DNA of 64,000 nt from positions 168,364,535 to 168,428,534 of the forward strand of contig OZ038380.1 in NCBI GenBank assembly GCA_964036045.1, given 5' to 3'. The stretch is from Eutreptiella sp. 'Long Island Sound 2002' (taxonomy: Eukaryota; Euglenozoa; Euglenophyceae; Eutreptiales; Eutreptiaceae). Below are positions 1 through 64,000 of this stretch, piece after piece. The translations under genes were made by a program, and so were the position numbers. Positions within the stretch are counted from its first letter, which is position 1, and each line of letters begins with the position of its first letter. The notes beneath the pieces are model-generated. The model did no database searches and was not told where the DNA came from. It worked only from the letters and a program-made list of their open reading frames with translations.

Positions 1-1150
1 GTTCAGCCCTACAATGAGGGGACCCCAGGCCTTTGTCGAAACAAATAGAATTGCTGCGCTCTGTTCACAACGGAGTGACGGTTTGTCACCCGCCTGCCCT
101 GCGATGTCTTGCGGTGCAACACTGTGTGAGGCAACCCTGCAAGGATTTACATGGGTCTGCACCCATGTAATAGCGCGTCTCTTCGTGAAGCGATGGTGCT
201 GTACAAGAGCCCTCCAGCATCCATCAAGGCCACTGTGGGTTACACGTGTGACCCCATGCAATGCATAGTCAGGAGGCCTGTACTTGGGCACAATGCTACG
301 TAGCACCTGCCCGTACCAGGTCCAGTGTGACAGAATGGGTGAAAGTCCCTTTCCAAAGTCGCGATCGCAAAGTGCCCTGCATTTGCCGCATAACCAGCAC
401 ACTGGGTCCTCACTGGTGCAGTTCCATCTTTTGATGCCTGCCATTGCCTGTTGTGCAACGACATCTGCAACCAGGAAAATATGGGGTTTTTCCATGTAAC
501 CCCCTTGTACCTCATACCTTGTGTTTAGGGCCTCTTGCACCTGCTCATCCATTTTGCTAACCCTTGTGAGCGATCGTAGCACAGCACGTTTTTCAGAGCC
601 GTGCAAAATGCACCAGCTACCAAGCGGGTTGCCCGATCCGAGCACTCCAAGCATAAAATGCTCGAAGTGCCGCTTGTGTAGTTGTGTGCCATCCACACAT
701 AGCCGTACCCATAGGTCCGGGTATAAATTTCCCTTATGGGCGGCCATCATGAGTCCCAGCTTCTCCCTCAAATTTGTACCGGCCCCCAGCAATGTGTGGT
801 CCCCGTCCATTGCATTGTAGTCCACTACTGGTGGTGCACTAAGATCCTCCTTCACACGTCTGATTTCATCAAGGGGGCATTTGATCCTGGACGTGGGGAT
901 GGAGTACTGGAGGGCCCGCCAGCTTTTGCCCTCTTTGCGGCAATCCCACAGGAGGGCCTCGGCATGCCACATGTGATTTTTGGGCATGGGCCCTTCCGTC
1001 GTTTTCAAAATGAGGGTGCCCACGTTTTCGCCAGCTTGCACTTGCCAGGTTGGGCCAAGAATGTCTGTGACTGCAGTTTGCAGTTCGGCCATCCGTTCCC
1101 ATCTCTTAGTCCTTCCCAGCTGTTGGTACTCCTTGAACGGGGGCATGTTC
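1..1150 (-). CDS. Transposase-like exon (partial, runs off left edge)
   Basis: An open minus-strand frame extends from 1150 to the window edge with no stop (about 382 codons counted from an internal ATG at 1146). It follows a pyrimidine-rich acceptor (a T10 run, then CCCCCCTCAAG, ending at 1151). Counting from that ATG, a predicted beta-strand carries Asp152 (motif LCVDGT), a second hydrophobic strand carries Asp228 (FLVADVV), and a Cys cluster CxxCxxC lies at 250-256 (CWLCGKC). Two strand-borne Asp residues followed by a Cys-knuckle insertion is the layout of RNase H-fold DDE transposases; the third acidic residue would lie outside the window. The acceptor is phase 2 and matches a phase-2 donor (GG|GTAGCA at 1528/1527) at the end of the upstream dioxygenase exon, so it is probably the 3' part of that gene. 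An independent gene starting at 1146 is the alternative. The family call is an inference from layout; I do not recognise a specific transposase family. Confidence 0.55.
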
Positions 1151-1244
1151 CTTGAGGGGGGGAAAAAAAAACCTAGGGAAAGACAACAGGGGGGGGGGGG
1201 TGCATGGACACAACAAGCTTCACATGTACACGCAACATGCAACA

Positions 1245-1450
1245 CGTACGTCTGCGCGTACGAGCCGCGTACGCGTTCCATTCTTAATGCGTACGTTCCA
1301 CAACACCGAATCGTACGTGTCATGAACCCAACGCGTACGCGCCAGAAAAGCGAATCGTACGCGTCATGACCCCAGCGCGTACGCGCCAACACAGCAACGC
1401 GTACGATGCAACACCATAACGCGTACGCACCACGTACGCCAGCGCGTACG
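1245..1450. repeat. Intronic 22-bp phased CGTACG array, copy A
   Basis: Exact CGTACG hexamers start at 1245, 1257, 1268, 1290, 1312, 1334, 1356, 1378, 1400, 1422, 1433 and 1445. Seven consecutive steps are exactly 22 bp and the ends step by 11 or 12 bp. The 16 bases between sites are poorly conserved, though ACG or AAT often precedes the core. The array lies in the proposed intron 1151-1527. Confidence 0.9.
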
Positions 1451-1527
1451 CGCCCCTGCCACAACGCGCGCGTGTTGACGCACACTTCACCCATCAATCA
1501 TTAATGCACAATGCATGCACATGCTAC

Positions 1528-2114
1528 CCGGCACACAGCCGGAACCCAAGACTGCGCAGCAGCACGAGGTCCTCCCAAGACACCTTGCCAAGACCGACCT
1601 GGGTAAAAAACACCAGTGCGTAGCGCTCACCACGCCACGGGGCTGGCATGTGCAAAGCACCACTGCAAAAAACAACCCCATTCCGGGCATCCAATGCCAC
1701 CCCATCCTCATCCACTCTGTCTTGGCCCTCTGGCCCTGCAACACATGCCATTGTGTAGGGACGGGTTCCCTTTGTGGGGAACACGAGCCCCGCCTCTTCC
1801 ACACAAAACTCCCCACCTGAAAAATCACCAACAGTCACAATGGCACTCAAGGGCAAGTGGTCCTGGTGCTTGTGCCCTGGCATAGTGCTTGAAGGGGAAA
1901 TACCATGGTTCACTTGGACGGCAGTCCTAGTGAACCACGATGGCAACCGTGCGCGCCCGTAGGCGTTGATGGCCTGGCACACCTTCGGGAAGTTGCGTGT
2001 TGCAACCGCCACCCGGACATTGCCACGCTGCACCACCCCAAACATCGCGGAACGCAATCGTACTCCCCACCTGTCCTTGGACTGCCACACCCCCCCATCC
2101 AACCCCTCCAACAA
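1528..2114 (-). CDS. TET/JBP-like 2OG-Fe(II) dioxygenase exon
   Basis: Minus-strand open frame with the double-stranded beta-helix signature of TET/JBP-type 2-oxoglutarate Fe(II) dioxygenases. It has an HxD iron ligand (KHQD, His at 1868-1866 and Asp at 1862-1860), a following SAIVTVGDFSGGEF strand, a distal His in ALHMPAPW (His codon 1652-1650) and the 2OG-binding Arg in GERYALVFFT (Arg codon 1625-1623). All four expected active-site residues are present, so catalysis looks intact. Enzymes of this family oxidise 5-methylcytosine or thymine in DNA; the substrate here is unknown. The frame has no convincing ATG at its 5' end, so it is probably an internal exon. The 5' boundary is unsure: a pyrimidine tract at about 2112-2138 points to an acceptor between 2060 and 2112. 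Its 3' end gives a phase-2 GTAGCA donor at 1527. A separate gene starting at an internal ATG is the alternative. Confidence 0.7.
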
Positions 2115-2156
2115 AAAACATATGTGAGAGGAGGGGAGAGCAGCAGCCCCTGGGAG

Positions 2157-3395
2157 TCAACTCCCACCACCCTTGCCACCGCCGGGCTGCTCCGCCGGCT
2201 TGCCGGACTGTAGACTCCGGACATTGTACTTGTCCGTCAATGCCATAAGGGCTGTGAGAGTCTTCTGTCCCTGTGATGTCTCCCTGCCTCTTGCATCCTG
2301 CAGTGAATCCCTCAGGTCCTCAATGGATGTGGTGGCTTGGACAAGGCCATCCCTGATTTCCATTGCTGCCAGCTGCAAAAAATTCTTCTGATCTTCCACA
2401 TCTTTCCCCCCCTCCCCAGGGCCAGGGCTGGATGGGCCTTTCTTGCTTGCCCTCACAGAGGCATCCTGCAGCTTCACTCTTAACTCCCTAATCTCACTGT
2501 CTTTTTCTCTTCGCTCTTCCTCCCACTTTACACGCTCTTCCCTCAGCATGTCCTCTGCAGCTTTCTGTGCCGCCGCACTCTCCTTGCGCACCTTCTCAAG
2601 TTCCACAATTCGCGCCTTTAGCTGCGCCTGTGTGTCTTTGAGGTGCTCACGCAGTGGTCCTGAGGGGGAGATGGGGGGCTGTTGGGGGACTACGGGCCCC
2701 CCCCTGGCACCAAGCTTTGGTTTCTTGGCGCGGGACATACGAGAACCGTGCCGCGATTGGTCGGTGTCGTAGCCCTCCTCATCCCCCCCTGTCCCCGTGT
2801 CCCTCTTCCCCCCAACCTTCCCCGCAAGGAGAAGCTTCCACCTCTCCATTGCACCCTCCACCTCTGCAACAACAGCAGCGTCGGTGATTGGGAGGTAACC
2901 CGCCACCCCTGACCACTGAGCACGCTTGGCCTGCTTGAGCTGCCCTCCATGCACACGCCATGTCTGCACGTAACTGTGGCTGTCACCTTTGATCTGGTAC
3001 AAAGTCCCCCCAATAAAAACTGCTGCAGGGTCCCTGCCAACGGCATGGCCCTTCATCCACATGGGAAAGCGGACCATCATGGGCTCAAGCCATGAGACCG
3101 CACCACTGTCTTCCTTTACCTTTGCCTGCAACGTGACCTGATCAAAAAAACTATATTTGGCAACATCCCCAACATGGACGTTGTCCACCACATCCTCCTT
3201 ACTCACCTGCACCAACTGCCCTGCAATTGTCCCTATCGACTCAGGGTCCGGGGCAACCAAGGGAGCGCGTGGGGGGCTCTGAAGAAGCGCCTTCGGCTGC
3301 AGCGCCTTCCGGCCCGAATCCGGAGGCGTCGGGTGCACTTGTGCTTCAGAGGGCCAAGGGCGCCGCTCCTTGTACTTGAAGGGGGTGACGTTCAA
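2157..3395 (-). CDS. Coiled-coil exon of the dioxygenase gene
   Basis: About 412 codons, entered through a clean acceptor (CTTTCCTCTTGCAG|TTG at 3396/3395) in phase 0, matching the phase-0 GAG|GTATGC donor at 3701/3700. The first half is a mixed alpha/beta region of unknown fold (around FFDQVTLQAKVKEDSG and MWMKGHAVG). A basic, low-complexity linker follows (SRAKKPKLGARGG, possibly a nuclear localisation signal). Next comes a long charged heptad-like helix encoded at about 2430-2650 (KARIVELEKVRKES, EERVKWEEERREKD), predicted to be a coiled coil for oligomerisation. The frame ends in a Gly-rich stretch and TGA at 2157-2159. The downstream dioxygenase exon is in the same frame after this TGA, so either the protein ends here or the last few codons and the TGA lie in an intron of a length divisible by three. 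Confidence 0.6.
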   Translation of the reverse strand: MNVTPFKYKERRPWPSEAQVHPTPPDSGRKALQPKALLQSPPRAPLVAPDPESIGTIAGQLVQVSKEDVVDNVHVGDVAKYSFFDQVTLQAKVKEDSGAVSWLEPMMVRFPMWMKGHAVGRDPAAVFIGGTLYQIKGDSHSYVQTWRVHGGQLKQAKRAQWSGVAGYLPITDAAVVAEVEGAMERWKLLLAGKVGGKRDTGTGGDEEGYDTDQSRHGSRMSRAKKPKLGARGGPVVPQQPPISPSGPLREHLKDTQAQLKARIVELEKVRKESAAAQKAAEDMLREERVKWEEERREKDSEIRELRVKLQDASVRASKKGPSSPGPGEGGKDVEDQKNFLQLAAMEIRDGLVQATTSIEDLRDSLQDARGRETSQGQKTLTALMALTDKYNVRSLQSGKPAEQPGGGKGGGS

Positions 3396-3700
3396 CTGCA
3401 AGAGGAAAGCGTAGAGACACGTTAATTATGAAACAACACGTGTGGGCAGCGCACGCAACACGTACGAGTTGGTGCATTAGCGCGTACGATCTACTGGGGC
3501 AACACGTACGTGCTGGTATGTCAATGCGTACGAGGCGCTCGGGCAACGCGTACGTGTTGCTACCCCAACACGTACGATCTGTGTGGCCTACGCGTACGTG
3601 TTGGTAGGTCAACACGTACGCACCAAAAACGTAACGCGTACGAGGCACTTGCGCAACACGCACGCGGTGCGTACGTGCCACATGCGCAAGAAATGCATAC
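3396..3700 (-). other. Intron filled by a 22-bp array
   Basis: A 305-nt intron defined by donor GAG|GTATGC and acceptor TTGCAG|TTG; joining the flanking exons keeps the frame (phase 0). Most of it is the CGTACG array described separately. Confidence 0.75.
3439..3675. repeat. Intronic 22-bp phased CGTACG array, copy B
   Basis: Hexamers start at 3461, 3483, 3505, 3527, 3549, 3571, 3593, 3615 and 3637 (all CGTACG), then 3659 (CGCACG) and 3670 (CGTACG). Variant sites lie on the same grid at 3439 (CGTGTG) and 3450 (CGCACG). That is nine consecutive exact 22-bp steps plus 11-bp half steps at both ends. Confidence 0.93.
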
Positions 3701-5755
3701 CTCCCCATAATTATCACAATGGTCCATGCACCCACATGAGTAGGCCATTCCGCCCGTCGCCGTCGGCCGCTGCACCACCCAGTTCTGCTCCACCGCCTCC
3801 GCAACACTAGCGGGCGCCACATGCAGGGCATGCCCCATGGCTGCCCACTCCATCCATTCCGGCCCATCCTCGTCCCGCCTCAACACGTAACCACACGTGG
3901 CAAACGTGAACACCAACGAACCTTTCTCAACCGTAAACCGTGTCCCGCCGTCAAAACTTGCCTTTGGGAGGTACCAACGGTGAAACCGGGCCAAGGGACA
4001 TGGTGGCTCCTCGGGGCCGGGTGGGCACTTAAAAAAGAAAGTTGCACCATGCACACCATGGCCCAAAATCACAACGTCACCACAATAGGGGATAGCTTGC
4101 CGTCGCCGAACAAGCAACGGAGCCGAAAAATGGGTAAAAGATTCCCAAAGGATAGGAACACCTTTGGCATCTTTCAGAAATTGAACCATAGGAGGAAGGG
4201 CATACAATTGGCGAGCAAGATGCACCTTTGACATGGTGGCAGCATGCTCCAAAGGGACAAACGGGATGAACAAAGTGTAGCGCCCCTTTTCCCCACCACC
4301 TGCCCCGCGATGAAAGGTGCAACCTTTTAAAAGAAGGATGTCACCCAATTCCATGGAACACACATCCCAACGATTGGACTCATGTTGCCCAACCTGATGC
4401 GAACCCACTCCGACTTGCAAAGCACACTCGGGAGGAACATTGTCCAAGGGAATAAAGACTTGGATGCAATCCTTCATCCAAGGTGGACCCATAAGGTTGT
4501 GATCCGAATGGACCAACTGATACCCATCCCATGGGGCACATGGGGTACAATGTAGCAATTTCAGATCCACGGGTTTCAACGCACTCCACTCAACACCCTC
4601 AATGCGCGTCACCGCACCCAACACTTGCGTGCGCAACTCCTCGGGCAACCATTTCGACGACCGTTTTGTTTGCTTCCGAATCACGTTGGCACTTGCATAA
4701 GTGTCATCTTCCAACGTAATCACCTCCCAATCACGGGGGGCAATGTCAACGTTTAAAATGGCTTCGCCAATAACAGCATCAAACGAATGCCGTTCAATGA
4801 AATAACCGGCAAGTGCAAACCCATGCACATGTTCGACGGGTGCGTCCGGAAGCAATTGGTTTGAGGGCAAGGGCATATCACAGAAAAATGGTGTGGGTGC
4901 ACCGTAACCCAATGCAAAAGACTCCGCTGCGGTTGCATACACATACGGCGTTGAGCAATCGGGGTGGTAATTTACCGAAAGGGGTGGGGGCACGCATTGA
5001 ATGGGGCCATGCTCATTCCATTCATCCGATGCACAACCCATGTACCGGACAAAGGAGTCCGTGCGACAAATGCTATCCACGTCACTGGCAACGGGATTGG
5101 GGAAAAGGGTACCATCATTGAGCACCGCATATTTGTGGGTAAGGGTCTTGGCAACTCTCTTACGCAAGGACGCATTCATAGTTGTGAAAAGTGCGTCACG
5201 CTCACCAACACTCAAACTAATGGAAACCATGAGCAAACGCTCACCCACAAACTCATACAAAGCAGCAAGGAGAAGGGTGTGGGGCATTGCATCGGCATTG
5301 GGCCATGCAAGAACGGAACGACTATCAACAACAGCAATAACACCTAGTGCTTGCGCATTCACATCCAAAAGCAAAAGATCTTGCCATGAACTTGGCAATT
5401 CCGGGAGACCCTTAATGTCTTCCTCACCCAACGCTAAACGAACAACAACAACACCATGAACACCGTGAGCAAGATCTCCTGCCTCACGAGTGTCCGTGAA
5501 CCAACGCTCCACCGATTCATCCTCCTCCAACAACCCAACCTCCAAGGCCCGCCTCACAATCTCGGCGGGCCTATTGCCGTCGGCCACCACCTCATCCTCC
5601 TCCTCCACCTCCTCCTCCAAATCCACGTCTCCCTCCACCACGTCTTGACCCACACTTGTCCTTGGCGCCCTCCTTGCCACGGCCCCGGCGTCGGTGGGAG
5701 GCACGGAGACCTTCCTCGCCACCTTCTTCTTCGCCGGTTTTTTCTTGACGGGCAT
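3701..5755 (-). CDS. 2OG-Fe(II) dioxygenase exon with basic/acidic N-terminus
   Basis: The 5' coding exon of the left gene, 685 codons from ATG at 5755 (start MPVKKKPAKKK) to the donor GAG|GTATGC. I prefer this ATG because an in-frame TAA lies upstream across the proposed 5' intron, and the sequence just upstream is an acceptor (TTTTCCTTTTCTTAG at 5772). Domains: Lys-rich N-terminus (possible nuclear signal), an acidic stretch around residue 50 (DLEEEVEEEDEVV), a long unrecognised region, then a 2OG-Fe(II) dioxygenase core with His416-Ser-Asp418 (LVHSDHN), a VFIPLDNVP strand, distal His482 (CTFHRGAGG) and 2OG-binding Arg492 (GRYTLFIPF). This resembles the phytanoyl-CoA-dioxygenase-like branch more than TET/JBP. 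About 190 residues with no recognised domain follow. Substrate unknown. Read without splicing, the frame would run on into the repeat array to a stop near 3560. Confidence 0.75.
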
Positions 5756-5771
5756 GTCGTGCAAAAAAGCA

Positions 5772-6061
5772 CTAAGAAAAGGAAAACAGACATGAAGCAA
5801 AGTAAAAGTTTTTCTTTGTCACGTCAAAAGCAGCACGATTCAACCGCCAGTACTGCAGACAGCGTACGGGCACCATAGGCAGCACGCACGCGTTGCGATC
5901 TGAGTGCGTACGCGCCAAAATACCAACGCGTACGCGCCAAAATACCAGCGCGCACGCACTCAGAACGCAACGTGTACGCACTCAGATCGCAACGCGTACG
6001 CGCTGGTTCGCTGGTTCATGCGCGTTACAAAATCAGTGCGTACGCTAACGCGTACGCATAC
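5772..6061 (-). other. Probable 5'-UTR intron carrying array C
   Basis: The acceptor CTTTTCTTAG at 5772 lies 16 nt upstream of the ATG. A donor-like CAT|GTATGC sits at 6062/6061, the same GTATGC start as the downstream intron. Splicing places a TAA in frame upstream of the ATG, consistent with a non-coding first exon. Confidence 0.5.
5863..6056. repeat. Intronic 22-bp phased CGTACG array, copy C
   Basis: Sites at 5863 (CGTACG), 5885 (CGCACG), 5907, 5929 (CGTACG), 5951 (CGCACG), 5973 (TGTACG), 5995 (CGTACG), a degenerate 6017 (CATGCG), 6039 and 6051 (CGTACG). All but the last step are exactly 22 bp. Confidence 0.9.
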
Positions 6062-6094
6062 ATGTGAACAAAATGGGGCAGATCTTAGCAGTTA

Positions 6095-6380
6095 CACACC
6101 CACCCACCCACCCACCCGGGCGCCACGAATGTTTTTGGGCACATTCCGGCTTCAGGCCAATTTGGTCCAAACCGGGCGCCACCCACCCGGGCGCCACCCA
6201 CCCACCCACCCACCCACCCGGGCGCCACGAATGTTTTTGGGCACATTCCGGCTTCAGCCCAATTTGGTCCGAACAGCCGGAATGCCAAAAACGAATCTTT
6301 TTGGGCACATTCGGGCTTCAGCCCATTTTGGTCCGAACAACCGGAATGCCAAAAACTAATGTTTTTGGGCACATTCGGGC
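6095..6380. repeat. Tandem repeat of a GAATGTTTTTGGGCACATTC unit
   Basis: Three to four diverged units, each with a CACC-rich stretch, GGGCGCCACGAATG, TTTTTGGGCACATTC and GGCTTCAGCCCAATTTGGTCC. GGAATGCCAAAAAC next to TTTTTGGGCACATTC can form a hairpin. Non-coding. Confidence 0.8.
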
Positions 6381-7730
6381 CCCGCCCTCCCATGCCCTAC
6401 CCCGCCCCTCCCATGCCCTGCCCCACCCTCCCATGCCCTGCCCCGCCCCACCCATGCCCTGCCCCGCCCCACCCATGCCCTGCCCCGCCCCACCCTCCCT
6501 TGCCCTGCCCCGCCCCACCCTTGCCCTGCCCCGCCCCACCCTTGCCCTGCCCCGCCCCTCCCATGCCCTGCCCCGCCCCACCCTTGCCCTGCCCCGCCCC
6601 ACCCTTGCCCTGCCCCGCCCCACCCATGCCCTGCCCCGCCCCACCCTCCCTTGCCCTGCCCCACCCTTGCCCTGCCCCGCCCCACCCTTGCCCTGCCCCG
6701 CCCCACCCATGCCCTGCCCCGCCCCACCCATGCCCTGCCCCGCCCCACCCATGCCCTGCCCTGCCCCACACCCATGCCCTGCCCCGCCCCACCCTCCCTT
6801 GCCCTGCCCCACCCTTGCCCTGCCCCGCCCCACCCATGCCCTGCCCCGCCCCACCCTTGCCCTGCCCCGCCCTCCCATGCCCTGCCCCGCCCCACCCATG
6901 CCCTGCCCCGCCCCTCCCATGCCCTGCCCCGCCCCACCCTTGCCCTGCCCCGCCCCACCCTTGCCCTGCCCCGCCCCACCCTTGCCCTGCCCCGCCCCTC
7001 CCATGCCCTGCCCCGCCCCACCCATGCCTTGCCCCGCCCCACCCATGCCCTGCCCCGCCCCTCCCATGCCCAGCCCCGCCCCACCCTTGCCTTGCCCCGC
7101 CCCACCCTCCCTTGCCCCGCCCCGCCCCTCCCTTGCCCTGCCCCGCCCCACCCTTGCCCCCCCCCGCCCCACCCTTGCCCTGCCCCGCCCCACCCTCCCT
7201 TGCCCTGCCCCGCCCCACCCTCCCTTGCCCTGCCCCGCCCCACCCTCCCTTGCCCTGCCCCGCCCCACCCTCCCATGCCCTGCCCTGCCCCACCCTTGCC
7301 CCGCCCCGCCCCACCCTTGCCCTGCCCCGCCCCACCCTCCCTTGCCCTGCCCCGCCCCTCCCTTGCCCTGCCCCGCCCCTCCCATGCCCTGCCCCGCCCC
7401 ACCCTCCCATGCCCTGCCCCGCCCCTCCCATGCCCTGCCCCGCCCCACCCTCCCATGCCCTGCCTCGCCCCACCCTTGCCCTGCCCCGCCCCACCCTCCC
7501 ATGCCCCGCCCCGCCCCACCCTTGCCCTGCCCCGCCCCACCCTCCCATGCCCTGCCTCGCCCCACCCTTGCCCTGCCCCGCCCCACCCTCCCATGCCCCG
7601 CCCCGCCCCACCCTTGCCCTACCCCGCCCCACCCTCCCATGCCCCGCCCCACCCTTGCCCTGCCCCGCCCTCCCATGCCCTGCCCTGCCCCGCCCTCCCA
7701 TGCCCTGCCCCGCCCTCCGGCGTCCTGCAC
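6380..7730. repeat. 1.35-kb C-rich minisatellite (about 21-bp unit)
   Basis: About 60 imperfect units of CCCATGCCCTGCCCCGCCCCA or its CCCTTG variant. Because the unit is close to 21 bp, several frames stay open on both strands and give long Pro/Ala/Cys- or Gly/Arg-rich pseudo-ORFs; I regard these as artefacts. Confidence 0.95.
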
Positions 7731-8375
7731 TGCGGTCCTTTGCCCTGCACCGAATGGTGCGTGGCGCACCGGGGGGCGGTGGGGGTCTGGGCGTGGAAGG
7801 GAGGCACCCGCAGGCTCCGCTTGCAGCATCACCGAGTCGTTGCCCAGGGTTTTGGGGGGCAGCGTGATCGTGGGGAGAGCAGCGGTCGTGGCGCTATTCT
7901 GGACACTCGCATTCCCGTGGGGCATGGGGGCCAGCACGGCCGAACTGCTTTTGCGGAAGTCCACAGAGCCCAGAGCGGCGGCTTGGCGCAGGGGCGGGCC
8001 CATCTCGGCGTCGTCCCCGGCGGCTTCCCACGGTTCGGCGTGGGCGGCCGCGACTGCTGCGGTAACGATCGTGTGCCAAGACGGTTTGTGTGACTTCGTG
8101 GGGGTCATGCCGCAGCTGTCCTGCGGTATTGAAGGACAGAGGGCCAGACAACAGCCGTATGAGGGGCGCCCGGAGAGCCATCGGGGGCAATTTTCGTGGG
8201 TGGCGGTGGGGGATAGGGGCTGGTTTGGGGGCCATGAAAGCAACCGGATCACATCAGGATGCACAACCAGGGAGGAAGGGGGGGTTCATGGATTGAAGAG
8301 TCTCATGGCTTTCTGTCGGTCTGTCTGTCTGTTTGTCTGTCTCTCCCTGTCGCTCGCTCCCTCTCCCTCTCGCTC

Positions 8376-8453
<78 letters not shown>

Positions 8454-10332
8454 CCTCTCGCTCGCTCCGTTGCGATACAAGCGGTGATCAATTGGGTACC
8501 AGCACGCGAAGAGAACAATCTCTATCTCTACCGCTACCTTCACCTTTACTTCAGCGTCTGCCTCTACCCCTGCCTCTGCCTCTACCGCAGCCTCTTGCTC
8601 GAGCTTCAGCTCTGCAGCAAGCAGTGCCAGGTATTTGCAAAGTGTCGTGATCCCCTGAGCCACACCCAAACGCCTTGCAGGCAGGAGGTTGGGAACACAC
8701 TATTGCCAGCGACACATCCATGCTTGAGGACCCGCGGCGCGTCCGGGTATCCTCTGTTCTCAGGCAAAAGCTGGCGGTGGCGGTCCCGCGGTCAACCTCG
8801 GGTGCTGACAAAGAAATAATGCAGGTGTGCAGGAGCCAGTACAGCAGTCGTGACAGCCCTCAACAGCCCTCGAACACAGCCTGCAATGACGATCTAACGA
8901 TCTTAAGCGACCCCTTACACCAAGCAACCACAGAACAAATGGCGACCAACAAGGGAAGGGGTTGCTGGAAACGCTGGAGTGTGTCTCCCTCGTCACAGCT
9001 CTTGGTTCTTGAGGCATGCCACCGTCGGTTACATCGGGACGAGGGTGGGCCGCCTTTCTTCTTTTATCAGGCATCCCGATCTAGGCCACCTTCAAGTCCA
9101 TTGCAGCTCTGGTTGCTGCGTCGAATGTCCACTGCAATGGGACGGCGCAACGGTGCAATGGTCAGCCACTTTGCTGCTTGCGCTGAGACAGGGGCGTATG
9201 TCCAACAGAGTCGTCCGACGGAGTGACGCTCCCAAACCACACATAAGCGAAACGGCCCAATGGGTAGAGGGTGATTCCTCGACGGACCGGGATATTGTGT
9301 GTTGTCTGGAAAGGGCAATTGAGTCTGCAGCGTCGCTTTCCTGTTCCTCTCTGTGAAATGGTGTCTTCTTCAAGCCATTTGCAAGCACAACATGGTTTGA
9401 AGGTTTTGCTTGGTACTGCAAATGATTTTGAAGTTTCATTCGAAAATTGCAAAATTGCAGGGTTTGCATGGGAAAGAGTACCCAGTGCGGCATTGGGCCG
9501 CGCGCCCAATGCGTGACCCATTGGGATGCATGCATGTGAGAGTGGGACTGAGCAGGATTTACCGTCGAGTTGGTCCCTCATTAGGATCCTGGTGCATCTG
9601 ATGGGTGACTCAGAAGGACCACGTGCAATTGATCGTGCTCATCTGGGAACAGCTGCGCAAAGCGGGGAGACGTCAAAGTGGCGATGAACGTAGGCTCAAA
9701 GGCTGAATTCACCGGATACCACACACATCACTTGCATGAAGGGGGGGGGGGGTTCCTTTTGGGGAAGGTTTGGCATCACCCACGCAGCTTCTTGCATTGA
9801 GCTGAATTCGCTGTATTGAGCGACGAACGTGCTGCACCGTGTGAAGATGTGAATTCAGTGTGCACCGAAAAGGCCTCCTCAGCAAAGCGGACAACAAATG
9901 CGACTCTTCTTACCCCCCCCCTTGTGCCAAACCCCCCCCTTGTAATAGCTACGCCAAATTCCCAAATTAATACAGTCCCTACGCCTACTGTAGCTTAGAC
10001 AAGGCCGTAGCTTGCGCGTGACACGTACAACTACCGGCATGAGCTGATGCAAGAAAGGGGAAGATGATGCACAAATATCCCCAAAATCAGAGCGACGTGG
10101 GTTCAAGTGGGCCTCACAACAATGTGTCCATGATTCCATGTAACTGGCAGATTTGTCACCAAACCCATGTCTTATGGGGTTGCACTACATTTCGTACCGA
10201 ATTAAATTAGGTACGGAATTAATACGGTCCCTGCGCCCGCAGTAGCTTGACAAGGCCGCAGCTTTAGAGGGGGGGGGGGGTGGGTCTTCAAATCCAACCT
10301 GATGCTGTGCAAATCTAGATCCGAAAAAGCAA
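7731..10332. other. Intergenic stretch with no supported gene
   Basis: It lies between the left gene and the 3' end of the giant gene. It holds a CT microsatellite (8384-8452) and poly-G or poly-C runs (near 9740, 9920 and 10270). Open frames are short or low-complexity, with no domain signature or splice pattern that I can support. Confidence 0.6.
8384..8452. repeat. (CT)n microsatellite
   Basis: A near-perfect CT dinucleotide run within a longer CTGT/CTCC-rich tract (8310-8470). Confidence 0.95.
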
Positions 10333-10637
10333 TCATTTTGTATGGAATATGTGTTCAACACTTTGAGCATTCTGCAAAATGTCAGGATTCCTGGGCCACC
10401 AGGATGGACAACCAGCGGAAGTGTGACCGACCATGGGGACCATTGCATCCAGGCAGCCAGTGCGAAAGGGCAGGGGCATACATGTGTGGAACGTGGATCC
10501 TCGGGGCTCTCGATCAAGGTCGGAGCTTCGGTCACTGCTCCCTCTTTCCGCGTACCGGGGGCTGGGGCATTCCGCGTCTTCCGGGCTGCCAATAAAAGAG
10601 TCTGCCTTATCCAACGTTTGTTGATTTGCCAGGCCAT
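10333..10637 (-). CDS. Giant receptor gene: putative last exon (cytosolic tail)
   Basis: The acceptor CTACCTACAG|AT at 10637 is phase 1, matching the phase-1 donor at 12025. The frame gives a hydrophilic tail (start DGLANQQTLDKADSF, then a Ser/Arg/Asp-rich stretch) and stops at TGA 10333-10335. No domain is recognised. Support is the phase match and composition only; an alternative is that the preceding exon reads through to a stop near 11846. Confidence 0.5.
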
Positions 10638-11336
10638 CTGTAGGTAGGTCCAGAAGGGCAGTATGCGGGGGCAGACAGGGGGCACTGCCGTGAGCAGTGC
10701 ATGCAGGAATGGCAAGCACGGTGCGGGACTGGGGGCGCAACGGGGGTGTGGAGGGATGGGTCGGTGTGGTAGGGGAGAGCGAAGAGTGCCACGCTGCGGC
10801 AACGTCTGCAAGGCCCGGTGACGGCAGCCCCCGCCTGTGCTGTTTGGCCTATGGTGTGGATGGGGGATCATTTGCACTCGCCTTGCTGATAGCCTGACCA
10901 CATTGGCAGTGTAGATCAAGGTGTACCCCTGGTCAACGCGATCGTTGAGGAGGGTTTCCAATTGCTGTGGCGCGTTGGAGTTCCCCAATCTGCTTGGCAT
11001 CAATGTTGGCTTTGTACTGGGGGCAAAGTGGTGTTGATGGAGCAGTATGACACACGGGCGGCAGATCATCATCCTGTGCATTGCGATCAAAGCAATCCAG
11101 GAAGTGCTGGCCATTTGCGCCACTCCTGGGGAAATAACTCGGGCAGGTAAGGGGGCAACTGCTGAGTGGTTGAGGGCCAGTGCTCAGCAGACCATTCCCC
11201 GGAAATTGCGGTGAACCTTTTGGAGTGCCCTCCAAAAAAAAAATGCCGCCTTTGTTCTGGCTCAAAATCACCAAATTTGGGGATTTTTAGAATCCAAGTC
11301 GAAAAAGTCACTTTCGGTTCGGAAATTTTCGGCCCA

Positions 11337-11620
11337 GGGGGGGGTTGACCCTCCTCCTTGCGAACAGGACTACCAATCATATTCGGCGTCGAAGGCACCG
11401 CAAAATATTGTTTTGCACAACAAAAGCCCCTACTTGGTTGACCCCTCCTTGTCAACAAAGGCCACAGCGCAAGGTAAACTCAAAGCACTACATTTTGTGG
11501 CAAAATCTGTGTCCACAATGAGCCAGTGTCAATGCACGACAGTCCATTTCCATAGAGACATGCCATTGAATGTAAACAGCTGACTCACACTCTGAAGACG
11601 ACCCTGAGAAACACACAGTA
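11337..11620 (+). repeat. Dispersed repeat family R1, copy 1
   Basis: About 280 bp closely matching 35766-36023 in the same orientation. Shared blocks are GGTTGACCCTCCTCCTTG, GCACAACAAAAGCCCCTAC, CTTGGTTGACCC, TTGTCAACAAAGG and CAGTCCATTTCCATAGAGAC. Both copies follow a poly-G run and lie in introns of the giant gene. Confidence 0.85.
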
Positions 11621-12024
11621 CATTAGTACAGCAGAAAAGGTTTTCCAGGGGGGGGGGGGGCGGGGGCAGACACCTGAAGAGCCACACAGCATTCGCAGCC
11701 CACGGTGGGAGCAATAGCACCCGTTGCATTTTCCACACATCCCAAAGAGCACGCAGTTTCCAATGGGCGACGTTTTGGCCAAACTTATTATTTCCTGAGA
11801 CATGAGTACCGTGCCTCCTCCGTACATTTTCTTTGCGTTAAAGTGTCACTGGGGGGGGGGGGGGGGCTGGGCTGCATGGCGCGCGTCTTTGCTTTGCCCC
11901 TCACGCCGTCCCGTGGTGGCCCCTTGTGCCGTGTCCCCGTGCTGGTGCTCTGCAGCCCCCGCTGTCCTCCCTGCTGCCCCCCTGGCGCACACAAGCCTGG
12001 CCCTGGGGAGGACGCTCCGCACAC

Positions 12025-12361
12025 CTGCCGCCCGGCTTCCGCCTGCCAGGCGCCCCAGAAGCCTGCCCACCACCGTCTTCGCGATCTCGTGGAAGCCAAG
12101 GAGCAGGAGGATCAGGAGGTGCAGGATGACGCTGCCGTGCAGCGCCAGGAGGCCGATCTCCAGCAGGTTGCCCCAGACCCACCCGGGCTCCACAATTTTG
12201 GATTGGTTCTCGTCGGGCAGCATCAGCAAGTAGATGTTGAGGTTGTAGATGAGGGCCTGCAGGGCATGGCTGTCGACGCGGTTCAGCATGTGGTTGGAGG
12301 AGGGGTGGTAGTAGAGCTGCAGCACCAGAAACAGGCTGAGCACCCACATTGCCAAGTAGAC
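12025..12361 (-). CDS. Giant receptor gene: last membrane-helix exon
   Basis: Acceptor CGCCTCCAG|GTC (phase 0) to donor GGCAG|GTGTGC (phase 1). It encodes one helix at its start (YLAMWVLSLFLVLQLYY), a loop with ESKIV-like and VDSHALQALIYNLNIYLLML segments, and another strongly hydrophobic stretch (LLALHGSVILHLLILLLLGF). The first helix followed by a polar Asn/His loop matches the C-terminal helix region of the algal/oomycete membrane-receptor family. Confidence 0.75.
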
Positions 12362-12867
12362 CTGGAGGCGATGTATGAGGGCAGCAAGGGCCAGCGGTGT
12401 GGACGGGGTGGGGGCAGCACTGATTGAGGAGTGCCATGCCAAATGGAATGATAACCACACAGCCAACACCGCATCATAGGCTTTGTTTTGTGCCAACCTC
12501 CAAAATTTTGATCCCGCCCTCCAAGTCGGGTAAAACGCGCCGCCAACTCATTGGCCGCCAGGAGGCACCGACCACCGTGACCACATGTACATAGAGTGAA
12601 ATGCCGGTCCCACTGCGCACAAGTGCAGTATGTTCCAGGGTGTCCATTCCCCTGCCAGCGGAAGGCTTCCCATTCAGCCATTCTCAGACGGTGCTGTTAT
12701 GCGAGTGCTCTCCACGGCGAATGCGTGAAATCGAGAAAGGGGCAAAGCCCGGCCCAAAGGATTGGCCAACTTCCATGTGCAGGTGCTCCACCACAAACAT
12801 GGAGAAGTCAGGATTGCAAGTCAACGTTCTGCTGGACACGCTGTTGAATGCACCTATGTTTATGCTT

Positions 12868-13165
12868 GCACAACACAACACAACACAACACAGCACAGCA
12901 CAACACAACACAACACAACACAGCACAACACAACACAACACAACACAACACAACACAACACAACACAGCACAGCACAGCACAGCACAGCACAGCACAGCG
13001 CAGCGCAGCGCAGCGCAGCGCAGCGCAGCGCAGCGCAGCACAGCACAGCACAGCACAGCACAGCACAACACAGCACAACACAACACAACACAACACAACA
13101 CAACACAACACAACACAACACAACACAACACAACACAACACAACACAACACAACACAACACGGCA
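12868..13165. repeat. (CAACA/CAGCA/CAGCG)n pentanucleotide array
   Basis: Pentamers CAACA, changing to CAGCA and a central block of CAGCG, then back. It lies in the intron 12362-16088. All long frames across it (TQHN, VLCC and the like) are artefacts of the repeat. Confidence 0.95.
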
Positions 13166-16088
13166 CGACATCGCACAAAAAGAAAACAAAATGAACAACA
13201 CAACACAACACGGCGATGCGGCTGAATGGATGTGGACGCCATCATTTACAAGCTGCCAACAGATTGCATCGCGCGACACAGAGGGAGGCATCGCGCAGTT
13301 CTGGCAGGGATCCGGAGACACACACCCCCCCCCCCCCGCGTAACAAGGGACTGCTTTTGCCAACACCCATTCTGAGCATCCACCTCAGACTCTGGACTCT
13401 GACTCCAGCACTGCCTTGCAGAGTTTTCCTGAGGGGGGGGGGGTCCAAGGTGGGTGGGTGGGGACCCCCCCCCCCTCAGGAGACCGTGAGTTGTTAGAGG
13501 CGCCAAAGGCGCCGAAGAAATTTTTTGGCCTAAACTGACTTGCGCCAGGGGCGGGGGGGGGGGGTCCGAGAGGGGGGGGGGGGTGTCAGACCCCCCCCCA
13601 GGAGATGCTGAGTTGTTAAGCAAAACTCTGCCGCCTCGGCCAGGAATGACCGCCGGGGTTGTGCAAGGTTTGAAGGGGGGAAGGGAGGGGGATGAACCGG
13701 TTGTCGTGAGATGAAGTGGACCCTGACCCCAAGAAGGGGTCGTTTACGCAGTGCTCAGGATGGTGCACAGGACTTGTCCCGACAGCCAAGGAAGATAGGG
13801 AGGCCCTCTGTGTGCCCCAAGGGGTGTGGGGGGGGGGGTTTGCCATTCAGTGTGCCCGTTGGTGCTTCGGGGGGTACACACTGGCCTGGGGTCTCAGGAA
13901 TCACTGGTTTGCATTGTCACCGGGGAAACGCATTGTTGGTGGATGAGAGTGGGACAGTCGCCCCTCTGCTCACGAGTGCTGCTTCTGCCCCTTGGCGTCC
14001 CTCCCCCGCCGGCGAAAGGGAGGGCGGTGGTAGCCGGTGGCCTCCGGGAGGGGCAGGGCGAGGAGGCACAGCCTATCCCCCTGACGGCCGTCCCCAGGGG
14101 TGGGGGGAACATTGGCTTGCACAGGGGGGGGGGGGTCGTTCGAGCCCCCCGAAGGAGGGGAGGGGGGGGGGGAGTTTGGCAGCCAAAAGTGAAACGCCCA
14201 ATCTCCCACACGAAGTTTGCGGCCCACAACCCCCTCCCCCCCCCCTACTTCCGATGGCCGAGAGTGGGACAGTCATTCCTCTGCTCAACAGGTGCTGCTT
14301 CTGCCCCTTGGCGTCCCTCCCACGCCGGCGCTGGCAACGCTTCATAGTCAGTCATTCCCTTGACCGCGAAGTGCTCACCACGACTGATGTGACAAATGTG
14401 ACACGGGGCCGGAGGGTTGTGGGGGGGAAGGGGGTGAGACCCAATGAAAAAACAGAAAACCAGAGGTAATGCACGAGCTGGCCCCTTTATTCACCTGTGT
14501 GTACCCCTCAACTTGCCCAGGGGGGAGGGGGGGGGGGCATGAATCGTTCCGGGTGGGGGTCCCACTGACGGGGGGGAGGGGCATGATTCTCCGTTTGGGG
14601 TCCATTGACATAAGGGGGGGGGGGGGGTCGGCGCGTCCAGCACAAAGCCCCCGACGACTCCACCGTCAGGCATAAGTGCATCTTTATTCTCGATGCCAAA
14701 CCCGGTTAAACCTCAAGACACACACTGCGTCTGCAACAGAAAACAGAACATCATGTCTGACTACATTAGTCAGACAATCACAGTCAGTGGCTGTCAGTCA
14801 GACATCAGCGATCAGTGTCGGGTAAAGAAAAGCTGCGGGGGGGCTTTTGTTGCACAAAAAGTCGTTCCCCAGTTCCTGCCCACGCAGCAGTCACCGATCC
14901 TGGAACGTGCAAGATTGGGCCCATTCAGTTTAGGTAGTGTCGCAGTGTCTTCGCACGCACACCACCCACCTACCCTGAGCGATGCGCTGTGGCAGCGTCC
15001 CGTTCCCGGGCGCTGTGCGCACTCCCGTCAAACGGACTATTGGCCGTGATGCTGACATGACACCTGGGGACACCGGACATCGTGACTTGGGGGCCTTCAG
15101 AGCCCAACATGAACCCGTCCAGTGCACCGGTGGTATTCAGATGAGACGCTGAAGTATAGCCGGTGCGTCTTGGGGGTTTCGCTGGGCCCCAATTGGGGGC
15201 GCAGCGTGTGCTGTGCCTACGCTGTGCCCACGTTGTGCGAAAAGCAGGCCATTTTGGACCCGTTTCCCCCGATGGCTAAGGTGACCACAGTAACTACTGC
15301 GTTCCCAGACACGGGACTGCTCAGATTCTGACTCAGTCCAAAAACTCCGAGAAAGCTACGTTTCACACTGAAAATGCCGGATTGCTGTCTCAGACCTCCT
15401 GAGTCACCTGCACCAAAGTCACCAGCCATTTCCACAGCTTCGTAAAAAGGTGTCAAAAACGTTAAAAAAAAAAAGCTGTTGAAAAAAATCTGTGAAAAAC
15501 TGTTGAAAAGTTAAAGGGAAAAAACCTGTAAAAAAAAAACTGTACATAGGGTTCCCGGATGCATGTCGTCCTTTCCTGAAGGGTGTCAGTTTCTTCCTTG
15601 ATATTTCTTGCCGCCTTTTGGATAATTGTTGTTCAGAGTTTGGACAGTTTTGGACGATGCCACACACCAATCACACAGTCCAGCACTTCAGCACTCTGGT
15701 ACCTTCTATTCAACTTGAAAACTTTCCCCTGCTAGTTGTTTCCCTTCTTCTTTTGTGAACTGTAGGTCACCAAGTGTAAAAAAAACTGCCAAAACGCCGG
15801 TCACCGGAAGTCACCAAAATCTTGGTGACTAAGGAGCCTTGCTGTCTAAATCACCTGTTATTGCGATGTTGACATATGCTTCCCTAGTGGTGGGTGGTTT
15901 GCAGGGTGGGCACAGGAAACCTTACTTACTGATGGGCGCGGTGCGCGTGCTGTGCAGAAACGCCCCCATAGGGGGCAGCCCATCCAGGAGACCTGGGGCG
16001 CGAACCCCCACCCCCAAACAGCAGTGCCAGCCCTCCTCCCAAGCCCAATGCGATATGGATCAGCGCAGGCATTCGGTCAGAACCAGAC

Positions 16089-16374
16089 CTTCAAGCGGAG
16101 GTCCTCTGTAAACGTCATGATGGCGGCAATCATCAGCTTGCGGACCATGTTCACGGACTCCCAGTAGCGGAACTGCTTCTTGAAGCCGACGTACAGGAAC
16201 GCGAGGGTCTCCATCTCGAGAGGCTTCCCCCCAACCCAGCGCAGGATCAGCCCCACCAGCGGGAACAGGATGGGGATCCCTGCCCCGTAGATGGCGAAGA
16301 AGCACAGGCTGATGACTTTGATGGCGTTGTACTCCGGCGTTGTGCAGTCCACTGAGAAATCCGACTTCAGGACA
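16089..16374 (-). CDS. Giant receptor gene: membrane exon with WE...RK motif
   Basis: Acceptor GGCTCTTGTGCTAG|T (phase 2) to donor TTGAAG|GTCTGG (phase 0). It encodes a lumenal Cys segment (DFSVDCTT), a long helix pair (AIKVISLCFFAIYGAGIPIL), then the family hallmarks: a FLYVGFKKQFRYWESVNMVR stretch and an Arg-Lys pair. The GIP turn, the aromatic-rich FLY segment and the WE...RK motif are characteristic of the membrane domain found with ephrin-receptor-like Cys modules in algal and oomycete proteins. Confidence 0.85.
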
Positions 16375-17034
16375 CTAGCACAAGAGCCAAGCAATGAGCA
16401 GCCCTGCGGTGCGCGGCTCTGCTGCAAACAAGAAACCATTGCCCCTCCTCAGCAGAGGTGAATGGGGAGGGGCGTTGAGGGGGGAGAGTGTTTTGTTGCT
16501 GATGCTTTGCAGCCATATTCACACTGAAATTCCTTGGGTGAAGGAGAATTTCAACCCCCCACCCTCGCCCAAGGTTTGAGTCCACTCATCCTCAAACATT
16601 TTGGCCATCCTGGAGGGTGGAGTGGGGGCTGGGGGCTGGTGGGGGGTAGGCTTTGGGCCTGGTCAGGCCCCATGATCACACCCTCCAGACATGGGATCAT
16701 GGCCCCCCCTTTATACAACCACATCCCCTGCAATTGAACTTACCCCACACACCTGTTGGGTCACACTCCCCACGAACATCACGAAATTATGCCCCTTACA
16801 AAGGGTCACCACCCCACACGAAGAACCTCACTCGCCCCCACCCCAAAAAAGCACCCGCCCCCCCCCCCCACATGGGGCAATAAATCCCCTGATGGGGGTT
16901 GGGGGCGATCAGCAGCCCGTTCCTCCTTGAGAGCCTGCATTCAGGACCGCTGGTCCCAGTCGCAACGTGGGGGGAAGGCAGCATGCACTGCGGGCGCCTT
17001 GACATCTGGAAGGTGCTGGGTTACTGGTATTTAC

Positions 17035-17335
17035 TTGCAGTTACTGGGCAGTTACTGGCGGTTACGAGCAGTTACGCGCAGCTACGGGCGGTTACTGGCA
17101 GTTACTGGTAGTTACGGGCGGTTACTGGCAGTTACGGGCAGTTACTGGCAGGTACTGGCAGTTGCGGTCAATTACGGACAGTTGCCGACAGATACTAGCA
17201 GTTACTGGCAGATACTGGCGGTGACTGGCGGTTACAGACAGGTACAAATGATTTCGGGCAGGTGCGGTCGGTTACTGGCAGTTGTGGGTTGTTACAGGCA
17301 GTTACTGGCAGTTACGGGCGGTTACCCTCCCCTGC
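17035..17335. repeat. GGTTAC/CAGTTACTGG minisatellite
   Basis: About 300 bp of roughly 10-bp units (CAGTTACTGG, CGGTTACGGG and variants) in the intron 16375-18579. The same core (GGCGGTTAC or its complement) is scattered singly in other introns. Confidence 0.85.
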
Positions 17336-17757
17336 CACCTGCTGTGCACCTCACGTGCAGCAACCCTCTGTGCACCCCATGCACCTCAATGTGGGGGTTC
17401 TGCTTTGTGCGGAGGTACACTTCTATGTAGAGGAGGTGCGATGTGTGTGGGAGTATGGTCCGACGTGGGGCGGGGGGCTCCAGGGCCTGGCCCACCCACC
17501 CACACGACACCCCTCACCAAGGGCCATAACCCCCCCATACCACAGGAGCACATACGGGGGGGAGGAATAATGTGGGTTTTTTTTTGGGGGGGGGGCGAAG
17601 TGGGGGGGATGGGGGATTTGGTACTCCTCCTTAGAAATGAAGGAAATTGTTGGTACAGGGTCCAATTTTTGAACCGAAAAACACTTTTAGGGCTCAAAAT
17701 CGAAAAGTTCGGGAAAACAAATGCTGTGCTTGTGGGCAAAACACAAAGCCCCCCCCC

Positions 17758-18150
17758 CCCCGTGTGACATTCCGTCTGGTTGTTGCTCCTTTACGGGGCC
17801 CTGGACAGTCACCCGTTCTCCCCTTCGCATGTTGCGTCCGGTCCCTGCGTTCTGTCGGCCGACACCCCCCCACCCCTGGGGCACCGCCATCGTGGCACTG
17901 GGTTGTGACCTCCATCTGGTTCAGGGCGGTTGGGATGGGCAGGTCCGACAACCGGCATGTCGCCTCAGCCGCCGTCCGCCCGGCGCTCGCCAGCCTGGAC
18001 GGCGCATGCAGACCCCTGTGCCCGTGGCCAGGAAAGTATTAGAAGGGGCGGAAAGGGGGGGGGGGGGGGCGTCTGGGACCCAAAAGTTTGTGTACCAAAA
18101 ATGGCCCGACAAGATTTTCCCGATTGTAAATTTCGTGCCTGGAGGGGGGG
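17758..18150 (+). repeat. Dispersed repeat family R2/R3, copy 1
   Basis: Begins GTGTGACATTCCGTCTGG after a poly-C run and contains GGGGCCCTGGACAGTCACCC. About 200 bp later, after a poly-G run, it has GGGACCCAAAAGTTTGTGTA and CCAAAAATGGCC. The same order recurs at 39343-39775; at 26098-26440 the two parts are in reverse order. Confidence 0.8.
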
Positions 18151-18234
18151 GGGGGGTCGGGGGATCCCCTCTCCTCCTGCGGTGTTCCCAAACATATTCC
18201 CGATCAATACCATCATTTGTGGTTTCACGTGCAG

Positions 18235-18370
18235 GCGGTTGGAGGAGTTTGCCACAGCGGTTGGGGGCGGTTACTGTCGGTTGGCAATGCCATTGAAGCC
18301 GGCACGTACGGTCAGGGACAGAGCGGCTGGGCCATAGGCTGGGCGCCCTGGAGAGGGGGGGGGGGTACAC
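18235..18370 (+). repeat. Dispersed repeat family R4, copy 1
   Basis: GGGGGCGGTTACTGTCGGTT ... TAGGCTGGGCGCCCTGG followed by poly-G; an inverted copy lies at 29535-29670. Confidence 0.8.
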
Positions 18371-18579
18371 CCCCCCCTCCAGGGCTTTGCTTGAACGGGA
18401 GGGGGCCGATCGGGCAATTAGGTTGAATGATCGCACGGTGATTATCGTCACTTTGCTCCGCCAACGGATCCCATGGATCGCCGTCTTCATCATCGTCCAT
18501 GAACACGCTTTCCTTTGGCCCAGGAATTTCCGAAGCGAATCGTCCCATGCCCCAACCCCCGAACAGCGCATGCGCATAC

Positions 18580-18867
18580 CGCTGGTTCCCCGTGACAACC
18601 AAGTCCCCCACGGCGCCCGTGGCGTTGCTGGCGTTGGCGGTGACGTTGACGTCGAACGTGTCGCACTTGTTCATCATCGTCGTGCGCTTGTTCAGCGTGG
18701 GGTACAGGAACAGCAGCACCACCGACGTCGCGATGATCAGCAGCTGCGAGAACGACCGCCCGCGCGTGACGAGGCGCACGCGGGCCTTGGCCATCTTGGC
18801 CTCGCCGGTCGCGAAGCTGCAGCCGGCGGTCCGGTCCCACACGAAGGCCAGGAGGCCGATGGCGAGG
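18580..18867 (-). CDS. Giant receptor gene: membrane exon (two hydrophobic segments)
   Basis: Acceptor CTCTGCCGCACAG|CC (phase 2) to donor CAGCG|GTATGC (phase 2). It encodes LAIGLLAFVWD, a basic loop (KMAKARVRLVTRGR), a strong helix (FSQLLIIATSVVLLFLYP) and a KCDTFDVNVTANASN segment with Asn-glycosylation-type sites. The Cys-containing segment after a helix is typical of the family. Confidence 0.82.
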
Positions 18868-20309
18868 CTGTGCGGCAGAGGGCGTGCGGTGTGCACAGGG
18901 GGCTCCCCAGAGAACCGCTCGAAGGGACGGGGGGTCCCCCCCCCCCCCCCACGAAGACTCCAGCCCTCACTCTGTCCCAAAGGCATTCCCATACCCCAAC
19001 ACCAGCCCCCAACCGCCGTCCCAACCGCCAGTAACCGCCCCCCAACCGCTTCCGCATCCCCTGTAACCGCTCTGTGGCTGCTATGGAACCGCCCCCCTAA
19101 GCCACCTCCACTTCTAGCAAAACCCTGGGGCTCCCGCATGTTCGATTGCGTGGGGGCCTGAGACGGGGGGGGGGGTGCTCTCTCCCCTCTGGGAGCCCCC
19201 CCCCAAAAAAAAACATGGGGCGCTATTGGCAAGACCCCCTCAAAGCCCCCCCGGGATGGCCCGGAGGTGATGTGGTCCCTAAATTTCAGAAGAAGTGAAG
19301 ATGGTATTGTCGGGATCGGCGCCACAAGGGGGTCCGGAAACGCCATCACTTGTCCGGGATCCGCTGGAACCCTTTGACCATTTGTGGCGCAACTACTTGT
19401 GTTCCGTGCCTTTGGCAACCAACTTCACAGCGACTCAATCAAGCCCCCGTATGGTTACGTGAAAGTTGTCACATGTGTGGTGTTGTTGGAGGCGGGTCGT
19501 TCGGGGCGGGAAAGGGCAAAGGGCAGGGGAAGGGCCCGCTGGCGGTTCGACCGATGCACTGCACGACTCTGGCCCCGGTCCGCGGGCCCGGGGGCCCCCG
19601 CGGTGCGCCCCCAGGGCAGAGCGCTGTGGCGGGGCGGCAGAGGGGCCGAGCAGGGCCCCCCTGGGGCCCTCGCCCACCCCAAATGGCGGAGGCCACCTCC
19701 AGCGCTCAGCAACGCCCCCCAAACACTCAGGGCAGGCGGGGAAAAGATTGGGGGGGTGGGGGGGGGGGGGGTCGTTCGAGCCTCCGCCGCTGCTGCGTGT
19801 GACCTGACGCGGCGGCACCCGAACCGTTTGCTCGTGCGCGCGCGCGCGCGCCGCTGTGCGTGTGTCCGCGCGGGGGTGTGTGCGGTGTTGGGGAGTGGTG
19901 CGACACGGGGGGTGCCTGGCGGCCCCCGGACAGTCACGCGTGGAACGTGGAAGACACCTCACGTTCAACCGCCGGACCAACGGGTGGGGGGAGGGGGCTC
20001 CCGTGGCAGAGTCTGAGGACCAGTCCTGGCCCGAATGAAAAGAAAGTTGAGAACAATTTTCCCCCACGACATGCACCTCAAAATGATCAGCGCGTCGTGG
20101 CGGTCGTGTCCACAATTCCGCCAGGGGAAAATTTCGCGCCCCTTGCAATCCCCAAAGCTGTCAGAAGACACAATCCCTGCAGCTGTGGCGAAGGATGGAA
20201 TTGTTCTGCCAACATTTCGCCAGGGGAGAGTTTTGCCGCCTTTCTGAACAGCGAAATGTCCCTGGCGCAGCCCCCCCCCCTGTGTATACCAGGGGGAGGG
20301 GCAAATCAG

Positions 20310-20405
20310 GTACAGGCGACATTCGGAATGGCAAAGTTTGGCACAACAAAAGTGTGCCTCATGATGCTGCGGTATTTGAAGGTCCGAAGCCCCATTTCAA
20401 GGTGT
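20310..20405 (+). repeat. Dispersed repeat family R5, copy 1
   Basis: Matches the reverse complement of 29105-29210. Shared blocks are GACATTCGGAATGGCAAAG, a GGCACAACAAAAGTGTG block and GGTATTTGAAGGTCCGA. Confidence 0.8.
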
Positions 20406-20514
20406 CGCTGTTAGCCCTCTTGGCATGCACAGTTCCATTGTGCCCCACAGCCCCCGGGAAATAAGAGCAACCGTCCAGAGGCCTCCAACAAATAACAGCA
20501 ACCCACCAAAGGCC

Positions 20515-20795
20515 CGTAGGAAACAACACCCACCATTCACGGTCTTGGGCTTGTTCTTGTGCCACGGTCTGGGCATTGTGTACCAAGTTCTGCCACGGTG
20601 TTTCAGACTTGGTGCCAAACCTTCTCCGCACCATTCGGCATTCCAAACATCGCCCGTTCCTAATTTCCCCCTCCCCCCGGTACAAGACTGCGTAGAAGTG
20701 AATGGGAGTGATGGTGGTGGGAAACAACACCCACCATTCACGGTCTTGGTCTTGTTCTTGTGCCACAGTCTGGGCATTGTGTACCAAGTCTCGCA
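20515..20795 (+). repeat. Local direct duplication of about 80 bp
   Basis: GGAAACAACACCCACCATTC plus the following roughly 60 bases occur at about 20518-20590 and again at about 20719-20790. Intronic. Confidence 0.85.
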
Positions 20796-21928
20796 CGTTC
20801 CCAATTTCCCGCTCCCCGGTATCTTGGGGTACCCCGCACCCCCCCGCCCCCTCTTGCAGGGCCCATCTGGGGCTCCCGTCACGAGAGTCACCCCCCAGGG
20901 GGGCGTAGGGTCTTGAGTGGGGGCGACTGCCCACCGCTAACCTTTTTCCCCAGACACTCTGCTGCGGTTGTGCACTCTACGCAGGTCCACATTTTGGGCT
21001 TTGGCGCTTGCGGGGCCACCGACGGCAGTTGCAGTGCATTGAACGGCAGATGGGGGTCATCGACCAGGGCTCTAGAGGGGGGCGGGGGTTGCAATGGCAG
21101 TGGGATGGGGTTGTTGTCGTTGTGGAGCGCCTTGCGAGGCCTGTGGTGTGTCCCTGGGCGCGGCGGATTTTCGTTGGCGAGGGATGGTGCATGTGCGGGG
21201 GGGGGGGGGGGGCGGTTCAATGCAGCCCTCCCAAAAGTGGAGGGCGGGGGGCTCGTTAGAGGGTTGGGTATCGTCACGGTGGCCTCATGAACGGGCTCCC
21301 AGCCTCTCACGCGCCTGAGCATAGTGAGGCACGCACTCACGCACACTGAGGCCGTGCGTGGGAAGGTGCGGGAATGGCTGCAGACTTCACCCCGTCCTAC
21401 GGGCCCGGGGATGCGCTTGAGCGGGCGTAGGGCTGGACGGGGGTTGCAAAGGTGGCAGCCAAAGCGGTTACTGGCGGTTGGCAAAGCGGTTCGAGGCGCA
21501 ACCCCCGGCGCTTGCAAAACGGTTGCCGGCCCACGCGGTTGAGGCTGAACGACCTGTCGCCCCGAAGCCAGGGGGTCGAGCAGGGCTCCTTTGGGCGGGG
21601 GGGTCTAGGGGGGGGGGTAGGGGGTCCAGCCCCCTGCCCCCCCTTGTGTGACATTCCGTCTGGTTGTTGCTCCTTTACGGGTCCAGCCGACCCCCCCCCC
21701 CCCAGTGCTGGGTTGTTAGAGGCGCCGAAGAACATTTTTGGTTTGAACTGCTTTGGCGGCGAACGCCAGAGAAAAGTTTTTTGTTTTGATTGGCTGAACG
21801 CCCGGAAAAAAATTGGGCCCAATCTTTTTGGGGGCCTAACCCCCCCCCCCCCCCCCCGAGTGGTGCCAAGTTGTTACCAGGAGCCCTAGGGTCAAGGCCA
21901 GCCCGCCTCCCCCCCCGCCGCCCGTCAC

Positions 21929-22189
21929 CTGATGCTCGGCAGGGTCATGTACAGGTAGAACAGCTCCACAGTGTTCAGCCGGAACACGCACACCATCGCC
22001 TTCCGGGGGAACGCGAAGCTGGTGATGTTCCCCAGCTGCTCGTACACCATCTGCAGCCACGGCATGCCCACGAAGATCGGCGAGAGCACCCCCAGCGTCT
22101 GGAAGAACCCGATGGCCCGCTTCCACGCGGAGATGGTCAGCAGCCGCTTGGACTCCGGGTCCTGGACGTACGCCCGCACGGTCGTCCAC
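21929..22189 (-). CDS. Giant receptor gene: membrane exon
   Basis: Acceptor GCTCCGCAG|GTGG (phase 2) to donor ATCAG|GTGACG (phase 2). It encodes a juxtamembrane basic segment (DPESKRLLTISAWKR), a helix with FFQTLGVLSPIFVGMPW, and a second hydrophobic stretch (VELFYLYMTLP). The order matches the helix after the Cys-rich module in the family. Confidence 0.8.
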
Positions 22190-23077
22190 CTGCGGAGCGG
22201 CGCGGGGGATGGCGGTGCCCCTGCACAGGGGTATGCAGTCTCCAGTCTCCAGTCGGTCTGCCTCCTGCGTGTTCTCGACTTCCGGGTCTCATCCCCCCAG
22301 ACCGCGAATTGTGCCACGGCGACACCGTGACGAACGCCGGGAAGCCCCAGGGGTCCGCCGCGGAGGGAGGAGGGTGGTGCCAATTCGCTGATTGGAATGC
22401 GGAGCCTGTGCGCACCCGGGCACACGACCACTGTCACTGCCCCCCCCCGTACCTTGGGACCCTGGCCCCGCCGCCCCCTAAGCCCGGCAAGGGGGTTTGA
22501 GGGGGGCCAACAAGTGCACCTTTTGTGAAGGGAAGAGGCCCACAAGGGCAAATGTGGTGAACAGACGTGCCCCTAGCGTCCGGCAGAGCGACTGGTGCTC
22601 GGTAGCTAACCGCCCCGTATCAACGGCCACTGAGTAATATCCGCCCCCCGCACCACCAGAACTCAGTAGGAACGTGCCGCGTCCGGCGTTTGGCTCAGAA
22701 GGACCCTGCTCCATCCGATCATGTCTGAGCTGGCGGACGCTAATGGCAGGTCTGGTATCAAAAAAAAAAAGAGCAAAACTATGGTATACAGGGGTATACA
22801 TTACGTAAGAAAGTCCTGTATGTATACACCACTACATTTCCTCTGTTCTGGGATAATTACCCAAATTGCGTGCCGCTGGTGCCCCGAGCGCCGGAGGGAG
22901 AAGACCGCCCATGCCCGCGCCCTCGACAACTTCAGCCACAATGCCAAATGTTTTCCTTTTCTGAATCGATCGCCTTGCCATCAAGGCCCTCCGTCCAGCA
23001 ATAAATGCTGTCCGGTCACCGCTGTCCGGTCACTCTGCACTCCGCCACCGGTCCGCCCAGAAACGCGCTGCACATAC

Positions 23078-23603
23078 CCAAAGATGCCAAAGTAGACGAT
23101 GGTGAAGAGGATCAGTTTGGTCAACGGGCTGTCCTCGCTGCACGAGCTGCAGTCGGAGCCGGCGTACCCCTCCTGGCACACGCCGCACAGGAACCCCATG
23201 TGCCCCTCGTCGCACTCCCCCTCCGTGCGGTTGGCCAGGCAGGCCCCCTCCGGCATCCAGTCCGGGCACTGCAGGAACGCGCTCGTGTTGGGGTGCGCGC
23301 GCCAGAAGTTCGTCTGCGTCTTGATGAGGTCCAGGGCGGTGCCGTTGCAGACCGCGCCCGGCATGCACTCGCGGCACTTGGTCTCGCCGGGGATGTAGAA
23401 CTCCTTGTGGCCGCACGGCTGCGACTCGATGGACTCCGACCAGACGTCCGCCCCCAGAATCTCGAGGCTGAAGTGCAGGTGGTACTGCGTGCCGTACCGG
23501 GCCTTGAAGCCGATGCCCTCGAACACAAACTGGCCGTCCTTGAACACGGACTCGTAGGGCTTGACGTGGTCGTTGGCCAACAGCGGCAGCGGCGGCGGTT
23601 CCA
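23078..23603 (-). CDS. Giant receptor gene: Cys-rich ephrin-receptor-like exon plus first helix
   Basis: Acceptor AATCCGTGCACAG|TGG (phase 1) to donor TTTGG|GTATGT (phase 2). It encodes a beta-rich stretch (FVFEGIGFKARYGTQYHLHF), then a Cys module: CGHKEFYIPGETKCRECMPG, AVCNG, a NFWRAHPNTSAFLQC segment, a CDEGHMGFLCGVCQEGYAG stretch and CSSC. It ends with a first helix (LTKLILFTIVYFGIFG). The CxxC, AVCNG, NFWR and GFLCGVC pattern is the diagnostic part of the ephrin-receptor-like/GCC2-GCC3 receptors of algae and oomycetes. Confidence 0.88.
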
Positions 23604-25685
23604 CTGTGCACGGATTGTGGACGGGCAGGTGACCCACGCCCCCCCGCATCAGTGCCGGGAGTCCTCTCATAAGCGACGTTATGAGCACTTCTAAGCCCCT
23701 CAGCCCCTTCGAGCCCCACCCAGAAAGGCCCTACTTCACCCTCGGGCAAGGGGATGCTTTGGGCCCAGACCGGCCCCTGGCCCTGAACCGGCCCCCTCCT
23801 CTCCCACCACGCTTCGACGCGCTGTTTGGGGAGGTGGTGCATGGGGTGCCCTAGTGGCAGCACACGGGGCTGGGGCTTGGGGCGATGACCTGCATTGCTT
23901 GAAAAGCAAATACCCGGCTAAAAGCTCCCCATCGTTTGGATTGATGATACCGACGGTTTCACAGGCATTGGCAAGCAGCCCACCATGCTGCTGCTGTGTG
24001 GTAATCAGGCCGGGAAATCGCGGGCGCCGAGGCGGCTTTGCCATGCAACCAACATAGAGCGTTTGAATGTGTTTCCAGCAGCGTACCGGGATGAGCAATC
24101 TGTTTGATTTGCCGGGAGATGGCGAGCTATTCGACATCTCCCCGGGGGACCAACCAAATTCAACAGTAACATGGCCTCATGCGGCGGCTAGCCCCTCGAG
24201 TATGGCATGTTTCGTGACAATGCGCAAGACTTCGGCCCCTGCTGTTGTGCCTTGACGTCAGTGTTGTGAAGTGGTGCTTCTATGAACTCACCCTTTACAA
24301 GCATTTTGGCATCCCGGGATACGGTTTGGGGAGCAGAGTATTGTGAATTTCTTGAAGTGGAACTGTGTGGCTTGTGACAGGGATGGTGCGATATGGGGGA
24401 ATGACTGACGTTTCTGAGAAAACAGAACCACACTGTCGCAGGCGTTCTCAAAATCCCAGCGTCAGTAGCCAAACAATTCAATTCTTAGGCACTCCAGAGC
24501 AACAAGAACCGGTACTACAAGTGTTGCAACAAAGAGTGACATCCCTGCAAACACCATCAAACATCCAAAAGTGCTTCCTGGGGGAAACCACGTCTTTTTG
24601 AACAACGTTCTGCTGCAAACTCACACCTTCATTGAATACCTTGTACAGGATCCATCCGAGACCCCCCGATTCCACCAGAAGGAGGTGGACAGTCATGAAG
24701 TGGAGTGTTGGGGGCTCGGCATGGAGGTTGCATGTGTCATGCAACCTCCATCGACCTCATCCGCCCAGCCTGAGGTGAACTCTTGTCCAGGGGAGTCGAG
24801 ACCCCATATTCAGGCAGTCGCACACCGCAGGGGACCAACGCATGCCCTCGGACACCGACACTCTGGACCGACGATTGTTGCGATTGTCGCGCCGTTTCGC
24901 GTTGACTCCCGCATCTTCCACAGAGCAGACGCCGTGGGAATACGAGAAGTATTGCCCTTGGAAACGGTGCGGCATGTCGTATCGTTTTTGTGCGTGAATC
25001 ATCTCCGGGCCCAGCGTTCCCGAGCCATTGGGCACGTGTCCCAAAGAGTCGCCGGAGAACCCCAAGCCAACCTCCAGACCGACGGACGGACCCCTGCAGC
25101 CCCACACCCGCCCGCCCGCCCCTGCCTTGTGGCCTGATCTGAACCGTCCCTCAAACCGGACGGTCATTCGGTTGGGGGTGAGCCCACGCCTCCGCACAGC
25201 CTTGGCCTACAGCACCGGGCGGAAAAAGTGTGGAAGGGGGCGGCAAAACCCTCGGGGACCCCAGGGGCAGGCGGGCTTTCAAATTCGGGGGGGGAGGGGT
25301 CGATAGAGCCCCCTGGCTAGCCCCCCCCCCCAAAAGGGGCTCTATTGACAGCACCCCCATTATCCTACCGAGACCTCGGAGGTGACCTAGACCCAAATTT
25401 TGGCAAAAAAATGAAAATGGGATTCTTGGAATCAGCGCGTCGAGGGGGTTCAGAAAAGTCATCATTTGCCATACATTTGGTGGAAAAAAAAATGAACATT
25501 TTCAATGCTCAAAAAAATTTTCGACGCCTTCGGCGCCAGAGTTCATAATGACTGATGAATGGTCCTGTCAATTGAGCCCTTTTCCCAGACCCCCCCCCCC
25601 CAGTTTTGGGGGGCTCTATTGACCCCCCCCCCCCCCCCCAGTTGAAAGCCCTGCTGCCCCAGCACCCGTGGGCCCGGCGGGCGAC

Positions 25686-25977
25686 CTGTGGCGACCGCGC
25701 TGAGCTGCTGCCACCCGAGCTGCGTATCCGCCTGCAGCACGACGTTGTTCGCGCCATCCTCCAGCTGCAGCCGCGGCTGCGTCTGCAGGCGGTTGCGGTT
25801 GTCGGTGGCCCGCGACGGCTGGACTTTGATGGCCAGCCACTGAGGCCGGCCCTCCGTGATCTCCACGTCGACCGAGACGCTGCCGAATGGGGAGGCCAGC
25901 AGCAGCTGGTACGGCCCGACCTTCGGGGCGAGGAGGGAGACCAGCGCGTAGCTGCCCTGGCCGTGGCTCATGAGCAC
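25686..25977 (-). CDS. Giant receptor gene: filamin-like domain exon
   Basis: Acceptor GCCCACCGCAG|GTG (phase 0) to donor CCACAG|GTCGCC (phase 1). It encodes GSYALVSLLAPKVGPYQLLL, a VDVEITEGRP turn and QPRLQLEDGANNVV. The G-x-Y ... G-P-Y ... P ... LEDG pattern resembles filamin/Ig-like repeats that often precede the Cys module in this family. Confidence 0.75.
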
Positions 25978-26097
25978 CTGCGGTGGGCAGGGGATGGCGC
26001 GGTACAACACCAACATCGACCCTCCAAAACCCCATCCAAACCCCCGCAAACTGTCCCTAAAAGGCGCATTAAAGGTACGCCCGGGACGTATGAGAAG

Positions 26098-26440
26098 AGA
26101 CGGGGGGGGGTCTGGAACCCAAAAGTTTGTGAACCAAAAACAGCCCAAATCAACAGTTCCTTTTGTACATTTCGTTTGTTCCCACCATGACACCCGGGTC
26201 CCCGGGGGTTGGGCCCAGGGGAGGAGGGCACCCCCCTGTGTGACATTCCGTCGGGTTATTGCTCCTTTACGGGGCCCTGGACAGTCACCCGTTCGTCCCT
26301 TCGCATGTTGCGTCGGGTCGCTGCGTTCTGTCGGCCGCTGCGGCCGGTGCTCTTGCTGGTGTCGTGTCCGCGTTCGCGGAGCCCAGTGGTTGGTGTGCCG
26401 GGGCTGTGCTGGATGTGGCGGGATGTGCCGTTTGCGCGTC
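26098..26440 (+). repeat. Dispersed repeat family R2/R3, copy 2
   Basis: The R3 part (poly-G, then GGAACCCAAAAGTTTGTGAA) at 26100-26170 is followed by the R2 part (TGTGTGACATTCCGTCGGG ...) at 26237-26440. R2 aligns with 39345-39530 for about 190 bp. Confidence 0.8.
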
Positions 26441-27177
26441 AGCGGCGCCCAATAATACCCCCGCCCCCTCCTCCTACGGTTGTCAGTCCTTCTAACACAT
26501 CCCTCGTGTACACAATCCACCCACCCCCCATTGGGGGTAGCAGCAGGTGTCGCCATCCAGCAAGTGGGGGGGGGGGGGTGCCAAAAAAGACGAAACTCCG
26601 TGGAACAAACGGAGGCGCGTGTGGGGGATGGGACCCACACCTCGAAATGCCGGGCTACTGCGGCATGCCCCCCAAACCCCCACCGAAGGCTCCCAAATCG
26701 AGTGCTGCGGGGGCCCGGGGAAGGGCCACTCGAGACCAAGCGGCCAGGCCCAAGAGAATACGGTACCGAGTGCGGAACACCGGCGGCGCGTTCGGGACCG
26801 CGTTCGACGGCAACACCCGCGGCGTGTTTGCGGTTTGGCGGCCCACGCCCTTGTGCCACGACACGATACTTCGGGGACGGGGCGGGCGTTCAACCGGATG
26901 GCTCTGGGTGCCAGGGGGCGGGGGGTTGATGTTGGTGGATGTGGACGGCGACAGGCTTGTTTTGGAAGGGATGGGGGGGGGGGTGAGGTTTAGGTTTGTG
27001 GTGGCCGTATGCTATTGGCGTTCCTGTTGGCCGCCTCACACCTTGCCGGTTGAGAGCGGCCGCCCCCCCCCCCCCCGAACGGTACAGACCCGCCTTACCC
27101 GAGGCGGCTGTGACCGTTGGTGGGTGGGTGCTGCCGGTCACGTGCTCGGCGTGCGCGGGGAAAGGGGGAGGGGTCTA

Positions 27178-27240
27178 AGATCCAAGGGTTCGTGTACCAA
27201 AAATGGCCCAAAAATCTTTTCCCTTTACAGAATGTAATTT
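27178..27240 (+). repeat. R3 fragment
   Basis: AGATCCAAGGGTTCGTGTAC then CAAAAATGGCCC; a diverged copy of the R3 element after a G-rich run. Confidence 0.65.
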
Positions 27241-27990
27241 TTCCCGCTGAGAAAATTTTTTTCTCCTTGCTTCCTCCTCCTCCCCTTTTTCTGATTCAGG
27301 CACAAGGCTGGACAGAGCCCTTTACCCCCCCCCCTCCGCACACACTCGCGCAAAACCGACTCCGGTCAACAACCGTGTTACACAAAAGACATGGCACTGG
27401 GCATCGGTTGTACTGCACGGTAGCCGGCCAACGAAAAAGAACACACAAATGATGAGATGAATCGACAGAAGAAGAATGAAGAAGGGCGGACGGCGATATT
27501 AACGATGACAATGAGAAAAGATAGATAAGGCAAGGCAACAAATAGGCCATTGTGCGAGGAGGTAATAAGAGGCAAAGACATGGTACAACAGAAGAACAGA
27601 TGAGACAGAGATTACGACAAGATCAGCCACGACAGACAAAAGATGATTCATGACATGAAGCAAAAGCAGACCGGAGGCAAAAAGACAAGCGATTGAGAGA
27701 GAATGGCTTAAAAAGGCAGAAGGGGGCGTGAGAGCAGAGGCGAGAGAGGAGGACTGGAGACAGACGATCAGCCTCTCGCCATTCCCAAAGTGGGTGTTGT
27801 GGAACAATCACCCCCCAACCCCCCACCTGCAGGGGCCGTACCGTCCAGACGTATCTCCCCAGGCACCTCGAGGGAACGGAGCCCCGGGCAGGGGACAAGG
27901 CGTGTGCTGCCAAACAGAAACGAAGTGATGCGCGGTCCCCGCACGCCATCGGGGTCTGCCCCCCGGGGGTGTCCAGGGCCCTGCACGGAC

Positions 27991-28233
27991 CTGATATGTT
28001 CCGGCTCTCGAGAACTTGAAGGTTCTCCGGACCAGGATTCCGTTGACCGTGAAGTTGCGGCGGTCGTACTCCAGCAGCCGCTGTCCGAACGCGTCCACGG
28101 TGTTCACGGCGAGCGTCCGGTTCAGGTCCTCGAACGACGTGATGGCCCTGGCTGGCACCGCCAGTTGAGAGGGCGTCGCCGTCAGGGCGACCGGGGGCCC
28201 GATGATGTCGTACCGGGTGGCGTTGCCGAACGC
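27991..28233 (-). CDS. Giant receptor gene: Ig/filamin-like exon
   Basis: Acceptor GTTGTGCGTAG|GCG (phase 0) to donor ATATCAG|GTCCGT (phase 0). It encodes an 81-residue unit with LTATPSQLAVPARAITSFED, NTVDAFGQRL and FKFSRAGTYQ. The terminal G-T-Y is a typical Ig/filamin-fold ending. The exon is exactly one domain long. Confidence 0.75.
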
Positions 28234-29104
28234 CTACGCACAACGCACAGATGGCCCATACCCTTTGCCCAGGCCACGGCGCAGCCGCCGACGGCGCCAC
28301 GCCAGTCAACACCGCGCGTGCCGGCAGCAAGCACTACCCCCCGCCCCCCCCCCCCCCACGGGTCACACGTGACGTGTGACCCGTCACGTGTGTGGTGTTG
28401 GTTGAGTCGACGGCAGCACAACATGCAGCACGTGCAGATCACAAGAGGGAAAGGAAAGCTTGTCAAGAGCCGTAAAACGGCCCTCGGCGCCTTTCGCAAA
28501 CAAAGTCTGTGGAAACGGTTTGAAGAGTGACCTTTGATGCGTGGGATAGGGGGCAACATCATCAACACCAAAGTCCCCGAATTTGACGGCAACCACACCG
28601 ACTGTTGCTCTGACCGGGGAGGGGGGGGGGGGGGCTGAAGCTATGAAAGGCAAAGTAGGACATGGTCCAGAAGTTGCGGATGGGCGGTACTTACCATCGC
28701 CCCGCCAACACCTCACAACAAACCGCCATCAATTGACAGCAGTTGGGCACAGCCGGTGCGTGCTGAACAACATTTGGCCACAGACCGCTGGCGGTGAGCG
28801 TTTAAGGCGTTGAAGGGGTTGCCGTTGGCCAGCAACCGTCGGCCAAGCGAGCCGTCCTTTCGACTGAAAACAAAACACATGGGTCCCACAGCACAGCCCG
28901 GGAAGGAAAGGGGTTCCCGTGCCGCCAAACAGACGCCATGTCCCTACGAACCGAGGCACAGACCTCAACACAAACCTAGGCAGCCGCAGGTTGGCCGCAG
29001 GTCGGCCGGCGAAAGAAAGCCAGACAAAGAGCCGAGGGCTGAGTAGAAATAGAAGGTGAATGATCTACAGTCAGGCACGGGCAGCGGCTGTGTTGCGGAG
29101 CAAG

Positions 29105-29210
29105 AGCAGGGGCCTCGGACCTTCAAATACCGCGGCATCATGTGGCACACTTTCGTTGCGCCACATTTTGCCTCTCCGAATGTCGCCTGTTCCTGAGTTT
29201 CCCTTCGCGG
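29105..29210 (-). repeat. Dispersed repeat family R5, copy 2 (inverted)
   Basis: Reverse complement of the 20310-20405 copy (CCTTCAAATACCGCGGCATC, CCACATTTTGCC, CCGAATGTCGCC). Confidence 0.8.
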
Positions 29211-29534
29211 CAGGAGCACTGGCAGGCGCTCCTGACCCGACCCTCCGGACGCAGCGGCGCCGACGCCCACGGCGCGCCTCCGACAGCGCCCACGAGGCCC
29301 GGCCTTCGCGCGCCGCTGGCGCCTCGCCGCCCGCCTCCCGGTGGCCGCGCCAACGGGTCGCTCACTTGCCACCCGCCGCAAGCGCAGACGTGACCACAAA
29401 CAAAGGGCCGTGTCCTACGGAGTTGTGCGCTGGATGCGGCTGTTTCTTGTTGAACTCTGGGGGCAGGTACAACCGAGTGGCGCAGGGTACTGGGCTGGTT
29501 CCTAACGAGTAGGGATGCCTTGGAAGGGGGGGGG

Positions 29535-29670
29535 GGGGAGCCCCCCCTCCCCCCCAGGGCGCCCAGCCTACGCCCATCCACTGTCTCCCTGAGGGCAAGT
29601 GCCACGCTCGATGGCATTCGTAACCGACAGTAACCGCCCCCAACCAATTTGGCAACCTCCTCCAACCGCC
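29535..29670 (-). repeat. Dispersed repeat family R4, copy 2 (inverted)
   Basis: Reverse complement of 18235-18370, with the poly-G tail as poly-C, then CAGGGCGCCCAGCCTA and CCGACAGTAACCGCCCCC. Confidence 0.8.
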
Positions 29671-29769
29671 TGCCTAACCGCCGCAGAGGCCCCTTCCCTT
29701 CTGATGCATCCCTGCTAACGAAACTCAGTGCCCCTGCCGGGCCCTTGGGGCAAGCGCGGGCACGGGCAC

Positions 29770-29959
29770 CTGCCCATCCAAAGAAATGTCCACGAAGCTC
29801 AGGCCCCCGGCGGATCCCGCGACCGCGGGCGTCTGCGTGCCTCGGCCGCTGGCCCACTGGTCCCAGGAGATGGCAGGCTGTTCGCAGCGCATCGTCGTGG
29901 AGCTCAGCACCGTCCCGGGGCCCACCCGCGCCGCCGGGCCGGGGGCCCCGAGATAGAAC
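29770..29959 (-). CDS. Giant receptor gene: IPT/TIG-like exon 2
   Basis: Acceptor GCGTGACCCGCAG|GTTC (phase 2) to donor GGGCAG|GTGCCC (phase 0). It encodes RFYLGAPGPAARVGPGTVLS, an RCEQPAISW segment and LSFVDISLDGQ. The C-x-x-P and VDISLDGQ features match IPT/TIG folds. The intron just upstream ends with a copy of the exon-end sequence (CGCGTGACCCGCAG versus CACGTGACCTGCAG), suggesting that the two IPT exons arose by duplication. Confidence 0.75.
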
Positions 29960-30268
29960 CTGCGGGTCACGCGGGGCGACGTCACGAAACGGCAGTCCGG
30001 CCACTCGAACGGCCCCGGCCCTGTCCGTCACCCTCCAACCGAACGTATCCGCCAACCGCCGTCCCCTGCCACCCAACCGCGATCCGGGATCCGAACTGCC
30101 GTACCGGGCTGCACAGCCGCTGTCGATCACCCTCCCGGTGCCGTTCTTACCTGCCAACCGCCCTCAACCGCCGCCCTCCACCCGCCCTTCGGTTGCTTTT
30201 CGGTGCGGCCATGGCCCCATTTCTGGAACGGCCATGGCCCCATTTCTGAGACGAGTCAGAGGCAAGAC

Positions 30269-30582
30269 CTGCAGGTCACGTGAGGCGATGCCACGAACCC
30301 GTAGCCGTGGAGCGTCACGTTCTGGGTCACGTTGTAGAAGCCGCGCGGCGGCGTCAGCGACAGGACGGAGGGGGTCGCGACGCGCCGCAGCCGCACCCGG
30401 TTGGCGGTGGTGGCGCCCCCCTCCAGCACGGCCTCCAGGAAGCCCCCCTGGCAGCCCGCGGTGGAGAAGCTGGTGGTCGAGGTGGTGCACCGCAGCAGCT
30501 CGGGCGTGACGACCGTCGCCGGGGTCACGAGGCCGGAGCCGAACCGGCACTTGGTGCCCGGGATGAACCCCTCGCCCTTGAC
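30269..30582 (-). CDS. Giant receptor gene: IPT/TIG exon 1
   Basis: Acceptor GCCCCCTCCGCAG|GTC (phase 0) to donor ACCTGCAG|GTCTTG (phase 2). It encodes KGEGFIPGTKCRFGSG, LLRCTTSTT and then a second repeat start (SLTPPRGFYNVTQNVTLHGY, GFVASPHVTC). G-x-G-F ... CRFG and the RC exit strand are the IPT (Ig-like, plexin, transcription factor) signature. Confidence 0.85.
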
Positions 30583-30861
30583 CTGCGGAGGGGGCGTGGG
30601 AGTGCACCCCCGGTGCCGCACGGCATCGATGTCTGTCCCGCGTCGCGGCCCCCCTCTTGTGCGGGCCCCGGCCATGCCACCGACACTCGGCGACGGGCCG
30701 AGCCTGCGAACGCTGTCGGTTTCCCCATTTGCACTGTTCGCCTACGACGGACGGGATTACCGCCTCCGTCGGTCTATACCCGGCCCTTCCGCACTGACTT
30801 GGGGCCTGGAGGACCTGGAGGGAGGGGGGGGGGCATGACGCCTGCAGTGGATTACTGTCTG

Positions 30862-31600
30862 CAGGCGGCGGCGCCCATCGGCCTCTCGCCACTCACCCCT
30901 GCCCTTTCCTCGAACCCCCTCCCTCCGCAGGCGGCGGCGCCCATCGGCCTCTCGCCACTCACCCCTGCCCTTTCCTCGAACCCTCTCCCTCCGCAGGCGG
31001 CGGCGCCTATCGGCCTCTCGCCACTCACCCCTGCCCTTTCCTCGAACCCCCTCCCTCCGCAGGCGGCGGCGCCCATCGGCCTCTCGCCACTCACCCCTGC
31101 CCTTTCCTCAAACCCCCTCCCTCCGCAGGCGGCGGCGCCCATCGGCCTCTCGCCACTCACCCCTGCCCTTTCCTCGAACCCCCTCCCTCCGCAGGCGGCG
31201 GCCCCCATCGGCCTCTCGCCACTCACCCCTGCCCTTTCCTCAAACCCCCTCCCTCCGCAGGCGGCGGCGCCCGTCGGCCTCTCGCCACTCACCCCTGCCC
31301 TTTCCTCGAACCCCCTCCCTCCGCAGGCGGCGGCGCCCATCGGCCTCTCGCCACTCACCCCTGCCCTTTCCTCAAACCCCCTCCCTCCGCAGGCGGCGGC
31401 GCCCATCAGCCTCTCGCCACTCACCCCTGCCCTTTCCTCAAACCTCCTCCCTCCGCAGGCGGCGGCGCCCATCGGCCTCTCGCCACTCACCCCTGCCCTT
31501 TCCTCAAACCCCCTCCCTCCGCAGGCGGCGGCGCCCATCGGCCTCTCGCCACTCACCCCTGCCCTTTCCTCAAACCCCCTCCCTCCGCAGGCGGCAGCGC
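30862..31600. repeat. 66-bp minisatellite, about 11 units
   Basis: Unit on the plus strand: GGCGGCGCCCATCGGCCTC, then TCGCCACTCACCCCTGCCC, a TTTCCTC stretch and CCCCCTCCCTCCGCAG. Units are nearly identical. It lies in the intron 30583-32931. On the gene's own strand every unit contains GGGGTGAGTGG, a donor-like sequence. Confidence 0.95.
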
Positions 31601-32931
31601 CCATCAGCCCCTCACCCCCTCGTGCCCTCCCTCTCTCGGTCTGGCCTACCCTAACCTCCCCTACTCGCCCTTCCTTTGCCTTGGGAGGGCGTGCCCAATG
31701 AGCCCCCGCACTGTCCCTGTTGCACTGCTTTTGTGTCGGGTCCACACGGAGGAGGGCATCGGCCCTCGCCGTTGGGCAGGTGCGTCCAGGCAGACACCCC
31801 CATACCGGCGGGGGGGGCAGCCCTACCCAACTGCGAGGGGGGGGGGGGGTCAGCCGCCGGCCGGCCAGGGGGGGAAGGAGACGGGAGGGCGAGGGTTGGG
31901 GGTGGGGGTGGGGGCCACCGGACTGGCTGTGTGATCCACCAACATGACACCTGCGGGGACAGTGTTCAAAGACGTGTTGCTCTCCTCTGCGAGGCACTGT
32001 TCACGTCACTTGATGACATTTTTGAAGTGCCATGCAATGTACTGTACACCGCAACTTGCCCAAACCAAAAACAGACTTTGGTGCCCCAGGCCTCCAGGCA
32101 GAGGCACAGGCCACTTCAACAACCTCATGACGTGGTTGCCTCAGGCTGAAATCTGACATCAAGGTGATGCAGATTTACCAGAAAAAAAATCATTCCGGCG
32201 CCTTCGGCACCGACACCGAATGAACGCTGGTCCGGGGTCCCGTTGGCGTTTCTGTAGTGCACACTGCGGTCTTACCTCTCTTGAAAACAAAAAGCCGACC
32301 TCCAACCGCCGTCGGTTTCCCCCCGACCGTCGGTTGCCCCTCTGCCGCCGTCGGTTACTCCAACTGCCTCCAACCAACCGCGTTCGGTTGCAACTCAAGT
32401 ACCGTCCAATCGAGTGCCTAACGGGTGAGCCGGCCCTATACCCGCCATCGGCTGCCCTCGACTCCCACCGGCGAATCTGATCTGCAACCGCGATCGGGGG
32501 TGATCCGGCTCACCGATCGCGGGTCCGTCGCATTCCATGCAGCCGCCGCCGTGAGGGGCCCAGGGGGGAATGTTTGCCCGGCGCACGCCCGGCGCGCTCT
32601 AGCCCCAAGTCTATCCCCCCGAGGGAAGATCCCCAAGTAGACCGCACTGGACCGCAAACCTTCCCTGCAAAGCACGTTGCATAAGCCGAAATATGAGAAC
32701 TCAACAACACAAAATGTCACTCCCACCACTTCCAACCACCCCCTTTGCCATCATCATAAACCGGGTGCAAAGGATGGGCCACATTCTCAGACACGGCGAG
32801 AAGGTACTCCAAATTGGTTGGTGAGGGGGGGCAAAAACAGGCACGGGTGGGGAATGGTCAAAAAAAGATGCCCGGCGCGCGCCCGGCGCACGAATACTCC
32901 CCCCTTGACCGACCCATAACCCCTTGAACAC

Positions 32932-33054
32932 CTGGATTTCGGTCCCCCCGAGGGCATCCGCAAGGTCCGGCTCCACCGCCATCACCGCCGCCAACAGCAG
33001 CGTGATGACCACCGGCTGGCCCAGGACGGTGGTGAGGACGTACAGCCGCCGCAC
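32932..33054 (-). CDS. Giant receptor gene: short beta/hydrophobic exon
   Basis: A 123-nt exon. Acceptor GATCTTGATGTAG|GTG (phase 0) to donor ATCCAG|GTGTTC (phase 0). It encodes RRLYVLTTVLGQPVVITLLL and VEPDLADALGGTEIQ. The hydrophobic stretch could be propeller strands continuing the previous exon. A membrane helix cannot be excluded by eye, but extracellular-type domains follow it. Confidence 0.65.
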
Positions 33055-34432
33055 CTACATCAAGATCGGTCGCGGAAGACAGGGAGACGTCACATACGGA
33101 CTTGAGCGTGAGGCGCAAGCGCACCTCACCGCCCCAATGACGCGTCCATTCAGCGCAGTCCAGTGGACCCTCTTGAGCTCTTTCCGGTTTTGGGGGTCGT
33201 AAGTGGTCAGTGCCCGGTGTGCTTTCTTGAAAGTACCAAAGCAACGTTGGATGACATGATGAAGACCCCTCCGAACCAAAAGATCGCAGGGGGGAGTGGG
33301 GGGGGGGGGGGTTTGCTGCGCAGGGGGTGCTATCATGGGTTTGGGGCCAAACCGAATGGGGTCGCACAGCGGCGGGAGGGCAAAGTGAATTCGACCCTTC
33401 CCCAGTCCCTGAAGGCACGCCCTTGGGTGTTTGGAACCGAGAGCCCCCCGGTTCCGGAACACGACGGCGGCTGTGCCTTGGCAACGGCAACGCAGCCGAT
33501 CTGACGGCTCGCCGTGGTATTCCGCACCGCGCGTCCCATTTGCACGAACAATCCAATCGCCCGTCGCTTCCCCTGGGATGCCCCTGCCCCCTCCCTCCCT
33601 CCGCCTCGAAACACACACACCCCCCCCCCGGAGGAAAGAATCAGCACCGGGAAGCAAAACCTTACGCAGCTCACAATCAGCGATCGGTGCTCTGGGCCTA
33701 CTGCAACTTGGGTCCACCAGGACGCCCCTTCACAGGGGAAAAAAGATTTTGGGGCGCGAAAAAAAGGCTGAGCCGGCCACCAAACGGCGGTGGCCGGCTT
33801 GTCACCGACGGTTGACTGGTCAACCGATAGCGGTTGGCGGCAAACCGACAACGGTTGCCCAGTGGCTGCCGGCAATTAGCCTGTACCCGCCCGCCCGGGG
33901 GCGTATACGTTCCTGAACAAAAAGAAAAAAATAAACTGTTGGTGTCCTTAAGGGACGTTCTGGGGTCCACCCGAGTCATCCCTCTCAATCAGCGAGCACC
34001 TTCAGTGTGACGTCTCACTGACATTGCCAACTTCTTTTGGGGGGTTGGCCGCCGCGCCAAGGGCCCAATGACTGATACAACATGTGCACCAACAACACAC
34101 CGTAACCGCTGTGCTACTCCCCACACACCGGCACACCCCGACACACCGCAGCACCCAGCAGCAGCACAGCAGGTCAGCGCATACCCTTTAGCCGGAGCTC
34201 CCAGCGCTTTCACACACACAGACACACACACGCGCGCGCGCCCAGGAGGGCAACCGACGGCGGTTACAGGGGGACCGACAGCGGTTGAAGGGTAACTGAC
34301 GCAGTTGGAAGGGAAGTGACGGCATTTTGACGGTAACCAGGCGATCCCTGGGGCGGTCCTTAACGGGGGAGAAAAAAAAGGAGTGGGGTCCTGAAGGCCG
34401 GCCCTGGCGCAGGCACCCGCGCACGCCGGGAC

Positions 34433-35503
34433 CTGCGGCGCGTGCAGAAGGAACCGGCCGACCTCCGGGTGGCCGGCCCGCACCCCCAGGCGGACCACGC
34501 CGTACGGCTTGAGGCTGGCGTCCCGGAGCTTGTAGATGATGCTCGGCGCCTGCGCCCCCTGCGTCCCCACGAACACGGCCGCCGTGGGCGCGTCGTGCAC
34601 CACCGCCAGCGCGGCGGTGCCGGTGCTCGCCCCCTCCAGCGTCACGCTCAGCAGCACCTGCGGCACGGCGCCGTACGCCGGCCCCAGGGCCAGCTTGGCG
34701 GTGAGTAGCCCGTGGTCCTGCTCCAGGACAAGGTAGAGGATGGTCCGCGGCAGCGCGCCGCCGTCCGAGGCGTTGAGGGCCGCGGCGCTGCGGTTGTCGC
34801 CCGTGCGATTGGCGGGGGCCAGCGCCAGGCACCCGACGGCGCGGCAGGGCTTGTCGCGCGTGCAGCGCGGCATCGTCATGTTGTCCCGCAGGGAGTAGAA
34901 GGCGCCGGTCGCGGGCGTGGCGACCGCGACCACCTGCCACTCGCCGCGCCACGCCCCCGCCAGGAGCACGGCGACGACGTCGTCGCGGCTGGCGCAGGGG
35001 TACCGCGGGGCGTGCGGGCACCACAGCGCCGCGTCGCGCACCTCGTCGATGCCGAGGCGCGCGGCCGGGAGGCGCAGCGCGGGGAGCGCGCTGGCGTTGG
35101 CGTCCGACGGCAGCAGGAAGAGCGTGAGGACCGCGTCCCGGAACGACACGACGTACTGCGCGTCGCGGAGCGTGAACATCCGGTGGAAGGGCGCGCCGGC
35201 GCTCAGAGGCTCGAAGCGGCGGCCTTTCACCGGCTGCCACCGGGGCCCCCACTGAGGCGCGACCGGAGGCTCTGGGGTTGGGAGGGGCGGCGTCGTCGCC
35301 TGCACTGTGCAGTTCTTTTCGCCGCGGAGGAGCCGCGCGGTCCAGAGCTCGCCCCCGGGCCCCGCCATTAAGAGCACGACGGAGCGCGCGCGCACGACCC
35401 CGGACTGCAGCGTCCCCTGCAGGTCGTGGTACGCGACTTCCCGATTGGTGAGGACGTTCATCACAATGAGCGGTCTGCCGCCAAAGTACAGCAGCTGGTG
35501 CCC
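34433..35503 (-). CDS. Giant receptor gene: beta-rich (propeller-like) exon
   Basis: Acceptor TACCTTGTCCCAG|GGG (phase 0) to donor GCCGCAG|GTCCCG (phase 0), 357 codons. Repeated beta-strand/turn pattern (LLYFGGRPLIVMNVL, YVVSFRDAVLTLFLLPS, EWQVVAVATPATGAFYSL, TILYLVLEQDHGLLTAKL, AALAVVHDAPTAAVFVGT). Each repeat reads like a blade of a beta-propeller, and propeller followed by IPT repeats recalls plexin-type ectodomains. No specific propeller family is recognised. The donor is less certain; an alternative GAG|GTCGGC lies about 27 nt upstream. Confidence 0.7.
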
Positions 35504-35765
35504 CTGGGACAAGGTAAACGGTGGGGGGGAGGCACCTCAGCACATCAGCGGCGTTGGCCCTGTCGCATGGGACCCAGTCAGCCCCTATCTACTGACACGC
35601 CCACCCACTCATGGCCTAGCGGAGGAACATGTCTCATGGACCCACCCATCCACTCAACCGCACCCTCAGGGGCGCATTGGGGCAGAGGAGCCGGGGGCTG
35701 GGGGGGGCTGGGAGGTCTGGGGGGGGGGGGGGGGGGTTGGCGCAAGGCCTTGGTGGTTGGCTCTG

Positions 35766-36023
35766 GGGGGGGGGGGGGGTTGACCCTCCTGCTTGCCAAC
35801 AGGACTCTCAAACATATTTGCCGCCGAAAAGTTTTTTTGCACAACAAAAGCCCCTACTTGGTTGACCCTCCTCCTTGTCAACAAAGGTCACAGCGCAACG
35901 GAAACTCAAAGCAATACATTTGTGGACAATTCTGTGTCCACGATAAGACAGGCTCCATTCATTACAGTCCATTTCCATAGAGACAGCTGCCTCACACCCT
36001 GAACATGACCCTGAGGAACACAC
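35766..36023 (+). repeat. Dispersed repeat family R1, copy 2
   Basis: See the copy at 11337-11620: same orientation, same leading poly-G run, intronic. Confidence 0.85.
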
Positions 36024-36431
36024 GGCCGAAGAAGAACTTGTTCAGGGGACTTGGAAGGGGAGGAGGGGTGGGGGTGGGGGTGGTGGACCCGGGGGGGGGG
36101 GGGGACCCGGGGGGGGGGGGGGGACCTCCTCCTTACAGTTTTTTTTCATTCCCATGTGCCCCTGCCCCCCATCCCTTCCCTGACCTCGTGCGTCATGTCC
36201 CGGACCATGCACCACCACCCGTGTGCCTCCAACACCGTGGCACGTCGTGGGACATGCGGTGGCCAGGGGGTGCCGTAATTAAAAAAAAAAAACTCGGAGT
36301 GTCCAATACGCCCTACAATGGCGGTTGGTGGGTAACCGATGGCGGTTGGTGGGTAACCGATGGCAGTTGGAGGGTAACCGCTGGGGGTAACATGGGGACA
36401 TAAAAAAGACCAAAAAAGCGAAGCTAAAATT

Positions 36432-36512
36432 GTGGCAAGTAGTAGGGTTTGAACCCAGGACCCTTGAAACTAGAACCTAGTACAACTATCAACTGAGCTA
36501 TGTCAAGATCTG
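36432..36512 (-). tRNA. Degenerate tRNA-like sequence (pseudo-tRNA or SINE head)
   Basis: The minus strand reads a pol III A-box (TAGCTCAGTTGATAG), an anticodon-like stem (ACTAG/CTAGT, loop too short) and a B-box (GGGTTCAAACCCT). The acceptor ends do not pair well and the anticodon loop is abnormal, so it is probably not a working tRNA. It lies in an intron of the giant gene. Confidence 0.4.
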
Positions 36513-38560
36513 GTGGCGGCTGACCATCAGAGAGTGCATGCCATAGTAAAAAAAAAATATAAAAAAAAGGGTGAGTGTCCTTATGGCACCCCCTGGCGGT
36601 GGCTGCCACCGCCTGCGGGTGAGCGCAGATACTCCACCGACTGCCTTGGGTAGGGCCCCCAGCGCCCCCCGGTCAGGACATGGTCATGTCGGCACGTGTA
36701 CATGGGCATGGGCATCGCGTGTGGAATCTTCACGGCGGAGGTCTCGGACTGGGTCTGTGGTGGTTTAGGGGGCCCCGCGTCCAGCGCGGAGCAGCCTGCG
36801 GCCCGGGCCACCGCCGGACTGGGTCTGTTGAGCTACGGGCCCGGCGGGCGTGGGACATTCCCCCATCCCCATCCCACCCCATGCCCCTCCGGCAGCTCAA
36901 CCCCCTCCCATGGGGTGTCCGCGGCGCCGGCACATGGCGTGCCGGGGATCGGCTCCTGGCAGCGTCAGGCAACCACAAAGGCCAAGAACAGCAGGGCATT
37001 TCTTCACTCTTTACGACGCTGGTGGTCGGTTAGAGTCCAAGTCACCATGAAACTGACTTTGACTCCTCATACTCTGATTCATCGCTATCCACATCCACAT
37101 GCCCAAAAGCAAACTGAGTGACTGCCCTGCCACGAGAAGAGCAAGCAGATAAATGTGGTAATTCACACATAGTAGGTGAGGACTCACGGCGGTGTGCAAC
37201 TGCTGCGGGGTGATTACTGTAAGGTATATGCGGTAACCGGGTACTGTTAACCTTGATTAAAATTGAACCCACAATTTCATGAAAAAACATTTTATGCAGA
37301 TGGTTGTTAGAGCATTATTAGGTACAGCTGTCTATGGGGCGGCTGCGGTGCCTTGACCATCCTAGGCCGCCTTAGCACCATGACCATTGGGCCATGTGCA
37401 ATAATGCCAATAGTTCACCGGAAGCGCATTCTGTGAGTAAATGAAATTGCATAAATCTCAACGGAGAACGCTGAATCGTGAGCGCAATAATGATCATTAA
37501 GAAAATGGGCGTCTTTCCATGTATAAAAGTCTATTTTTCAGGAAGCTGCACATGGCACGGAGCAAAGCGCAATGAAATGAACGGACAGCTTCGGCCATTT
37601 TCCACGGCGCACCGTCTTCCACAATGCCGGTTGGCGCACCAGCAAACCTGCGGTGGGTTTACCGGGTGCGGTAAACGCACTTTGGTTGTGTTTCACGGAG
37701 GCGCGGGCCCCGGGCGGCGTGTGGTGGCAGGGAGGCATGTATGGCCGGGGGGCGGACGAGGGGCAGTGGGGGGGGAGGGGGGGGGACTGCCACTTTGTGG
37801 GTGAGAGGGGCATGTCTGTCCCACCGCTCACGACTGCAGCGGTCCGCCCCCCCCCCCCCCCCGCGCGGCGCCCCCTCCCCCGCCGGCGCTGACGGGCCCC
37901 GCATGTCGGGCGGTCCCGGACCGGGAGGACGACCCCCATGCCCCCAGGCAAGCCACGGCCTACCGTCACCGGGGCCTCAAAAAGGGCAGGCGTGGACCCG
38001 CCACTTGGCTCCAGCCGCGCCTGCCTTCACGCGGCCTTCACACGGCCTTCATCGTTGTGCGTTCGACTTTGCCATTTGATTGTCCCAAGGCAATTGTGCG
38101 TCCCTGTACCCTCCCGGATGGGGGCGAGAGACAAGGCTTGATGGTTCTGGGCATTCCCGTTACTGAGGGGGGGGGGGGGGGCGGAGTGGCAGCCCCCTGA
38201 CCCAACCCCCCCCACCCACTTTTTACCAAAATCAAAATCTTTTTACAATTTTTTTTTTCCAAAATCAAATTTTACCAAATTGCAATTTTGGGAAAAAGAT
38301 TTTGGTACAAACATCAGAAAATGTTTGCTCGGGACGACAATGAAATGTATCAAAGGGGCCCGAACTTGGAGGTCGATTTTAGGTACACAAACTTTTTCTT
38401 GGCTTCTGACCCCCCCCCCCCAGCCCCCGGTATAGGCCACGGTCGCCACTCAGCCGTGGCCTGGCAGAGGGGATGCCCCGGGCAGAGCGGGGCCCGGCAG
38501 GAACTCCGCGGCCGCTGGGGCGGGGGGCCTGCGGCACAGAAGGGCCCTCCCCGGACGCAC

Positions 38561-39106
38561 CTCGTCGAACACCATGGCGCCCGCGGGCTGCGGCCCGTGC
38601 AGCGCCGTGACGTCGCGCGCGCGCGTGATGGCGACGTTGGGCAGCTTGCAGTACGGCTCCAGGAAGCCCTCGGCGCAGGCGTCGCAGTTGGTGCCGGTCC
38701 AGTGCCCCCGCGAGCTGTCCAGGTAGCACTCGCAGGTGCCGTCCAGGCGGTCGCACGCGCCGTGGCCGTTGCAGGCGCAGGGCCAGTCGCAGCGCAGGCC
38801 CCAGTACCCCTCGAGGCAGCGGTTGCAGAGGTCGCCGCCCCACTGCCCCGCGGCGTCGCGCTGGCACACGCAGCCCCCGGTGGAGTTGCAGACGGCGTGG
38901 GCCGGGGGGTCCGCCCCTGGGAAGCAGTCCTGGGGCTGGCACGACACGTTGCAGTCGGCGCGGTAGTACCCGGGGCTGCACTCGCAGGCGCCGTCCCCGG
39001 CGTTGGAGTCCCGGCAGGTGCCGTGGCCGAAGCAGCGGGTGCCCGGCGGGCCCGGGCACTCGATGTCGCAGTGCGGCCCGGCAAACCCGGCGGTGCAGAT
39101 GCAGGT
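38561..39106 (-). CDS. Giant receptor gene: second EGF-like exon
   Basis: Acceptor GTGCCGCTCCCACAG|ACC (phase 0) to donor GACGAG|GTGCGT (phase 0), 182 codons. Cys-rich EGF/laminin-type repeats continue from the large exon: CICTAGFAGPHC, CFGHGTCRDSNAG, CECSPGYYRADC, CNSTGGCVCQRDAAGQWGG, CNGHGACDRLDGTCECY, then a Cys-spaced end (NCDACAEGFLEPYC). A non-Cys tail leads toward the propeller-like exon. Confidence 0.85.
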
Positions 39107-39342
39107 CTGTGGGAGCGGCACGATGCGCGGCGGCGGTGGTGGTGCAGGGCGGCGGGACGGGGGAAATCGGCACGCGCGACGAATCGGACCCCATGGGGCG
39201 GGGGGGGGGGAGGGTTACTGGCGCCCCGCGCGCGCCCCGCGCATCTGTTGAGGGTGCATTGGTCTTGCGCCTGATGCCGCCCAGGACAAACTCTCGCCTC
39301 CAAATGACCTTAAGACGGGTAACCCCCCCCCCCCCCTGCGCT

Positions 39343-39775
39343 GTGTGACATTGCGTCGGATTGCAGTTTCTTTATGGGGCCCTCGACAGTCACCCGTTCT
39401 TCCCTCCGTGTGCTGGGCCAATGCGCCCTGACGGCCGCTGCGGCCTGTGTGCCTTGTGGCGTCGTTTCGGTGGTAGCGGAGCCCAGTTGGCGTACTGGGC
39501 GTTGTGCTGGTTGCTGCGGGGGTCGTTTCACGGTTTGTGCTGCCCAATCCGCGTTCATGTCGTCCCACACATGTCTCGCTGCGTTTCTGTGTGCGTGAGG
39601 CCCAATTGTTCCACCCCCTCCACGTGCTGTCCTGGTCGTCCCCCCCCATTCAACATATGGCCCGCGGCCGAGTAGCATTAGAAGAGGGGGGGGGGGGGGG
39701 GCTCCGGGACCCAAAAGTTTGTGTACCAAAAAGGGCCTGACCAGATTTTCCCGGTGGTAAACGTTTTTCCCCACG
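39343..39775 (+). repeat. Dispersed repeat family R2/R3, copy 3
   Basis: Poly-C, TGTGTGACATTGCGTCGGA and GACAGTCACCCGTTCTTCC, then about 260 bp later TAGCATTAGAAGAGG, a poly-G run, and GGGACCCAAAAGTTTGTGTA. The two parts are about 260 bp apart, against about 200 bp in copy 1. Confidence 0.8.
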
Positions 39776-41318
39776 ATGGTCACTTTCGTATGGGGGGGAA
39801 AGGGGGGTTGTTTGGTGGTATGTCATTTGATTTACCCCGCGGCATTCATTATACCCCCGGGGCAGGGAAGCATTAGAATGGCCGTACACCGTAGGACGAG
39901 GGGGGGGTACAACAAGGAACGTCGGCCATCGTTTCCTTAACCTGTGCCCCGGGTACTCCCCTGCCGGTGCATGCGGCGTGCTGGTTGTGCCGGATCAATG
40001 GCCACACGGAGAGCGGTCCTTTGCGTGTGCCTCGGACACAGTGAGTGACAGTGGCTCAGGGGGTGATGGTGGCGCAGTTCGTCAGAGATGAGTATTGTGA
40101 GACCCCTGACAAATGCTGGTCTGAAGCCGTACCCCTTGGCGGCTGTACAGCGCATGTCCCTCATGCTCCAGTGGCACTGATACGACATGCTGCCGGACAC
40201 CTGATCGCCCAAAGGCTTCACCCAACGACCGCTGAAGGCAGGGGTTTGGACTCTAAATGCGCCGCCTCCCCGTTTCCGGCCGCAGCACTTGTGGCCAGGC
40301 CACAACCAAAGCCCAGACCGAAGGGCCCCGGTCCCTTGCAACGCAGCACCGCTTCATGTCTTCAGTCCGCTCAGCAGAGCAACCCGCGCATTCTGACGTG
40401 GCGTCTAGACCAGGGCCTCTCGGTGTTTCTTGTGTGCCATTCTCCGGAGGGCTACATCAAGGACCCCCTGGCATTCGACCCACTCCGAGGGGTAGATTGG
40501 GGGGTGGGGGGGCACGTTGAATGGGGCCCAGGGTGTCGTTACACTGGGAACACTTGATCCTGAGTCCGGCGGCAGGACACACTGCTATCACCAAATCCCA
40601 CACAAACCAGACTTCATTCGCCTCTGCCGGTTGGACACAGCAGCAGTTGCAGTGGCCTTCAACTCCGCTTGGATGGCGGGTAACACGGTGCATTTAATGG
40701 GCAATGCTGTTGCAAGGTTCAGGTTGCGAGACCCATGATAAATGGAAGAGGCAATGGTGTGGCTGAGGGGTGGACGGAACACCCGAATCAAAGTCCGCCA
40801 CCTTACCAAGCCAGACCAACCGACGGGTTGGTTCCAGTGTGGACCTGACGGAGGTGGAGCACCAACCACGCTGCCTGTTTGCGTGGGTTCGGTGTGCCGG
40901 GCAGGTGCTGACTTACAATTGGTGCGGTTCAGGACCCCCCCAGTCCTTAAAACTGGCGTTCAATGGCGTCCTAATCACGAGACAGAATTGACGTTTGCAG
41001 AGTCTGGAAGGTGTGAATCACACTTCCCCCTGGTGAGTGAGACCCGGGTCCGGGCCCCTGCCCCAATTGTTGGGGGCTCTATTGAAGACCCCCCTACAAT
41101 TGAAGGTCCTGCTTCCCATACGGTGGCTTGTTTTCTCGGCATCAATCGTAGGCAGTAGAGGGCGCTTCTGAGCCAGTTGTGGGCCAACCACAGCGACGGC
41201 GGTTGTGGGCTTGAAGTGTTCTGGAGAAAACAGAAAAGAAAAACCCTGTCCACGAAAAAAACACCCTGACACAAAGGGCCCAAAATGCAGCAACCCGACC
41301 GCACCGCACCAGGCACAC

Positions 41319-44300
41319 CTGCTGGACCGTGGCGCCGTACACGCACTTGTCCGTACACTCAGGGCCGAACCAGCCCCAAGCGCACGCGTCGCACCGCACC
41401 CCAGCCCACCGCCCCGGCGTCTCGTCGCAGCGGCACTCCGCCGTCGCCGCCAGGCACTCCCCGTGCCCCGCGCACACGCGGCTGTCGTCCGCCGTCGGGT
41501 CGAACCCCGGGCACTGGGCCCCGCAGTCCGCCCCGCCGTACCCTCGGTCGCAGACGCAGCGGCCGTCGCCCACGCCGCTGCTGCACGTCCCGTGCCCGGA
41601 GCACACCAGCCCCCGGTGCAGGGGGCAGCCGCGGGAGCAGTCGTGGCCCCCGTAGCCCTCGAAGCACACGCACCCCGCCGCCAGCTCCGTGCACAGCCCG
41701 TGCCCGGAGCACACCGCGCCCTCGGAGGTGGTGGGGCAGCCCCACTGGCACTTGTCGCCGGCGTACCCGGTGTCGCACGCGCACAGGCCCGTCCCGTAGA
41801 CCCGCGCCAGGCAGGAGCCGTGGCCGCTGCACACGCCCTGCGCCGCATCGGCCCCAGGGCACGCGAAGCCGCAGTCCGGGCCGTACCAGCCCTCGGGGCA
41901 CACGAACGCCTGGCAGTCCTCCCACGACACATTGCACGCCAGGCCGCACTTCGGGGGCTGCACGAGGGCGCACATGCACTGGCCCTGCCGGCACTCGTAC
42001 CCCGAGCATGGGACGCCGTCGGGCCCCACGGGGCACGGGATGTCGCATGCGCTGCCAGACCAGCCGGGCACGCACGTGCTGCAGTTGGCCCCGGCCCAGT
42101 GGCCGGTCGTGGCGGAGGCGTTGCAGGCGCAGACGCCGGAAGAGCACACACCGTGGCCCGTGCAGGGCAGCAGGGCGCCCCCCGGGCACTCCGCCTCGCA
42201 CGTCGCCCCATGGAACCCGCGCTGGCAGTCGCAGACGGGCACCCCCGCGTCCGCGCGGCACTCCCCGACCCCGGCGCACACGCGCCCCTGCCCGTCGGCG
42301 GGGCACCGCAAGTCGCACGCGGCGCCAGTGAAGCCGGGCGCGCACGCGTCGCAGGCCGGCCCGGCGAAGTGCCGGCCGCCGGCCCCGGAATCGCAGTCGC
42401 AGGTCGCGTTCGCAGTGCACGTCCCGATGCCGTTGCAGATGCGGCCTTGGAACACGGGGCATTCGAGGCTGCAGGTTTCCCCGCGGTAGCCCTCCAGGCA
42501 CTGGCACGCCCCGGTCCCGTTCAGCCCATCGTCGCAGGTGCCCTGGGCCGGGACACACCCGCAGATCTCCGCGCACGCGCGGCCGTAGTACCCGGCGCGG
42601 CACGCAGCGCAGGTCGCGCCCACCCACCAGCCCAAGTGCGGCCCTGCAAAGCACGCGCACTCCCCGGTCCCCCGTGGCCCTTCACTGCAGACCCCATGGC
42701 CGCCGCACGGGCTGGCGGCGCCGCCCGCGCACTCCCGGGCGCAGTCCAGCCCCCAGTACCCCGCGGCACACCGGCTGCAGTCGTCCCCGGCCCAGCGCCC
42801 CGCGCACACGCACTGCCCGTCGCCCGCGGCCCCGTCGCGGCAGACCCCGTGGCCGCTGCACGCCACGCAGTCGTGCATGGGGCACAGCCCCCGGCAGTCC
42901 GCCCCGAAGCGCCCGGGCGCGCACGCGGCGCACAGCGGCCCGTCCCACGCCCCGTGCGTGTGGTTGCTGTGGCATGTGCAGCCGCTGGCGTCGCGGCACT
43001 CGCCGTGGCCGCCGCACATGCGGCCGGCGGCGTCCCGCGGGCACTGGAGGTTGCAGTGGAGCCCGTAGTACGGCGCGGCGCAGGCGCCGCAGTCCGGGCC
43101 GGTCCAGTGGCCCGCGGTGGAGTTGAAGCACGCGCAGGAGCCGTCGACGGGGGAGCAGGTCCCGTGACCGCCGCACGGCATGTCGGCGCCCCCTTGGCAC
43201 GTGTGGCCGCACGTGGGGCCCACGTAGCCCGCCTGGCAGAGGCACGCGCCGTCGCCCGCGGAGCTGCTGTTGCAGACGCCGTGGCCGGAGCAGAGGTCCC
43301 CCTGGCTCCCGAACGGGCAGCGGACCGCGCAGTCGGGGCCGGCCCAGTGCACGTCGCAGACGCACTGCCGCGCGACGCTGACCCCGTTGCGGCAGGCGGC
43401 CTCGCACGCCGGGCCCCAGTAGCCCGCCGCGCACGCGTCGCACGCGGCGCCTGCCCAGTTCGCGGCGCACACGCAGCCCGCGGCGCCGTCGCACCGCCCG
43501 TGCCCCGTGCACCACACCCCGCCCTCGTCGACGGCGCAGACGCCGCTGCAGTCCGACCCGTAGAAGCCGGCGTCGCACACGCACTGCGCCGCGGAGGTGC
43601 AGCTGCCGTGGCCGTTGCAGGGGCTGGCCAGCGGGCCAGGGCACGCGGTGCCGCACACCAGCCACCCCGGGAGGCTGCGCCACGCGGAGTTGCACACGCA
43701 GGCGCCGGTGCGGGCGTCGCAGCGGCCGTGCCCGCCGCAGACCGGGATCGTGCCGCCCTCGCAGGGGACGTCGCACGCGCCCCCGGCCCAGCCCGCGGCG
43801 CAAACGCAGTGCCCGGTCCCGTGCCGGCCCTCCAGGCAGACGCCGCGCACGCCGCAGCGGCAGACGCCGTCGCACTGCGGGCCGTACCGGCCCGCGGGGC
43901 ACGGCGAGGCCGCGCACACCGCTGGGGCGACCGCGCAGTCCGCGCCGCAGTAGCCGCCGTCGCACTGGCAGGCCGCGGCGGCCACGCACAGGCCGTGGCC
44001 GCCGCACACGGCGCCAGCGGCGTTGGCCGGGCACTCCTCCATGCAGTCTACCCCCGCCCAGCCCGCGGCGCACGTGACGCACGTGGCGCCCGCCCACTGC
44101 GGGTCGCACGCGCACGCCGCCGCGCCCGCGCGGAACTCGCAGCGGCCGTGGCCGCTGCAGGGCTCGCTAGACGCCTCACGGGGGCACTTGTGGGTGCAGT
44201 CCGGTCCCACGTACCCCGCCACACACTCGCACACGGCCACACCCGCGGGGGCCTTGCACTCCCCATGACCGGCGCACGGGAGGCCGTCTGAGACCGGGCA

Positions 44301-47300
44301 GGGGAGGGTGCAGCCCTCGCCCACCCACCCGGCGGCGCAGCGCCGGCACTCGGGGGCGGCCCAGTGGCCGTTGATGGGGTCGCCGTAGTACTCGCACAGG
44401 CCCACCCCCAGCACGGGCCCCTCCGTGCAGGTGCCGTGGCCCCAGCACGGGCGCTGCCCGGCCAGCTGCGGGCAGCGCAGCTCGCAGTGCACCCCCACGA
44501 ACCCGTTGGTGCAGTGGCACCCGCCGTCGGCGGTCGCGCGGCTGTCGCAGATCCCGTGCCCGCTGCAGATGAGCCCGGCGGGGCTCGCGCAGGAGGTGTT
44601 GCAGTGCGCGCCCCAGTAGTGCCCCCCGCAGTCCCCGCACCCCTCGCCGCCCCAGTAGCCGCCGGTCGGGTCGCGCTGGGTGCAGGCGCACCGCCCGCTG
44701 CCGCCCGGCCCGTCGCTGCAGGTGCCGTGCCCGCCGCACACGGCCCCGGCCGCGAGGCCCGGGCAGGGCTGCGCGCAGCCGGGGCCGTAGTACCCGGGCT
44801 GGCAGTCCAGGCACCCGGGCCCCGCCCAGAGGCCGGGCTTGTGCACGCAGGGCTCCCGGAAGGAGAGCGTGACGCCGGTGCTGTTGGAGGGGGTGCCCCC
44901 CGCGGCCACCACCACCGGGAGCGCCTGCCCGGCGCCCGTCAGGCCGTCGCACTCCAAGTACGTGGCGTTGATGGAGGCGACGACCGGGCACTGGAACGGC
45001 CCGACGTGGACAGTGAGGGTGCCGAAGTAGCCGTGGATGTGGAAGTGGCCGTGGAGGCCGAAGCGGGTGGCGGCCCGGGGGCAGTCGCGCAGGGCCTGGG
45101 GCGTCGCCTGCGCGCAGCCGCCGGCCGGGGAGTCGAGGGCCTCCAGCGCCGCGAGCTCCGGGTAGCCCGTGGAGAGCAGCGCGCGCGGCAGCGTGGCGTT
45201 GGTGCCCTGCGCCGTGCTCACCGTCACGTCGAACCAGCGGGGCTCCAGGGTGTCGTCCGGCAGCCGCAGGTCTTCGCAGAGCAGCGTCTCGTCCTCGGCG
45301 CCGAGGACGTGGCGGACGGCCGGGCACGGCAGCGTCAGCCCGTCGGGCTGCCGCTCCAGCGTGACGCGCGCCGCCGCCGGCCCGAAGTGCGCCCCGGCGA
45401 TGGTGAGCGGCGGCGGCGCCGCGCCACACAGCAGCGTGCTGGGGGGCAGGTCCAGCCCGCAGCCCCGGACCTCGGCCACGTCTGGCAGAGCCTGCACGGC
45501 GAACGACGTCAGGTGGGCGACGTGGCACGCGAACTCGCCGGCGGTCGCGTGCGCGGGGGACAGCCACGTGCCGTCGGGGGACCACCCGCCCGGCGCAGCG
45601 TAGACGCACTGGAAGCGGTCGGCGGCGGGGGGGAAGCGGGGCGAGTGCAGCGCGGCCCCAAAGCGGATGGTAATAGGCTCGCGGAGGTCGTGCACCGGGA
45701 CCTCCCGCCCCGTCGAAGGGTCCCACAGGGAGACCGCCACCACGTCGGTGACCAGCAGCCCCGTGGGGGGCACGGCGGTCGCAACCACATCGGCGACGCC
45801 CGCGCTGACCCGGCCCTCGACCGCGCGCCGCACGTCCGCGGGCAGTTCGGCGGCGATGCCGCGGTCCGGAAGGTGCATCGCCGTGGGCAGCCACGCGAGC
45901 GGCACACGGTGCAGCGCGGCCTGGAGGTGCCGGGACTGCACCGCGAGCCCCTGGAAGACGCAGGGGTCGCGCTGCCGCCAGGCCGTCAGCACCAAATCGG
46001 TAAGAACGCCCTCCGCCGTCGCCGCGGCGACGGCACCGTCGCCGGAGTAGAGGAGCGCGTCGCACACGCGCAGCAGCCAAGCCACGGAGGCGTCATCGTC
46101 CAGGATCGGCGCCGCGGCCTTCACCAGGCGGCGCGCCGCCACGAGGCCCCCCGGCAGCGTCAGCCCCGGTGGCTTTGACGGCACCCGGTCACCAAAGCGG
46201 AGGGCGACCAGCGCGGCTTCGTGCAGCACCCCCAACCTCCGATGCCTTGTGGTACTGTCCGAAAGGCCATCCAGTGCGCGCAGCAGGTCTGAGTCCGGGC
46301 GGTAGGTCTTGTTGCTGCACAGCCCGCAGGCCACGTCCCGCAGCAGCGCCCGCGGCAACGTGCGCGCGCACGCAGCCGCGCAACGCGGGGCGGGACCTGT
46401 GACGCTGGCATTCGCAAAGAACGGCCCCGTCTGGGTCGCATGCGCGTCGCGCACCAACAGGGCGAACGTGTACGTGGAGGGGGCGCGGTGGCTGTGCGGG
46501 AGCCAGGGGAGCGGGACCGTCGCACGAGGACTGGGGCTGAAGTCCGGTGCCTCCGGGATGGGGAGGAGCAGCCCCTCCGGGGATTGCAGCATGAAGCAGA
46601 ACTGCAGAGGCAAGCCGCCGGGGCGGGTTGGGCGCCAGCGCGCCGGGGGGGTCGCGAGGTGCACGGCCGCACGCTCCGCATGCACCGTGACCGAGAGCAC
46701 CGGGGCAGGGCCGGGGTCGTACACGGGGGGGGTGAGGATCGGCACGGCGACCGTGCGGGTCTGGACTGCGGGGCCTGCGAAGCGCGGCGTGGCCGTCACT
46801 CGGATGACGTACTCGGGCACGCGGAGCTCCGTGGCGGGGATCACGGCAACGCCCTGCAGCTGCCGGATGGCGGCGGCCGCCAGGGCCCCCGCCGCGCCGC
46901 CCTCCCACCGGAAATCCCAGTCCGGGTGGGTGGTGTTCGCCGCCAAACAGTCCCCGGGGCTCGGGGCCCAGTCCCCCACGGTGACGTGCACCCGCATCGG
47001 GGTGCCGCCCGGGAACGGGGTTTGCGGGGGGGCGATCTCCACCGGGGGATCGAGGACGGGGGGGCGGCGGCCGGTGGGGGGCCGCCCGTGCGGTGGGGGG
47101 GCGGCGGGGGCGTCGATGCGGGAGGGGGACTGCGGCCGCGCGGGGGCCGGGCTCCGGAGAGGGGGTAGGGAGGGGATGCGGGACGCGGTGGCTGTCGCGG
47201 TTGGGACAGCGGAGGCGGTTCTGGTGGTGGATGCGGTGCGCGACGTCCCGCGGGGTCTCGCAGGGGCGACTGCGGAGGAAGATGTTGCGGAGCGACTCGT

Positions 47301-50300
47301 AGTATGGGGCGCGGAGAGTACCGCGGTCGCGCTCAGCGGCAATGTAGGCGTTGCAGACCAGGCTGAGGCCGATGATCGCGTTGCAGTCGCAGGGGCCGCA
47401 GGGGTATGTGACGCGGTCTGCGTTGCGGTGGCTGACGATGTGGCCGTCACGCCCAGGAACGTTTCCGCGCCTTGGGGAGGATGGCTTGAATCGTGCACCG
47501 GGACCTCCCGCCCCGTCGAAGGGTCCCACAGGGAGACCGCCACCACGTCGGTGACCAGCAGCCCCGTGGGGGGCACGGCGGTCGCAACCACATCGGCGAC
47601 GCCCGCGCTGACCCGGCCCTCGACCGCGCGCCGCACGTCCGCGGGCAGTTCGGCGGCGATGCCGCGGTCCGGAAGGTGCAGCGCCGTGGGCAGCCACGCG
47701 AGCGGCACACGGTGCAGCGCGGCCTGGAGGTGCCGGGACTGCACCGCGAGCCCCTGGAAGACGCAGGGGTCGCGCTGCCGCCGGGCCGTCAGCACCAAAT
47801 CGGTAGGAACGCCCTCCGCCGTCGCCGCGGCGACGGCACCGTCGCCGGAGTAGAGGAGCGCGTCGCACACGCGCAGCAGCCAAGCCACGGAGGCGTCATC
47901 GTCCAGGATCGGCGCCGCGGCCTTCACCAGGCGGCGCGCCGCCGCGAGGCCCCCCGGCAGCGTCAGCCCCGGTGGCTTTGACGGCACCCGGTCACCAAAG
48001 CGGAGGGCGACCAGCGCGGCTTCGTGCAGCACCCCCAACCTCCGATGCCTTGTGGTACTGTCCGAAAGGCCATCCAGTGCGCGCAGCAGGTCTGAGTCCG
48101 GGCGGTAGGTCTTGTTGCTGCACAGCCCGCAGGCCACGTCCCGCAGCAGCGCCCGCGGCAACGTGCGCGCGCACGCAGCCGCGCAACGCGGGGCGGGACC
48201 TGTGACGCTGGCATTCGCAAAGAACGGCCCCGTCTGGGTCGCATGCGCGTCGCGCACCAACAGGGCGAACGTGTACGTGGAGGGGGTGCGGTGGCTGTGC
48301 GGGAGCCAGGGGAGCGGGACCGTCGCACGAGGACTGGGGCTGAAGTCCGGTGCCTCCGGGATGGGGAGGAGCAGCCCCTCCGGGGATTGCAGCATGAAGC
48401 AGAACTGCAGAGGCAAGCCGCCGGGGCGGGTTGGGCGCCAGCGCGCCGGGGGGGTCGCGAGGTGCACGGCCGCACGCTCCGCATGCACCGTGACCGAGAG
48501 CACCGGGGCAGGGCCGGGGTCGTACACGGGGGGGGTGAGGATCGGCACGGCGACCGTGCGGGTCTGGACTGCGGGGCCTGCGAAGCGCGGCGTGGCCGTC
48601 ACTCGGATGACGTACTCGGGCACGCGGAGCTCCGTGGCGGGGATCACGGCAACGCCCTGCAGCTGCCGGATGGCGGCGGCCGCCAGGGCCCCCGCCGCGC
48701 CGCCCTCCCACCGGAAATCCCAGTCCGGGTGGGTGGTGTTCGCCGCCAAACAGTCCCCGGGGCTCGGGGCCCAGTCCCCCACGGTGACGTGCACCCGCAT
48801 CGGGGTGCCGCCCGGGAACGGGGTTTGCGGGGGGGCGATCTCCACCGGGGGATCGAGGACGGGGGGGCGGCGGCCGGTGGGGGGCCGCCCGTGCGGTGGG
48901 GGGGCGGCGGGGGCGTCGATGCGGGAGGGGGACTGCGGCCGCGCGGGGGCCGGGCTCCGGAGAGGGGGTAGGGAGGGGATGCGGGACGCGGTGGCTGTCG
49001 CGGTTGGGACAGCGGAGGCGGTTCTGGTGGTGGATGCGGTGCGCGACGTCCCGCGGGGTCTCGCAGGGGCGACTGCGGAGGAAGATGTTGCGGAGCGACT
49101 CGTAGTATGGGGCGCGGAGAGTACCGCGGTCGCGCTCAGCGGCAATGTAGGCGTTGCAGACCAGGCTGAGGCCGATGATCGCGTTGCAGTCGCAGGGGCC
49201 GCAGGGGTATGTGACGCGGTCTGCGTTGCGGTGGCTGACGATGTGGCCGTCACGCCCAGGAACGTTTCCGCGCCTTGGGGAGGATGGCTTGAATCGTGCA
49301 CCGGGACCTCCCGCCCCGTCGAAGGGTCCCACAGGGAGACCGCCACCACGTCGGTGACCAGCAGCCCCGTGGGGGGCACGGCGGTCGCAACCACATCGGC
49401 GACGCCCGCGCTGACCCGGCCCTCGACCGCGCGCCGCACGTCCGCGGGCAGTTCGGCGGCGATGCCGCGGTCCGGAAGGTGCAGCGCCGTGGGCAGCCAC
49501 GCGAGCGGCACACGGTGCAGCGCGGCCTGGAGGTGCCGGGACTGCACCGCGAGCCCCTGGAAGACGCAGGGGTCGCGCTGCCGCCGGGCCGTCAGCACCA
49601 AATCGGTAGGAACGCCCTCCGCCGTCGCCGCGGCGACGGCACCGTCGCCGGAGTAGAGGAGCGCGTCGCACACGCGCAGCAGCCAAGCCACGGAGGCGTC
49701 ATCGTCCAGGATCGGCGCCGCGGCCTTCACCAGGCGGCGCGCCGCCGCGAGGCCCCCCGGCAGCGTCAGCCCCGGTGGCTTTGACGGCACCCGGTCACCA
49801 AAGCGGAGGGCGACCAGCGCGGCTTCGTGCAGCACCCCCAACCTCCGATGCCTTGTGGTACTGTCCGAAAGGCCATCCAGTGCGCGCAGCAGGTCTGAGT
49901 CCGGGCGGTAGGTCTTGTTGCTGCACAGCCCGCAGGCCACGTCCCGCAGCAGCGCCCGCGGCAACGTGCGCGCGCACGCAGCCGCGCAACGCGGGGCGGG
50001 ACCTGTGACGCTGGCATTCGCAAAGAACGGCCCCGTCTGGGTCGCATGCGCGTCGCGCACCAACAGGGCGAACGTGTACGTGGAGGGGGCGCGGTGGCTG
50101 TGCGGGAGCCAGGGGAGCGGGACCGTCGCACGAGGACTGGGGCTGAAGTCCGGTGCCTCCGGGATGGGGAGGAGCAGCCCCTCCGGGGATTGCAGCATGA
50201 AGCAGAACTGCAGAGGCAAGCCGCCGGGGCGGGTTGGGCGCCAGCGCGCCGGGGGGGTCGCGAGGTGCACGGCCGCACGCTCCGCATGCACCGTGACCGA

Positions 50301-51446
50301 GAGCACCGGGGCAGGGCCGGGGTCGTACACGGGGGGGGTGAGGATCGGCACGGCGACCGTGCGGGTCTGGACTGCGGGGCCTGCGAAGCGCGGCGTGGCC
50401 GTCACTCGGATGACGTACTCGGGCACGCGGAGCTCCGTGGCGGGGATCACGGCAACGCCCTGCAGCTGCCGGATGGCGGCGGCCGCCAGGGCCCCCGCCG
50501 CGCCGCCCTCCCACCGGAAATCCCAGTCCGGGTGGGTGGTGTTCGCCGCCAAACAGTCCCCGGGGCTCGGGGCCCAGTCCCCCACGGTGACGTGCACCCG
50601 CATCGGGGTGCCGCCCGGGAACGGGGTTTGCGGGGGGGCGATCTCCACCGGGGGATCGAGGACGGGGGGGCGGCGGCCGGTGGGGGGCCGCCCGTGCGGT
50701 GGGGGGGCGGCGGGGGCGTCGATGCGGGAGGGGGACTGCGGCCGCGCGGGGGCCGGGCTCCGGAGAGGGGGTAGGGAGGGGATGCGGGACGCGGTGGCTG
50801 TCGCGGTTGGGACAGCGGAGGCGGTTCTGGTGGTGGATGCGGTGCGCGACGTCCCGCGGGGTCTCGCAGGGGCGACTGCGGAGGAAGATGTTGCGGAGCG
50901 ACTCGTAGTATGGGGCGCGGAGAGTACCGCGGTCGCGCTCAGCGGCAATGTAGGCGTTGCAGACCAGGCTGAGGCCGATGATCGCGTTGCAGTCGCAGGG
51001 GCCGCAGGGGTATGTGACGCGGTCTGCGTTGCGGTGGCTGACGATGTGGCCGTCACGCCCAAGAACGTTTCCGCGCCTTCGGGAGGATGGCTTGAATGGC
51101 CTGACGTCGCTGTCGCAGTCGCTGAAGCGGTGGGGGATGCCCGTGGAGGCGCTGACATTGCGAAGGGCAGCGCTCCTGCCTCCATCGAAATTGCCAGCGG
51201 ATCGGATGTGCATGCGGCAGTTGGAGACAGGGTGCACTGGGCTGCGAGTGGCACTGATGTGTTCTTTGATGGAGTCGCGGACGACGGCGCGCTCGCTGAA
51301 ATTGCAGGCGACGATGTGAGGGCCGCAGTTGCGGATATTGTAAGAGTGGATGATGTTGCCAATGCTGTTGGCGACGGTGCTGCAGAGGAAGCGTGCGATT
51401 TAGTTGTGAATCTCAAGGACTTCGTGCATGATGCTCTTAGTACAGC
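41319..51446 (-). CDS. Giant receptor gene: first resolved exon (REJ x3, GPS-like, IPT, EGF repeats)
   Basis: A 10.1-kb open exon of about 3,376 codons. Order from the N-terminal side: Ser/Thr/Ala-rich mucin-like stretch (about 110 residues); three near-identical 601-residue modules, each with a Ser/Thr-rich part, a Pro-rich linker and a REJ/PKD-like domain; a GAIN/GPS-like region with SLWDPSTGREVPVHDLREP and an AHLTSFAV cleavage-type motif (codons near 45508-45515); an IPT domain (PLTIAGAHFGPAAARV); then about 24 EGF/laminin-like repeats with the C-x-GHG-x-C core (GGHGTC, SGHGIC, WGHGTC and so on). REJ plus GPS plus EGF recalls polycystin-1/adhesion-type receptors. The exon ends at donor GTCCAGCAG|GTGTGC (phase 0). 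Its 5' boundary is unknown: a TAG at 51449-51447 closes the frame and there is no ATG with a signal peptide, so an upstream exon is missing. Confidence 0.85.
45690..51098. repeat. Three direct 1,803-bp coding repeats
   Basis: Units 45690-47492, 47493-49295 and 49296-51098, each exactly 1,803 bp (601 codons), so the reading frame is kept. Units 2 and 3 are almost identical. Unit 1 has a few substitutions, such as GLVAARR for GLAAARR, ATAMHL for ATALHL and GVLTDLVLTAW for GVPTDLVLTAR. Each unit encodes Ser/Thr-rich, Pro-rich and REJ-like parts. Confidence 0.95.
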
Positions 51447-52243
51447 CTACAGCACTCAATTCTAGAAAATCCGCTGGAACGGATGCCACGCGCTCAACTG
51501 CCTTGGGCAGCAAACCGTCTCCTGTGTCGTGCTCATCCCGCTTCTCTCTCTTCCCGTGGTATCCCGACACATGCTCCCCCATCCCTCGACGCCCTCATGG
51601 CCATTTTGGGATGAGCACCGCCAGTAGCATCCTCAGCATGTGCATGCCCATTATGTGCCTCATGCATGGGCGGATTGGCTGCCCTGGAGGCTGCCAAGGT
51701 TCTCCATGGCAACGCCGTGCACAGGCGGCGGGGTTCCTAGCCACAAAAAACCACTTAGGCACCTGCCACATGCACTGGTCACGCCATCTAAGCCGCGCCA
51801 TGGTGGCCGAGGGCAAGCCAAAGCGTCAGTGCCCCGAGTTAGTGAGCTCTAAGAGCTATGGCCCTTTCAACGTACTCATGCCGACCCATCCGATCATGCC
51901 ACAGCTACATGAGAACACGCGCCGAAAGTCTCTCCTATAGTCGGAGGCCCGATAGCCCAACACGTTCGCAAGCCTCAAACGGAAAGCGGCCGACACTTCA
52001 GCGGTCTGTGTGCCCCTGCAAACCCTTGTGTGCCCCAGGGTGCCTGTGTAACCCCGCGGCCTTTTGCCTCTGCCTGCCTAATGTCATCTCCAACGTCACT
52101 TGCGCGCCAGTCTGGCGGGATGAAACAGGGCGAAACGGGCTCCATCAAATACAGTCTAACATCGGATTTGCCGTGGGGGCTTTTGGGGGTGGGTGTAGAC
52201 ACTGAGCAGCTGGAGGGCCTCACGAGAAAGTAGCAGCATCGAC

Positions 52244-52369
52244 CTGTAGAGATATTCCACAATCGCACGGCGCAATCATTGGAGCAAGAGATTGGCTGCG
52301 TCCCGTCTGGCGGGAAATGCCTGTCGGTCACATCGTCAATGGGGCCAGTACAAGCGGAAAGCAATACGC
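52244..52369 (-). CDS. WD40 gene: repeat exon 3
   Basis: 126 nt. Acceptor CACTGTGCACAG|GC to donor TCTACAG|GTCGAT, phase 1 on both sides. It encodes one WD40 blade: DDVTDRHFPPDGTQPISCS, then NDCAVRLWNISTG. The D-x-x-V-R-L-W-N core and the terminal TG at the splice site match the two upstream exons. Confidence 0.7.
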
Positions 52370-53533
52370 CTGTGCACAGTGACGCGTGCGAGCTGCTGAT
52401 GCATGGCGCAAAGGGCAGACATCCAACATGCCGGCACGTATGTGCATGTCTGTGCCGGGACGCTGGTGCGTACCGTGGAACACATTTGTGTGTGCGTTTG
52501 TTCCGAACTTTGCGCAATTATTGCTGGGTTCTGTTGACGCAAAATGCAGTTTTTGGTTTTGTCGGTTTGTGATCCCGCCTGGGTCATTTTCTTGCTCCTC
52601 GCGGCATGGCACGTGCATGCATGGGGCCGCAACAACACATTCAAGCCACAGCGCGGGGCTACAGCAGGGCCAGAGCGTTCTCGAACTGTTGGTGCTCAGT
52701 CCCGCAAGATTCACGGCCTCAATCATCTCAATGCTTCCAATACCACTCCGCTAGACACAGGCTCCAGGCGCTGCGGGCACGGTCCTTGCCCCCGGGGTTG
52801 GCCGGGGGCTGGGGATGGGGGTTAGCACTCACCCTTTTTGAGGTGCTTACCCTGGAAAGGGTCGGATCCCCCCCAGCCGCCAAAGAAAAACACGCAAAAG
52901 GGCATCAAACCTTCCCACTGTGCTTTTTCCGCTCCTGCTGGTTGCCCCCAGTTGCCCTAACAGTTGCGCCGCTCGCGCGCCGCGTCAAGTGCTCCTTCAT
53001 ACGCCACCAGAAAAAAAGGGGAGAATGACTGTGGCAAACCCTACGTTACCACGACGCCAATTTACAAGCACAAGGACCCAATGTACCCCATAATGCAGTG
53101 GGCGACCCAGGATGCGTGCAGCTCGACGTAGTCCCAACACCAGGCTTCATGTAAGGTCTTCAAAATTGATTCGCCACTTGTCACTTTTATGTCAAATGCC
53201 GTCAATTGGGATGCATTTCCAAACACAACGGCAGCGGGTAGTCGGTCAGGAAATGTGCTATTACAGGGGGGTACAAAGATTATATATTACTTGACAAGAA
53301 TACCTTTCAATCCCAAGGTGCGGCTCATCCGAATACCAGGAGGCAGGATTGCAGAAAACAAAGCCTCGCGGGAGACCTCTGAAAATTGTGCCCCACTTTT
53401 GTCGAGGTACCACACATGTCCCAGTGAAGGGGCCACTCTCTCTCTACATACAGTCACACTTTACGCCATGCACCCGACTGAAATGATTCATCACAGTCCT
53501 GCGGAGACTGTGCGGCTTGGCGCAACACAGCAC

Positions 53534-53656
53534 CTGTGCTGACATCCCAGACTTTGATTTCGCCATTTTTGCTCCCAGTAATCGCCTTCGTCCCATCCAA
53601 AGATGTGACCACACACATCGCGGGATCCCCGCTGATCCATGTATCCAACCCGGTGC
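53534..53656 (-). CDS. WD40 gene: repeat exon 2
   Basis: 123 nt, phase 1 to 1. Acceptor CGCACCCTCAACAG|GC to donor AGCACAG|GTGCTG. It encodes one blade: TWISGDPAMCVVTSLDGTKA, then ITGSKNGEIKVWDVSTG, a textbook WD40 end. WD40 proteins form scaffolding beta-propellers; partners are unknown here. Confidence 0.8.
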
Positions 53657-54978
53657 CTGTTGAGGGTGCGAGGCAACGCAATGCATCCTTGCGCAGATCC
53701 ACCAAGGGGGCTTGGGTCGAGCCCAGTGGGCATGCAATTGCCATCGGCTGGCCACCGCCGTCGATTGAAGTCGAGCCACAATTGCCAATCGCCATGGCTC
53801 CTAACTCATTGCCACCCTCACTCATGCAATCGCCTGGCTGCAACCGCCATTAAAAACGGAGGGGGCTTTCTTGCTACACCTGGTCCACGTCGTCAGGTGG
53901 ACTTTGAGACAAAGGCAAAGCAAGCAGGCAGAGAGCCAAATGCCAGAAATATTTCTGCAGAGCCGTGTACGGCAGCACAAGAAAATCATGTGATTCCACG
54001 TTTCGTGTATCTTGTATTCCCACATGTATGCATGCACCTGTAACCCGGCCTGTCCATGGTATCTGGTTCTGTAGGCTGGGTGAATTTCCTCGATATCGCG
54101 TCTGATAAACCAGTTTTGGGCTGCTTGTGTGTTGACTTCAAAAATAACATCACTCCACATGGGCTGCGGCGGTGACCATAAGTTCCTGGTCACGGCCATT
54201 GCCAACCACTGATGCCAACACTTGTTGTCGCCAAATGTCATCGGTTGGCCCACGATTGCCAACCGTGATCGATTGACTGCCAATTGCCAGCGGTCGATTC
54301 CCACCCAATATTCCTTTGGCTACAGCGCAATTTTGATACCCCGAGGTTTTGACTTTTTTGTGAAAAGTTGGGTACCCACTATTTTGAGGGTGCCCGACGC
54401 GATGGGATAGGTGGTTTTGTTGGGTTGTGACGTTTTTTTTGGGGGGGGGTTTCTTGCATTTTCACTATGCAACCCTACCTTGCAACCCTAGGGTGTCCAC
54501 GTTCACCTCACAGAACGTACGGAATGTACGGAACATCGGAACGGGGGTTTGATCCGAAGGTTGCAATATGGGGTGTCACGTTTTCCACGTTCCGGATGTT
54601 GCATTCCTCTGTGACACGATTTGGGAATAACTACCAACAGCCAAGGATAATTACCTTGCTCCGTCCCTTTTGTTTGTGTCCCATGCTGTGTAGCATGCTA
54701 GGGCTCACCACATTGCTCAGCAAATTTTCTCGGGCCGCGGTGTTGGGGTGGCATCGGAGGGTGTTGGGGTTTCATGTGACGTTCCGAACGTTTTCGTCCA
54801 AAAACTTTTTTTACGTTGTGACCTGGAAACACAGAACACGCTTTCAGTGGGGTGTTTCAAAAAATTGTACCACCCCAGCCAAAGGAATATGTGTTGACTA
54901 CCCACCAAGAAAGTTTGAGAAGGGCGGTGTGGCGCAACAAGATCAAACCTTTCGCCTTGCCTTCATGCAGCAACGCAC

Positions 54979-55101
54979 CTGTCTGCACGCTCCACTTCTT
55001 CACTTCCCAATCGGAAGAAGTTGATGTTGCAGTGAGACCATCCGGCGTGAACGCTACTCCGCTCACAGTGCCAGCATTTCCCGACCAAGTGGTCATCGGT
55101 G
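54979..55101 (-). CDS. WD40 gene: repeat exon 1
   Basis: 123 nt, phase 1 to 1. The acceptor CACCTCACCTCACAG|CA is built from the adjacent GGTGA microsatellite; donor CAGACAG|GTGCGT. It encodes MTTWSGNAGTVSGVAFTPDG, then TSSDWEVKKWSVQTG. The gene continues on both sides; other blades were not found, and with about 1.2-1.3 kb introns the rest may lie beyond what I could recognise. Confidence 0.8.
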
Positions 55102-55104
55102 CTG

Positions 55105-55295
55105 TGAGGTGAGGTGAGGTGAGGTGCGGTGAGGTGAGGTGAGGTGAGGTGGAGGTGAGGTGGAGGTGAGGTGAGGTGAGGTGAGGTGAGGTGAGGTGAG
55201 GTGAGGTGAGGTGAGGTGAGGTGAGGTGAGGTGAGGTGAGGTGAGGTGAGGTGAGGTGAGGTGAGGTGGAGGTGAGGTGAGGTGAGGTGAGGTGT
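55105..55295. repeat. (GGTGA)n microsatellite
   Basis: About 38 GGTGA units with a few GGTGGA interruptions. On the minus strand it reads (CACCT)n right up to the 3' splice site of the WD40 exon. Confidence 0.97.
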
Positions 55296-58200
55296 CCAGA
55301 GCTTCCCCGACCTTCTACGCCCCCCCCCCCCCCCAGCAGACAGATGGCTCTAGCGTGATGGGCTTGTGCGCTTGTGTTTTCTCTTTCATGGTCCAGCGAA
55401 TAGGCCGTCGGACACCTTGACAGAACCCCAAATCATATGTACATAATTTGACATTTGTCGATATCAAGGACCCCTATGACCGCCCGATTTACCATGCAAC
55501 CGTGATTGGTTACCCCTCAACGGTTGTTGTATGACCGCTGTCCATTACCCTGCCATCGGACTTCCAACTGCTGACGGTAGTTTTTGGGGGGACACCATAG
55601 CTTGCAAATTTGGCCTCTAAGCCCTCCTTGGAGGTTGAAGAGGGTTCGCAACACAACTCCATGACGCGCCAAACCAAAAACACGCAGTCGCACCAAGCTA
55701 TAGCCACTCAAAGCAGCAAAACCCAGCCCCGATGTTGCATAGGGCACGGCTAGGCTTTACAATTAAAGCATTCGACCTCCCCACGTCGCTCAACTCACCA
55801 TTCATTAGCCAGATTTCGACCCCACAGCCCATCACCGCCCCTCCACATCCCTCCACAGCCTTAACACCCTCCACAATTGCACACTGTCTCACCCCATGCA
55901 CTCCGCAACCCTCCAATCTTCGAACACCCCACGGTCCCACAATGGAGGTCCGCGAGAGGGTGGGTTGCGAAGGACCGTGGGCTACACAAATAACCGTCTG
56001 TGTGACAATCGGCAGGGCACAACGCAAACGCTAGATCCACACGATGGGGATCCATGAGGTGTGATCTCACCCTAGCCGAGTGATATTCCGAGTTGGTCCC
56101 TAGCCTAGCCTGTAGTTGATTTTCTGCAAAATTCTAGCCGACATATTCTTCAATCCATATTCTTGCTGGAGCATGGAGCAGCAACACTGCACATGCCCTC
56201 CGGCCGAACCTAGAGTATAGACACTTCATGCGGGCCTCGTTTCAAAAAACGGGCGGCAATCGCGTGCAGCACTTGCGTAAAAGACATAGAGCGTTGCAAT
56301 CGGATGCGCTTGGTATGCAACACACGACACGACGGAGAACGGATACCTGCATGACTCAATACGAGTTGCACACTAAGTAGCACAACATGGGCAATGCTTG
56401 GCCATCCCATCTATCATAATTCCATGGCGCACCCGTACTCCCACGTCACATTAATACGCATTTATGCTTGCATCACTGTGCAAAATAGAACAAGCACGAA
56501 ATCGTGTTCTTTGAGGTGCACGGGCACTCACCATTACGATGAAGACGCAAATCATCCTCACAAAGGAACCAATTAGGGAACCGATGCTCATGAGTCAAGA
56601 AAGCAAAGGAGTTGCCACTCTCGTTTGCACGCGCGCGGTGTTTCCTATGTACTAGCCTAGAAAATGCATTTTGTGGACCATTACGAACAAGATAGCACAC
56701 AACCACCACAGCACTCGCCGGTGGCATGCCTAAAATGGGGAACCTCGCCCGATCGACGGTTGAGACACTGGAGGAGATACGCTTGAAACCTTGGCCCCCA
56801 CACGAGTTCCCACAAGTGCACTTGCTGTATCATCAAGTCGCATAAATTGATCCACACACACAAACACACGGTGCAGCGTGCACTTTGTTCGGGACTTTTC
56901 ATGGGCTTGCGTTGCCTCACTTTTTGCCAATCTCTAATCCCAACTTGCACGCGCCCCGGCGTACTACTCGGGATGCAAAGGGTTCCAAACCCGCAACACG
57001 CAACGAGATGGAGGCCGTCGAAGTCGAGGGACCTTGGGACTCCATCACCAATACAAGCGTCGAATTCGTTGCCATCGTTCACAAGCGCGAAAAGTTCCAA
57101 TGAAGTTCCGCTCGCGATCCCTTCTACCACTAATCACCCGTCAGGCTCAAGGCCAACTATAAACGACACTCCACCCATAACTCTTTGCAGCATTTCACCC
57201 ATCAAAGGCTCTTAACCTTCAGAAACGCTTGCTATTTGTAACATTATTTCAACCCTTGTCCCACCTTCCACGCTTCCCGAAAGTTCGGGCGACGTTTTTG
57301 CCGATAGCTTCCGCCCTTGGCACGTACGTTCACCACCATGCAAGCCGTGGAGCGTGCCGTGCAAATGGTTTTGTGGACGAGCTGGACGTATTGAAGTGTG
57401 GTGCGGACACTGAGGTGTCCATGGCCAAAATGATAGGCCACCTGTGTTCGGGACACCCATCTTGCGAGCACATTTGTACATATTCTTGTAAATGCTTCGT
57501 TGCCCGTCCAATTATGCACAATTCTGCAAAGAATGTCCAGTCGAGACGGGAGGCGTTGCAAGCGTTGCGGTGCAAGTTGACATTTGAGTCGTTCTACATG
57601 TGCATCCTAGTTGCCTATGAGGGATGTGTTCCAGTGTTGGTGGTTGCGCACTGCTTTGCGTCCCAACTTACCTCCCCCAAGTTGTGTGTTGGTTACCCCA
57701 AACCCCATTTTTGACGCTCAAAATCTGGTCCGGTTTGACCGAGAACCGATTTGGGCACTTTCCGGGTCGTCAAAAAAGTGGGAAAAGGTGAGCATCGTCC
57801 CAAGTTTTGACCATCCTCCCATCCCAATGTGTGACGATTTCGGACGCTTTCACGAGTTGCAACAGGGTCACCTGGATTCTCACAAACTCATGAATCTTGC
57901 GCGGGTATTTTCTTCCTCGTTTGCGCTAGGGCTGCTAGGGATTTGTGATGGAACTTCTTCCGGGGTTCATCATTTTGAGATCCTTCGCATCTAAATATGT
58001 GTTCCTATGTTGGGATTCATGTTACGCGTCCCGTCCCACCTTCACCCCGATCGACGCACGTTGAAGTCTTGGGCTCAATGATAAACAACTGTGGATTGCT
58101 GAACGAACGTGCGTTCACTTTCGAATGCACGTCTTCCGTCTCCTAGGGTGTGTTGTTCCGTTAGGCCTCACGTTCCAAGTTACATTATACGTGTATCACG

Positions 58201-59401
58201 TGGAGGATGCTACGCGTGCCAATTTGTGTTGGGATACATTCCGCTCATGTATCTTCGGAGACGCATAAGTTGGAGCGGAAGCACGGGCAGAGTATCACAC
58301 ATCGTGCTAGAATGTGTTGGATCCAGTGTCCCGGAAACCAACCAACTCGTCCCAAAGCTACAACTTGAGACCTAAGGTGCCGTGCGGTGTGTCACGTAGT
58401 AGACAATACCAAAGCTTGTCCCGAGCCCGCCCAAAACACCGAGCGCATTTTTCCCACGATCATATGACACGATCACATAGGGATGTCCCATTGTTGTTGC
58501 TTAACCTAGTGTTTTAAACCAATTGAAAATGGTGGAACAATATTTGCCGCTTCGGCACCCCCCCCTTGCTTTTCATTTCTTATTTTGCATCCGATCAAAC
58601 TTCCACCGGTTTTTTCGCGGCTTTTTCCCATAATCTTTTTCTGATGCTGATAGCTCTGTCGATTCCACGCCTCCGCCCGCCGTGCCTCCTATCCAAGGCA
58701 AAGAAGCGGGCTTATCCGACGATATTCTTAGCTTAATTTTCCATGTCTACTTCTGGACTAGGCTCTCAAGATTCCACAACCGATTTAGAGGATGATTCTT
58801 GCAACGAGCAAACAGGCAATGCTCTTCAATGGATCAATTCATTCCAGAAAGCTAAGTGCAACACAAGCATGATCAATGTTATTGTTTTTCCTTGGGTGCC
58901 CACGTGGGCGCACATGTGTATGCATGCATGCTTTTTGGTTACTCCAAGCCGGCGCTTTTTCGCTTTGCGTGTGATATCCATATGTGGTCACATACGTTCA
59001 ATTTCCGATTTCCGCAACACGAAGCCCTTCCCAGTCCGTTCCCAAAATTGAATGCATTCGTTAGCTCAGGAGGATGGGACCAGCTCGGAAAAGGGCACTG
59101 GAGTCGTCACACAGTTGTCCGCATCCACATGCTGGCAGTCGACGAGTATTTTCTCTAAGTTATCATCGAAGGCATCATCTTCGATTCGTGTAATCGGCAA
59201 CAAATTCCGTGCCACATTGTGAGCAGTTCAAGAGGAGATGGCCGCGGGCGCTATGGCCACAAAACAAACAAACCGGCCCTGAGGCCAGTGCTTGAGCAGC
59301 CGAGTGCAGAAGGTCATTCATAATCGGCAATGGGGATGTCGAGGAAAGGTGAAAGGTGTGGGGCGAAACATCCCGGATCTCCCACAGACGTGACCGACCA
59401 C
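55296..59401. other. Gene-poor, lower-GC stretch
   Basis: No exon with a recognisable domain. Several frames of 100-160 codons exist on both strands (for example plus 57229-57714, minus 56681-57130) but show no family signature, and opposing strands are open over the same bases. Base composition is clearly less GC-rich than 8-51 kb. Confidence 0.5.
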
Positions 59402-59514
59402 TAAGGGAAAACCCCGCGACTTAGATTACCCCGCCTGTTGGACTGGCGCGCGCCGATGCGGCGCGGAAATTTGGCGCGCTGCGCTGAGCGCCAGTCCCCC
59501 CAAATGCAAAAATG

Positions 59515-59605
59515 GCGGTACGGCAGGAATCGGACCGCCGGAGACGTCCCCCCTGCGCGTAATGCGCATATGTTTACCCATTAGGTCACCGATTTCACTG
59601 CTAAC
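59515..59605 (-). tRNA. Degenerate tRNA-like sequence inside the candidate transposon
   Basis: The minus strand has an A-box-like TGACCTAATGGGTAA, a TGCGC/GCGCA stem and a B-box-like GGTCCGATTCC. Acceptor pairing is partial and the anticodon loop is abnormal; probably a tRNA-derived fragment. Confidence 0.3.
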
Positions 59606-60038
59606 AATGCAGCAGCACCCTATATGGATTTGGTCCCTCCGAGATTTTGTTTTTAAAAAAAGGCGTTCGCCGGCGAGCGCCGACGAGTTACGAATGTTAC
59701 GAACGCATCGTCGAGGTGTTTGCATGCTTTCGAGTGGCCCTAGGGGTTAAGTTTTGATGAAAACTCCACCCACACGGGTTAGATTGTGGCCCATGGAGGC
59801 CATGATGACCAATGATGGTCACAATGGTGACAATGTTGAGCTGGGGGGAGTTGAAACCACCTTGAAGGAGGTGTTTATAACACCTCAACCGAATCGAAAT
59901 TTATGAACCACAACCTGTTTGGGCCCAAAAGGTTGATAATGGGCCTTGTTGGGGTCCATAGGGCCCTATGGGGTCTTGTTGAGCCCATGAGAAAGAGTCA
60001 GAAAGGCACATAGACAACCAAACCTGCAGTCCAAAAAA

Positions 60039-60878
60039 CTAATACAGAAGTGGCAAGGAAGGTGCCATACTGTTGGAGTCAAGGACCATTGGTGTGGTCC
60101 CAAAAGCACCCAAAGAACCATCCAATGGGGCGCACAAGGGCACCAAAGGGTCCATGGGCAAGGGTGGCAAAGGCATACCTGGTTGCATAGTACTTGGAAG
60201 TACAGTGGGCAACAAAGGCATACCACCCATAGACATATTAAACATAGAGGTCCCAAAAGGATCCATATATGAATTGTCCAATTGCATGACAGGAAGTGAA
60301 GATGAGGGTAGGATGGGTGGCATGGTGAGAGCTTGAAGGAGGGGATCATTGGGGAGCAATGGCATAGCAGTGGATGGTGTGGAAGTGGCTTGTGGAAGAG
60401 AAGTAGTTGGCGTGGAAGTGGCTGTAGTGGGAGTGCGCCGTGTGTAGGTGCGCCTAGGTGCCCGTGGCACATTGGCCTTCTTCCAAGCCGTCCACTCAAC
60501 TTGAGCTTCCTTGAATTTAATGTTAAATTCTTCATAGAATTCTCTCATGTCCCTTCCCAATGCCGCTTTGGGAGAAAGTATCGCTTGTGCTTCCGAACGG
60601 TTTGAGGTATCCGTTGGAAGCATGTATTTGCCCACCCGCCAATCCTTTAGTCTTAGAAATAAGGTTGACCGTGCCACTTGATACTTCAATGCGGCATCTT
60701 CAGCCAACATCCCTCCAGGTAGGCCAAGGTCATGCTTGAGGACCGCAGCAATGGCCTTCATCATGGGAGCCTCCCTCCGGGTTGGATACAACACGGAATG
60801 AGGATGCTCATGTTTCCAAGTCGCCAAATTGGGATTCTTGGAAGACTTGGTTGGGTTGAGCTCCAAATGGCTAGGCAT
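60039..60878 (-). CDS. Helix-turn-helix (psq-like) protein with Met/Pro-rich tail
   Basis: An intronless 279-codon frame with a true ATG at 60878 and no internal stop. Residues of about 35-85 contain a pipsqueak/homeodomain-like helix-turn-helix (EDAALKYQVARSTLFLRLKD), the pattern A-x5-V-x2-STL-x2-RL seen in HTH_psq DNA-binding domains. An amphipathic helix follows (DMREFYEEFNIKFKEAQVEW), then a basic Thr-rich linker (RAPRRTYTRRTPTTATSTP) and a long Met/Pro/Leu low-complexity tail. HTH_psq domains occur at the N-terminus of pogo-type transposases, and this gene sits inside an element with TA flanks, but no catalytic domain follows. It is either a transposon-encoded DNA-binding accessory protein or a domesticated regulator. 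Confidence 0.6.
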   Translation of the reverse strand: MPSHLELNPTKSSKNPNLATWKHEHPHSVLYPTRREAPMMKAIAAVLKHDLGLPGGMLAEDAALKYQVARSTLFLRLKDWRVGKYMLPTDTSNRSEAQAILSPKAALGRDMREFYEEFNIKFKEAQVEWTAWKKANVPRAPRRTYTRRTPTTATSTPTTSLPQATSTPSTAMPLLPNDPLLQALTMPPILPSSSLPVMQLDNSYMDPFGTSMFNMSMGGMPLLPTVLPSTMQPGMPLPPLPMDPLVPLCAPLDGSLGAFGTTPMVLDSNSMAPSLPLLY

Positions 60879-61551
60879 GGTGGCTACAAATCAACACAAT
60901 TGCAAAATCGGGCATCTCCCTCCCAAGCATCATGACAGGCGATGCCACAATTTTGCAAATGCGAAAATGACAAAAGTGCACTTGACACCAAAGCACCCCA
61001 ACTATTAGTTAAACCCCTAACACTTGCCTCACCCGGTGCCCAAACACCCAAACTGCAACGTGCAAACTTCACATTTGGGCAATGGCCAAATTTGGCCCAT
61101 CATGTCCGAAGGACATGCCATGCCTAGGGCACATGATGAATGACCAAAGTATCACTTCAAGGTAACAAACCCCCAACAAGTATAGCACGACACCAACACA
61201 AAGACTACCCAAAGCGTGAATTAGACAACACTAGAGGGCTGTAGGCTGCCCAACGCAAAAAACGCAACGTCCAACGCAAACAGTGGCACAAAGTTATTCA
61301 AATGCGTTTAAGTACAACTCAGTCCAAATTAGTGGGGTTGGGGTAAAAAGGTGCCCTCAAAGGGTAGGAAAGTTCGACAAATTTTCGACGTAAAATCGTC
61401 GCTTCGACGAAATTCTAGATAGTGCACCTGGTAAACAGACACTCAAAAAAGACGTTCCCAGCTTGTCGGCGTCTCATCTGCCAGGAATTTCGAGAAAATC
61501 TCAAAACTCTGCGCGCCGCGCGTCAGTCCAAGTTAGCGGGGTTTTCCCTTA

Positions 61552-63095
61552 AAAGAAGGCACCGGGATCCGGTACACAGCGATTAATTCATCCGCGAACT
61601 AGATCACCCGCGGCGAGTGCCCTTGTGATTGACACACAATGTGAATTCCAAAAAATCTTCACCATTTCCAAAGGGCTATTGCAATGGTGTTTCGGTGAAA
61701 ACCCGACCAAATTTTGTGCACAGTTTCCCACGAATTACAGTATCGCGACAAGGCAGCCCGCATCTTGCTTGGCGCAATTTTCGCTTACAGTGTGGACGAG
61801 GAGTTGGGTCCCGTTTTCTCCTTGTGTCGCCCCATGTCTCCCCATTTTTTTGTGCGAATGTTGAAAACTCACTCGCAATTCGTATTGGGACACCTCTCAT
61901 AGGCCTAAAGCCGTGGGTATGGACTTATTGGCTGATTTGTGCTATGCCATCTACCAGCGCCATTCCCGTTCCTCAAGTGGCTCTAGTGTAACCTAATTCC
62001 TAGCGAGTTAAACTGATTTCCTCTTGGACTGTTACCCTTGTGCTTTTTGTGCCCCAGGATTATCATCCGGCATGGCACCCACGAATTGTTTGCAACCATC
62101 CGCAATTCACGATTGAACATTTGTAGACGACATTTCCATCTTGCTATCCGGCGTGTTGCATGACCTCGCGATTACGTCACATGCGCCGCACCAACGCCGA
62201 AGGTGGTGCTAGTCCATAACGCATTCGCCAAGTAGTTATTGAATGTGCAAGAGTCCTAAACGCGACTAGGTTGTACTCATGTTGCATGACATACTACCAT
62301 TCACTTTGGTGCATTCTTGGACACCATTCTCCCCATCGCTGCCGTGTGCAGTATCAAAGCGAAGCTATGTGCTACGTCTTGGTCTAGCCGGCCTATGGTT
62401 GGTTAAGAGCCCGTGCGTAGCCATGAATGCCGGCGATTTTGAGTTGGGAAGCCTCAACCTTGCTACATACCGACCCTCATGTCCACATTAATCCAAGGAT
62501 AGTGGCATGCTTCGGCGTTGATCGCAATTCATGTTGAATTGCTCATGGCTGCTTGATAGCCCATTGAACCGTTCATCACTTGAATTGAAGAAGCTGCTTT
62601 TGGTGCCTCCTTGCACACTTGACACCACAATCAACAACATTCAAGTCTCCTTGTAATAATTGAGAGCACGGTTCAACTTCACGCGTGAAACCATTCGATC
62701 ACCTTGGTTGAAAGTTGTTTCACCAGTTGAAGGCACTTTAGGGGCTCTTGGAAGCCAATTGGTGCTTGTGAGGCTACAACCAAGTTGAGTGGGGGGCATT
62801 GCGCGTTCTCATGTAGCTATTGCGCACGGGAATGGCGTGCTTGTTGCTACGAGCTTGATCCAACACAACTTTACACTTTGAATACCATTTTGGAGAATCA
62901 AGGGATTTTAGCCGGCAAAACGTCGCATATATTGGAATATTGTTGTTGCCCGATGATTTATTAGAAAAAAGGGGTCACAAAGTTGCTTTGTGGAACCAGG
63001 GAACTCATATCGCTTTGCTCACGTGGATCACCAATTGTATAGTATGTCGTATGTATGGTATCTTGAGTGTCGTAAACTAGGGAGAACAGGTAGGG
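61552..63095. other. No feature recognised
   Basis: Short frames only (79 and 120 codons at about 61629-61991, 70 at 62279); no domain signature, repeat or RNA seen. Confidence 0.5.
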
Positions 63096-63215
63096 GGGGG
63101 GGGGGGGTACTTTTCAGGTCCGTGTTGGGCCCGTGTTAACACAACACATGAGGGGGTGGGGGGGTACTTTTCACCGCCTGTGTTGGGGCCGTGTTAACAC
63201 GTCCAATAGGTACGT
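63095..63215. repeat. Tandem pair with poly-G and GTACTTTTCA
   Basis: Two copies of a poly-G run, GTACTTTTCA, then CCGTGTTGGGCCCGTGTTAAC or CTGTGTTGGGGCCGTGTTAAC. Confidence 0.8.
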
Positions 63216-63339
63216 GGTACGTGTTGTGTGTTGTGTTGTGTTGTTTTCCTTTTGTGTTACGTTGTGTTGTGTTGTGTTGTGTCATTCCTTGTTTTGTTTT
63301 GAGTTTTTTTCTTGTGTCATTTTGTGCAGTGTGCTTGTT

Positions 63340-63735
63340 TTTTATTTTGTTATGTTGTGTTGTGTTGTGTTGTGTTGTGTTGTGTTGTGTTGTGTTGTGT
63401 TGTGTTGTGTTGTGTTGTGTTGTGTTGTGTTATGTTGTTTTGTGTTGTGTTGTGTTGTGTTGTGTTGTGTTGTGTTGTGTTGTGTTGTGTTGTGTTGTGT
63501 TGTGTTGTGTTGTGTTGTGTTGTGTTGTGTTGTGTTATGTTGTGTTGTGTTGTGTTGACAAAACAACACAACACAACACAACACAACACAACACAAAACA
63601 ACACAACATAACACAACACAACACAACACAACACAACACAACACAACACAACACAACACAACACAACACAACACAACACAACACAACACAACACAACACA
63701 ACACAACACAACACAACACAACACAACACAACACA
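63340..63735. repeat. Pentanucleotide palindrome (GTGTT)n-(AACAC)n
   Basis: About 215 bp of GTGTT units switch at about 63557 (TTGTGTTGACAAAACAACAC) into about 175 bp of AACAC units, forming a long inverted repeat with almost no loop. Confidence 0.95.
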
Positions 63736-64000
63736 TACAATCCTCACCCCCAACCACCAGTTTCGCTTCCTTACTCTCCCCACATCCCAAGATATTTCCA
63801 AACCCACCAAGTCTCTCTCCATACCCGACACGGCCAACTTCCCTTTTCCTTTCACTAGCACCACAACCACTCAAAATTTCATTCAATTTACCCTGAAAAA
63901 CAATCTTTCTCCCCCAAACCCTCAACACCTGCACTACCGGGGGTGCCACGATCTTTTAGACGCACTCGACGCCTACCCTAACGCTACGATTGCCTACACC
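63736..64000 (+). CDS. Open frame at right edge, possible retroelement RNase H start (partial)
   Basis: A plus-strand frame is open to the window end and reads HYRGCHDLLDALDAYPNATI then AYT as the last residues. In non-LTR retrotransposon RNase H domains a beta-strand ending in (Y)TDGS follows a similar helix, so the next codons would decide. The upstream part (SLSIPDTANFPFPFTSTTTT) is uninformative. Weak call based on the terminal motif only. Confidence 0.25.

Follow-up and report, generated by a model that had tools for sequence, protein, structure and literature searches.

The greater part of a 7.5-kb cut-and-paste DNA transposon occupies the left edge of the window, the 64,000-nucleotide stretch of Eutreptiella sp. 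DNA analysed here. We consider it probable that this is a CMCT-clade element, closest in form to PlavakaA, in which the transposase is accompanied by two upstream, same-strand domains resembling 2-oxoglutarate/Fe(II) dioxygenases and separated by a coiled coil, equipment that may counter silencing. An earlier, sequence-only reading of the window had recognized two dioxygenase cores, a coiled coil and a transposase-like domain, and all of these indeed lie in one co-oriented mobile unit.

A mobile element with sharp ends

The full element (G000:C3:168363089-168370630), of which there are dozens of copies in the genome, extends 1,446 bp to the left of the window (Table 1). Homology between copies starts at window position 6096 in 14 of the 19 fetched copies and within 6094-6099 in 18 of the 19, and the left end is reached within 1 bp in nine of them. 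Five copies, that of the window included, are 7,542 bp long (W, L031, L033, L038 and L039). Terminal repeats, which the earlier reading had proposed to look for around the locus, were found as 18-bp inverted ends of the form TGT...ACA; in copy L034 the last terminal base is C, not A. The target duplication of the window copy, TG/TG, lies within a host GGTG-type repeat. Copy L044 was excluded from the copy alignment because its right end is absent, L047, which aligns wrongly both in exon 2 and at the TGA codon described below, was left uncounted there, and rows deleted at a given site were omitted from that site's count.

Exon A matches at least 66 places in the 2.28-Gb genome, the last two of these rows looking like pieces of one copy, and in 27 of the 66 rows residues 1-685 are covered without a stop (hand count of the table). 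When the TGA-bearing spacer is set aside, all four coding parts are open in four of the five full-length copies. Such long intact frames would suit an ordinary, non-mobile host family of multidomain genes that had expanded, a reading to which we give practically no credence: it is refuted by the sharp common ends, the inverted repeats, 2-bp target duplications in all ten copies with both ends read, flanks unrelated from copy to copy, and internally deleted derivatives. Of the latter, P0010 joins exon A with the transposase, P0052 does so for exons 2/3, and P0015 links the right end with exon A, indicating that the parts of the element travel together.

Arrays of 22-bp CGTACG-centred units occur in two introns and near both element ends. 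The ratio of observed to expected CpG is 1.5-1.63 in the window's three array stretches, as compared with 0.52-0.80 in the exons. No relatives were found in viral contigs or in a genome-contig set. A Helitron insertion read by eye in P0033 was given no confirmation by Pfam, and ARAGORN did not find the tRNA that inspection by eye had suggested in the left tail of the element.

Table 1. Features of the element, in window coordinates
Feature	Position	Strand	Description
DNA transposon, right four fifths	1..6096	-	full element 7,542 bp
DDE transposase	1..1146	-	codons 1-382 of 562; the H(4)H motif, E and the stop codon fall left of window
Intron 3 or intergenic stretch	1151..1527	-	holds 22-bp array; pyrimidine tract and AG right before transposase ATG
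Exon 3	1524..2062	-	TET/JBP-like dioxygenase core (2062-1528); ends LCAG, then conserved TAG
Spacer with in-frame TGA (2159-2157)	2063..2170	-	may be a short intron that runs from 2170 or 2167 to 2063 (intron enumeration)
Exon 2	2160..3395	-	412 codons; small N-terminal domain and coiled coil
Intron 1	3396..3700	-	305 bp, GT-AG, phase 0, filled with 22-bp array
Exon A	3701..5755	-	685 codons, beginning with ATG; PhyH-like dioxygenase core and a basic/acidic N-terminus
Right subterminal array	5863..6056	.	22-bp CpG-rich units, CGTACG core
Right terminal inverted repeat TGTAACTGCTAAGATCTG	6079..6096	-	18/18 bp matched by left end of window copy

Coding layout and number of products

The minus strand carries open frames of 752, 499 and 422 codons, the first two of which continue into the 22-bp arrays. 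No frame of 422 codons or more appeared in 500 dinucleotide shuffles of positions 1-6096, in which the longest was 412. The phase-0 junction from 3701 to 3395 proposed in the earlier reading was borne out, with a splice pair at 3700/3396 whose GTATGC donor and TTGCAG acceptor are identical in all 19 aligned rows, window included. For the exon boundary that had been placed at 2114 we found no support. The junction proposed from 1528 to 1150 was not confirmed: its donor at 1527 is overlapped by the conserved TAG with which exon 3 ends. Coiled coil and second dioxygenase share one reading frame, broken by a single TGA (2159-2157). Its presence in 13/13 rows spanning it rules out a private mutation of the window copy. 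Over the 108 sites of the spacer there are two differences from L045, three from L048 and four from L046.

Because the TGA before exon 3, the TAG after it and the ATG that opens the transposase are all kept in the copies that reach across them, the single protein deduced in the earlier reading is in doubt, and we favour two or more proteins. One spliced gene yielding a single protein of ~1,800-1,850 residues, with PhyH-like, coiled-coil, TET/JBP-like and transposase parts in that order, is unlikely, though several features would fit it: the invariant splice sites of intron 1, an exon 2 with no ATG close to its start, a pyrimidine tract followed by AG ahead of the ATG of the transposase in the 14 rows reaching it, a GT at the end of exon 3, in-phase introns, found by enumeration, that would remove the TGA, and a database copy, P0054, with Arg in place of the TGA. 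Against these stand the TAG closing exon 3, kept in 14/14 rows, and the transposase ATG, kept in 13/13 and matched by a Met start at nearly the same place in P0030, a 38%-identical relative. The candidate donor at the end of exon 3, moreover, reads GTAGCA, which is a poor splice donor.

Two dioxygenase-like cores under selection

The HxD...H...R core seen by the earlier reading in exon A is present as H416-x-D418...H482...R492 (H 4510-4508, D 4504-4502, H 4312-4310, R 4282-4280), and the second, TET/JBP-like core lies in exon 3 as H97-x-D99...GDFSGGEF...H169...R178 (H 1868-1866, D 1862-1860, H 1652-1650, R 1625-1623). With the query included, H97 is conserved in 15/15 rows, D/E99 in 14/15, H169 in 13/14 and R178 in 11/14; R178 is lost in three of the 13 other rows covering it, one of them frameshifted, and D99 in one of 14, with a change from D to E in one more. 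In exon A, D418 is replaced by N in one of the six rows covering it.

Selection on the coding parts was measured as pN/pS against the two most diverged copies, L045 and L048 respectively. This deepest comparison shows purifying selection on both dioxygenase-like exons and on the transposase, and not on the coiled coil. The ratios were 0.46 and 0.53 for exon A (Fisher p = 1e-4 and 8e-4), 0.42 and 0.29 for exon 3 (p = 0.09, not significant against L045 alone, and 0.001) and 0.32 and 0.23 for the transposase, exon 4 (p = 6e-7 and 4e-14), as opposed to 0.65 and 0.98 for exon 2, where no significant constraint was detected.

The motifs behind the terms phytanoyl-type and TET/JBP-type used in the earlier reading are present; the domains drew no significant match in Pfam, NCBIfam, PHROGs or PDB. 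Pfam gave none for any coding part, and was the one library searched with exon 2; NCBIfam, PHROGs, PADLOC and PDB gave none for exon A, exon 3 or the transposase. The Pfam search of exon 3 for Tet_JBP (PF12851) returned no family even with E allowed to reach 10, and a phage gp2 control matched PF12851 at 4e-6, a score short of the curated cut-off; exon A returned no PhyH family (PF05721). Aligning exon 3 with ten phage Tet_JBP proteins by hhalign gave E 0.52, a comparison without power here because unrelated pairs scored as well or better (0.25, 0.093 and 0.24). An AlphaFold2 model of exon 3 (mean pLDDT 31.4) was unusable for recognizing a double-stranded beta-helix fold. Since no library or structure match was significant and both structure predictions, this one and that of the transposase, failed, the names PhyH-like and TET/JBP-like rest on motifs. 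We set aside as chance a 53BP1 Tudor match in exon A (Pfam, E 0.042), three unknown PHROGs (E 0.056-3.7) and, with exon 3 as query, another one (0.084). The only tblastn match to phages was a 35-bit chance match. A cyanophage gene annotated 'phytanoyl' matched PF13759 instead and was used, with two neighbours, for comparison only.

The top, non-significant PDB entry for exon A (E 0.72) is FtmOx1, the verruculogen synthase, a PhyH-like 2-oxoglutarate enzyme. The distal His of exon A falls in register with its Fe ligand His205, if chain count equals residue number, whereas the first and second His lie 66 residues apart in exon A and 76 in FtmOx1. This alignment argues against the very improbable reading that the HxD...H...R patterns arose by chance in domains of another fold, as do the invariance of H97 and the selection on both exons. 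The lack of a significant family match would fit such a reading, as would the frequency of the loose exon-A pattern, which arose in 603 of 20,000 shuffles of the exon; the exon-3 pattern arose in just six of 20,000, both patterns, like that of the transposase, having been written after the sequence was seen. We also consider it unlikely that the domains are real enzymes acting on protein (histone, transposase), RNA or a small metabolite and not on DNA. FtmOx1, insignificant as the match is, is a small-molecule enzyme, but the transposon-borne relatives in fungi belong to the DNA-acting TET/JBP family (PMC12730594), which by analogy would point to DNA.

A transposase with a CMCT-type layout

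The D...D...CxxC exon noted at the left edge belongs to a DDE transposase, with D at 693-691 and 465-463 and C at 399-397 and 390-388. The third acidic residue, which the earlier reading expected to the left of the window, is there as E, making the window copy complete for D, D and E once that sequence is added. In P0016 the residues are D184, D260, C282/C285, H484/H489 and E509, and in P0030 D164, D241 and E492; in copy P0017 the first catalytic D is replaced by H. The D-D-C(2)C-H(3-4)H-E layout arose in 3/5,000 shuffles of P0016 and likewise in 3/5,000 of P0030. Judged by its residue pattern, the transposase has the layout of the CMCT clade (as in EnSpm, Plavaka and RAG1): D, D, C(2)C, H(4)H, E. 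This clade comprises EnSpm, Mirage, Chapaev, Transib and Plavaka, and its definition asks for a C(2)C and an H(3-4)H motif between the second D and E (PMC12730594).

Neither P0016 nor P0030 matched a Pfam family, and the AlphaFold2 model of the transposase (mean pLDDT 33.7) was not usable for recognizing an RNase H fold. Matches to a dihydropteroate synthase (PDB search, E 1.2) and, for P0016, to a NikC model (family-library search, E 0.046) were taken as chance. RAG1, which is Transib-derived, was not matched in the PDB search. Its residues (D600, D708, C727/C730, H937/H942, E962) nevertheless follow the same order of catalytic and zinc positions, including H(4)H, with similar spacing from second D to C (22 in the element versus 19), C to H (202 versus 210) and second H to E (20 in both); the two D lie 76 residues apart in the element, in contrast to 108.

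Relation to known transposons and proposed mechanism

PlavakaA elements have 5'-TGT..ACA-3' termini and 2-bp target duplications (PMC12730594). The present element shares both and likewise has the C(2)C and H(4)H motifs between the second D and E; it differs in having no detectable match to library models, and in carrying two dioxygenase-like domains and intronic 22-bp arrays. The 2-bp duplications do not fit KDZ (Kyakuja, Dileera, Zisupton), where they measure 7 bp in Kyakuja and 8 bp in Zisupton (PMC12730594). TET-bearing CMCT transposons are known in fungi, and the Plavaka among them are all PlavakaB, unlike the PlavakaA-like ends seen here (PMC12730594). The element resembles them as a DNA transposon with a TET/JBP-like 2-oxoglutarate dioxygenase besides its transposase, and differs by the additional PhyH-like dioxygenase and coiled coil. 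In the literature we found no described CMCT transposon with two dioxygenases.

Since its two domains resemble oxidisers of methylated DNA or small molecules, the element may help itself to escape host silencing. The fungal TET/JBP transposon genes are regarded as likely weapons against DNA-methylation silencing, a function that has not been experimentally validated (PMC12730594). In our model the transposase would cut at the 18-bp repeats; the 22-bp arrays, intronic ones as well as those close to the ends, would be bound by the coiled-coil protein, the transposase or both; and the dioxygenases would oxidise a modified base on the element, most likely 5-methylcytosine in CpG, thereby countering silencing. 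At least two proteins would most likely be made, a PhyH-like/coiled-coil protein and a separate transposase; the TET/JBP-like domain would be joined to the former if the TGA spacer is spliced out, or be its own product. The idea is directly testable copy by copy, because the element is repeated, intact in several copies, carries two selected dioxygenase-like domains, and has CpG-dense arrays beside CpG-poor exons. A bolder version, which we rate as quite improbable, has two different 2-oxoglutarate dioxygenases, the coiled coil and a RAG1-like transposase united in a single polypeptide or a splice-switched pair. The CGTACG arrays would then be the element's own modification-controlled switch, one dioxygenase making oxidised methylcytosine, the other acting on that product or on a second mark, and the transposase reading the outcome before it cuts.

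In En/Spm, methylation-sensitive subterminal repeats are bound by an element protein, and two products arise from one transcription unit. The bound subterminal repeats and the two products of En/Spm would have their likeness in the arrangement proposed here; En/Spm, however, has no dioxygenase.

A DNA transposon with defined ends

The coding parts described here belong to a 7,542-bp DNA transposon with defined ends, which extends 1,446 bp beyond the left edge of the window. Comparing 19 copies and the left neighbour of the window, we found that homology to the window copy stopped on the right at position 6096 in 14/19 copies and at 6094-6099 in 18/19; a deleted copy (P0015) and the CACC-rich host repeat surrounding the element, which resumes at 6097, indicated the same right end. 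The left end was reached within 1 bp by 9/19 copies, the rest being deleted or cut short, and five copies, the window's own included, had the full length. Terminal repeats, which the sequence-only reading had suggested looking for, were found: the window copy carries the 18-bp sequence TGTAACTGCTAAGATCTG at each end, inverted (the left end of copy L031 has one change, and the final element base is altered in L034). All ten copies in which two ends were read showed a 2-bp flanking duplication (TG, TT, AT, TC, AT, AT, TC, GT, GT and CA), the window copy's TG lying within a GGTG-type repeat.

Searching the 2.28-Gb assembly that holds the window (G000:C3:168364535-168428534) returned at least 66 exon-A matches, a lower bound because 65 of 1,559 candidates were scored, and the final two rows appear to be fragments of a single copy. 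Residues 1-685 were covered without a stop in 27/66 rows, as counted from the match table. Near-identical copies (99% to the window's) occurred at unrelated sites, several with intact coding parts. At L045:1-9858, part of a second copy of the element (from window 379 to 665 bp beyond the window's left edge) adjoins the right end of the L045 copy.

Coordinates of the element's parts and of other features of the window
Feature	Window position	Strand	Remarks
Four coding parts	5755 to 1	minus	
Exon A	5755-3701	minus	PhyH-like
Intron 1	3700-3396	minus	
Exon 2	3395-2160	minus	coiled coil
Spacer with TGA	2170-2063	minus	
Exon 3	2062-1524	minus	TET/JBP-like
Intron 3 or intergenic stretch	1527-1151	minus	
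Exon 4, transposase	from 1146 leftward	minus	562 codons; ATG at 1146, end left of window
21-bp satellite	6379-7715		about 62 units, slightly past the element's right end
10-bp tandem repeat of GTTACTGGCA	17020-17325		
Weak DUF7630 match	22984-23730		E 1.3e-5, under curated cut-off
66-bp tandem repeat	30861-31613		11.4 copies, 97% matches
Open frame, laminin/EGF-like domains	38453-39214		
Open frame, EGF and teneurin-type EGF domains	41145-51446	minus	3,434 codons; Pfam E down to 8e-33

Transposase and dioxygenase-like parts

Chance would not be expected to produce the three open frames (752, 499 and 422 codons), given that 0/500 dinucleotide shuffles contained one of at least 422 codons. Protein searches found at least 11 relatives of exon A (scoring was limited to the 7,993 candidates having the most words in common), 18 of the transposase part and 21 of exon 3; their identity was 78-100%, many being partial, except for P0030, a relative with 38% identity to the transposase.

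A transposase-like domain had been proposed for the left part, and its motifs (D, D, C-x2-C, H-x4-H and E, in that order) were indeed found in P0030 and in the database copy P0016, with a spacing near that of RAG1 apart from the first two acids (numbers from PMC4914335). According to PMC12730594, the CMCT clade has C(2)C and H(3-4)H motifs in common, and PlavakaA has 2-bp duplications and TGT..ACA ends, both also present in our element. On these motifs, ends and duplications we file the element as a putative PlavakaA-like form of CMCT. In one copy (P0033), the transposase continues into unrelated coding sequence. By eye, this extra sequence looks like a Helitron helicase, which a Pfam search did not confirm.

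The two dioxygenase cores that had been claimed hold at the level of motifs and not of family identity. Exon A carries HSD...H...R, with H416 in 6/6 and D418 in 5/6 rows covering the site (N in P0011). Its top solved-structure match, FtmOx1, was insignificant (E 0.72). There, H482 lies opposite position 205 of chain 9les_A, which is His205 presuming that chain count equals residue number; the Fe ligands of FtmOx1 are His129, Asp131 and His205 (PMC9235837), and its His-to-His distance is 76, compared with 66 in exon A. Exon 3 carries HQD, GDFSGGEF and GALHMP..GER, and its aligned rows (the query and the nearly identical P0034 included) retain H97 in 15/15, D or E at 99 in 14/15, H169 in 13/14 and R178 in 11/14. 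By eye, the order HxD, GG, H, R resembles that of a phage Tet_JBP control, Nigel gp2, which itself matched PF12851 under the curated cut-off (E 4e-6). The profile comparison of exon 3 with phage Tet_JBP was insignificant (E 0.52) and says nothing, because side comparisons scored lower E (0.25, 0.093 and 0.24). 'PhyH-like' and 'TET/JBP-like' are thus used as descriptions, not memberships.

One protein or several

The sequence-only reading joined all four parts in one gene. For exon A and exon 2 this is well supported by the alignments: the splice sites of the 3701 to 3395 junction, GTATGC and TTGCAG, were identical in 19/19 rows, and exon 2 has no ATG close to its start. A single protein spanning exons A to 4 could draw on this intron and on in-phase introns that would remove the TGA separating exons 2 and 3, which share a frame (e.g., 2170 or 2167 to 2063, by intron enumeration). 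However, that TGA is kept in 13/13 spanning rows, exon 3 terminates in GGG TAG in 14/14, and the transposase ATG is kept in 13/13, making a single protein unlikely. At the proposed 1528 to 1150 junction, a conserved AG, preceded by a pyrimidine tract whose length varies, stands just before the ATG, and the GT of the possible donor overlaps the conserved TAG. From these conserved signals we read the element as probably making at least two proteins, perhaps via alternative splicing.

Of the database copies, two (P0042 and P0047) enter the exon-3 frame no earlier than 2063, but four (P0034, P0035, P0036 and P0050) already do so at 2090. Compared with L045 and L048, the 108-bp spacer has 2 and 3 differences, less change than in the introns (p 0.03 and 0.05); compared with L046 it has 4, exceeding the change of intron 1 in that copy, which makes its slow evolution uncertain.

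Selection, arrays and a possible mechanism

With the two most divergent copies as references (L045 and L048, in that order), uncorrected pN/pS was 0.46 and 0.53 in exon A (Fisher p 1e-4 and 8e-4), 0.42 and 0.29 in exon 3 (p 0.09 and 0.001), 0.32 and 0.23 in the transposase (p 6e-7 and 4e-14), and 0.65 and 0.98 in coiled-coil exon 2 (p 0.08 and 1.0). Between L045 and L048 the values were 0.59 (exon A), 1.03 (exon 2), 0.46 (exon 3) and 0.39 (exon 4); these comparisons share a common history and are not independent. As aligned here, both references carry stops (L045 in exon 2 and in exon 3, L048 a single one in exon 3), so that decay dilutes the signal. Younger copies agreed for exon A (0.27-0.40; L042, L043, L046, L047) and the transposase (0.23-0.43; L042, L043, L047), and gave 0.17-0.66 for exon 3 on few changes. 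Thus, from this pattern across copies, the element seems to maintain its dioxygenase parts.

Arrays built of 22-bp units centred on CGTACG occur near the right end, in introns 1 and 3, and near the left end. CGTACG occurs 34 times in the window; 28 of these sites fall within positions 1-6096, and every one of the 28 lies in one of the three array stretches there. The CpG observed/expected ratio was 1.5-1.63 in these three in-window stretches; elsewhere it was 0.80 for exon A, 0.52-0.55 for exons 2-4 and 0.83 for the remainder of the window. That the exons are low in CpG and high in TpG/CpA would be consistent with methylation of the element in its host, and the arrays may escape this or stay through selection. 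The two helix turns per unit suggest a protein bound to the arrays.

In a possible mechanism, the transposase would excise and insert the element at its 18-bp ends, by established DDE chemistry; judging from the motifs and fungal precedent, one or both dioxygenases could oxidise a modified base, relieving silencing, and the transposase or coiled-coil protein could bind the arrays. Among titles and abstract starts on transposons with TET/JBP, PhyH or 2OG dioxygenases, PMC12730594 alone describes such elements, building on Iyer et al. 2014. The available parts of PMC8226300, PMC11244446 and PMC12633428 mention Kyakuja/Zisupton or Plavaka elements and lack the word dioxygenase.

Other features of the window

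Within the GTTACTGGCA repeat, 17189-17206 aligns to the transposon end with 3 mismatches, as did no stretch in 100 shuffles of the window; the resemblance is perhaps due to the simplicity of the repeat. The GC content of the host and its EGF-rich open frames differ from what is known of rust fungi. The laminin/EGF-like frame perhaps belongs to the same gene as the 3,434-codon frame, or to a sister gene.
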